Positions 1 through 64,000 of a DNA stretch of 64,000 nucleotides are shown here, in pieces (position 1 is the first letter of the stretch; each line of letters begins with the position of its first letter). Made by a program: the position numbers and the translations under genes. The DNA comes from Owenia fusiformis (lineage: Eukaryota > Annelida > Polychaeta > Sabellida > Oweniidae), in the NCBI GenBank assembly GCA_903813345.2, contig CAIIXF020000011.1, positions 29,070,166 through 29,134,165 on the forward strand. The letters run 5' to 3'. Under the pieces are notes generated by a model that did not search any database, had not been told where the DNA came from, and saw only the letters and a list, made by a program, of their open reading frames with translations.

Positions 1-521
1 TCACAGGGGTTTGAAGCAAGACTACAAATTTTCAGTTTCACAGGGTCCCATTTGTAGTATTGCATGGATAAAAAAATGTGACAAAGAAGGGACTTATGTT
101 TTAAGAAACCCTCAGAAAATGTTGAACTCAGTATGCAAGCTTACATGTACACTGGTGGTTCATAGCAGCATGATACTAACTGGAGTTTGTGTTATCCAAG
201 ATGGTGGACAAACTTTCATATTGGTACACCTTTGTGACATTTTAGCATTGTTTACAATCGTAACTAAAATTTGTTTGCATGACAAAATATTTGGAATCCA
301 GATTTTACTTGCTAACTGTATATTGAATGCTCTTACTATGCTAGAATATTTTCTGTCCCTATATCTTGACACTGTTAGATTTAGGGGTTAATGAAAGTTT
401 ATCGATATCAAACGAAATTTGTCCACCATTTTGGATGATACTTAGACACACTGCTGTGAACTGGTGATGGAAAAATCCTAAATCATTGAGCCAAATTTTT
501 TTTCTGCTCAGCTCATTTTTA
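1..521. other. no gene recognised; AT-rich flank
   Basis: A 126-codon open frame runs on the plus strand from position 11, but it shows no recognisable domain, has no splice or codon-use support and is matched by open frames on the other strand, so I read it as chance. The stretch ends where the half-site-rich repeat begins. Confidence 0.4.
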
Positions 522-1863
522 ATGTCACCACCAAAAGTGGTGACAATAGGTGGTGACATATTGTTATGGTCTCTGTTTTTTTTGTGACGGCGGTTGGTGG
601 TTGGAGGTTGGCGTCCGGCGTCCGGCATCTGTAACAATTTCTTACAACTTCCTATAACTTTACAAATACTGTTTAGACTGACTTCAATTTTTTTCTAAAT
701 CATCTACATGTTCTCAGAAGTTCAAATCTGACTTTAGATTTGACATTTGACCTTCAATGACCTTCTCAAGGTCAAAAAGGTCTTTTTTCAACTTGCTTCA
801 CATTGACTAAATTTTTTTCAAAATCATCTACATGTTCTCAGAAATTCAAATCTGACTTTAGATTTGACTTTAGATTTGACATTTGACCTTCAAATCTGAC
901 TTAAGATTTGACATTTGACCTTCAATGACCTTCTCAAGGTCAAAAAAGGTCAAAAAGGTCTGTTTTCAACTTGCTTCAAATTGACTAAATTTTTTTTTCA
1001 AAATCATCTACGTGTTCTCAGAAATTCAAATCTGACTTTAGATTTGACTTAAGATTTGACATTTGACCTTCAATGACCTTCTCAAGGTCAAAAAAGGTCA
1101 AAAAGTCTGTTTTCAACTTGCTTCAAATTGACTAAAATTTTTTTTCAAAATCATCTACGTGTTCTCAGAAATTCAAATCTGACTTAAGATTTGACTTAAG
1201 ATTTGACATTTGACCTTCAATGACCTTCTCAAGGTCAAAAAAGGTCAAAAAGGTCTGTTTTCAACTTGCTTCAAATTGACTAAATTTTTTTTTCAAAATC
1301 ATCTACGTGTTCTCAGAAATTCAAATCTGACTTTAGATTTGACTTAAGATTTGACATTTGACCTTCAATGACCTTCTCAAAGTCAAAAAAGGTCAAAAGG
1401 TCTTTTTTCAACTTGCTTCAAATTGACTAAATTTTTTTTTCAAAATCATCTACATGTTCTCAGAAATTCAAATCTGACTTTAGATTTGACATTTGACCTT
1501 CAATGACCTTCTCAATGTCAAAAAAGGTCAAAAAAGTATTTTTTCATCTTGCTTCAAATTGACTAAATTTTTTTTTTCAAAATCATCTACATGTTCTCAG
1601 AAATTCAAATATGACTTTAGATTTGACATTTTACCTTCAATGACCTTCTCAAGGTCAAAAAGGTCTTTTTTCAACTTGCTTCAAATTGACTAATTTTTTT
1701 TTTCAAAATCATCTACATGTTCTCAGAAATTCAAATCTGACTCTAGATTTGACATTTCACCTTTAATGACCTTCTCAAGGTCAAAAAAGGTCAAAAAGGT
1801 CTGTTTTCAACTTGCTTCAAATTGACCTTTAGGTGGTGACATTTTGTCATGTTAATGCCTTGT
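522..1863. mobile_element. non-autonomous DNA element, copy A, with internal ~125-180-bp tandem array
   Basis: The 5' end ATGTCACCACC (522-532) is the inverse of GGTGGTGACAT (1832-1842), and the 5' end also forms a hairpin TGTCACCAC/GTGGTGACA. The same start and the same end (GGTGGTGACAT followed by TTTTGTCATGTTAATGCC) recur at 34826-35330, 39426-39930 and 54675-54824, which defines the element. Inside are about eight tandem units recognisable by TTGCTTCAA at roughly 792, 970, 1118, 1265, 1412, 1548, 1675 and 1811. Each unit carries TGACCT and AGGTCA hexamers in fixed spacing. No coding capacity. The extension beyond the inverted repeat at the 3' end is conserved between copies, so the true boundary may be 1863 rather than 1842. 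Confidence 0.75.
690..1826. repeat. tandem array of AGGTCA/TGACCT-containing units
   Basis: Eight diverged units, spaced 178, 148, 147, 147, 136, 127 and 136 bp apart measured at TTGCTTCAA. A typical unit contains TGACCT-N4-TGACCT-N5-AGGTCA-N4-AGGTCA-N3-AGGTC followed by a T-rich spacer and CAAATCTGACTTTAGATTTGAC. These hexamers are the nuclear-receptor half site in direct (DR4, DR3) and everted (ER5) order. Whether any receptor binds is not shown by sequence. Confidence 0.8.
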
Positions 1864-2275
1864 CTTATCTTATAATTTACTGCATTTATCCACTGTACTT
1901 TCCACTTCATGATCATGAATATTTTTCAGATAGAGTTCAACATTCCATAACAGCATTCATAAGGGGTGATATCCAAATGTTAACGGTTGGAAGAATATGC
2001 AAAAGTGTTTTGGTAGCTAGTTAGGCTAGCTTAATAAAGGCATGAACATTACCATTGTATACAATGTTTATTGTTATATGTTTACTTTATTATTTCTTGA
2101 ACAAATTTATTTCAAAATACACTGTATTAAAATTATTGCTGTATTTAAGGAAGATTAACGGTCTAGCATTGCTCATTTATATTGATCTTGATTATATATT
2201 TTTATTTATTCACGCTTATTTACTTATAACATTGGCACAAATTATGACTTAGTTTTACCAACCTCCTCCTCTATA

Positions 2276-2792
2276 TACTGTACTCCGGGTAAATTTCGAC
2301 GCTATAAAATTTCGCGATTTTTCAAAATTGCAATTTCGCGGCTATTTAATTTCGCTGATTTGAGTTGGTGACATTTCGCGAATTGCACAAGTGGAATTTT
2401 TTTCCGATTACCGTGAATCAATGCGTATCTGGCTATTTTAGCCCGTTCAGAATCCAAGTAATGTTTGTATTTCCCATGTTTAGGGCATTTATTTGAATAT
2501 TCTTGAATGGCTTTTTTAACTTCAATTTGTAGGATATCATTGTTGTCAACAGTTCTTGCCTTTGTTGGCCTAATAAGCCAATTCAAAATGTTAGACATTT
2601 GAGGCCTTTTTGAATTATCGCCTAACAACACTAGACGAAACGTTATACACCGAACGTAACATATCAAAAGTCCCGTTTCAAATCCCCGGGGATTTAAATG
2701 ACAAATTTCGCGACGATAAATGTTCACGATTTTACTACATTCGCGAACAAAGCGAAATTAAATCGCACGCGAACAATACCCGGAGTACAGTA
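2276..2792. mobile_element. TA-flanked MITE with 16-bp perfect TIRs, copy 1
   Basis: TACTGTACTCCGGGTA at 2276-2291 is the exact inverse of TACCCGGAGTACAGTA at 2777-2792. The outermost TA on each side is probably the duplicated target (Tc1/mariner style), giving an element of 2278-2790. The interior is rich in TTTCGCG and CGCGAA words. A second, shorter copy in inverted orientation lies at 7395-7703. A 141-codon open frame inside on the minus strand is made of element sequence and is not counted as a gene. Confidence 0.85.
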
Positions 2793-3211
2793 ATATTACA
2801 TTTACAACAATTTAATAATGAACATGTTATCAATAAAAAATCTTTTTAAGTAAGTATCGACCAAAACCAAATCTTGAGGATATGAGGGAAAGCCTTAAAC
2901 CTGAACAAACAAAATAATCCAGCACATTATCCCACCCCAAGTGCTTATATGATTGTATAATAGCATTGTATAACTGCAATATAAAACCAACAATCATCGT
3001 ATACAACTCTTGAGAACGATATATAACTACTGGATAGCGTACACAACTCCTGGGCAGCATATACAACTCTGACTTAATATACAACTGCTCAATTTAGGGT
3101 GGGATATATGATATATTTACTCAAATACTCACTTGAGTATAAACATGATATACAGAATCAACCATTATATAACCTCATATTACTCTACCCCCATACTGCA
3201 TCCTGTATTTC
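2793..3211. other. AT-rich intergenic DNA, no feature
   Basis: Contains several imperfect GTATACAACTC repeats (about 2998-3080) on the plus strand. No gene or element boundary seen. Confidence 0.4.
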
Positions 3212-3452
3212 TTTAAAAGGGATACAGGGTCAGTGAAGTTGCAAATGGAGGAGGTTTGTTAAACTTTGTTTATTTCCATATTTCTGAAGGTATACTAGAT
3301 TTTAAATATACTCCAAATGTTCTACTATACACTGTATAGATTCATTGAGCAGTTTGCATTTGACTTGTATTATAACCAGAAAAGCCCTGTAGACAAAGAT
3401 AGAGAATACCCGCTTCATTTGCAACTTCACAGTAACCTGTATCCCTTTTAAA
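3212..3452. repeat. small foldback element, ~40-bp inverted repeats
   Basis: TTTAAAAGGGATACAGG at 3212 and its inverse CCTGTATCCCTTTTAAA ending at 3452 begin two arms of about 40 bp that match with a few mismatches (3212-3253 and 3412-3452) around a ~160-bp centre. This is MITE-like. No target duplication was identified. Confidence 0.65.
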
Positions 3453-4084
3453 CGTGGTCACATGGTAGGGTATAGTGATATTATGGGCCTATGACAATGC
3501 ATTGCTATGCAGAACATCTCACACTGTCAGTGCTGTCAGAAGAAGCAACCCCCTCCCTAAGCACATATTCGGTAATTTGAACTAAAATTATTATATGATT
3601 TATGTACAAGTGAAAAGCAGACTTCATGTTCAAGTTATCGATTAGATCCTTACATGAATTCATTAGTTTTATAAATAAATAATATTGGCAGCGTGTCGTG
3701 TGTAGTACTTCACTGTTAAAATATGACCCATATTAAGTTGAAATCTTTGGCGTAGCACCCCAGACAACCACTTGATGATCACTTCATATCTCTTAAGTTT
3801 CAGTTCTCATGTTACTATGTACAATAGGCTATAAGGAAAATGAAAAAAATTGTTGTTTGAAATAAGATGAGATTAACATGATCCTCAAGAGACTGTCTGG
3901 GGTACTTAAATACTTGTGGATGGAAATAAGTTGAGAAAATAGCAAGATAATCAGTTAATAAAAATCTTATCCACCTGGTAAGTCCTAGTCTAACAAGAGG
4001 AGTAATATACTCCGAATAATTCCATATCAAGTAGGCCTACAGTATAATTGTTATATGATAAGAACAAGAAATTATAAGTTAGAT
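3453..4084. other. UBE2J1 downstream flank, no gene
   Basis: AT-rich, no convincing coding frame. A 71-codon minus-strand open frame at 3815-4030 has no recognisable feature. Confidence 0.35.
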
Positions 4085-4090
4085 TTTATT
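4085..4090 (-). terminator. candidate poly(A) signal of UBE2J1
   Basis: AATAAA on the minus strand, about 40 nt past the UBE2J1 stop codon. It is the first such hexamer downstream. The position implies a very short 3' UTR, so later signals may also be used. Confidence 0.45.
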
Positions 4091-4129
4091 TTAATGATTT
4101 TAAGTGGGAATCTCCAATGGGTCTTATGT

Positions 4130-5050
4130 TTAAAGAGACTCATCCTGATAGTATGTTAACACAATCCTTCTGGCCAGCAGAGTGAGGAACAGACAACTCA
4201 AAACTATTATTAGAAGTAATGAGAATATAGAATTATTGCTTTCTGATTGAGTCCTTGTGGTCCCGTGTGGTCCCGTGCGTGTCCCCCCAGTTTGTCCTGG
4301 GGCCCTCATCTGGGCTGCTGTTGTCCTCTGTCTGACGCTTGTGGGGGTCGTAGTCGTACTGGGGGTTGTTGTCGTGGAAGTTTCACCCAGAGATGTGGAA
4401 CTTGCATTCTGTGCTGTCACACTTGTTGTTTGTGATGTTATACTTGTAGTTTGTGATGTCGTACTTGAATTTAGTGAGTTGTTAGTAATTGGGGTACTTT
4501 TGGAAGCTGTATTGCCTGGTGTGGAGTTAGAGTTAGATGGCGCTGTAGAGGTGTCTGTATTGGTAGCTCCACCTGGTGAGGCACTCGGGGAGGATACTGG
4601 AGTACTAGCATCTGAGGCAATCCCTGGAGAGGTAGCAGTCCCTGGGGCAGCCCCTGTAGGGGATACAACTCTTGGAGGGAAACCTGTTGCAAACTCAGGC
4701 ATCCAAGGGGGTCGTTGATTTGGATCAAAAGGTCCTGAAAATCTTTGAAAAACCATGGACCCAGGAGGGGGCATTGGCATACCCCTTGGAAGTGGGGGAA
4801 ATGGAAATGGCAACCTCTGTTGGGGGTCACCAGGTTGTTGTCCTGGAAATGGTTGCCTTGGCATTGACATCATAAAACGAAACCTAGCAGCCATGGTTGG
4901 GTCCATGTTTGCTAAGAATGGGGGCATAGGCTGTGATTGATTAGGCTCAGGGGCTGGGCTAGATTGGCCAGGGGGTGTTACTGGATCAGAAGTTGAATTT
5001 TTAGTTGGGGACGTCTCTCCACTCCAATTTTTTCCCTTTTCCTTTTCCCC
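4130..5050 (-). CDS. UBE2J1: UBE2J1 exon 7, low-complexity linker and tail anchor
   Basis: Acceptor GTTTGCAG, 306 codons plus stop. The first ~100 residues are Pro/Met/Phe-rich, then Ser/Thr-rich with repeated TSITSQTTSV-like words, then a hydrophobic segment SIFSLLLIIVLSCLFLTLLA followed by RRIVLTYYQDESL. The large linker is unusual for the family; the membrane anchor is kept. Confidence 0.93.
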   Translation of the reverse strand, partial: GEKEKGKNWSGETSPTKNSTSDPVTPPGQSSPAPEPNQSQPMPPFLANMDPTMAARFRFMMSMPRQPFPGQQPGDPQQRLPFPFPPLPRGMPMPPPGSMVFQRFSGPFDPNQRPPWMPEFATGFPPRVVSPTGAAPGTATSPGIASDASTPVSSPSASPGGATNTDTSTAPSNSNSTPGNTASKSTPITNNSLNSSTTSQTTSITSQTTSVTAQNASSTSLGETSTTTTPSTTTTPTSVRQRTTAAQMRAPGQTGGTRTGPHGTTRTQSESNNSIFSLLLIIVLSCLFLTLLARRIVLTYYQDESL

Positions 5051-8000
5051 CTGCAAACAAAAAGTGAATAAGTTAGTACAATGAAAACAAACAATGAAAT
5101 ATATTTCAATTAAATGAAAAGGTAGAAATTATAATAATGGCTTTGTATTTGGTGAAAAAAGGTCTTGGAATGACTTTCAAGAGTATGTTTCTGAATATTT
5201 CTGTACCTGTTATCTGCAAATAATTTACATTGCTAACTAAAATTAACAGAAACATGCTAAAACTGTCTGATGTTGTCAAGTTGTTTGAAAATTGAAATGA
5301 TTCTGTACTGTATATTTTTGTATACTTAAATGGTGTAATTGAATGATTGGAGCATGATGCCATATAATACATGAACACAATAAATATGCATGCAAATGGT
5401 GACAAAATGTAACATGTCTAGAGAATGGTTGGGCCAACAGAGTATGTATTTGATTTTACACTTTAGATCAGTGAGATGACCTTTGTCTATGAACATGGCA
5501 TAAATGATTGCCGTCATCTATTTCTATCATTTTGAATCAAGGCTACACGTCACATAAGCCAAGCCAAAGAAAGTGCTTGGCATTGCATGATCTCCAGAAC
5601 AATTAAGAAATAGACACCATACTCCACCATTGTTGTTTAAATGATATGAAATGTTGTACCTGGAAGCTTATCTGCTGGGCAAGAGCCTTGGCTTCTTCCT
5701 TTTCTTTCTTAGAGGCCTCTGTAACAGGCTTTAGTATAGAACGTATATTGCCACATGCCTCACATGACCAATCTTGAGTTCTGAAAGGTGAACATCAAAG
5801 TTATACATACAATCAATAAGTGCAATAGAACACCATTCATCAAAGATTTCTTTTTCACTCAGAATGAAAAAATCCATCAAAAGTAGAACTCAGGACCTCT
5901 GCAAATCCTCTAGAATAAAATAAAAGAGTTAGAGACTAATACAGTACTAGGGACTCATGTGTTGGTCAAATTTAATTAAGCTACCATTTGTTTTACTTTT
6001 TTCCAATCAAACTGACCAAGGTTGCTATTTGACAGTAAATCCCCAGTCGTCTCCTTCCAGAAAAGAAATAACTAACTAAAATAAGAACCTTGATGATGAA
6101 AACTCACTTTTTAGCCAACTTTTTTCTTTCCTCTGGTGTATAATCCAAAGATCCTATTGCACCATTACCATGTGTAGGCATGAAACCTATGATAGCTAGT
6201 AGAGCTGTACGGACTGGAATCATATATATGACAGTCGTGAAATGCAAACACTTGTTACACTAAGATAATCATTACAAATGGTATGTTCAAGGTGGAACAT
6301 ACAAACAACAAAATGATTTCAAAATGTTAAAAATTGTGCAGTTAATTTTCGTTAATTTTGTTAGGAGGGGGAGTAAATTATGATCTGACTGGTTCAGAAT
6401 GTTGATATTTTGAAAGGCAAATCAACATTTTCATTTCATAAATATGAGAGACAAAGGGTTTAACCTTAATGAAATGCACTTCAATTCATAACTCCACACA
6501 TTGCACCACACATTTACACAATAGAAATGCCTGTTGATTATGTTGTTTTATAAAGTAATGTCTATGTACAATTATCTGATAAGGATGATCTTAAACTGAC
6601 TTACTTGACCATGAAGGTTGCCATGACTCAGGGTGGTGACCTGATATACTCAGACAAATCTTTTTGAAAGTTTCAAACCTCCCATTGGGCTGGAATAAAA
6701 ATCAATACCCTAATGTAATTCAATATACATGTACTAAAGAGTTCAATATGTGAACATGATTCAACTTTATATGACATTATTAAATCAACTTTTTCAAAAA
6801 TGAAAAGACTTTCTTGGACTCCAGATATAGGCTCCTAATTACTAGATATAGTATTTCACTTTCAGAAAAAAACATTCATGATATTTGCAATGTTTGCTTT
6901 CTCAATCTTTTTTTTAAATATCGCATTTTACCAGTTTCCATATTGATAACCTCCTTGCTACCTTACTAGATACTATTCTTCTCTTTACCATCAAGACATT
7001 ACAGTCTGCATTCTATAAAGTTACTTACTGTAAGTAGTATTATGCTGGGGGGTTTCATGGGGTAGTCAGGAGGTAAGACAATTCTACCATGGTATATCCC
7101 TTCTTCAAACTCTGAGTCATCGGGACCTCGTATAGTGAAATGCCACTCAAAAAGATTGTCCTGAAAGACAAAAAAGTGTTTGAACAAAATGTTACAACCT
7201 ATTATGAACAGTATTTAATCCCTTTAATTGCTGTCATGGTTACCAATATTGGCTAAAATCTGCAGAAGATAGCCCATCAATACAAATTAGGGATTGACCT
7301 GAAACACTGCCAACCCTGGATGCAAACAGTATTGAGAGTCAAATATTGTCTGTTTTATGCATTAAAAGCTGTATCAACACGAGAAAATCTCACATACTGT
7401 ACTCCGGGTATTGTTTGAGTGCCATTTAATTTCGCTTTGTTCGCGAATGTAGTAAAATCGTGAACATTCAATTTTTATATCAACAATTGATGTACTTGCT
7501 AAACTCATGCATATGTAAAAAGGCATGTTAGTATATTAATACTGTATTATCAATATGGAGTTTACAGAGCTGAAGGAAAAAATTCAACTTGTGCAATCCG
7601 CGAAATGTCATCAACTCAAATCCGCGAAATTAAATAGCGTCAAAATTGCTATTTTGAAAAATCGGGAAATTTTATAGCGTCGAAATTTACCAGGAGTACA
7701 GTATATTTCCAGAAAGTTACTTTTAGGTCATACTTTTTGCATCACCCTGTGCTTAATATTTGGGGAACGCATGGGCACCTGTATTGGTTGTCTCTTTGTA
7801 CATCCTAATGTTCTTATTTTAAATATAAATGCAACGGACAAATGTAGCTTACATCTAGCGGTTGGGCAAAGTACTGCTCTGTTGGTTCACTCAGTTCTTG
7901 AGCCTCCTTCATCAGCCTCTTCACCGCTGAAAGTAACACAACAATTCTCATATTTACAAGTAGTTTCCACAGAGCTTTAGTCTTGCTCCAAGACTTGGAC

Positions 8001-11000
8001 CCAGTATCTACTTGAAAAACAAGTAGTAAAGGGGGTCCAGGGTCTTGAAGCAAGACTAGCATAGCTAAAAATAAATATACTGTTATTATCCCATCGAACG
8101 AAGTTCGGAGGGATATAGGGAACGCCTCCGTCCGTCCGTACGTACGTCCGTCTGTCCGTCCGTCCGGGCAATAACTCAAATACCGTTGGCCTGATTTTGT
8201 TCATATTTTGTACACATATACCCTATGGCGGTAGAAGTTCTGCTCGAGAGCCGATTTTCAAAATGGCCGCTCATTTCAAAATGGCGGCCATTTTAGTGAC
8301 GATTTTACAGTAATTAAGGTGCAATATGTAAAACTGTAATAGCAATATGTTTTAAATGTAAAAAAATTATAAAGGACATTAATAATGCTACAAATGTAGA
8401 TATTAAAGAAGCACATGGCAGCCATCTTGAAAAATGGCGGCCTTTACTCGTCATTTTACGATTTTTGCTGTAACTCAAATAGTAGTGGAGCGATTTTGTT
8501 CATATTTGGTATGTGAATACTATAAGCATTGCACACTGTCTAAAGACACTTTTGGTAGAAGGTGGCCATTTTGAAAAATGGCCGCCATTTTAACGTATTT
8601 TACTATAACTCGAAAAGTAGTGGAGCGATTTTGTTCATATTTGGTATGTGAATACTATAAGCATGGCACACTGTCTTATGACACTTTTGGTAGAAGGCAG
8701 CCATTTTGAAAAAAAATTTGAAAAATGGCCGCCATTTTAACGTATTTTACTATAACTTGAAAAGTAGTGGAGCGATTTTGTTCATATTTGGTATGTGAAT
8801 ACTATAAGCATGGCACACTGTCCTATGACACTTTTGGTAGAAGGCGGCCATTTTGAAAACAATTTTGAAAAATGGCCGCCATTTTAACGTATTTTACTAT
8901 AACTCGAAAAGTAGTAGAGCGATTTTGTTCATATTTGATATGTGAATACTTTAAGCATGGCACATTGTCTAATAAAACTTAAGGGAGTAGTCGGCCATTT
9001 TGAAAAATGGCCACCATTTTTATGTGTGTTATTTTACAAGTACGTGTGAGATTTTTCAAAGATTTAAGAGGTGGCTACTAAAAAGCATATTATTTCTTCT
9101 GATGACATCTTGGCTAGTGAGCAACCATTTTGAAAATGGTGGCCTTTCTGGTGTGTTGTTTTATGATATTTGCGATTTGTTTGTAAAAATGCCAGCCATT
9201 TCTGTTCGATGGGATTCGCTACGCTTTGGCGTTGCCGTTGTTCTGGTCTTAACATAGCAGGTACACATGTTATAGCAGGTATACACGTTATAGATTTACA
9301 TGCATCCTGGTAAACTTAGTCTTAGTGGCCGGGTTAATATTTCTTCTTTTTTTTTTTTTTTTTTTTCTCAATATACATTTTCACTACACAAGGATACAAG
9401 TGATTTGCTGTAAGCCGTTTTTACAAATGAAATAGAAATACAAAGAATACCAAATTCGACACACAGACCCATTCCACTCACACGACATTCATTCATATCA
9501 TGCATACCACACACATACAATCACTCATCAAAAATATTTTCCAGTCTGAGACCTTCGTTTAAATAGGCTTGAAATCCAACACAAGTCAGTGGCATGTTGG
9601 AATAATAAGCTCTATGAACATAGTATTTTAATATCAAAACGGAAAAGTTAAACTTTCTAAAATGTTTCCTATCGAAATACCCAACAATGACGTGTTGCTC
9701 ATTTAAGTGTATATCCTTTTCTCTCCATTGATCTCCGAAATATTTTAAAAGACTTTTGATGTTCTTGCACTCCCAAAAACGGTGGACAATCGTCTCTTTT
9801 TGGCCGCAAAAATCACATTTATCATTCGTACGTATACCAACAAGTTTAAGGTACAAATTTGAGGCATAAATATTATTAATAATCTTATACTGTAATTCCC
9901 AAAAAGCGTGGTTTTTGGTTATGTCATATACCATTGAACACATATCTCGAGCGTTAACATTATATTTGCAACATAAGCGCTTAACGCTTATTGATTCAGA
10001 AAAACATTGTTGGTTGATGTACAATTGAATCATTTTTGTATTCAAATTTTTGATGTGGACCGTTTTGTTACCAATAAAAAACTCTTCGATGCTTTCAGTA
10101 TATTCGGTTTCACACTTCGCTTTCGGATCGCTTTTTAAAATTGATTTCCATTTCTTTGGAATGGAAGATATTAGGCTAATGTAGTCTAAAAAGTTTATAT
10201 CCACCTGGAACTTGTATTTAAAATCATTCAGTTCCATAAAACTACCATTCCCATTTAGTAAATCATTTATTTGAACAACCCCCATTTCGAAAAGGCTTTT
10301 TTGAAATATCTGTTTACCCTCCCTAAGTATGTATTTATTATGCCATAGTATCTCGCTCTTTACCTCAGAACTGTTTTTTGGTTCCTCCATCTCACTCACC
10401 GTTGAATAATATGAAAGAGCATTCATATAGAAATCGGGGATTTTTTGTTTAAATAGGCGTACATCATATCTACATTGCAGAAGTAGATTAAGACCGCCAA
10501 AATGTTCAAAATATATTCGCGGAATCACTTTCCAGTGGCTAAGTTGGTCATCAAGGAATCGTTTAAGCCACATAATTTTTAGTGCTTTTTCCATCGATGT
10601 CATGTTCACCATACGAATGCCCCCCTGATCATAAGATCCGACCACAGTATTTCGCTTTATTTTATCCCGTTTCCCTTTCCACAAAAAATTATAAATCAAA
10701 GTATTCACCTTTGAAATGATGCTGTCGGGCGTAACAGTCATGGACATAGAATACACGATCTGTGAAACTGCAAGGGATTTGATTATCATAATACGACCGT
10801 AAATGGTGAGATTTCGCTTACCCCAGAGGTTCAGAATCCTCTTCAACGATTCTATTTTCCGGTCAAAATTTATCGCCTTATTATGCTCTGGATCGTATGA
10901 TACACTGATGCCTAAAAACTTACTTGGCCTCTTTACCCAAATACAGCCCCCAATATTCGGATTTACACCATCATGGTTGGCACCAACACTAAAACATTCG

Positions 11001-14000
11001 GTTTTTTCCTTATTAATTTTTAGGCCCGATAATTGATAAAAATTTTCGAAAATGCTTAAGGCAGCTTCAAGGGAATTTGCATCTTTGAGTATTAGAGACG
11101 TGTCATCGGCATACATAATCAATTTCTGAGTGTGGCCATTTAGATCGATTCCTTTCACACTTTCATCTTGCCTGATCTTAAGGGCAAGTACCTCAATACA
11201 TATAACAAAAAGGGAGCAACTTAACGGATCCCCTTGACGGACACCCCTATGTACTTTAAACCACCCAGTAGAATGCCCGTTGTTCAATACGCAGCTATTG
11301 ATATCAGTGTAAAAGAGCTTAACCCAACGGATTAACTCATCGCCAAAATTAAAGTACCGCAACGCAAAATCAATAAAACTCCATTCGATACTGTCATATG
11401 CTTTTTCAAAGTCAATTAAAGAAATAATGCCTGGTATTTTCCTTTCTCTAGTATATACTAGTAAATCCTCCATAAATCGAATGTTTTCGCCAATCAGTCT
11501 TCCTTTTACAAAGGCAGTCTGATCGGGTTCAATAATCGCGCAGAGAACCGCTTCAATTCTCTTACTTACCACTTTAGAAACAATTTTATAATCTATATTT
11601 AACAATGAAATTGGACGCCAGTTTTTAAGCAGAGATAAATCCTTTCCCGATTTTTCAATCAAAGATATTACGCCCTGCCTTTGACTAACAGATAAGAGTC
11701 CAACTCTAAGTGAGAGGTTAAAACTGTCAACAACACCTGTAGAAATGTCGTTCCAAAATGCTTTATACCATTCGGCCGAAAGGCCATCACTCCCCGGTGT
11801 TTTGTTCGACTTAAACGTTGAGAGAACTCTAAAGCATTCTGCTTCAGTAAGTCTGAGTTCGCACGATGCCTTCTGCGCTTCAGATAGTTTACGCGACTGT
11901 AGATTATTAGTAAAAATGTCAAAATCTTTGAAATCGGGCGAGACCTTTTCAGAGTATAAATCTTGATAAAAGAGTTTAATTTCATTCAAAATACGAGTAT
12001 CATTTTCGATACTTACTCCACCAATCGACAAATTTGTTATGTGTTTTTTCTCGTGGTTTGATTTTTCCAAATTAAAGAAAAAAGACGTACATCTTTCATT
12101 TTTTTCATACTGGTCAATTTTTGCTCGGATCAAATGACCTTCCGCCTTATAGATACACATTTTTTCAAGTTTGACTTTTGCTCTTTCATAGGCTTCACAT
12201 ACCGAAGAGATTAAGGTAGAGCCGTCACTTGCAATTAAAGATTCAAGATGTTCGATCTCCTTTAGTAACTGAAGTTCAGCTTTTCGATTTTCACGACATT
12301 TTAACTTTGAAAAATGTATTGTCTTTTCCTTAATTTTGAACTTCATGAATTCCCATAATTCGATCTTGCTGAGATCACGGTGCTCGTCACGTAATTTTGT
12401 TATGAGGCTTCGGATGCTTAAAGAGTACTCCTCGTCTTGTAGCAAACTATTATTAAATTTCCAAAAACCCGCCCCCCTCATTTCTGTATCCAAACCAATA
12501 TTAAGTCGTAATAATTTATGATCAGAAAGAATGGCAGGCTCGATAAAGCACTCACAATTCTTTTTGATCCTCCTGTCAACAAAAAACATATCAATCCTAC
12601 TTTTAAATTTTGAATTTTTAAACTCATCCTTCGCAAAGGACTCATAAGTATATTGTACCGCAGAAGGGTTTAACGTTCTCCAGATATCAAAAAGATTAAA
12701 ATCATGTATCATTGATCTCATGATACCGGCAGATTCGGATTCTTTATGTTTTGTCATTCCGTAGGAATATCTATCCGTATTAGGGTCGAGAATCATGTTA
12801 CAATCACCTCCTATAATCAAAAAATCTGAAGCAAAGTTCGTTGAAATATGAGTGTGAAGCTTTTCAAAGAAAGTCTTATTTTCGTGACCATCGTTTGGCG
12901 CGTAGATATTCACAAAAGTATAAGAGTGAGTACCTATTTTACATTTAATGATAACATACCTACCTGACGAATGTGTATCGATATCCAAAATGTCATATCG
13001 CTGATGTTTAGAAAAAAGTATCGCGACTCCACGCTCGCTCCGTTTTTGACCATGCGCAAAATATATATCAGATCCCCATTCCCTTTTCCACATATTTTCA
13101 TCGGCTATTGACGAATGGGTTTCTTGTAGAAAAACAACATCAAGTCTTTTTCTTTTCAGAAATAAGAAAATAGACGCCCTCTTTTTATTTTGTCTCAGTC
13201 CCTTCGTATTTAGGGACCCTAAATTTAAGTTACGGATAGGAGCAATATGGTTTCACCAAAGACTTAGCCATAAGACCGCGTAACACAGGCATACATACAT
13301 TATACTTGCCCAGGTGGTCAAAACCCCGGAGGAATATCAGATAAAAGCATTTTATATTTTCTTGGTCTAGTGCATCTACAGATAGGATATAACACACTAC
13401 CTCATACCTTACACAATAAAAACTCGTATATGTATTTGAGTTACTCACATAAATCCTGTTCAATACAAAAGACATGCACACACAAAAGGCATTCAGGTGC
13501 AACACACTCACGCACATCAAAGCACACATTATCGCACATAAATACATGGTATGATTTGCAAAGTCACAAAAACATACATTCACACCCAAACATTCGAGAC
13601 TCACAGAGTATTTAACAGAAACAATATTCATTTTCAAAATACAAAAAGACGCCGCTTCAAAACCTTTGCATAGAAGTCCAGTCGTATGCGTACAGTAGCG
13701 GTAATAATTCAATATACAGTTTTTAAAAAAAAAGTGGTTTACAGAACATAAGTTATATACCCTTCTCAACCATTACTTAAATTCCTACAATAAATCACCC
13801 TGGCTGTTGGGAATAGTCAGTATAGTTACGCCCTGACTATCTAAAAAGATTATTTAAAGGGGCCTACAATTGAAACACTTTTATAAATGTTTGAATGTTT
13901 GATCGAGAAACACAAAATCGAAAAAATGGCCCCATAAGTATTTGTAAGTAGTAAGCATTGTTTCGAAAAAAAGAAAACCTCTAGCTAGCTACTAGCCATC

Positions 14001-15562
14001 AGTTACATCCCTCTATTAATAAACCTTGGAATTTATAGATAGGTTTCGCCTTCGCACCCAAGAAACAGGTAACTCACAAAGCAACCCAATTAACAGGTTA
14101 CTCAAAAGGCAATTCAAGAAACAGGTAACTCAAATGGCAACCCAAGAAACGGGTTACTCAAAAGGGGTCTACATTTAAGAACGTATAGACATACATTTAT
14201 TTTGGATACATGATTGAGATAAACAAGGTTGAGAAAGCTGCCCATAAATCACAATTAAGTAACCAGTGTTGTTTCAAGTAAAAAAAAGAAAACTAAATTT
14301 ACATATTGAAAAATATCAATAGGAGTATCATCACATAAGGTAAACCTAAAATATACATGCTGCCAAAACATCAGTGGCTACATAAGACGCTAACATATTG
14401 TTATTGAAGAGGCTACCTTGCACAACCAGGTTATTGTTTTGACAATGCATCTTTTACAGTACCAAAAATACTCGTTTCCATCATAAGTGGGTACTGGCAG
14501 ATCATATAAATCTTTGACCATTTTCAATGGTGTAACTATTCAAAATGCAACCCAAGAAACACATTAATCAAAAGAGTCTACATTTAAGAACGTAATAAAC
14601 ATATTTTTGATACGTGATTGAGATACACAAGATTGAAAAGGCTGTCCCATGAATCACACTTGAGTAACGGGTTAATATTTCAATGTCCATCAAAAAAAGT
14701 AATTAATTTAGTTTGGTCTTAATCCCCGTCCCCCTACTCCCTTCAAACTCTGCTTCAAATAAAAGTCAAATCATTGATTTGTGCAGTGTAAACGAGTCAA
14801 CATGTCCAATGTTCCTGCATCTTTTTATGAAATTTCTACTTTTTCCAGGCTTCGTTTATCATGGGGAGTAGGTCAACCTCCTCTCTAATATTCTCCATAT
14901 TAAAAAATCTAAAATAGGCTAGAGAATATAACAATTTAAAAGTTTTCTATCACTATCTGACCTGGTCAAATACTTGTCTTACTGTTCATGTGGAGTTACA
15001 TGTAGAATGTTTGTGATTTGGTTTATTGCAAATGTTGTTGTGGTTGTTATTGACCTTTCCAAACGATATAGTTAAACCTTGCTTTTTTAATGGATGCCTA
15101 CATTTTGAGAGGATGTAACGAACAAAAAGTGTATGCAGAAATTGCAGAAGACGAAACCCCAGAAAACAAAAAAGCGATGGCCGTTGTGTAATCAAATAGT
15201 GTTTTACCTCCATCCCTAATGTAATTAAATTTACGTTTTTTGACGAATATCAATGCCGACCCACTTATGTATTCGCAGTTGAGAGAGGTGGTAGAGCCCA
15301 TGTTTTCACTTCTGCATTTTTGGAAGTCTGATGAAGTCACAGGCTGGGAGTCACAGTAAGTATGCAGTTATGAATTGGCAAGCCCAATTCATTAGTCTAG
15401 AGAAGAAAGTAAACATCGTGATTTGGACTTGCCCCAAATCAACTGCATGCCGACTGTGGAAGAAACTTGGAAGTTCAGAGGTCTATTTTATTTTCAATTT
15501 TTACGGAAGTGTATGAAAATTTCATACTTACCCGGACTTCTCAGGTTATATTGGCCTTGCAT
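4130..15562 (-). CDS. UBE2J1: UBE2J1, ER tail-anchored ubiquitin-conjugating enzyme E2 J1 (seven exons)
   Basis: Exons in gene order: 15562-15532, 7926-7853, 7160-7029, 6689-6605, 6213-6108, 5780-5660, 5050-4130. All introns are GT-AG, phases agree, and the joined CDS is 1470 nt (489 aa). UBE2J1 transfers ubiquitin at the cytosolic face of the ER for degradation of misfolded proteins, with ligases such as HRD1. The start MQGQYNLRSPAVKRLMKEA matches the family start. The UBC fold follows, with PPDYPMKPPSIILLT (65-79) and the active-site cysteine C91 in KKICLSISGHHP. From about 184 the protein is Pro-, then Ser/Thr-rich and low complexity. It ends in a single hydrophobic helix (about 457-477) plus a short lumenal tail, the expected tail anchor. 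It is longer than the ~318-aa vertebrate protein, and the difference is the linker. Intron 1 carries a LINE. Confidence 0.95.
5660..5780 (-). CDS. UBE2J1: UBE2J1 exon 6
   Basis: 121 bp, residues 144-183, beginning TQDWSCEACGN and ending in a charged Lys/Glu/Ala-rich helix ALAQQISFQ. The paired cysteines (CEAC) match the CCEGC-like block of the family after the UBC domain. Confidence 0.9.
6108..6213 (-). CDS. UBE2J1: UBE2J1 exon 5
   Basis: 106 bp, residues 108-143, RTALLAIIGFMPTHGNGAIG then SLDYTPEERKKLAKK. This is the C-terminal helical part of the UBC fold. Confidence 0.93.
6605..6689 (-). CDS. UBE2J1: UBE2J1 exon 4, active-site exon
   Basis: 85 bp, acceptor ATTCCAG, donor GTAAGT. Residues 80-107 including KKICLSISGHHPESWQPSW. 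C91 is the ubiquitin-accepting cysteine, at the same position as in vertebrate UBE2J1. The GHHPESW context is typical of the UBC6 subfamily. Confidence 0.95.
7029..7160 (-). CDS. UBE2J1: UBE2J1 exon 3
   Basis: 132 bp, phase 0 at both ends, 44 codons (residues 36-79). Encodes DNLFEWHFTIRGP and the HGRIVLPPDYPMKPPSIILL block, the beta-sheet core and the E3-contact loops of the E2 fold. Confidence 0.95.
7395..7703. mobile_element. TA-flanked MITE copy 2, in UBE2J1 intron 2
   Basis: TACTGTACTCCGGGTA (7395-7410) and TACCAGGAGTACAGTA (7688-7703) are 16-bp TIRs with one mismatch. The left half of this copy is the inverse of the right half of the 2276-2792 copy, so it lies in the opposite orientation and is internally deleted (309 versus 517 bp). 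Confidence 0.85.
7853..7926 (-). CDS. UBE2J1: UBE2J1 exon 2
   Basis: 74 bp, acceptor CTTTCAG, donor GTAAGC. Encodes AVKRLMKEAQELSEPTEQYF and onward to QPLD (residues 11-35), the first helix of the UBC fold. An 81-bp near-palindrome lies only about 50 bp upstream in intron 1. Confidence 0.93.
7978..8058. repeat. 81-bp near-perfect palindrome in UBE2J1 intron 1
   Basis: TAGTCTTGCTCCAAGAC at 7978 pairs with GTCTTGAAGCAAGACTA ending at 8058, and CTACTTG pairs with CAAGTAG around a five-base AAAAA loop. A few mismatches interrupt the arms. As RNA it would form a hairpin close to the exon 2 acceptor. Origin unknown; it resembles a tiny foldback transposon. Confidence 0.8.
8090..9213. mobile_element. 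1.1-kb element with CCCATCGAAC/GTTCGATGGG ends and internal tandem units
   Basis: CCCATCGAAC at 8090-8099 is inverted exactly at 9204-9213. The left part has a CCGTCCGT/ACGT microsatellite (8128-8167). The body holds tandem units of about 135-148 bp marked by CGATTTTGTTCATATTTGG at about 8491, 8626, 8772 and 8920. Each has a CAAAATGGCGGCCATTTT-type palindrome. No coding frame. Similar CCGTCCGT-plus-ATAACTC repeats are, to my memory, common in bivalve genomes. Located in UBE2J1 intron 1. Confidence 0.7.
9330..9343 (+). repeat. target-site duplication of the LINE, 3' side
   Basis: CGGGTTAATATTTC, identical to 14668-14681. It abuts the poly(A) tract of the element. Confidence 0.85.
9521..13252 (-). 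CDS. LINE ORF2: endonuclease-reverse transcriptase, intact
   Basis: Open from just after a TGA at 13255 to the stop at 9521; the first ATG is at 13093, giving 1190 aa. Homology starts upstream of that ATG: RNLNLGSLNTKGLRQ and VVFLQETHSS (the catalytic Glu motif of the AP-endonuclease-like domain) lie in the 53 codons before it. So the real product probably starts at a non-ATG codon or by reinitiation. Numbered from the ATG, the endonuclease shows GGDCN (95-99), SRIDMFFVD (165-173) and SDH (190-192). The reverse transcriptase shows NKTPGSDGL, NWRPISLLN, DFEKAYDSIEW, GVRQGDPLS and YADD (661-664). Near residue 1100 is a zinc-knuckle CDFCGQK...HRFWEC. Order and motifs fit the L1/Tx1 group. No frameshift or stop inside. 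Confidence 0.93.
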   Translation of the reverse strand, partial: NHIAPIRNLNLGSLNTKGLRQNKKRASIFLFLKRKRLDVVFLQETHSSIADENMWKREWGSDIYFAHGQKRSERGVAILFSKHQRYDILDIDTHSSGRYVIIKCKIGTHSYTFVNIYAPNDGHENKTFFEKLHTHISTNFASDFLIIGGDCNMILDPNTDRYSYGMTKHKESESAGIMRSMIHDFNLFDIWRTLNPSAVQYTYESFAKDEFKNSKFKSRIDMFFVDRRIKKNCECFIEPAILSDHKLLRLNIGLDTEMRGAGFWKFNNSLLQDEEYSLSIRSLITKLRDEHRDLSKIELWEFMKFKIKEKTIHFSKLKCRENRKAELQLLKEIEHLESLIASDGSTLISSVCEAYERAKVKLEKMCIYKAEGHLIRAKIDQYEKNERCTSFFFNLEKSNHEKKHITNLSIGGVSIENDTRILNEIKLFYQDLYSEKVSPDFKDFDIFTNNLQSRKLSEAQKASCELRLTEAECFRVLSTFKSNKTPGSDGLSAEWYKAFWNDISTGVVDSFNLSLRVGLLSVSQRQGVISLIEKSGKDLSLLKNWRPISLLNIDYKIVSKVVSKRIEAVLCAIIEPDQTAFVKGRLIGENIRFMEDLLVYTRERKIPGIISLIDFEKAYDSIEWSFIDFALRYFNFGDELIRWVKLFYTDINSCVLNNGHSTGWFKVHRGVRQGDPLSCSLFVICIEVLALKIRQDESVKGIDLNGHTQKLIMYADDTSLILKDANSLEAALSIFENFYQLSGLKINKEKTECFSVGANHDGVNPNIGGCIWVKRPSKFLGISVSYDPEHNKAINFDRKIESLKRILNLWGKRNLTIYGRIMIIKSLAVSQIVYSMSMTVTPDSIISKVNTLIYNFLWKGKRDKIKRNTVVGSYDQGGIRMVNMTSMEKALKIMWLKRFLDDQLSHWKVIPRIYFEHFGGLNLLLQCRYDVRLFKQKIPDFYMNALSYYSTVSEMEEPKNSSEVKSEILWHNKYILREGKQIFQKSLFEMGVVQINDLLNGNGSFMELNDFKYKFQVDINFLDYISLISSIPKKWKSILKSDPKAKCETEYTESIEEFFIGNKTVHIKNLNTKMIQLYINQQCFSESISVKRLCCKYNVNARDMCSMVYDITKNHAFWELQYKIINNIYASNLYLKLVGIRTNDKCDFCGQKETIVHRFWECKNIKSLLKYFGDQWREKDIHLNEQHVIVGYFDRKHFRKFNFSVLILKYYVHRAYYSNMPLTCVGFQAYLNEGLRLENIFDE
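13253..14667 (-). other. 5' region of the LINE with repeated monomer-like blocks
   Basis: No ORF1-like protein is visible. A block containing CTACATTTAAGAACGTA recurs about 409 bp apart (near 14169 and 14578), followed each time by a similar stretch with TGATTGAGATA and AAG(G/A)TTGA. A weaker third block starts near 13860. Short CCCAAGAAAC/GGTTACTCAAA units recur at 14055-14165. This resembles promoter monomers of some L1 families. The 179-codon Cys-rich open frame at 13230-13769 looks like chance. Confidence 0.5.
14668..14681 (+). repeat. target-site duplication of the LINE, 5' side
   Basis: CGGGTTAATATTTC, identical to 9330-9343, marking the 5' limit of the element. Confidence 0.8.
14682..15531. 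other. UBE2J1 intron 1 (5' end), no feature
   Basis: No repeat boundary or exon recognised. Open frames at 14986-15213 and 15098-15340 have no domain or splice support. Confidence 0.4.
15532..15562 (-). CDS. UBE2J1: UBE2J1 exon 1 (31 bp coding)
   Basis: Minus-strand ATG at 15562 encodes MQGQYNLRSP plus the first base of an alanine codon, then donor GTAAGT. The acceptor of exon 2 supplies the other two bases (GCG, Ala), giving SPAVKRL as in UBE2J1 of other animals. No other in-phase start was needed. The exon lies 7.6 kb upstream of exon 2. Confidence 0.9.
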
Positions 15563-15810
15563 TATACGAAGCTGTAAGACAGGTATACAAGTAAGAACTC
15601 CTGTAGTTTATATCATGCAGGAAAGACAGATATATTGCAAAAACCTTCACTTGAACAAAATTTTACCAAAATATTGACGTGGCCTAAAAAGAATGTAACA
15701 CTAGATCTGATTGGTCTGAAAATATAATCAGCCAATCAAAAAGGTTCTGACATCAAAGTTCGGATCAGCCAAAAGTTTGATCACATTTTGCAGAAAATTT
15801 ATTTTTAACG
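15563..15810. promoter_or_regulatory. divergent UBE2J1/NSUN4 promoter
   Basis: 248 bp separate the two start codons of oppositely oriented genes. The interval contains ATTGG at 15710-15714 and CCAAT at 15732-15736, two opposed NF-Y-type boxes 22 bp apart, and TGACGTGG at 15675-15682. No convincing TATA box in a fixed position. Opposed CCAAT boxes are common in bidirectional promoters. Transcription starts cannot be placed from sequence alone. Confidence 0.75.
15675..15682 (+). promoter_or_regulatory. TGACGTGG, candidate UPR element (ATF6/XBP1 type)
   Basis: Exact core of the unfolded-protein-response element. It sits about 113 bp upstream of the UBE2J1 start codon. The nearest CCAAT boxes are not at the ERSE spacing (N9), so this would be a UPRE rather than an ERSE. 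UBE2J1 acts in ERAD, so control by ER stress is plausible but inferred. Confidence 0.45.
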
Positions 15811-26044
<10,234 letters not shown>

Positions 26045-26865
26045 AGTTTGATACTCCATTTGAAAATGTATGTGATGTTCCTGCCCAAAATGAATAGATG
26101 TCACTTTGATAGCAGATTCAGAATTCATCACTGACTGTACACAAATACTTTCAATCATGTTCAAGTTACAAGTCTCTGTAATTTTAAGTCATTCAAAAAC
26201 CAAAAATGGATGAATGCGCTGGAGTCCAACAGCAGGTGCCCCAAGACAATGCTCCTGGTTCTAACAGCATTTTAGAGGGAGTGCTCCAGGAAACGTCAAG
26301 AGTAAAAAATCGCCCGATCAAGCCCCCATATTCTGCAGTGCAAGTCAGCATCTCTCTCTGCAGTTATTCAATGCACTTCACAACCCATTGCTAGACTGTA
26401 CACCATCTGTACCACCATCGCTTCATAGACCACTGCTAGAGTCACTAGACTAATTACATTGTCCACTGTTTGACAAGTGCTTCCTTCTTACGCAGTCATC
26501 TGTGCAACTTTGTTATGTTAGGAAATGAAAGGTAAGTTAATAAATGCATGCTCTCAAACTGTAACTGACAATGTTTCTTGGCACATTTTTAGCTTTAGTT
26601 ATCAGAATGCATAATTATCATACATTTTATTGATTTATGAAAAGTTCAAACCAGCAAATGATGAAGTTCAGTCCAAAGATAGTTGTAATTTCATGAATGT
26701 GAATAGATGGCAGCATTGCATCAAAGAATTAGCACTGTGTGATGAAGTGGGAGTAAGCCAAGATAAAGGTTACATCTGATTCTCTTATCTTTTTGCATAC
26801 AGGGTGGTAAAAAAAACGGCAACCCTAATTTTTCCTCATATCTTTGTCATTTTTAGAAATTTTTA
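26045..26865. other. NSUN4 3' UTR and intergenic DNA
   Basis: A 62-codon open frame at 26206-26394 has no recognisable feature. A TACAGGGTGGTAAAAAAAACGG block just before the minisatellite resembles a degenerate repeat end. Confidence 0.35.
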
Positions 26866-26875
26866 TGTGTTAAGC

Positions 26876-27540
26876 TCAGCAATTGCTATGTGCTAAGCCA
26901 AGCAATTGCCATGTGCTAAGCCAAGCAATTGCCATGTGCTAAGCCAAGCAATTGCTATGTGCTAAGCCAAGCAATTGCCATGTGCTAAGCCAAGCAATTG
27001 CCATGTGCTAAGCCAAGCAATTGCTATGTGCTAAGCCAAGCAATTGCCATGTGCTAAGCCAAGCAATTGCCATGTGCTAAGCCAAGCAATTACCATGTGC
27101 TAAGCCAAGCAATTGCCATGTGCTAAGCCAAGCAATTGCCATGTGCTAAGCCAAGCAATTGCTATGAGCTAACCCAAGCAATTGCTATGATCTAAGCCAA
27201 GCAATTGCTATGTGCTAAGCCAAGCAATTGCTATGAGCTAAGCCAAGCAATTGCCATGAGCTAAGCCGAGCAATTGCTATGTGCTAAGTCGAGCAATTGC
27301 AATGAGCTAAGCTGAGCAATTGCTATGAGCTAAGCCGAGCAATTGCTATGAGCTTAGCCAAGCAATTGCTATGAGCTAAGCCAAGCAATTACTATGTGCT
27401 AAGCCAATCAATTGCTGTGAGCTTAGTCAAGCAATTGCTATGTGCTAAGCCAAGCAATTGCTATGATCTAAGCCAAGCAATTGCTATGAGCTAAGCCAAG
27501 CAATTGCTATATGCTAAGCCAAGCAATTGCTATGTGCTAA
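26876..27540. repeat. 23-bp minisatellite, about 29 copies
   Basis: Unit CAATTGCCATGTGCTAAG plus CCAAG (23 bp). The first ~14 units vary almost only at GCC/GCT; later units accumulate changes (ATGAGCT, CCGAG, AATCA). Since 23 is not a multiple of three, the array does not encode a repeat protein. Each unit contains the palindrome CAATTG. Confidence 0.95.
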
Positions 27541-29011
27541 ATCTTAGAATTTCACATCTCATCCAACAAATTATTCTCAAAATTGCCTTTAAATTGTCAC
27601 TTAAAACAAATCATGAGATACTTGGGGCAAATTCCATATATTTGCTCACGTAAGAGTTCCCATGTCAACAAAGGTTTTAGTCTAATTAAGTGTAATTAAA
27701 TCGATCTAATGGGAATGAACCTATGATTTATCCCACCAAACAATACACACATTGAAAAGAAAAAATAGAAATGTTTAATAATAAAAAAGATAGCACTTAT
27801 CAATATCTGATATGTTTGCTAAGTTGTCTAAATGCTAATTAACTATAGCTTTTTACTGGGAGTGTTAGCATTCTATAGAAATTGAACCTCGTTTTCAGTT
27901 ATATGATCTGATGATACTATTATAGATCTTCCAACAATAGAGATAGATTGTGACCTTGAATATGAAGTTATGCATATCAGTATAAGGAGCGCCAGGATAT
28001 ACTTAAACAATCAAACAATTCACTTGTACTTGATCCAGAAGTAAAAGGTCATATATAAGTATATAAGTACTCAGTATGATGCTGGAGTTGAAAAAGCTGG
28101 AGATGAAAAATACATTCATGACTCAATATGATGCTGGAGTTGAAAAATACATTTATGACTAAACATGATGCTGAAGTTGAAAATACATTTATGACTTTGA
28201 ACATGAAGCTTGACAACAACCTAAAACATTGAACCAGATCAATTGTTTCTAGGCACCACAAAACATGTCAAATGAGATCTATTGTTTAATTTACATTAGT
28301 AAAAGTAAACAATACAATGGCATATTGTTGTCCTCTAATGGAGATGTGATCTGTTCTTGACAACATCAAATGTCTGACATAATTCAAGTATTTTATGTCT
28401 CATCACTGACAAATAAATTAGATGAATAGGGCAGGGAATGTAAAACAAGGTACAAGCCATGAGGCAAGAAACATTATCCAGTTGGTAATCGAGAAAATAA
28501 AAAAGTTCTGAGGCAGATATTAAGGAATGGCAAAAGCCAACTGATTTAATATTTTGTAAGGAAGGAATATACATGTACCAATTTTAGATGGATTTGTTAA
28601 GGAAAGACATAAGAAAAGAGGCGCTTTTGAAGGAAGGAAGAATAGTATTCCAAAATAAAATGCACAGAATTTGATTTTGATGGATAAAAGGGAATGGGTA
28701 CCTTTTTAATGAAGGAATTATTAGTTAGATTATTTGAATTATCTGGATAATATTTTGGTGCAGCCTACCACTTTTTAAACTAAATAACCTACTGTCTTTG
28801 GGAATAAAATACCAAAGAAATTAAAAACTGCCAATAAGAATACATATAACTAATAAATGATCAGAAGGGAGGATAACACAGGATTACACCTCACCCTCCT
28901 AAATATGATGATGATAATAAAGAACATCAATTCATGAATAAATAATAAAATTAATTAAATCAACCATAATACATTGTGTGTTTATTGGAGCTTGTTGGAT
29001 AAATCTCAAAT
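27541..29011. other. intergenic, upstream of GPCR
   Basis: AT-rich; holds the three-copy minisatellite at 28074-28197 but no coding exon that I can support. Any upstream GPCR promoter or untranslated exon would lie here. Confidence 0.4.
28074..28197. repeat. short minisatellite, three units
   Basis: ATGATGCTGGAGTTGAAAAA followed by TACATTTATGACT recurs three times with spacing of about 39-57 bp. Confidence 0.75.
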
Positions 29012-29986
29012 ATGAGCAATAACAGTAGTTTAATATCTGATAACTTTAACACAGATGATATTGAAGAAGTCAACCACTTTCTGACCACTATTCCTACAGT
29101 GCTTATAATACTGATGTGTCCTATTATAATATTTACAAACGTTCTAACAATAACTGCAATAAGGAAATTCTATTATCTCCAAACACCAGCCAACATGTAT
29201 GTGCTGTGTCTATCATGTGCCGATTTACTTTTAGGAATATCCATGCTTTTCTGTACATTCCGAGTCTTTAACCCCAAGGTATTGAATTTTGAAGGGGATG
29301 CTACAGAGAAAAACTCATGCTTAATTTGCTTGGGTATGATGGTTGGATCTGCGGCAGTGTCTTATTTAACATTGACTGCCATGGCAGTTGATCGACTCAT
29401 AGCCGTCACACGGCCATTTCTCTATGAGAGATATTTCTCATTAAAAGTTGTTAGATTCAACATTGTGCTTTTATGGATCCTTGGCTTTATAGGCATGACC
29501 GTTATTTGCACACATGATAGTTGGGAACCGGGGAAGGCATGTCATCTGTCTAAAACCCTTCAACGACTGATGCTATCTATTTTCCTGTTCATCCCATGCA
29601 TCATCCTGACACTGATAATCAGTGGATCTTATGCCAGGATCATCTTCACTGTTCGACAGCAACAACAGAGGATCACGATACAAAACAATGCGATATTATC
29701 CTCAGATGTTTTAATGGAACAAAAGAGACAAGCGAGTTTGAAACTAGCGAAGACCATGCTAACTGTCTATGGGGTCCTTCTGCTATGTTATACACCTTTC
29801 ATTATTGTCACATTACTGCAAGCTGTATTAGGGAATGATCATTTTGGACTTTTGATATTTAATAAGTATGCCGATGTGTTAGTTAGTTGTAATTCTTTCA
29901 TTAATGCATTGATATATGGATGGAGAATGCCAGACTTTAGAAGAGCATATAAACAATTGCTCTGTGGGCAATGTAGGACCATGTGA
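29012..29986 (+). CDS. orphan class A (rhodopsin-like) GPCR, single exon
   Basis: 324 aa, seven hydrophobic helices at about 28-50, 61-83, 103-125, 148-167, 184-207, 245-271 and 283-303. Class A hallmarks: FTNVLT in TM1 (GN-like), LSCADLLLG in TM2, DRL at 127-129 in place of DRY, CYTPF in TM6 and NALIYGWR in TM7 in place of NPxxY. NNSS at 3-6 is a glycosylation site at the extracellular N-terminus. C103 and C177 can form the usual disulfide. The very short C-tail ends CGQCRTM. The ATG is the first in frame. The ligand is not predictable. The family resembles the many intronless orphan receptors expanded in marine invertebrates. Its last ~12 codons and stop form the first unit of a tandem array. 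Confidence 0.93.
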   Translation: MSNNSSLISDNFNTDDIEEVNHFLTTIPTVLIILMCPIIIFTNVLTITAIRKFYYLQTPANMYVLCLSCADLLLGISMLFCTFRVFNPKVLNFEGDATEKNSCLICLGMMVGSAAVSYLTLTAMAVDRLIAVTRPFLYERYFSLKVVRFNIVLLWILGFIGMTVICTHDSWEPGKACHLSKTLQRLMLSIFLFIPCIILTLIISGSYARIIFTVRQQQQRITIQNNAILSSDVLMEQKRQASLKLAKTMLTVYGVLLLCYTPFIIVTLLQAVLGNDHFGLLIFNKYADVLVSCNSFINALIYGWRMPDFRRAYKQLLCGQCRTM

Positions 29987-30425
29987 AGAAAAGAAGGACA
30001 TATTCTATTGATAACTGCTCTGTGGACAATGTAACGCAATGTGATGGAGATATCTGTAGACAAAATAAACAATTGCTCTGTGGGTAATGTAGGACCATGT
30101 GAGGAACAGAAGGACATATCTATAGAGATAACTGCTTGCTCCATGGACAATGTAACGCAATGTGATGGAGATATCTGTAGACAAAATAAACAATTGCTCT
30201 GTGGGTAATGTAGGACCATGTGAAGAACAGAAGGACATATCTATAGGTAACTGCTCCATGGACAATGTAACGCAATGTGATGGAGATATCTGTAGACAAA
30301 ATAAACAATTGCTCTGTGGGTAATGTAGGACCATGTGAAGAACAGAAGGACATATCTATAGAGATAACTCCTTGCTCCATGGACAATGTAATGCAATGTG
30401 ATGGATGTATCTGTAAACAAAATCT
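29951..30425 (+). repeat. tandem array starting within the GPCR C-tail
   Basis: AAACAATTGCTCTGTGGG begins at 29951 (codons for KQLLCG), 30067, 30188 and 30303, i.e. units of 116, 121 and 115 bp. Each unit is itself a dimer of ~60-bp halves (GCTCTGTGGGTAATGTAGGA and GCTCCATGGACAATGTAACG). In downstream copies CAA of the receptor is TAA. Both halves keep ATGTGA. Confidence 0.9.
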
Positions 30426-30489
30426 GTTTGAACAATTTGGAACCATTGGATGATATATGACATCCACTGGCATACATTGAAGAATATAA

Positions 30490-31165
30490 TTATCTATACA
30501 ACTTCTTTTGTTGACAATGCTGGACCATGTGCACGCCCAGCCCAGTGATCAGACAAAATGGTTGGAGAGGGAGTAGAAGAAAATTCAACAAATCTGAAAT
30601 ATTTATTTTTTCAAGAGAAAGTTTACAATTAAATTACTAAACGAACAGGTGTGTGATATGGTATCTGAGAGCTATTGAAAAAATATTTATGGATAATTTC
30701 TGTGTGGGTAATGAATGACATGTTATGGAAAGGACATGATAATGTTATGGCAACAAGAACAAATATAGACAAGTTGTATGGAGGCAATGCAAGTCTGTGT
30801 AATCGATATAGATATAGCAGAACAACAGACAATTTTGTGTGGAGAATTTAGGGCTGTGTAATGATATAATGTGTGTGGTGGGTCTAAGGGCATAAAATGG
30901 AAACAATATATAATTTTACTTATTATTTATGTGCATAAATTCATTTTTATTCTGAACGATCGACCTGACATCTTTATATAAATCTATAATGTACTTGTAT
31001 TGAGTGAGTTCCGTCATGCGCAGTTAGAAAATTAAAAATTTATTATATTAAACAATGCAAGACCATGTGTTGACTCTAGTATTAAGAATAGAACTGAAGA
31101 GAAGAAAGATATAGATGACATATGTACAGCTTCTCTGTGGACAATGAAGAACTATGTGTTCAGTA
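30490..31165 (+). repeat. decayed continuation of the GPCR-tail array
   Basis: Scattered pieces keep the pattern, e.g. GACAATGCTGGACCATGTG (30513), CTGTGTGGGTAATGAATGAC (~30700), TTTTGTGTGGAGAATTTAGG (~30832), AACAATGCAAGACCATGTG (31052) and CTTCTCTGTGGACAATGAAG (~31130). They are spaced irregularly, so this looks like an older part of the same array. Confidence 0.5.
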
Positions 31166-33986
31166 CAATTATTAAGACACGGCAACATCAGAGTGAGAGG
31201 GAATATGTTTTCCAGTGACATCTATATTTAAGATTTTATCATAGAAATGAGAGAATGCTATACTTTCTCGTGTACCCTTTCTTGCAGTTGTGTTGCAATT
31301 CAGCATAGAAACTACTGTGCAAAAATGCTTTACAATATGTACAACAATAGTAGAAATGTTCTTTATTCTTTATATTTTAATATAATTATACAATAAACAT
31401 TGAAAATTTCAATCACCTAGGAGTCATTAGTTAGTAACCAGTTTTACAACCAAGTGGTTTTTCTGATCTTTCTGGTTTATCTCTTGAATGCCCTTGGCTC
31501 TATTATCTAGCCTATCAAGCCTGTCACATGTTCTCCAAAAACTGAATTATGAAAGATGATAAGCACAATAACTGGATAGGAATGTCTAGTTTTGGTAGTG
31601 TCAGAGAATGATATTTTACCAATGAATATCAAGCATTTGGCACAATTAATTTCTAACTTAAAAGAAGCTAATATCAGATAAAATAAAGCCCATAAAAATC
31701 AGCCCTATACAATGGCCAAATCAACCATTATTTTTTCATGAATTTGTTGGAAGTAAGTTCTCATCATAATTTTTGAAAATGGCACTGATGTCCTTAACTT
31801 TAGAATATCATTTTTGTATTATAACTTTTTATTGCATTTACATGAAAGTTTCTAATACATATCTGGGATTGTCGAAATGTTGATGAAAAACAGGGACTAC
31901 ATTTTTTAATGAAAAATGGGTTATGTTTTTAGATTCAGAATCCTGCCTATGGTCAGCCCAGAATCATAGAAAGTTGTGCCGCTTTCCAGTGAGAATATGA
32001 ATAAGGTGAGTTGAACTATTGTCATTTAAAAGATGTCAGGCCTTTGTAAATATTGGTATACAACTTTAAGGCCTGAGTGTTGTCTAAGGTGTTAAGGTGT
32101 TTTTGGCCTATAGTTTTGATATTTAATGTGTATTTTTGAACAAACTTTAAAAATATACATAAGTTTGAGAAATACATTTTGTGTAATGTGTCAACTCTAC
32201 TATACAGGTTTGTAAAATTATTTGAAATCAAATCAGAACCGATTTTAATTAATTTTCATATTTTTATTAAGATATTTATTTTATTAAAAAAGTTACATTG
32301 AACAATGAAATATCTTTAAGAAAAAGAAGCATTATCTTGATATTTATATTTTGATTAAGTTTAAAGTTTATCACAATGGAACTTTGCTAAAGCTATTTAG
32401 AATATATCAAGCTGCAAAAGTCAATCAACTTGGAAAGCTGTTTGGTGTTTGCGAAGCAATTTTAAACAATCTTATTAATTCTCCACTCATTGAAATAACC
32501 ACATTGATAGCATTTTCGAAGCTTTATTTTACAAGATGCGTTATTGCGGATTAAAACCGAGTGAAAATATTTGATTGAATTAAGGAGCTGGTAAACAAGA
32601 CCTGTTGTTCATATTATAGAAGGTTTACTTGATACAGACGTCAATTCTATTCACAAAATGCCTCCGTCTGGATGTCTATTTAAAACTATTGAACATTTTG
32701 TATCTAAGAGACTAAAAAATTATTGACATCTTTTGTGAAACCCTATGTTTAAAGTGCCCCATTTGTCTTCCTTTTCTCTGACATTTCTCAAATATATTTT
32801 TGATTTTAATAAAATTCTGCATAATTTTTAAGTAATCTACTTACATTTGCTAAATCAATTCTGCATTATTTCACTATTTTTAATGTTCTTTTCGGCTTAA
32901 AATCATATCTTTTTGATATTTATTGTTTAGGTAAAGCGTTAATTTGATGCATTATACTGGAGTCTTAATGAAAGCTTAGGCATGGATTGTTCATATAGAC
33001 ACAATGTTTAAAAGAAGGAAAATATGATTTCTGATTTCTTTTATCTGAGGTGCCATTCATTGATAAGGAGGGAACAACTGAGTTATTGCAGCTTTTCTAA
33101 ACAATTTAATTATCATGAAAACACCCGTTCATTAGATATCTATTCAGTGAGGTTAATTTTATATTGCGTCATTCTGTTGTCAATGACACGTCTGATTTTC
33201 TATGACATTTAGAGTTTTTGCGTAATGCTTTCACTTAGTCCTTCTGTTAAATTTGGTTTATCTCCAAAATAGTCTGATGTCTTAATAACTGGGCAGTTCA
33301 AATTATTTTCTATTTGGCTGTTCTTTTGTGCATTTAAATTTGAAATTGAATTTCTTTAACTTAAAAACTGATTTTCTTCAATTTTGATTTAAAGATCTGA
33401 ATGTAGTATGGAGATAACTCCATTTTAAATACAAAGTCAATTCAATAGGAGTATTTCAAGTAATTATTATAAGTTTTTATTAACTAGAAGGTATTGTATT
33501 AACATTTAGAGTACTTCAGGAGTTTATTAACACTTCATAAATATTTTAATGATAATGAAAAAAGTTCATTTAAGACACATGCAGAAAATTCAATTATATT
33601 CAAAGATACTATTACTGATGTCTTTCTATTCTCTGTATCACTTCTCCATTTTTTATACTTATTTATTTGAAATAATTAATTTAGATACTCCTTTTCTACA
33701 GGTTATAAGAAAACTGGCCCTTAAAGAGGTTATGTTAAAGAGCACTTTCAAATGAAGCCTGTATAATGTTGTAAATTTTGTAATAAAAACTGAAATAAAT
33801 TATTTTGAAATTGAAATGGAAACGTGTGTGGAATCATATTATTGCAGAAATAATTCATCCTTTATTAAAGCTGGAATCATAGGTATTAAGGATCAATGCA
33901 GTCATCATGCATGATTTTTGAGCCAATCCTATCCCATTCCAAATACGAAATCATAAGAAGGATCCCGGGAGAAGGATCTACTATTA
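31166..33986. other. AT-rich intergenic DNA, no gene
   Basis: Very AT-rich. No splice-supported coding exon or element boundary was recognised. Confidence 0.4.
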
Positions 33987-34531
33987 GGTAGCGATCTGAG
34001 GCACTTTGATCAGGGTGTTGTCGGGACAATTTCTCTTGTGACTTAGGTTATGTATTTAGGTCTATCTCAACAGATTTTACTGGTCTTATGCGCCGCAAAT
34101 GGTGCGAAAGATGTTAAAATTGCATTTTCGACCCTAAAATTCAGATTTCTTGGGGGTACATTATTATCTAGCTATAAAACAAAAACTAAACAACCAATGC
34201 TTCTTTCTTTTGGTGTTTCTGTTAAGAGTAATCATACTTACAATGCATATGTAAAAAAATTGAAGAATTTTAACTTTATTTAAAAACAACAACATTTTTT
34301 CACCCTAAAATCATAGAATTTTTGGGGGTTGAGAGACACTGATTGGTATTGATTTTTTAATTTCTCAATCAATCTCAGTTTAATATTAATGGAACTTTCC
34401 TAAAAGTAGCACCAACATGTCCCCAACACATTACCATAAAGAAAAAACTCAAACTCTAACAATTTTTTTTGCCTATAGGGGTCAATTTACCTCTCCCCTC
34501 TTTCCCTTTTTACAAGGGCGTGGCCATATTG
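33987..34531 (+). repeat. left TIR, copy 1
   Basis: About 545 bp, inverse of 38046-38586. Inner limit near AAGGGCGTGGCCAT. Open frames inside (e.g. 34050-34283) are TIR sequence, not genes. Confidence 0.85.
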
Positions 34532-34825
34532 GCATGTTCATCTAAAAATAAATACTTCATGTTCATATCCATCCTCTGATCACAGGGCTTCAAAATCAAG
34601 AACATATTCTTTCTTTTTACCCCCTGCGATAAGCAGTTACCATTTCCCCGATTAAGAACTCGCAATCCGATTGGCTGTCGCAACACTGCGACAGAAATCA
34701 TTGTGCATAATTAGATCATGTGATTCAGTTAAATCGGCACGTCCAAATTTGTAATAGCAGGGGGAAGAAGGAGGTACGGATTCTGGAAACCTGCTTAGGA
34801 TGGTTCATATCAGGTTATCATTTTT

Positions 34826-35330
34826 ATGTCACCAACAAAAAGTGGTGACATATTGTTAAGGTCTCTGTTCTTTTTTGACGGTGGTCAGTGGTCGGCGGTT
34901 TGTGGTTGGTGGTTGGCAATTGGGGTCTGTAATAAATTCTTACAATTTCCAATAATTTACAAATACTGTATAGACTGACTTCAATTGTTTTCAAAATCAT
35001 CTACATGTTTTCAGATGTTCAAATCTGACTTTATATTTAAGATTTGACCTTCAATGACCTTTTCAAGGTCAGAAAAGGTCTTTTTTCAACTTGCTTCAAA
35101 TCAACCTTTTTTCAAAATCATCTATAAGTTATCGGAAGTTCAAATCTGACTTAAGGTCTGAGATTTGACCTTCAATGACCTTTTTAAGATTTAAGAATAT
35201 AGATTTGATCATTAAATGACATTCTAAAGGTCAAAATAGATTTGACCTTTAGTTACCTCCTCAAGGTCAAAAAGATATTTTTTATCTTGTTTCAACTAGG
35301 TGGTGACATTTTGTCATGTTAATGCCTTGT
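34826..35330. mobile_element. half-site element, copy C, nested in transposon copy 1
   Basis: Starts ATGTCACCAACAAAAAGTGG and ends GGTGGTGACATTTTGTCATG followed by TTAATGCCTTGT, as in copy A. Holds about two internal units with TGACCT/AGGTCA words. Confidence 0.85.
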
Positions 35331-35728
35331 TTTACTTGTAGCTAGTGAATGTCTTTAAAATGACATACGAGAAATGACATCAGCCTAATTCAGTGGGACC
35401 TGTGTTGGTGAACACCTTTCTCTAGTGAACACCTATGTAAAATGAACACCCTATTTTCAGCACATTCCTTGATTCCAATACAAATTGTCTTTCTGTATTG
35501 AAATCTACCAATAGTGAACACATTTTTGTGGCTCTATGGATGTTCACTGTACACAGGTTTTACTTTATACAAAATACCTTTATATTTAACTTTAATTAAT
35601 AAACTGATTATCTAATTGCAATTATAAATTGCTATCCATTATTTGCAGGGACCATGTAGAAAAACAATAAGGGAGAATAGTAAGCTATTCAAGGCTTATT
35701 ACTGTCTGATGTTCTATTATTAATTAAT

Positions 35729-37767
35729 TTGATTGATTCAATTGATGGCTTTCTCAATCCATTCCAAATTGAGGACAATGATCATTTATACTGTATATCA
35801 TCTGGAATGCCAACACCCTCTAATTTAGCAGATGATCTCTTAAATGTAGCATCCAAGGGCACACAAGCCTTTAAGCAATATATTCAAGACCAATTTGTGC
35901 AGAAGGGAAAAAGTTTTCATGACCCCATAAAAGAATGAAACTGAAAACATCTGAATTCAATGCTGGAGTCAAAAAGGTGAAAAGCTCTGGAAACAAACTG
36001 ATTGAGATTAGAGCTGAGCGCAATATATTTGGCCAGTTAGTCATGTTATCAGAGCAGCATAGTATCAGTCTAAAGCGAATATTGGAATATCCCCTGAGTC
36101 CAATACCCTGGGCTCTTGGAACACCTGATGGGCTCTTGGTTAAAACAGAAAAGTCTAAATTATTACATGATCTGGAAACATATAATATTGGACATGGACC
36201 CAAACCAGAAAAAACAATTATAGTCTATGACGGCAATGCATTGTTCTATATTCTTCCTGAGCGACCCAAAACATTTGGATTATTGGCAGAGAGGATCCTT
36301 CAGATGCTTCCTATAAGAAAGATTCAATTAAAGAACCAGAAAGAATATGCAGGCGTGTCTCCAAAAAGCTAATAATAAAAGGACCCAATACCAGGATTCC
36401 TAACAATTGGAAGGAATTCCTTTTAAATGATGAGAATGAAATGCAGCTGAGTAAGTTGATCCTTGAAGAATGGAAAAAGATAAAAATGCTCCTAAACTCA
36501 AAGAAAGACAGATTCATGTGGTGAGATCTGTACAGTGCACCAGTGATAGAACTACTGTTACACATAGAGTTGAACCTAGTCTGAAATCTTCCCACAAAGA
36601 GGCAGATACAAAAATTATACTCCATGCAATTAACATGAAATGAACCTGAAAATACAGAAAAAACTATAGTTGTGAGATCCCCAGATAGCGATGTTTTTGT
36701 ACTTGTGCACTTTCCAATCATATTCAAACTCCATTAATTTTCGACACTGGTAGAGCAGACCACATATGACTTATTAAAGGTGCAACAATTAGTGCAGTGG
36801 GGTAATTCAACGATCATCGACCAGTGTCAAAATATATTTAAGTTTGGATATTTCATCAAGACTAACATATATTTTTATTATCTACAAAGAAACCCCCTGG
36901 ATGAACATAATTTCAGCTGATATTCTTCTTGAAATGTGGTGAATCTTAAAAATCAAATATAGAAGCTTTGAACTGAATTTACACTTCTAAATTGAGAGTT
37001 TATCCATACATTTTCAGAAAATAGGTATGTCAAAGAAGATGTTAAGCCAAATATTGACCTGATAGCTCAGAAAAAAGAAAAAAATTCCAATTTTCTCTCT
37101 ACAGTCCTTGTTGCCCCTTTAATGTAAAGGAAGTAGGAAATGCGCTCAGTTCAGACATTTGTAAATTTGTAATGCTTTACCAGCCTTCCATTCATTCACT
37201 GGATGTGATTCCTTCATTGCCTTTGTGAGAAGGGGGAAAGTGTCCCCCCCCCCCCTAAAATTACTTATGAGATCTGTAGGATTTCAAAAAAGTTTCGGCA
37301 CCATTGGAGGGGTCATTAATGATCAAACTGCTTAATGTGCTGAGAAGTTTACTTGCCAGATGTATGGAAACAAAAAGTGTTCAAATATAAATGAGCTGAG
37401 ATATACCTTATTCGAGAACAAATTCCAACCAAAATCTGCTCCAAGTGTGATAACAAGCTATGAAGGCACTGACATAAGCCTCCTACCCCCATGTAAAGAT
37501 TCACTACAGCAGCGTCTAGCAAGGGCCAATTATCAAGCACACATATGGAAACTTGCCCACATCCCCTCCCCATCAATTCCCTCCCCTGTGTCACATGGAT
37601 GGAGGATGAAAGATGGCCATTTGGATTTCCAATGGGTGTCAAATCCAGATAAAATACTACCCCAGGACCTGGTAGATGTTATATTAGATGATACTTTAGA
37701 GGATCAAAATGAAGAGGAAGTTTGTGAAATACAAAGCTTTGTGGATGAAATATATTCTGGTGAATAA
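35729..37767 (+). pseudogene. PIN/FEN-like nuclease protein of the transposon, frameshifted (copy 1)
   Basis: Conserved blocks lie in order but in different frames. 35729-35938: FLNPFQIEDNDHLYCISSG, stopping at a shift within PIK-MKLKT. 35935-36372: GTPDGLLVKTEKSKLL and YDGNALFY...TFGLLAERIL. 36321-36523: DSIKEPERICRRVSKKLIIK and IPNNWKEFLLNDEN. 36479-36643: SHKEADTKIILHA. 36645-36737: VVRSPDSDVFVL. 36763-36800: LLKVQQLVQWG. 37171-37239: ALPAFHSFTGCDSFIAFV. 37342-37767: EKFTCQMYGNKKCS, LLPPCKDSLQQRLARANYQA and HIPSPSIPSPVSHGW. The acidic motifs DGNA, EADT and PDSD are what I expect of a PIN/FEN-type metal-binding site. This arrangement matches an abundant unnamed protein family of marine invertebrate genomes that I recall only as uncharacterised. 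At least four frame breaks make it non-functional. The acidic C-terminus lacks the Cys-rich tail I recall in relatives. Confidence 0.75.
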
Positions 37768-38045
37768 AAACTACATTTGTGATGACAGAAATTCATACAA
37801 TGAGTAAAATTAATATTATGACTGAGTTGTGAACTGTGTATTAGATAATATTCAACTTCAGATTTTTAATATTCTTATATCTCGAGCCTACATAGAATAA
37901 ATATTGTATTATAAATAATTCACAGGTATGTACTATATGTATACACCTAAGTGAAAATATTTTATGGTAATATATTTGATAAAATACATGATATGTACAT
38001 GTATTCATTTAATGTGACATCATGCTACTGTTTAAATCCACATGT

Positions 38046-38586
38046 ATTAATGGCCACACCCCTTTTATAAGGGAAAGAGGGGAGAGGTAAATTGACTCTA
38101 ATAGATAAAAACATCAGAGTTTGAGTTTTTTCTTTATGGGTAATATGCTGGGGACATGTTGGTGCTATTTTTAGGAAAGTTTCATTAATATTAAACAAAG
38201 ATTGATTGAGAAATTAAAATATCAATTCCGATCAGTGTCTCTTGACCCCCCTAAATTCGATGATTTTAGGGTGAAAAAATGTTGTTGTTTTTAAATTAAG
38301 TTAAAATTCTTCAATTCTTTTACATATGCATTTTAAATATAATTACTCTTAACAGAAACACCAAAAGAAAGAAGCATTGGTTGTTTAGTTTTTGTTTTAT
38401 AGCTAGATAATAATGTACCCCCAAGAAATCTGAATTTTAGGGTCGAAAATGCAATTTTAACATCTTTCGCACCATTTGCGGCGCATAAGACCAGTAAAAT
38501 CTGTTGAGATAGACCTAAATACATAACCTAAGTCACAAGAGAAATTGTCCCGACAATACCCTGATCGAAGTGCCTCAGATCGCTAC
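38046..38586 (-). repeat. right TIR, copy 1
   Basis: Begins near ATGGCCACACCCCTTTTATAA and ends ATCGCTAC. Inverse of 33987-34531 with small differences (for example CTTTGATCAGGGTGTT versus CTTCGATCAGGGTATT after inversion). Confidence 0.85.
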
Positions 38587-39131
38587 GGTAGCGATCTGAG
38601 GCACTTTGATCAGGGTGTTGTCGGGACAATTTCTCTTGTGACTTAGGTTATGTATTTAGGTCTATCTCAACAGATTTTACTGGTCTTATGCGCCGCAAAT
38701 GGTGCGAAAGATGTTAAAATTGCATTTTCGACCCTAAAATTCAGATTTCTTGGGGGTACATTATTATCTAGCTATAAAACAAAAACTAAACAACCAATGC
38801 TTCTTTCTTTTGGTGTTTCTGTTAAGAGTAATCATACTTACAATGCATATGTAAAAAAATTGAAGAATTTTAACTTTATTTAAAAACAACAACATTTTTT
38901 CACCCTAAAATCATAGAATTTTTGGGGGTTGAGAGACACTGATTGGTATTGATTTTTTAATTTCTCAATCAATCTCAGTTTAATATTAATGGAACTTTCC
39001 TAAAAGTAGCACCAACATGTCCCCAACACATTACCATAAAGAAAAAACTCAAACTCTAACAATTTTTTTTGCCTATAGGGGTCAATTTACCTCTCCCCTC
39101 TTTCCCTTTTTACAAGGGCGTGGCCATATTG
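38587..39131 (+). repeat. left TIR, copy 2
   Basis: Same as 33987-34531. Together with the right TIR of copy 1 it makes a ~1.1-kb palindrome centred on 38586/38587. Confidence 0.85.
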
Positions 39132-39425
39132 GCATGTTCATCTAAAAATAAATACTTCATGTTCATATCCATCCTCTGATCACAGGGCTTCAAAATCAAG
39201 AACATATTCTTTCTTTTTACCCCCTGCGATAAGCAGTTACCATTTCCCCGATTAAGAACTCGCAATCCGATTGGCTGTCGCAACACTGCGACAGAAATCA
39301 TTGTGCATAATTAGATCATGTGATTCAGTTAAATCGGCACGTCCAAATTTGTAATAGCAGGGGGAAGAAGGAGGTACGGATTCTGGAAACCTGCTTAGGA
39401 TGGTTCATATCAGGTTATCATTTTT

Positions 39426-39930
39426 ATGTCACCAACAAAAAGTGGTGACATATTGTTAAGGTCTCTGTTCTTTTTTGACGGTGGTCAGTGGTCGGCGGTT
39501 TGTGGTTGGTGGTTGGCAATTGGGGTCTGTAATAAATTCTTACAATTTCCAATAATTTACAAATACTGTATAGACTGACTTCAATTGTTTTCAAAATCAT
39601 CTACATGTTTTCAGATGTTCAAATCTGACTTTATATTTAAGATTTGACCTTCAATGACCTTTTCAAGGTCAGAAAAGGTCTTTTTTCAACTTGCTTCAAA
39701 TCAACCTTTTTTCAAAATCATCTATAAGTTATCGGAAGTTCAAATCTGACTTAAGGTCTGAGATTTGACCTTCAATGACCTTTTTAAGATTTAAGAATAT
39801 AGATTTGATCATTAAATGACATTCTAAAGGTCAAAATAGATTTGACCTTTAGTTACCTCCTCAAGGTCAAAAAGATATTTTTTATCTTGTTTCAACTAGG
39901 TGGTGACATTTTGTCATGTTAATGCCTTGT
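39426..39930. mobile_element. half-site element, copy D, nested in transposon copy 2
   Basis: Identical to 34826-35330 and duplicated with its host. Confidence 0.85.
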
Positions 39931-40328
39931 TTTACTTGTAGCTAGTGAATGTCTTTAAAATGACATACGAGAAATGACATCAGCCTAATTCAGTGGGACC
40001 TGTGTTGGTGAACACCTTTCTCTAGTGAACACCTATGTAAAATGAACACCCTATTTTCAGCACATTCCTTGATTCCAATACAAATTGTCTTTCTGTATTG
40101 AAATCTACCAATAGTGAACACATTTTTGTGGCTCTATGGATGTTCACTGTACACAGGTTTTACTTTATACAAAATACCTTTATATTTAACTTTAATTAAT
40201 AAACTGATTATCTAATTGCAATTATAAATTGCTATCCATTATTTGCAGGGACCATGTAGAAAAACAATAAGGGAGAATAGTAAGCTATTCAAGGCTTATT
40301 ACTGTCTGATGTTCTATTATTAATTAAT

Positions 40329-42367
40329 TTGATTGATTCAATTGATGGCTTTCTCAATCCATTCCAAATTGAGGACAATGATCATTTATACTGTATATCA
40401 TCTGGAATGCCAACACCCTCTAATTTAGCAGATGATCTCTTAAATGTAGCATCCAAGGGCACACAAGCCTTTAAGCAATATATTCAAGACCAATTTGTGC
40501 AGAAGGGAAAAAGTTTTCATGACCCCATAAAAGAATGAAACTGAAAACATCTGAATTCAATGCTGGAGTCAAAAAGGTGAAAAGCTCTGGAAACAAACTG
40601 ATTGAGATTAGAGCTGAGCGCAATATATTTGGCCAGTTAGTCATGTTATCAGAGCAGCATAGTATCAGTCTAAAGCGAATATTGGAATATCCCCTGAGTC
40701 CAATACCCTGGGCTCTTGGAACACCTGATGGGCTCTTGGTTAAAACAGAAAAGTCTAAATTATTACATGATCTGGAAACATATAATATTGGACATGGACC
40801 CAAACCAGAAAAAACAATTATAGTCTATGACGGCAATGCATTGTTCTATATTCTTCCTGAGCGACCCAAAACATTTGGATTATTGGCAGAGAGGATCCTT
40901 CAGATGCTTCCTATAAGAAAGATTCAATTAAAGAACCAGAAAGAATATGCAGGCGTGTCTCCAAAAAGCTAATAATAAAAGGACCCAATACCAGGATTCC
41001 TAACAATTGGAAGGAATTCCTTTTAAATGATGAGAATGAAATGCAGCTGAGTAAGTTGATCCTTGAAGAATGGAAAAAGATAAAAATGCTCCTAAACTCA
41101 AAGAAAGACAGATTCATGTGGTGAGATCTGTACAGTGCACCAGTGATAGAACTACTGTTACACATAGAGTTGAACCTAGTCTGAAATCTTCCCACAAAGA
41201 GGCAGATACAAAAATTATACTCCATGCAATTAACATGAAATGAACCTGAAAATACAGAAAAAACTATAGTTGTGAGATCCCCAGATAGCGATGTTTTTGT
41301 ACTTGTGCACTTTCCAATCATATTCAAACTCCATTAATTTTCGACACTGGTAGAGCAGACCACATATGACTTATTAAAGGTGCAACAATTAGTGCAGTGG
41401 GGTAATTCAACGATCATCGACCAGTGTCAAAATATATTTAAGTTTGGATATTTCATCAAGACTAACATATATTTTTATTATCTACAAAGAAACCCCCTGG
41501 ATGAACATAATTTCAGCTGATATTCTTCTTGAAATGTGGTGAATCTTAAAAATCAAATATAGAAGCTTTGAACTGAATTTACACTTCTAAATTGAGAGTT
41601 TATCCATACATTTTCAGAAAATAGGTATGTCAAAGAAGATGTTAAGCCAAATATTGACCTGATAGCTCAGAAAAAAGAAAAAAATTCCAATTTTCTCTCT
41701 ACAGTCCTTGTTGCCCCTTTAATGTAAAGGAAGTAGGAAATGCGCTCAGTTCAGACATTTGTAAATTTGTAATGCTTTACCAGCCTTCCATTCATTCACT
41801 GGATGTGATTCCTTCATTGCCTTTGTGAGAAGGGGGAAAGTGTCCCCCCCCCCCCTAAAATTACTTATGAGATCTGTAGGATTTCAAAAAAGTTTCGGCA
41901 CCATTGGAGGGGTCATTAATGATCAAACTGCTTAATGTGCTGAGAAGTTTACTTGCCAGATGTATGGAAACAAAAAGTGTTCAAATATAAATGAGCTGAG
42001 ATATACCTTATTCGAGAACAAATTCCAACCAAAATCTGCTCCAAGTGTGATAACAAGCTATGAAGGCACTGACATAAGCCTCCTACCCCCATGTAAAGAT
42101 TCACTACAGCAGCGTCTAGCAAGGGCCAATTATCAAGCACACATATGGAAACTTGCCCACATCCCCTCCCCATCAATTCCCTCCCCTGTGTCACATGGAT
42201 GGAGGATGAAAGATGGCCATTTGGATTTCCAATGGGTGTCAAATCCAGATAAAATACTACCCCAGGACCTGGTAGATGTTATATTAGATGATACTTTAGA
42301 GGATCAAAATGAAGAGGAAGTTTGTGAAATACAAAGCTTTGTGGATGAAATATATTCTGGTGAATAA
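40329..42367 (+). pseudogene. PIN/FEN-like nuclease pseudogene, copy 2
   Basis: Same blocks and same frame breaks as 35729-37767, shifted by 4600 bp. Shared breaks show that the duplication came after inactivation, or that the second copy is an assembly artefact. Confidence 0.75.
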
Positions 42368-42645
42368 AAACTACATTTGTGATGACAGAAATTCATACAA
42401 TGAGTAAAATTAATATTATGACTGAGTTGTGAACTGTGTATTAGATAATATTCAACTTCAGATTTTTAATATTCTTATATCTCGAGCCTACATAGAATAA
42501 ATATTGTATTATAAATAATTCACAGGTATGTACTATATGTATACACCTAAGTGAAAATATTTTATGGTAATATATTTGATAAAATACATGATATGTACAT
42601 GTATTCATTTAATGTGACATCATGCTACTGTTTAAATCCACATGT

Positions 42646-43186
42646 ATTAATGGCCACACCCCTTTTATAAGGGAAAGAGGGGAGAGGTAAATTGACTCTA
42701 ATAGATAAAAACATCAGAGTTTGAGTTTTTTCTTTATGGGTAATATGCTGGGGACATGTTGGTGCTATTTTTAGGAAAGTTTCATTAATATTAAACAAAG
42801 ATTGATTGAGAAATTAAAATATCAATTCCGATCAGTGTCTCTTGACCCCCCTAAATTCGATGATTTTAGGGTGAAAAAATGTTGTTGTTTTTAAATTAAG
42901 TTAAAATTCTTCAATTCTTTTACATATGCATTTTAAATATAATTACTCTTAACAGAAACACCAAAAGAAAGAAGCATTGGTTGTTTAGTTTTTGTTTTAT
43001 AGCTAGATAATAATGTACCCCCAAGAAATCTGAATTTTAGGGTCGAAAATGCAATTTTAACATCTTTCGCACCATTTGCGGCGCATAAGACCAGTAAAAT
43101 CTGTTGAGATAGACCTAAATACATAACCTAAGTCACAAGAGAAATTGTCCCGACAATACCCTGATCGAAGTGCCTCAGATCGCTAC
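42646..43186 (-). repeat. right TIR, copy 2
   Basis: Same as 38046-38586. Confidence 0.85.
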
Positions 43187-44383
43187 CTATATGCCATATC
43201 AAATGTTGAATTTATTGAGGATTTTCCACATTTCTGCATTAAAATGCTAACAATGTCAGTTAACAATTTGAAAATCACCTACATTACAATTATATCAAGA
43301 TTTATACATTTATCATTTTGAGGAGAAAAATGTTAAAATCTCTGTATTTCCTTGGATATGCCATGAAGTTTTTGAACATACTTACAGAAAATAACCATGG
43401 CATGATTGAGAGAAAAAGAACTGAAAAAGGCATTTGGCGCTGTAAATCTGATAATGCAATATGTCCCTTTAATCCTAAAAATAGGTTAATGGTCATAATT
43501 GATCAGATATAAGTTATTTTTACAAATCTGTTTGAACAAATAAAGAGATACAAATCTCTGGTTGAGTGAGTGAATAAATCTAGTTAAAAGGTTACTCTAA
43601 ATTGCACGAAGTTACATTTGATGTTATGCCTAAGGTCATTAGAGTTGATCCCTGACTCAGATGTAATGTCCACCAAGGAGACAGTAAATTTCATCACATA
43701 GCTCATCTTACTTTTATAGACTGAAAAGATAATAATCTTCGTGGCCATTTAAACTCAGGATGTTTGTGGTTTTATATCCTAAAGAAGTAGAAGTGATAGA
43801 CAGTGTACACTGTATTTGCTAGAAGAAATATTTTCCAAAACTGCTCCATAACAATCTGACATTTATATTCTGAAAGGAATTGAGATATCTGATGTCTGAA
43901 GTATCTGAGATTAGAAAATTTAAGATATAGAAATGTCCAAATTCTTTAGAATTGTAATTGTTCTTTAAGGGTTATCATGCAAAATATTGTTGGGATATGA
44001 ACAATTTTTCATATCAGGTCTCCACCAATGGTTTTCAAAACGCAGACATTTGGGAATGTGCAATTATCAATGAAACAATTCTCAGAAAATGAATTAATGA
44101 ATTCAGTATTATTTGTAATATTCTTATTTACAAGGTGATTTAAAAACAGAACAACATAAAATGGAAAATCATATATTTCTGAAGAAGTTAAGGCCAATGT
44201 CGGATAATGAATGCAATGTGGTTCAAGTAGGGATGTGGAGATTCTGAGGCTGTGCATCCATTCATTCATTCATCCATGTTTACTTCTGTCCAAGTGTTAA
44301 CTCAAATATCAGTTGTCGGATTCAGTGAACATTCAAACAGATTTCATGAGATATAATTTCTGAATTGTTAACATATTTTACAG
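43187..44383. other. AT-rich intergenic DNA, no gene
   Basis: A pair of opposed 64-codon open frames at 43302-43512 has no recognisable feature. Confidence 0.35.
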
Positions 44384-44452
44384 AAGGTAACAGGGGTTCA
44401 TTTTGCACTCGATGACTTAGATGCTCCAAACCTTTTGCTTGTGAAAGTTCTT
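44384..44452 (+). CDS. candidate orphan internal exon, 69 bp
   Basis: A good acceptor (ATATTTTACAG) and perfect donor (GTAAGTG) enclose 23 open codons reading KVTGVHFALDDLDAP onward, phase 0 at both ends. Codons look protein-like but I recognise no family and found no partner exon nearby. It could be a chance pairing of splice-like signals. Confidence 0.2.
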
Positions 44453-44768
44453 GTAAGTGTTTTTGATGTGAACAAAAATAGCTTTTATTCTGAATTTATC
44501 AGTGACCTGATCTGAACGTTGACTAATATGTCATGTTTGAAATAATTGACTCCAAAATAAGTTTTTAATGGGCAAAAATGTAATCAAGAAATCAAAGTAT
44601 ATTTGTAAATTACACAACCATTCATTGATATCAATCATTGCTCCTGGCTTTACATGGTTTGGCTATTTTGGAAACTTAAAATAGTTAAAATTAGAAAAAA
44701 TATGAAAGTAATTTAGAGTGTGTGTGTCAAAGGCAGGCAAGACTGCAACCCATTTAGATTATTTCCTT

Positions 44769-44922
44769 TTGCCTCACCTATTTAAAATTACCTCACCTAT
44801 TTAGATTTGCCTCACCTATTTAAATTGCCTCACATTTAAATTTGCTCTACCCATTTAAATTTGCCTCACCTATTTATAATTTACCTCACCTATTTATAAT
44901 TTACCTCACCAATTTTTAGATC
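44769..44922. repeat. ~21-bp minisatellite, about eight units
   Basis: Unit close to TTGCCTCACCTATTTAAAT with length variation (CCTCACCTATTTATAATTTA in the last units). Confidence 0.85.
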
Positions 44923-47900
44923 CTGGCTATACCCCTACCTGTACCTTGCTCATTTTGGTGTCTATTATTTACTTTTTAATGTAAATTGATGAATATAAGG
45001 CAAACTCAAAATTCAGAACTCTGTTGAACATTGCATTTATTTAACACAATAGAAAATATTTTTCAGTACAGGGTTCAAAGCATTTCATAACTTTGTATAT
45101 AATTTAAACACTTATGACTTATGGCAGCTCAGATATAATTTTGTTTCTATATAATTTGATTTCATTTTTTTTATTATTATGCCAATACATGTGTGTATCC
45201 CAGGGCTCAATAGCCACCTGTGGATGGTATGCATTTACCTGTGGATAAAATATATCAGGGTGGTCAAAAATTTAGAAATATGGTTCAAAAAAGTGAAACA
45301 CATTTATTATATAAGCCTCCCAAGTCCCACCCTTTTTGGAAAAATCTTTTAAAAATCAGGCAATATATGGATATTTATCAATATAAAAACTTTGTTTTTA
45401 CCAAATTAGTAATTGGAAGCTATCAGGAAAATAAGACAATGCTGTTCATCCCAATGGTAACTGGTTATGGGCCTACAAAGCAGGCATGTAGTCAATAATC
45501 AATTATGAAGATATTATTTTAGTGAAAATAGTATAATAGACCATTCAGTGGCCATTAAAACAAAATATTTTCAATTGATACATTTTGATCTTTCTTGATT
45601 TGTTAATGAGAAATAAATTTGTTAAGATGCAATGTGGCAGTGAACTTTGGATACTGAGGTAGAAAACTGACTGGGTTTTCCTAAACTATTACATCCTAAC
45701 ATTGCAAGTCCTGAGTTAATTTAGCGTAAAGTTTCAAAATTAATAAAATAAACTTTTGCCAATTTGTGAGTATATTTTCCACATGCTTTGGCATCTGATC
45801 TGAACTAGGCCTGGATTTGAGAAAGTACCGCACACGTAGTCTTTATTTTACCCCATAGGGGGTGCTGATTGCGACCAAATAACCAGGGAGCATGATGTAA
45901 TTGCCACCCTCGTGCCTCCTCCTTTAACTAATCATTTAAACACAACTCGGTAAACTAGTGAAAGCCTGTTATTATATTTTCAACCAAAAATGTACATTAC
46001 ACCTACTGTATGATTAAATACATTATTTTGCATTTGAAATCAATGGAGTTTATCTGCTTTGTGGTTACCCTTCATGGAATCCAGGAATTTGTTATCTAGG
46101 TGTGTGCTTATTTAGACAAAATAATAACATAATAATTTAAATGGAATTTAGATTATTTATTTTTCTATATTGAATATGCATACTTCACAAAATGTCTGAG
46201 AGTTTCAAAAATCCCAAAAGAATGGATTTTCAAGCAAGATGTGGTATTCGTTTTGAATGCTGGCTTTTAATCTATTGGCAATTCATATAATTTACTGCCA
46301 TCAATCTTAGTCCCTTTTGGTACATGTTTATTTGTCACAAGTCTTGTATGAAACAGAAAGAGAAACCAAAGATTATTGAAATATTTTTTATATATATTTT
46401 TATGTTGCCATTTGTGAATTCTAGTGATTATTTTATGTTTTAGAATAACTGGATATAAGGCAGGTGAAAAGATCAGTTTTTAGTGCGTAATTTGATGGAC
46501 ATAGGTGCCTATTACTTCAACATTACTTTCCCTTCAGTGTGTCTCACTTCCCATATGTTCATTGTTATGATAAAGAGAAAATTATTATTAAGGAAGTGAA
46601 ATCTAGAGCTAGTCATTAGATAGTTGCATAATCCCAGTCCCACCTGTCAAGATTTGATCAGGTATAATATTAACAAATACTTCATACATCAGGGCTATTT
46701 CACCTTTAATGATTCACAAGTAAAGCATTTTATAATACTAATTTCCAGATTTTTCACTTGATTTAAGGAGTGAAAGAAAGTCGGTAAAAGCAAGGGTGGT
46801 AATTTTGCTTGGGGATTAATATTGAAAGTGTTTCAAAGTCAAATTTTATTTTACTTTTATCCGTTTATGTTAATGTAGATTTTGTTGAATTAGACCGTGA
46901 CAAATACAGTTATTAATGTCTGGAGTGATGTAACTGTATTCTATGTATGATTCCAGCTGTTTAATTCGTTACATGTAGTTTCCTCAAATTTTGATATGTT
47001 ATATTTTGAATAGCCAATGTCCAATGCTATTTGCGGTTGGTTCATCCTTGGAACTAACCATATACAAAAATTGAAGAATGTGATATTTAATCTAACCTAA
47101 ATAAATTACAAAATCAGACAATTCAGTTAGATATTTTTCAAGAAATTTTGATTAGAGTATACATCTGACATGAGGTATTTTGATGAGATGATAGTTGAAT
47201 GAAAGCAGGCAGTATGAAGATAGAATTTCACTTTAGGGGGATAGGAAATATTATACAACATTACATAAACAGGCAGACTTCGCCAGATGACACATTTCGG
47301 CCTTTTGTATTTTTGGTCGGGTTGAGAATTGAGGCCCCAGTATGACTGATGTGTATCCTAATAGATAATTATCTCCTACATTATGACTCTCTTTTGATAT
47401 TCTGTCAATTTTTATGCAATAGCATCATATTAACTGTTTCTTTTAAAATACCTACTTTGCATGTGACCCTGATTCGGTGCATTTTGATTTTTGATTTTCC
47501 CCAATGAATTTTTACTGATGCAGTGTTAGTATTTAAAATTTTAGTTTTAACAATTTTTGAATGAATTGTTTTGTGCATCATTCATCAGGTCATCGTCTTC
47601 ATATTTATTTTTTTATGTTATTCTTTTTGTTAGAAATCTTGCTTTAACTCCTTTGTACAGTATGTTAACCAATGGTTTCACTGGAGAAAATGTCAGGCTT
47701 AGATGTTGCCTGACATAACTTTGTAACATTAAAACATAACATAAGATCAGCATAATTAAAAAATATTTCAATAATATGTCATCTCTAAGAAGTTTGAAAA
47801 GCGTTTTAGATCAAACAGTCAAAAAGTTACTCAAATTACATAAAATAAAAGCATATTGTATAAGTGAACATCCGTTTGTTACTAACTTTAGCATTATTTG

Positions 47901-50900
47901 AAGGGCAATATCAGAGTCATATATCTGATCATGCAATCCATTAATCTTTTTGTTAGTTAGTAGGTGTAGATCATACTTTGATAACATAACTTCAAAAAAG
48001 AAAACATCAAAGCTACATGTTTTAGGCAATTTTTAGTCTTGTATGAAGCTCATGTATTGTCCCCTCCCCATTCTCTCTTAAATATGGTTGGGAGCTAATT
48101 GGAGGCATAACCCCTGTACCACCCCCCCCCCCCCCCCTTCTTCTCATTTGATCTCTTAAAGATGGTTTTAAAATATAAGGGGATAGGGAATCACTGAGGA
48201 TGGTATCCCATATGGTGGCCGTAGCTTCCAAAGTTTAAGAGAAATAAGCAGCATAAAATGTATGGATAAGCAGTATGATGTAGATATCCTATATCAATTC
48301 TGTGTCAAAAAAGCAGAAAATGACAAGCAACAGTCAAGATATTTTTGTTGTATCTTAGTATACCTGGATGCACCGAGTTCACCCTACAATTCTTCAATAC
48401 TATCATTTAGCGATCAAATCAAAGCCTTATGCAACAACCTTCAAGAGTAACGGCCAATGAAAGGTAAAGTTATGACAAATGATAAATGACTTTTACAGAA
48501 CTCCTGTGTCACTGCGTGCGGTTTTTCAAATTCTCAAAATTTGACCAACTTTCCTTTCTTCTCGTAGTCACATGACCATAACATGATCTCATTTGATGAG
48601 GACATATTTGGGAATCAATTGGCCAAAAATCTTTTGATGATGTAAATTTTAGCGCTGATTGCTCAATTTCGTCTTTTCAGTTTTGATTGTTACATCATTT
48701 GTGGTCATTAATGAAATTATTAATGACATTTTTGGAACTTTTATAGAATTATTGTGGTTCATTCGGTGCATTCTATTAGGGCTTCAAACTCAGTATATGA
48801 GAACTGAAAATATTTAACACATAGACATTATCTTATTCATTTTCTTAGTTCATACATATCAACGGAATAAGATCTTAACTAAAGAATCAACTAACTTGTA
48901 CTTTGTTGAATCAAATCATATGTCATAATTCTATCTTTATTTAAATTTAGAGGAAAAGATATAATGTTAGATTAGAATAAATATTAAATGAAATAATTTT
49001 CCCAGATACAATATTTTAAAAATGTATCCCACGATGACTGAATCGTTAAAAATATTAATTAATCGATTAAATGTTTTAAAATCCAATAAGAAAATATGAG
49101 GAAATTGGTGTTCTTTAGTATTATGTTACTCATATTCTCAATTTAATTAATTTGAGTAGAACGAAATAATTTTACCTTAAAATCAAAAGATTGTGATAGA
49201 ATAATATTTTTGCAAATTTTTGTAAAAGAGAAAACTAGCTATTTTATTATTAATTATCTACTAATATTTCCTGAACAGTCTTAAAATCCCTAATTTTATG
49301 ATTCGTCACTTTTTCTGTGTTAAACATTCAATGATAAAGGATATAATAAATTCTGCAATTTTTCCGACCTTTTTTACGTCAGGAAAAGTATTGTATCTCA
49401 TTTGAATAATATTTAATAACCGATATAGGTTAGGGAAATAGTTCTTGTGAAATAAGAAATGTTTCTTTTTGTACGCACAAAAACGTTCTGAGATCAACGA
49501 ATTCTAAAAGGTAATATCACTCGATATACGCGTTAATAGAATGACAGAAAACCATAAAAGACGGCTTAATTTTTTACAATAATATTTTTATGATTAAAAA
49601 ACAATCTTGAAAGATTCATAAGCTATGATATATTAGAATTACCTTAGACTGAATACCCACTCTAATATTTTGGACTCGTCTTAACACTAAAGTTATTTTC
49701 TTTATTTATTAATATTCACTTTCTTTTTGAGAGCTCTGTTTACCAGAATTCGAGGCACGAAAAATACAACAGATAAAACTCCCTCAAGTCCACTTGAAAT
49801 TCCATTTGTGATCAAATCTTTTTATAAAATTCAAAATACTACTTTCAGTTTTCAAGAGTTGCTATTGATATGTTTTGGTAAATGAATTTTAATAAGATTT
49901 TGAACAATTGTTCATTTGAACTCATAATACCCAAGTAGAAAATTCCCATATATTCTGTGTGATTTTCAAGTTTTGAAAATTCCTGTGTTTTGCTAGTAAA
50001 ATGAGAAACCTGTTCTCCCTCAGGTGAATATAATTTATCAACCTCAGGATATAACTCTGGATATCTGTACCTGATACCCCAAAACTCCCATGCACAACAT
50101 ACACTGTAATATATCCGATATATGTAAACTATATCAAATTTTTCCTACATTAAAGAAGGATAAACATGGTACTGATTTTACATAAATTATATGAAGCATG
50201 TAAAAAATGAATATAAAGTAAGAAAATGTATTTATTTTGTAATCCTCATTTTGAATGAAACATTTAACTAGAACAGAAATACATTTCATACAAAAGTGAA
50301 AGGTTTCCTTCAGTTTGTTTTGAACGTATTGAAAGATGTTACAAAAGAATATTAATTGCAACATTTGTATATGTATTTGTGTGTCTGATCGGTATGTCAG
50401 TTGCAGAGTCATGGAGAGACCTGCTTATATTTCAACATTTCTTAGTACGACTTCATTATTATATATATAGAGTTGGTTCCTGTTTACATATTTTGCACCA
50501 TTTCATGGTTTTCATGTTTTTTCAAGTCAATTACTAGAAAAAATAAATTTTATAAAATGACTAGATAGCCCAGCATTTGAGAAAATACTGTGGAATCCTC
50601 TGATTTTTTTGCTTTTAAGAAAAATGGTTAAATGATTAAAATGGTTTCTTTGAATCATTCAATTGTGAAAGAATGACTGCTCTCATGAATTCATAAAGCA
50701 GACTGTCAGTTTTTCTAATAAACAATTTTACTTATTCATGTTATCTTTCCACACTTTCTTTTTTGACATGAAGAATCCAACTCCCATGGATTTAATTAAA
50801 TGACACCTTGACAAATCACCTGTCAATCAGATATCTATTAAATAGCAACCGAAATTAAAAATAAAATTTAGTTTGGCGCAGGTTTTACCAAAGAGAGGCT

Positions 50901-53900
50901 AATAGAGGGATTTTGTGTAGTATTTGAAACTGGTCCATGATAGTATTTCATCAGTTGGAACATTCTATGTTATTTTTATTTTAAAGCGGTACTGAACTCA
51001 TTTTTAGTTGAACAAAATGATCATGTTTACCATAAATTACTTTATTTTTGATTTTGGTGAGTATTATTGAAGTTATGAATTGCGAATGTATCAATCAACA
51101 TAAATCTGAAAAATTGTAAATGTTTCTGAGATCAGATAGGCTCATAAGAAATTAGTTTGGGCTGCAATCTATCTATGAATTTGAGGCAGTTTAACATGCT
51201 TTTTGGAAGTTTTTAAATCAAATAATAACTCCAGTGCAGCTTGTAATAGTTTGGTCATTTCCTCAGTAACTGACCACCCTGCCATTCTCTGACTCTGATA
51301 AATATGAAAAGGAAATGTGTAAGAAAACCCACGATTCAAAAAAATATCATAAATCATCCCAATTAGGTTTATGTGGTCTTGTGTTGTTTTCGTATCAAAC
51401 TTTCTCTTTTAGTGGATGTTGCTCCAAAGTACAAAGTCATTTATTTTACTGAATGTGGTTGAGGTCCTACCTTCATAATTCCTCAATAAATCTATAAACC
51501 ATAATGATTTCTTTACATTGGGCAGTTGTATGGCAACCTCAAATTTTGATATTTAAAGAGACACTTTCTTATTTATTTGAAAATATAGTTGGTAAACATC
51601 ATATATTTAGTCGTTACATGGGCTTTCAAGAGTTCACAATGCGTAACATTAAGAAAATCCAAAGTAAGGCAGGTTTTGTCTTCTACGAAATTGAATTTAT
51701 AATTAGCTATTCATCCATGTAGAAAACTGATTCAGTTTATGTGTGTTTTATGACTCAAAAGTGTGCAAATGAAATGATCTATTTAATAAGAGGAAAACAT
51801 TATATTAAAGGGATGAAATAAATATTAAAATTGAAAGTTTGCATATTTTCATAGAATGGTATTTGGGAAAGCAAAATATTTAAAACGAGCATTAAATGCT
51901 TTATATTATAAATTAAATGCAGCTGTTGAACTTATTCCTTGACTTGGTCAATTTAGGTGTTTAGCAGATGAGTAAGTGACTGTTTTCAAGTCTATGCAGT
52001 TGCCATAGCAACCAAAGTTAAAATTTAATATAATATAATCATGTAAAATATTTTATGCCTAGTTATATTCAATCAGGAGAAAGGTGTCGCATAAGATAAT
52101 GACCAATTATTGCTGCCTCGATTTACTTGGAGTTATACACTACATAAAACTGAATAGAATGCCAAAAGGCTTTAAATTGATAGATTCAACAGAGTTTTCA
52201 TGGCTACAAATTGACTGGGCTAATTGGTCATAACTTTCGAAGAATAGCTTCATAATAGATTATGGAAAGTTTTAAATGCCATTATCTTTGTCAAGTAAAG
52301 GTTAAAGGGTGCAATTTTTATCATGTTTTGTGCTCCAATTTTTATGGGATCTATATGGATATCTGCATTAGGCAGAAGGCCACTTCTGAAAAACAGTTGT
52401 ATCAAATATTGTTTCCATCTTAATTTTTGCCCAGATATCAAATGCTTAACATTTTATTATCACATTTTGAACTGGCTAAATACATTTATTAATTTCATAG
52501 CTATAGTGTTTTTAGTGTTTTTCTAACATTGATGTTTGTATTTCTCCTACTGGAAGAAGGAAATTAAGTTCCGTCCATTTATCCCCAAAATAACTAACAA
52601 GACTGAGAATAATGAGATGCATTTTAATCATGAATAAAAAATGACACATGGACCAGTCTCAAATTTGGATGATATTCTAATAAATACCCAGCCAAACTAT
52701 TTCATTGAAGCTGGTAGATTTTTACTCAATTCTTCAAAAACATAAATGAAAAGTCTGTTTATATTCCATTTCTACATCATTTAATTGTTTAAACTTTATG
52801 CCTGTTTGCCTAGTTTTCTCCATAGTTCTCTGCTTTACTCTCTTTTTGTGATTTAAATGTAGTGATTTTGTAATCATTTTGGTTGAGATGATCATTTCTC
52901 TTGGGATCCTAACACAAGTTTACACTCTACTTTTTAATTTCGTCCTAGTTCATTTTTCAAACTCAAGTAGCCGGTTCCAACTACAAAAACCTTTTGTTTG
53001 TCGTCCTATTGAAACATAGAACGAATGATGATAAAATAATTACTAAGTTCCTTTTTTCGCGATGATTCAAATAAATACTTAATGAAATTAATTGTTTCAC
53101 TTGACTTTACAAAAAGATGGACAGATCCAATAAATTATCTCAGAAAGTTTCATTTTTCTTCTGGTGTCAGAATTAAACTCCGCACACTTGATATGATGTT
53201 TGCAGTCGAAAAGGCTCTTCAATTTGCATTTTTGTGTTTTGAGAAATAGTGATTCGTCATTGTTAACAGATGCGCAAAAATGTTCAAAGTTAATCTAACT
53301 AACTTTTAAATACAGAAATGAATATTTTATCAATTAATTACAGAGTGAATGAATAAAAACAATAATCAAAAGTAAAGAAGAAGCGAATAAAAACAAAACT
53401 AAAGAAAAGTAAAGATTGATCAAACAGTACTTTGATTTTGAAAGTGAAGCAGTAAATGCTCCCATGTGGTTCAAAGCAACATAGCTGTGTGATAAATTAT
53501 TTCGCAAATAAATTACTTAAAAAACATAGGCACACTTTTCACCTAGTGTGATAATTTATTTTATCAGTTTATAACTGGGTTGTATTGAGACATACATGGA
53601 GCTTTTGATGCTGTGAAGCTTCCAAGGTAGTCCATAAAGCAAACCTATATTTGAAGTGAAACCAAGAAGTAGGACCACCTCACCTCAAAACCAGCATCCA
53701 CCAATTATTGCATTGTAAGAGAGGGTATTCAGTTCCATGGTTATTAGCTTGCATTATGACATTATATGCATGTATGAGCCAATTTGCTCATGGATGCTTT
53801 TCATTTAAACCTATTGCATTGTGGGATGGATATTACCTGCAGTTTTGTGCAGATAAACATTTTTAATGATCTTTTAATTTGTAAAAATAGCAAAACTGTA

Positions 53901-54674
53901 TCACCCACTTTGATGTGCATCATTATCTATAATTTCGACTAATTCCTTAAAACATTAAACTCAGTTGCAAAAAGTATATCTTCTCAGTGAATAATACTAT
54001 TGGTTTTTAAAAAACTGAATATCAATTATTCATAAAGCCCTTTAAATTTTCATAATCCAAATATTACCACACGTTCATCATTGTACAATTTTTATTGTAA
54101 TTAAAGCAAAAATAACTATGGTTGACCAAGGAAAATGATAAACAACCAAAGCTTGCAAAGTGGAAATCTATAGCTGGTTATATTTGATATGTATATTGAC
54201 AAAGAGTCATATTCAGTTGACATCTCTTAGTGTTAAGAAAGAGATAAAGATCAATGGAGAATATCATACCGCATAATGCATAATGAGTCAGATTCTACCT
54301 TGATTGCGATTATAAAAATAATTTAATAGGTAATACAAGCATTTAAGAGATAATACAGTTCTTGATTTTGTAATTGCCAGTAGTACTTTAAACATGCATA
54401 GGAAAAACATTTTATTCAAAAACCAAAATTAAAAATCATGTTAGAGTAAATTGTATTAATTTTAAATATTGTAATTGTGTAATGTGTCTCATAAGCCCAG
54501 GTAGAGCTGACTATTTTAAATAGGTGACATTTGAATAAATAAATAAATGTGCATTTTAGCCACATTTTTATTACTCAGTTTTGCTTGTGCAAAATATAGT
54601 GTTATGCACTAGTTGAGATTAATGTGCACCAGTTCATTGTCCTGTGCACCAGTTATCATTATCTACTAATTATT
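44923..54674. other. long AT-rich stretch without recognised gene
   Basis: About 9.8 kb. Contains a C17-class homopolymer near 48122-48138 and the usual random short open frames (e.g. 45220-45498, 48262-48450), none with a domain, splice or conservation argument. Could be intergenic or a long intron. Confidence 0.35.
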
Positions 54675-54824
54675 ATGTCACCATCACAAGTGTATCCACT
54701 TTTGGTAGATGGTGTTTGGCATTTGGTAGTTGATGTTCGGCATTCAGTGGTTGGTGTCCGTTGGTCAGTGTTCGTTGTCTGTAATAAATGGCAGGTGGTG
54801 ACATTTTGCATGTTAATGCCTTGT
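54675..54824. mobile_element. half-site element, copy E, internally deleted
   Basis: Starts ATGTCACCATCACAAGTG, has GGTGTTTGGCATTTGG-like words and TCTGTAATAAATG, and ends GGTGGTGACATTTTGCATG followed by TTAATGCCTTGT. The tandem half-site units are absent. It shows that the ends, not the array, define the family. Confidence 0.75.
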
Positions 54825-55284
54825 GTTAATGTTTTGCACCAATCTTAATTAATTAGTCTGTATTATTGTGCAACATATCAAATTATTGTGCGCCATTTAA
54901 TTTCTTAATTCATTAGTTTACAGCCATGGTCTCTGATAGTATTGTGGACTTCTTCTGTCTTATGTATCAGTTAAAACTCTTTTGTTTCAATTTATAATAT
55001 TTTCTCCCATTTGAATTTAATTTGTGTTTTCAAATGATGAGTATGAGTATATCTGTTCATATGCTATGGTTGCTAGCAATTCAACAATTATAAGATTTAA
55101 CCTAAATTAAATCTCCCAGTAATTGCCATTGATTTAATTTTTATCATTATTTTCCAGAATTTGCATTCTGTATTCAAATAAATGATTTTAATGACATCAA
55201 ATATGACACAGATATAACAATGTATTACTAGTTAATAATCTAAAAATAACAACTTAAGAGTTGACAATCAATCAGCGCAACAGT

Positions 55285-55308
55285 CCAATGGTCGAGCTCT
55301 CTGATTGG
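55285..55308. promoter_or_regulatory. pair of opposed CCAAT boxes
   Basis: CCAAT at 55285-55289 and ATTGG at 55304-55308 in a locally GC-richer stretch, about 370 bp upstream of the candidate start codon at 55675. The same arrangement is seen in the UBE2J1/NSUN4 promoter. Confidence 0.4.
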
Positions 55309-55674
55309 CTAGTTTGATCCGGCTCAGTGATGAAACAGGCATGCATTGACTATCTGCGATCTTGAAGACCTATTCAGTGACTGTCAATGTAGCTTAATAC
55401 TAACATATTTACAGTTAAGAGGAATCAGAAAGTTGTTTAAAAGTATTTAAGATCGAAATAAAGACTCATCAAATGTGAAATAGCTGGAGATATACATGTA
55501 GTTTTGCAGTTATAGCCATTACAGTAAGACTTAGTTGAGTTGGCATTGAAAAAACATTACTCAACGGAATTGAGCAGAGAAGTGAAATTAAACTTGAACT
55601 GGACATCTGATTAAAGTGGACATTAGATTACTGTCAGTATTTAAATAATTCTTTAGTCATACAATGTTGTGAAG

Positions 55675-55750
55675 ATGTACCTGGATGGCCTAATACCAGC
55701 TTCCCAATACAGAGATATGACTGACCCTCAAATTTACACAAAAGTTAAAG
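55675..55750 (+). CDS. candidate first coding exon of an unidentified gene
   Basis: ATG followed by 25 codons (MYLDGLIPASQYRDMTDPQ, then IYTKVK) and one base, then donor GTAGGT. Composition, an upstream CCAAT pair and a plausible 5' UTR support a gene start on the plus strand. I do not recognise the protein. No downstream exon was found before the window ends, so the first intron would exceed 8 kb. Confidence 0.4.
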
Positions 55751-58700
55751 GTAGGTAATTAAAAATATAATTTTGTAAAATGCCCAAAGCTCACAGTAAA
55801 CAGACAGAGAAACTCTGATAAATACTTAATTGATGGTAAATATAGGCAGTTCAAGAACATTCAAGAAGATTGTTGCAAAGATTGTTTTGTCAACAAACAA
55901 GTGCATCTTTATCTAAAATAGAGTCTGTGATTGTTTAATAGTTGTTTTACTGTTGCTTGATTGGCTTTCTAGTTGATTTGTATGTTGCTTGATTGGCTAT
56001 TTGATTTGTTTGTTGCTTTTTAAATTTTGTGGTTCATTTATTTGTTGTAATTTCCAAGCCACAAATATGTGCAAAAATATCATACTTTAATTTTTTGTGG
56101 TTACTCAAAAAATGTGGCTATTGTTAGTTCAGGGAGCTTTAAATAGCATTTAAGAAGTAAATAACAATGTTAGGGGAGAAAGGGAGAAAAACTAATCTAT
56201 TTCTATTATAAATTCTAAAACACTGATTTAATATTGTGCAAGATACAAAAATGGGAATTAGCATATAGAAGTGTTGAGTAGAATTATCTTAAAACATCTA
56301 ACCACAAGAACCAGTCATCTATTTGATATTGGATACCAGCATCAGTTTTATAATTTATCATGATGAGCACTATAAAAGCCATTAACTTGATCATGAGAAC
56401 ATTTTTAAAGCATTTTCCTCATTGCTTCTAGGCCTAGACATGCATGTATTTTTAGATTACAATTTTTGTATTGTATTTCCAAAATGAGTTATTGACCATT
56501 GAAGGATAGAAATGTTAAGTTGGGATTCATTTAGAAAACATCTCCATGGTTACATCATTGTCAGACACCAAAGCGTTTTCCAGTTTTTTCTATTTATGTA
56601 TATCAAGAACCATATTAAGCAACAATGTGGTAAACACAATCACACAAAATGATAATAAACCATTCCAACCTCTTTGCTGCACAATGCATATGATAAATAC
56701 CCTCAATCATTCTAAATGTGGCACCAAAAAGCCCAGCACTATAAAGGACGAGAAACTCAATGTATGGCTACCATTGCTTCTATCACAAATATTCATACAT
56801 TTTTCCTTAAATATATGAAAAACAATTTTAGTGATCTATCTTTAAATGGCCATATTGAAGCCTTTTGTAAGAATGTGAATTTCTTCCGCTTTGATTACAA
56901 TTCAGTGTTCAAACATTTTTTAAGTTTTTGCAAAAACATACAGTGTGTTTTGTTAATGCGCTTGATTAACTCAAGGGTGGTTAAGTAGAAAATGATAACT
57001 TTAAAGGACAAATTAATTTGAAAATGCAACTAACATTGAAGTCAATGAATGGAGAGTGATTGATGAAATGCACAATGTACGTAGTTTCAAATTGGAGCAC
57101 CAGAAATTGTGATTTATTTAATCTTCATTGTTATGCTTATATTTCCGCTTTATTCAAAATATTTGTTTTTTTCAAATTTAAACATGAGTTTGATATATTA
57201 TGATTATTTATAAGAGAAATGAAGAATAAAGCTCAATTAAAAAAAGTTAAATAAATCACTTTTCTGGTGTAATATTATAACTGTTTTTGTGTGATTAATC
57301 TTTGAACAATAAAACAGCATTTAATTTCTTTCACTTTTAATCTCAATCGAACATCGAAAAGCAATCTTCAAAGATTCTATTGCAGATATGAAAAAGAAAG
57401 GCTACCAGTAAAGCTTAGAATTGCAGACCAACTATAATTAATTAACTCATTATTGTGCGTCTAAAAGTTTTTCATCGAATGAAAAAAGTTTATTATAAAG
57501 AAAAGGCGGGGAAGGGAAGTTTATAATGAGCCTAAGCCACCAATTCAAAATATCTCACAATTTATTTAGAAATTTTTAACCTTCTCTTTAAAATCTTATC
57601 AAAATGCATAATATTTATTTTTATTTTGTATTCATTTGAGTGCAGAATTGTCTATATTACTTTTATTTTGCGCTTATTCTTTCTGTGTTTGCGCCAATTG
57701 TTATGTAAATTTGTGACACAGTGAGATTTCCCTCATAGGTGGGGCTTCTCATGTAACATAGAGAGGTCGTAGATTTGGCTTGATGCTAGACTCTGGCACC
57801 AAACACCGATGCAGGTGCCAAGACACTGATTTCCTCCAGAGCCTAAATGTCACTTTCCATGTCTGGCCACGCTTACTCTCAGGAAATTTTAAATAAGGTG
57901 TTTTTCTTGTTTTTTACTTGTGTCTGCTCAGTAGTTACTTTTTTCTGGACTATTAATATACTTTTGGATTAATATCATTTTCTCTTTGATACCAATTTTT
58001 TATTTGCGAATTTTTTATCTCAATTGTTTTGATAATGAAGAAAGTTTAGTGAATGAGAATAATAGACTTCTTGTTACTGAAAGTACATGTAATAGACCAA
58101 GTACATAATGTATACAAGTTTGTCATCATTTTCCATTCTCAAAATTTTTTCTTATGGTGTTATGTAATATATGGATTAAACCACAAGATATAAAATATAA
58201 ATAAAAATCTCTTTCTCCACCTGAAATAAAGCTACTTTTAGTCCATATTATTTATACAAAATTCTGTATTTAAAGTAAAACTAAGAAGTTGTTCACGTAT
58301 TAGTTATTAGTATGGTTAATAAAAGTGATAAAATAAAACATTTAATGAAATTAGAACAACTTGAATTAAATAAGATGTCCAAGAATAAAGATTCTGATAA
58401 TAAATCGTTTGGTGAAAGTTTACGGAAGTTTGACAATTTTCTAATTTAGGGGCGGCAAAAGTCATAGTCAATTAACGTTCACTTTTATTGAAGCGTTCAT
58501 AAGTGTGCGACTGTAATAGAAACCCCGCCCTGGGCCTATTTCTATAACCCTATGTAGACTGTCCAGGTGAACTGAAGATTATGCACTTTGGTTAATAATG
58601 ATATGGTACATGAAAATGTGAAATAAGGTAGAAAAGCAAGAAATAATCAAGAAATAGAGAAAAAGTATGAAAGATTTAATAATGGCTTAAATGAATATGT

Positions 58701-61700
58701 ATGAACATAAACAATTATCTTGGAGGGAAAATAAACATAATAATAATAAAACTGGAAGTCTTTAAGAAGAAAATAATGATTTTGTGATTGAATTTTACAA
58801 ATGTAAGTTTTGCCTAAAATTGCCTAATATGGTCAATTGTGAACTGTAGGCTCCATCTTTATTTTATAATGCCAACTAATTTAACACTTCAGGATCCCTC
58901 CATTACCACAAGTGAAAATACAGTCTCAAATGAATATTTGTATGAATAATTTTCAAATCATTTGGGACGTTGTATCTCATCATACGAGGCTACCTTTCCA
59001 TTGGCACATTCGCACATTTAAATTGTCAAAAGACATAGTTACTCTGGCGGAAAATTACTGATAAACTATTTAAGAGAGATAGAAGATCAATTTATGCTTA
59101 TATTAAAGCATTTAGGGAATCTATTTTCTACACTAATTGAACCACTGCCCTCCATTGTCTCATATAATTTGGAAAGTATCAGGTATTTAAAAAAACATTT
59201 CCCATAAATAAAATTTTGAGTAAGAAAGAGGGAAAAGGTGACAGTTTAAGCAAAACCAAATCTATGTAATATGTGTGGATGCATATTAGAAATAAGAAAA
59301 CCACAAATTTATTTTAATGTATATTTTTCAATGTTTTGTTCAACAAAAAAGGTGAAATTAACAACACTTTATATTCACTGGGTAGGGGGAATATAACTGT
59401 ATATGCATTCATACATTCAAAAACTTTCAAATTGGCGTACCTTTTTAATTGGTTCTGGGTTTGTATGTCTAATTTTATGGAACAAATTTGAACATAAAAT
59501 ATTCTATTATTAAAATGGAAAACAGACAATTATAATTCATACCGAATATCAAATAACAGTACAAAAACCAGACTTTAATTACATGTTTTCAAATCATGAA
59601 ATGCAATGAAAAATAGATTTACAAATGATCGTGCTGAAGGAATTTGAATAGTTTTTTATTAATTTGTATTCCCTGTATTATTTTTCATGTAACTTAAAAT
59701 GTATAAGGATGGTAATTATACAGTTTTCAAGCATCTGCTATGGGTCTCCAACAAAATCTAATTTCACAATAGAATTTGAGAGTCTTACAATGTATAGATT
59801 GGCCAAAGTTGGATGTAAATTAAATATTGTACTTTAAATAATTTTGAAGGAAAGAAAAAATCTGAAAATTATAATAAAAAAGTGAGTGGGTGAATTTTAG
59901 CAAAACATATTACATAATATTATGGTATGTATTTGGAACATCCTGGTTCCTTTACATGATTCACATCCTATCCTATTTAGAAACTGCAATAAAATCGCCA
60001 AACTATCCATTCACATTCTTAATTTTTATAATTACATTGTCATCCCATTTAAATGAGAAATGCTAAAACATCCCACAATACACAAGGTATAAAACCCTTC
60101 ACTGGAACTAAACCTTTTTGAGGTTATAGGATCCATAATGGTATATGATAATGTGATGCATCATGGGTAAGTCCATCTCTTATATTCTGAGATGTGTCAG
60201 CATTGAATGTAATGGTAGTTATAAGGTAGAGAGTAGATGCTGGCACCTGGGTTTGGCTCATTTACATTTAACCCTACCCTCTTACAAGTTTATAGTCATG
60301 CTACAGGCCTTTGTGACCCCCCCCCCCGCCCAACAACACAACTCTCCACTCCTCAGACATTATTGTCACACAGTGTTAGGAGGGTATCCCAAGTGTCAGA
60401 GCCTAGTCCATTAGATTGTCAATAAATCCCTATTAAAGCATATTGGAAGGAGGTGGGAGGTTACATTAATGAAATTGATAAAAAATAATATTTGAACCAA
60501 TTGTGCCAAAAATTAGACTACTGAACTTAACCATTGATATTGATGACATCTTTGTTTTTATATATTTTTACATTATCAGCATTTCAGTATATACTATCAT
60601 AACTAGACTCGTTTCAAGACTCTGGTCCCACCTGTTTTCTTTACCCACTAGCGTTACATGAGATTTGCCTGATCTGTTGGTAAAGAGGGGACATTTGGAA
60701 AACTAAATGAACACTGAATGTACCAATAAAATCAACTTTTAATTTGACTTAGCTGCTACGTATCAGATTTCAATTATTTAAAAACATACTCAGGAATGAT
60801 GGATTTTGAAATGATTGATAGTCACATCAAGCTCTTGTATCCCCCCCTCCCTTGCTAAATTATTCCATGTTTATTTTGTTAGTTGGTATGTTGAGGGTTA
60901 AATCATTTGCGAATTAGTCACACTAATGAGAGTGATGTCCCCAAAACTCTCTGACTCTCCACTCTTGATTGTTGATGGTCCATTGCTAATTCTGATAATG
61001 TCACCTTCTCACTGGGTCTAGGAGTGACATCTCCTAGTGAAAATGACCTAGGAATAAAATATTATAAACACCACATACTAAAATTCAAAATTTTATGTAA
61101 TAGAGTAGAAATGGCAAGGAATAGTTTATATTGGGTGACTTTTGATTGACTAAATTGTATAAAAATCTTTGGAAATAAATGGTTTGGTTTAATATTAGAA
61201 AGAAATGGTATGCAATGTGTGATTTAGTCTGTGATTTTAAGTATAAGTTTCAAACAATTACAGAAAAGATAATAGCATCTTTAAAATTCAGGAATTTCAC
61301 TGGAGGATTAATCTGATAGTAAATCTAGGGAACTGTCATTTTGTGTTAATCTACCAGCTGACCAAGTTGTATAATCAGATACCCTTTTTATTAATCACTT
61401 GAATTTTTTCTTTAATTCCAACTCAGAAAAAAACATTGGAGATTATTGCCATGGGTATAAAATTATATTGATGAGTGTTCATCCATCATTTAATTATTTT
61501 AGTTAATCCGGGTTTAATTTAAAAAATCAGAGTTATGGAAATATGTTTTGGTAAAAAGATTTATTGAATGAATTTAAAAATACAATGTGTTTTGATATTA
61601 AAAAAGAGTAGAAAGTGCATTTTACTCATTCTTTTTGATTTGTAAGCAAAAAGGCAGATATTCTTTATTCAAATATGTCTCCACATGGCCATTTGTGAAT

Positions 61701-64000
61701 GAGTTTAAAATTGAACAAGTTAAATGTAAATCCCAATAAACTTGTAATAAAGCATCAGGGATGAATCAAAAGACACCTCAAAAGACAAATTCTGTCTCAT
61801 TTTTCAATCAAAATTATTTTTGGACCCAATAGTTGACATATCAATTTTAGAATAAACATCTCGAACAATACTAGATAAACAAATTGACAGGTCCCTTGAG
61901 AGTGTTTCACCAATGAGAGTGCAGGGTTTTATTAGACTACTTACTGATAGAGATTGTGACTGGAGCAAAAGTATACCTCAATCATTTTATATTCTAATCA
62001 ACTATTAGATTATTAAACTAAGACACCAACACATTAAAATCAGCATGGGTATGTAAAATATTTTGTATTTAAGATATTTTTTGAAGTTAGGTGATTTTTT
62101 GCTGACTTTATGTAACCTTTTTTTATTTTTATTTTTAATTTATCAAACAAAGGTTTGTACAGACAGGATAATTAAAGACTTAAAATAAAATATGTACATC
62201 TTTTTACACTTTTGAAATATAAACTTGGCGGTTTTTCATGTTAATTGAAATTGAATTAGTAATTAATGAAACATTAATAGATTAAAGATATTTTTGGATG
62301 ATCAAAAAAGTTTTCAAGATTGAAAAAACTTGCATTGTTTTGTAAATAGAATAGAATTAAGGGCAGGTGAAGTCATAGCAGTGAATGGGTTTGTATTATT
62401 TACAATGGCGTCCTAAACAATGCGAATTCTAGCCGTTCATAATCTAAATCTACTTGGATGACTGGTTACATTGTTTTGTGAGATTATTAGTATGCAGTGG
62501 CTTAATTAGACAAACTTTCGTTATGTAATGCGATACAACCCCAGCCAGCATTTTTGTCGGCTCTAAAACAAAAAGTATGTTTTAGCGTTTCTTTCATCCC
62601 CTTGGAACAATCAAAATCTCGCAAGTGTACTGGCAAATCATCTTTTAATGTCACCATTGCGGTTGAAAAACGGATTAAACCTCAGACTAAATAGATGTGT
62701 TTTTTAGAAAATTTTGATCAAAATTTCAATTGGAATTGTAAAAAATTGAATAAAACGTTTGTGGATTTTTTGACAAGGGGATTATCTTTTGCTCGATCTT
62801 TCTGTGATTTATAACAGTCGGATTCAGATTTCATCAACGAAGTCCGGATATCATTATAAATTAACATGAAAAAAGGTGAAAAATGAAGTGACAAACACAC
62901 TCCATGTATAATCCATTAAGACATGAATCATTATTACTTCAAATGGGTTATTAATTTCAAATAGGTTATTCCGATTAGATGAGAGGTTTACTACTAAATT
63001 TTTGTAGTTTAAAATAATTTTTTCACAATTTTTAAATTATTTTTTCGACCTTTTTTTGATTTCTAGAGATCCTTCATTTTATTATGGTATCTGGTGAGAG
63101 AAGCAATTAAATTGTTTATAAATCACAGATGCATATTGAATATTTCAGGAATTGAGTAATTAAAGATTATATTTCCTATATGGCTGATAAAATTGAAAAT
63201 TGATAAGAGCCCGAAATATATAATTCAAATAAAGACATACATCTCTACTTCAGATTTCCATTGCTCAAACGTTGTAATATTTACGCTGCAGTTGAAAGTT
63301 AAGTGTGGAAACTTTTATTACTTGGATTGCATAAGAAAAGATTTCTGGCTCTGAATGGTTCTAAAGGTTAAAGTTGCGGTATTGTTTTCATCTAGATATC
63401 GTGCTACTGGAAAGTTGAACCTATCGTTATAAAATTCTCCAGTTTTGTATATTTACCACTTACACACCTTGGCGCTATAAAAGTTTATAGCTACTTACTT
63501 TTATAATTACTACTCAGATCTTATCTAACTTTATGAAACCGTGCTAGCTTCGTTTGAGTTCCAGAGCTATACACCTTTATTTTATTACTTTTATTTATCA
63601 TATTTTGACCAAATCAATTGTTCATATCTCTCCAAACACTAAAACTCTTACTTTGATTGTGAGTTGTTAAAGTAGTGGTATGTTTATTGCCTATTCCAAA
63701 TTTTAGTTTTATCAATTAAAATGTAACTGAAATTCTAAGCTCTTTATTTGTTTATTTAATAAGCGAAACACATTGTGAATATAAAAATAATCAGTAATTT
63801 TCTATACACCAAGCGTCAACTCTTTTGAGATAAATTTCCTTTGTATGGTCATTTATTATCAAAGCTAGAAACCATAATATTTAGTATCAAATCCTGTCAA
63901 AATTTTATTGCTGTGTTTAGTCATAAACATTTTCACACTTTCGGACTTTCATCTATGAACCACTGTATTGTATTATATCCATTTTAGCGATTTAAATCAC
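55751..64000. other. AT-rich DNA, possibly a long first intron
   Basis: No convincing exon on either strand. Notable only for a GC-richer block at 57720-57890 and a C-run at 60318-60330. Open frames such as 56546-56818 have no recognisable domain. Confidence 0.35.
57791..57841. other. GC-richer block with nested inverted words, possible structured RNA
   Basis: CTCTGG (57791) pairs with CCAGAG (57836-57841) and TGGCACC (57794) with GGTGCCA (57814-57820); the two stems partly compete. It stands out from strongly AT-rich surroundings. It is too short a stem for a typical microRNA precursor and does not fit a tRNA. Confidence 0.2.

Follow-up and report, generated by a model that had tools for sequence, protein, structure and literature searches.

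A probable non-autonomous AcademX-like DNA transposon arranged as an exact head-to-tail dimer in the genome assembly of Owenia fusiformis

In the genome of the annelid Owenia fusiformis, a broken gene for a PIN/FEN-like nuclease is located between very long terminal inverted repeats (TIRs), which raises the question of what kind of element this is and what moved it. The window analysed here is a 64,000-nucleotide stretch of the forward strand of contig CAIIXF020000011.1 (assembly GCA_903813345.2, positions 29,070,166 to 29,134,165). The first-pass annotation of the window considered both that the nuclease itself may drive movement and that the element may be non-autonomous. We think it highly probable that this animal genome harbours here a non-autonomous, internally deleted AcademX-like DNA transposon, two units of which form an exact head-to-tail dimer. 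The architecture of the element and the length of its target site duplications (TSDs) suggest the assignment to AcademX. The element is probably of an already known kind and not a nuclease-driven transposon: its copies carry dead C-terminal remnants, its relatives contain a core that appears DDE-like, and a nuclease is combined with 3-4-bp TSDs.

The complete element begins with 5'-TAGGTAGCGATC on the left and closes with GATCGCTACCTA on the right, two bases further out than GGTAGCGATC, which had been taken for the start of the inverted repeats. The TIR arms of the first unit (33988-34447, plus strand, and 38127-38586, minus strand) are 94% complementary across 460 nt, and are continued inwards by a weaker extension (34466-34546 and 38031-38111) that is 78% complementary. 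The arms measure ~0.5 kb, roughly the ~540 bp proposed before. A genome-wide search for the terminal 16-mer that tolerated as many as 2 mismatches gave 84+70 matches, versus 11+8 for the reversed control, an abundance that exceeds chance. The 4.6-kb unit had been recognised in the first-pass annotation, but as a single element with boundaries that miss a tandem pair. The unit is present twice, head to tail, and the whole dimer (33985-43189) has TAT at both outer flanks (left TSD 33982-33984, with flanks TCTACTAT / TATGCCAT; right TSD 43190-43192). Unit 1 (33985-38586, plus strand) has a complete left end and is trimmed on the right at the junction, and unit 2 (38587-43189, plus strand) is trimmed on the left and has a complete right end.

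Positions 33987-38586 are identical to 38587-43186, with 0 differences in 4600 bp and an exact identity run with a period of 4600; the other family copies (n=22) diverge from the window unit by 2-5%. At the end-to-end junction (38576-38598), CAGATCGCTAC abuts GGTAGCGATCTG; relative to CTACCTA and TAGGTAG, the true ends, the right end has lost ~3 bp and the left end ~2 bp. When the genome was searched for the junction pattern with 0-25 bases between the ends, the sole exact match was the junction in the window. The most likely origin of the dimer is the joining of transposase-cut element ends, which would have been connected end to end with the loss of ~5 bp. Two sister chromatids, one cut at the right end and the other at the left end, may have been joined, or the ends of an excised copy may have been joined and the dimer re-inserted. 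We find it unlikely, although worth serious consideration, that the tandem dimer is an assembly error and that the locus is really single-copy. Such an error would fit the perfect identity of the units and the lack of another exact junction match; however, the junction is offset from the true element ends by no more than 3 and 2 bp, and TAT is retained at both outer ends. Random duplication or misassembly is hardly expected to produce breaks within 3 bp of both ends with TAT outside.

Each unit contains the broken remnant of the C-terminal third (residues ~950-1522) of what is probably an AcademX-like protein (35726-37767 in unit 1 and 40326-42367 in unit 2, both plus strand). The gene had been described as cargo of the element, and it is indeed present, but only as this part of a longer protein. 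Short internal repeats, with 80-bp and 36-bp units containing TTTGACCTTCAATGACC, are positioned between the left TIR and the remnant (34988-35273, plus strand). The motifs quoted in the first-pass annotation are located where it placed them, with FLNPF in the frame starting at 35726, ALPAFHSFTGCDS in the frame 37165-37332, and LARANYQA in the frame 37336-37767. Also on the plus strand, DGNAL (36229-36243) is the equivalent of invariant D1116, the first FEN-type carboxylate, EADT (36599-36610) of E1255 and D1257, and PDSD (36681-36692) of D1280 and D1282. TGCDS (37198-37212, plus strand) is the equivalent of invariant D1338 and is aligned with the GCDY motif of host FEN1/EXO1/XPG. The gene is broken, as had been stated, by a frame change between 35919 and 35938 and by stops at 36641 and 37333. 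The DDE-type residue set is absent from the window copy.

Elsewhere in the window, a minisatellite comprises 29 copies of a 23-bp unit with 92% matches (26864-27540). A 1243-aa open frame on the minus strand (9521-13252) is endonuclease- and reverse-transcriptase-like and, by eye, is a seemingly intact LINE ORF2, and a 327-aa open frame on the plus strand (29003-29986) resembles a rhodopsin-type GPCR and, also by eye, is probably a single-exon host gene. Two nested inverted-repeat pairs ~5 kb apart (2273-2402/7577-7706, 92%, and 2719-2792/7395-7468, 96% complementary) perhaps belong to another TIR element.

The assembly that contains the window (498 Mb in 525 contigs, C1-C12 being 32-62 Mb long) was searched for further members of the window family. 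Among the matches listed, the exact termini form at least 36 facing pairs besides the window (hand count), 31 of which are spaced 4.2-5.9 kb. We fetched 22 copies besides the window (L001-L016 and L038-L043), all of them from exact pairs except L016, whose pair contains one mismatch; part of one further copy (L053) was also read. The test for target duplications covered the 21 fetched copies with both ends exact and excluded L016. TSDs flank 20 of the 21 copies (18 of 3 bp and 2 of 4 bp), and with shuffled partners 3-bp matches averaged 2.0 and never exceeded 7, versus the 18 observed; L040 is the only tested copy with no TSD. The duplicated sequences include AAG, GTT, TTG, TGT, GAT, and ATG. 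TA was rejected as the TSD, since it is the element's own terminal dinucleotide and the duplicated 3-4 bp lie outside it, as seen in the flanks of the 21 copies and at an empty satellite site. The TIRs and TSDs bear out the earlier description of a bounded mobile element. The extra length of L043 includes a reverse-transcriptase-like frame (by eye). At C2:4162197-4162391, two exact window-family termini are just 195 bp apart, a possible miniature derivative.

When compared with a 1526-aa intact protein, all 23 copies (the window and the 22 others) align from residue 948-950 onward only; therefore, the family descends from a founder without the N-terminal ~950 residues. The variable columns of the remnant, aligned to the window frames, are distributed 84/95/84 over codon positions 1/2/3 (p 0.64), and the singleton columns 65/65/55 (p 0.61). 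Differences summed per copy are 70/93/83 in the 4.5-kb group and lean towards codon position 3 in the 5-kb group (236/228/300), a sum in which subfamily differences are counted many times. The intact family of 6.4-kb elements described below served as a control and shows little variation, with 3/1/4, 6/1/9, and 8/6/16 differences over the three codon positions. The spacing of the frame break (35919-35938) is common to 20 of the 22 other copies and the stop at 36641 to 21, and the stop at 37333 occurs in none of them (0/22). Many copies have frame-changing length differences relative to the window, for example 17 of 22 between 35938 and 36300. The lack of codon-position bias, together with a frame break and a stop common to nearly all copies, indicates that the family probably spread without making the nuclease. 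All 23 copies look dead since the founder. The simplest reading of these alignments is that the founder was already non-coding and that the family would have been moved in trans. The window copy is a 5'-deleted remnant, which agrees with the earlier suggestion that the element may be non-autonomous.

A query with the N-terminal part of the intact protein matched 64 places (48 of 341 candidates scored), and none of these is, by eye, within 10 kb of the window-family termini listed. A full-length partner carrying the TIRs of the window family was not found among the candidates scored in this search. The widest exact TIR pair, which spans 13 kb on C10, has no N-terminal part in the 8.8 kb that were read. 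At five places (C3:15418973, C1:14174046, C10:32681857, C5:23428902, and C11:23004878), a 207-aa frame matches the full-length protein at 39-40%, and over residues 10-207 alone; one of the five frames has a stop, and they perhaps represent a separate N-terminal-only family.

Intact relatives are present in the same genome. A C-terminal block of the remnant matches at least 151 places (150 of 566 candidates scored), some of them in open frames of 1000-1526 aa; shorter C-terminal open frames (e.g. 291-448 aa) also matched, of which C3:3008843 (L026) alone was read. Four loci (L017-L020) are copies of one 6.4-kb element that are 98.5-99.7% identical, and three of them have an open 1526-aa frame, that of the fourth being 1317 aa long. 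The TIRs of this family are ~520 bp long, match at 96-97%, and have the ends TAGTGG...CCACTA. All four copies have 3-bp TSDs as judged by eye (AAG, TAC, TGA, and AAA), and an unoccupied site in a satellite array confirms the AAG duplication. A second full-length family, represented by L025, has a 1435-aa frame, 674-bp TIRs at 98%, and the TSD TTG (1/1). The search for inverted repeats and target duplications around intact homologues, which had been recommended at the outset, thus yielded both in two further families. BLAST self-comparison of L027-L037 revealed long TIRs flanking the gene in 0 of 11 loci, several of which are cut close to the gene; TIRs are therefore established for three families only, those of the window, the 6.4-kb element, and L025. 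In L027, a ~640-bp insertion (7456-8098), flanked by TA on either side and with CAGGGTGTCCCGAAAGT as its inverted ends, is absent from L028 and resembles a mariner-type MITE.

L051 and L052 are 99.5% identical copies of a longer relative, with ~1930 aa in the stretch read and reported frames of 2641 and 1952; they contain DUF6589 over the cut-off and a very FEN-like GCDY motif. The search of genome contigs outside the window's own genome identified one broken copy (L050) on the 3.4-kb contig NZ_CAHJWD020000426.1, which is filed as a Bathymodiolus gill symbiont. Since the contig bears a broken copy of an animal transposon protein, it is probably host DNA within a bacterial assembly. The frame of L050, like that of the window copy, is broken inside the nuclease domain. 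No relatives were found in the viral contig collection.

The full-length proteins were compared in an alignment of ten proteins chosen for long frames (A2), to which L051 was added to give eleven (A5). L018-L020 (of L017's family), L026 (broken), L028 and L030 (near-duplicates of L027 and L029), and L034 (two frames) were left out, and the frame of L037 runs off its stretch. The nuclease domain is the C-terminal third of a single ~1500-aa protein in the intact relatives, the N-terminal two thirds of which contain a putative DDE core. L017 and L025, identified with the C-terminal query, also carry the N-terminal core, and L027-L037 and L051, from the N-terminal and DUF6589 queries, respectively, also carry the nuclease part. 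The fused protein is present in ten further lineages of this genome with 17-49% identity to L017 and a constant order of parts. A Cys/His-rich region is located at the N-terminus, and several lineages have a Cys-rich tail (both by eye). A first set of residues invariant in 11/11 proteins comprises D402, D633, H661, D875, and E879, of which D402, D633, H661, and E879 probably form a DDE (RNase H-like) transposase core. A DDE transposase in intact copies with the same TIRs had been named as evidence against the first-pass reading; the probable DDE core belongs to relatives whose TIRs differ, and the 23 same-TIR copies that were read include no intact one.

A second invariant set, also in 11/11 proteins, follows the FEN1/XPG pattern D / D / ExE(D) / DxD / D with D1116, D1153, E1255-x-D1257, D1280-x-D1282, and D1338. 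A host nuclease profile was built from exons of the FEN1-, EXO1-, XPG-, and two GEN-like genes of the same genome, which were named by eye among the PF00867 matches. The best score of this profile against the ten proteins is 32.3, compared with a maximum of 22.1 for 200 column shuffles and 11.7 for the reversed alignment; against the eleven proteins it is 37.9, compared with a maximum of 22.3 for 150 column shuffles. The eleven-protein match places D179xD181 on D1280xD1282 and GCDY on TGCDS within one alignment. The HHalign probability is modest, at 17-18% with ten proteins, 48% with the nuclease region of these ten alone, and 48% with eleven. At the level of sequence, the domain is thus similar to FEN1/XPG-type nucleases; the seven FEN-patterned carboxylates and a profile score above all shuffles agree with the PIN/FEN-like nuclease identified previously.

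The protein family had been called uncharacterised, and database searches agree with this. In the window pieces, L017, and the nine other A2 members, all Pfam models stay below their cut-offs, and the best NCBIfam match has an E-value of only 0.01. The PDB search returned nothing with L017 alone and, with A2, one unconvincing match of the Cys-rich tail (E 5.4). PF20231 (DUF6589) matches residues 874-1167 of L051 with 46.5 bits (cut-off 27) and the L026 region with 30.1 bits, over the cut-off, and is below it in L029 (21.6). DUF6589 is over the cut-off at 8 genome places, at one of them only with neighbours. The literature search on DUF6589 found no papers, and that for this protein family found nothing by title or abstract start.

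These search results bear on the possibility that the elements belong to a separate superfamily, in which a DDE-like core and a FEN-type nuclease were fused independently and which also makes 3-4-bp TSDs. We judge this improbable. It would be in keeping with the ten A2 members having no Pfam model over the cut-off, with only DUF6589, of unknown function, in L051 and at the 8 genome places, and with AcademX being known here from its published description. However, a nuclease combined with a 3-4-bp TSD is that published description, and the length agrees with that of curated bivalve Academ elements, for which the excerpted source gives a mean of 5565 bp and 100 elements in the library (PMC10294476). 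It is very improbable that the nuclease alone drives movement of the 4.6-kb family, as had been proposed: the nuclease remnant is the sole part of the full-length protein in the 23 copies, but the version in the founder was broken already and no coding constraint is visible in the variable columns, and the 11 aligned full-length frames, chosen for length, with short C-terminal frames read in part, all fuse the nuclease to the probable DDE core. Equally hard to credit is a captured host gene carried as cargo, since the resemblance to FEN1/XPG, a host repair family, is countered by the occurrence of the fused protein in the further lineages in constant order and by host XPG_I exons matching PF00867, which the A2 element proteins do not at E-values up to 1.

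Under the favoured reading of an AcademX-like transposon, the full-length protein would be supplied in trans and recognise the long TIRs. Its DDE core would cut and join the 3' ends to target positions 3-4 bp apart, and the fused flap-type nuclease would process the other strand or the ends. The founder of the window family would have lost the N-terminal ~950 residues but not the TIRs, and the family would have spread as a passenger, with what remains of the nuclease as debris. More speculatively, and more likely wrong than right, AcademX-like proteins may be single-chain two-nuclease transposases. In these, the DDE core would join the 3' ends, and the FEN-type domain, obligate and under selection, would trim the ends or cut the strand that is not transferred; the window dimer would then be a fresh scar of double-strand cutting and sister-copy end joining. 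The sampling covers one genome, from which copies were picked by matching ends or long frames. The proteins of this family, which are abundant in the genome (one C-terminal block alone matches at least 151 places), are likely AcademX-like transposases. Pfam describes the family partially at most, through DUF6589, and this domain is now tied to the presumed transposase core. Intact, nearly identical copies are now named in one genome, and the role of the fused flap-type nuclease can be tested on them.

The nuclease of AcademX is of the XPG type, AcademH is presumed to share the DDE core, and Kojima 2020 is reportedly the source paper for the AcademX lineage. In published excerpts, AcademX has 3- or 4-bp TSDs and AcademH 9 or 10, the two being linked to a nuclease and a helicase, respectively (PMC10045372), Academ is among the DDD/E superfamilies in the Repbase list (PMC9587614), and further excerpts only name Academ or AcademH (PMC10799480, PMC5753468, PMC9004415). 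By description and TSD length, rather than by Repbase sequence, the elements studied here resemble AcademX in their 3-4-bp TSDs (20/21 copies of the window family, 4/4 of the 6.4-kb family, and 1/1 for L025), in the putative FEN-patterned nuclease encoded in the 11 full-length proteins, and in their TIRs of ~0.5 kb, ~520 bp, and 674 bp, respectively. In contrast to AcademX, the window family is non-autonomous, lacks the transposase part, and sits as an exact dimer. AcademH differs in its helicase and 9-10-bp TSDs, against the nuclease and 3-4 bp here, and the TSD length speaks against it. Helicase models gave no match at E <=0.05 in A2 members or the L051 stretch read, AAA_22 and Pox_D5 reaching E ~0.09 in one member each. 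L051 and L052, considered as AcademH candidates for their long DUF6589 frames, were rejected, as they have the FEN-type part and no helicase match in the stretch read. Tc1/mariner, which duplicates TA, was rejected because the duplicated bases lie outside the terminal TA of the element. PIF/Harbinger elements have 3-bp TSDs of the TWA type, and were rejected because the TSDs have other sequences, such as AAG, GTT, and TTG.

The carboxylates of FEN1 are D34, D86, E158/E160, D179/D181, and D233. The seven invariant carboxylates of the element proteins have the same grouping and order as in FEN1/XPG/EXO1/GEN1, and a GCD[YS] segment is shared, but one carboxylate is D where FEN1 has E. The domain differs from FEN1/XPG nucleases in being fused behind a transposase-like core and in having no XPG_I Pfam match, and its nuclease activity is putative. 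In L051 and the L026 region, PF20231 (DUF6589) overlaps the presumed core in part, but it is a family of unknown function that leaves L017 unmatched and L029 below the cut-off. The closest parallel to the dimer is provided by the multimers of KolobokP, an animal DNA transposon that forms tandem arrays and likewise codes for a nuclease. According to the excerpted description, long terminal direct repeats are common to the KolobokP arrays (PMC9587614), whereas in the window complete units abut at a trimmed junction and have inverted repeats only.
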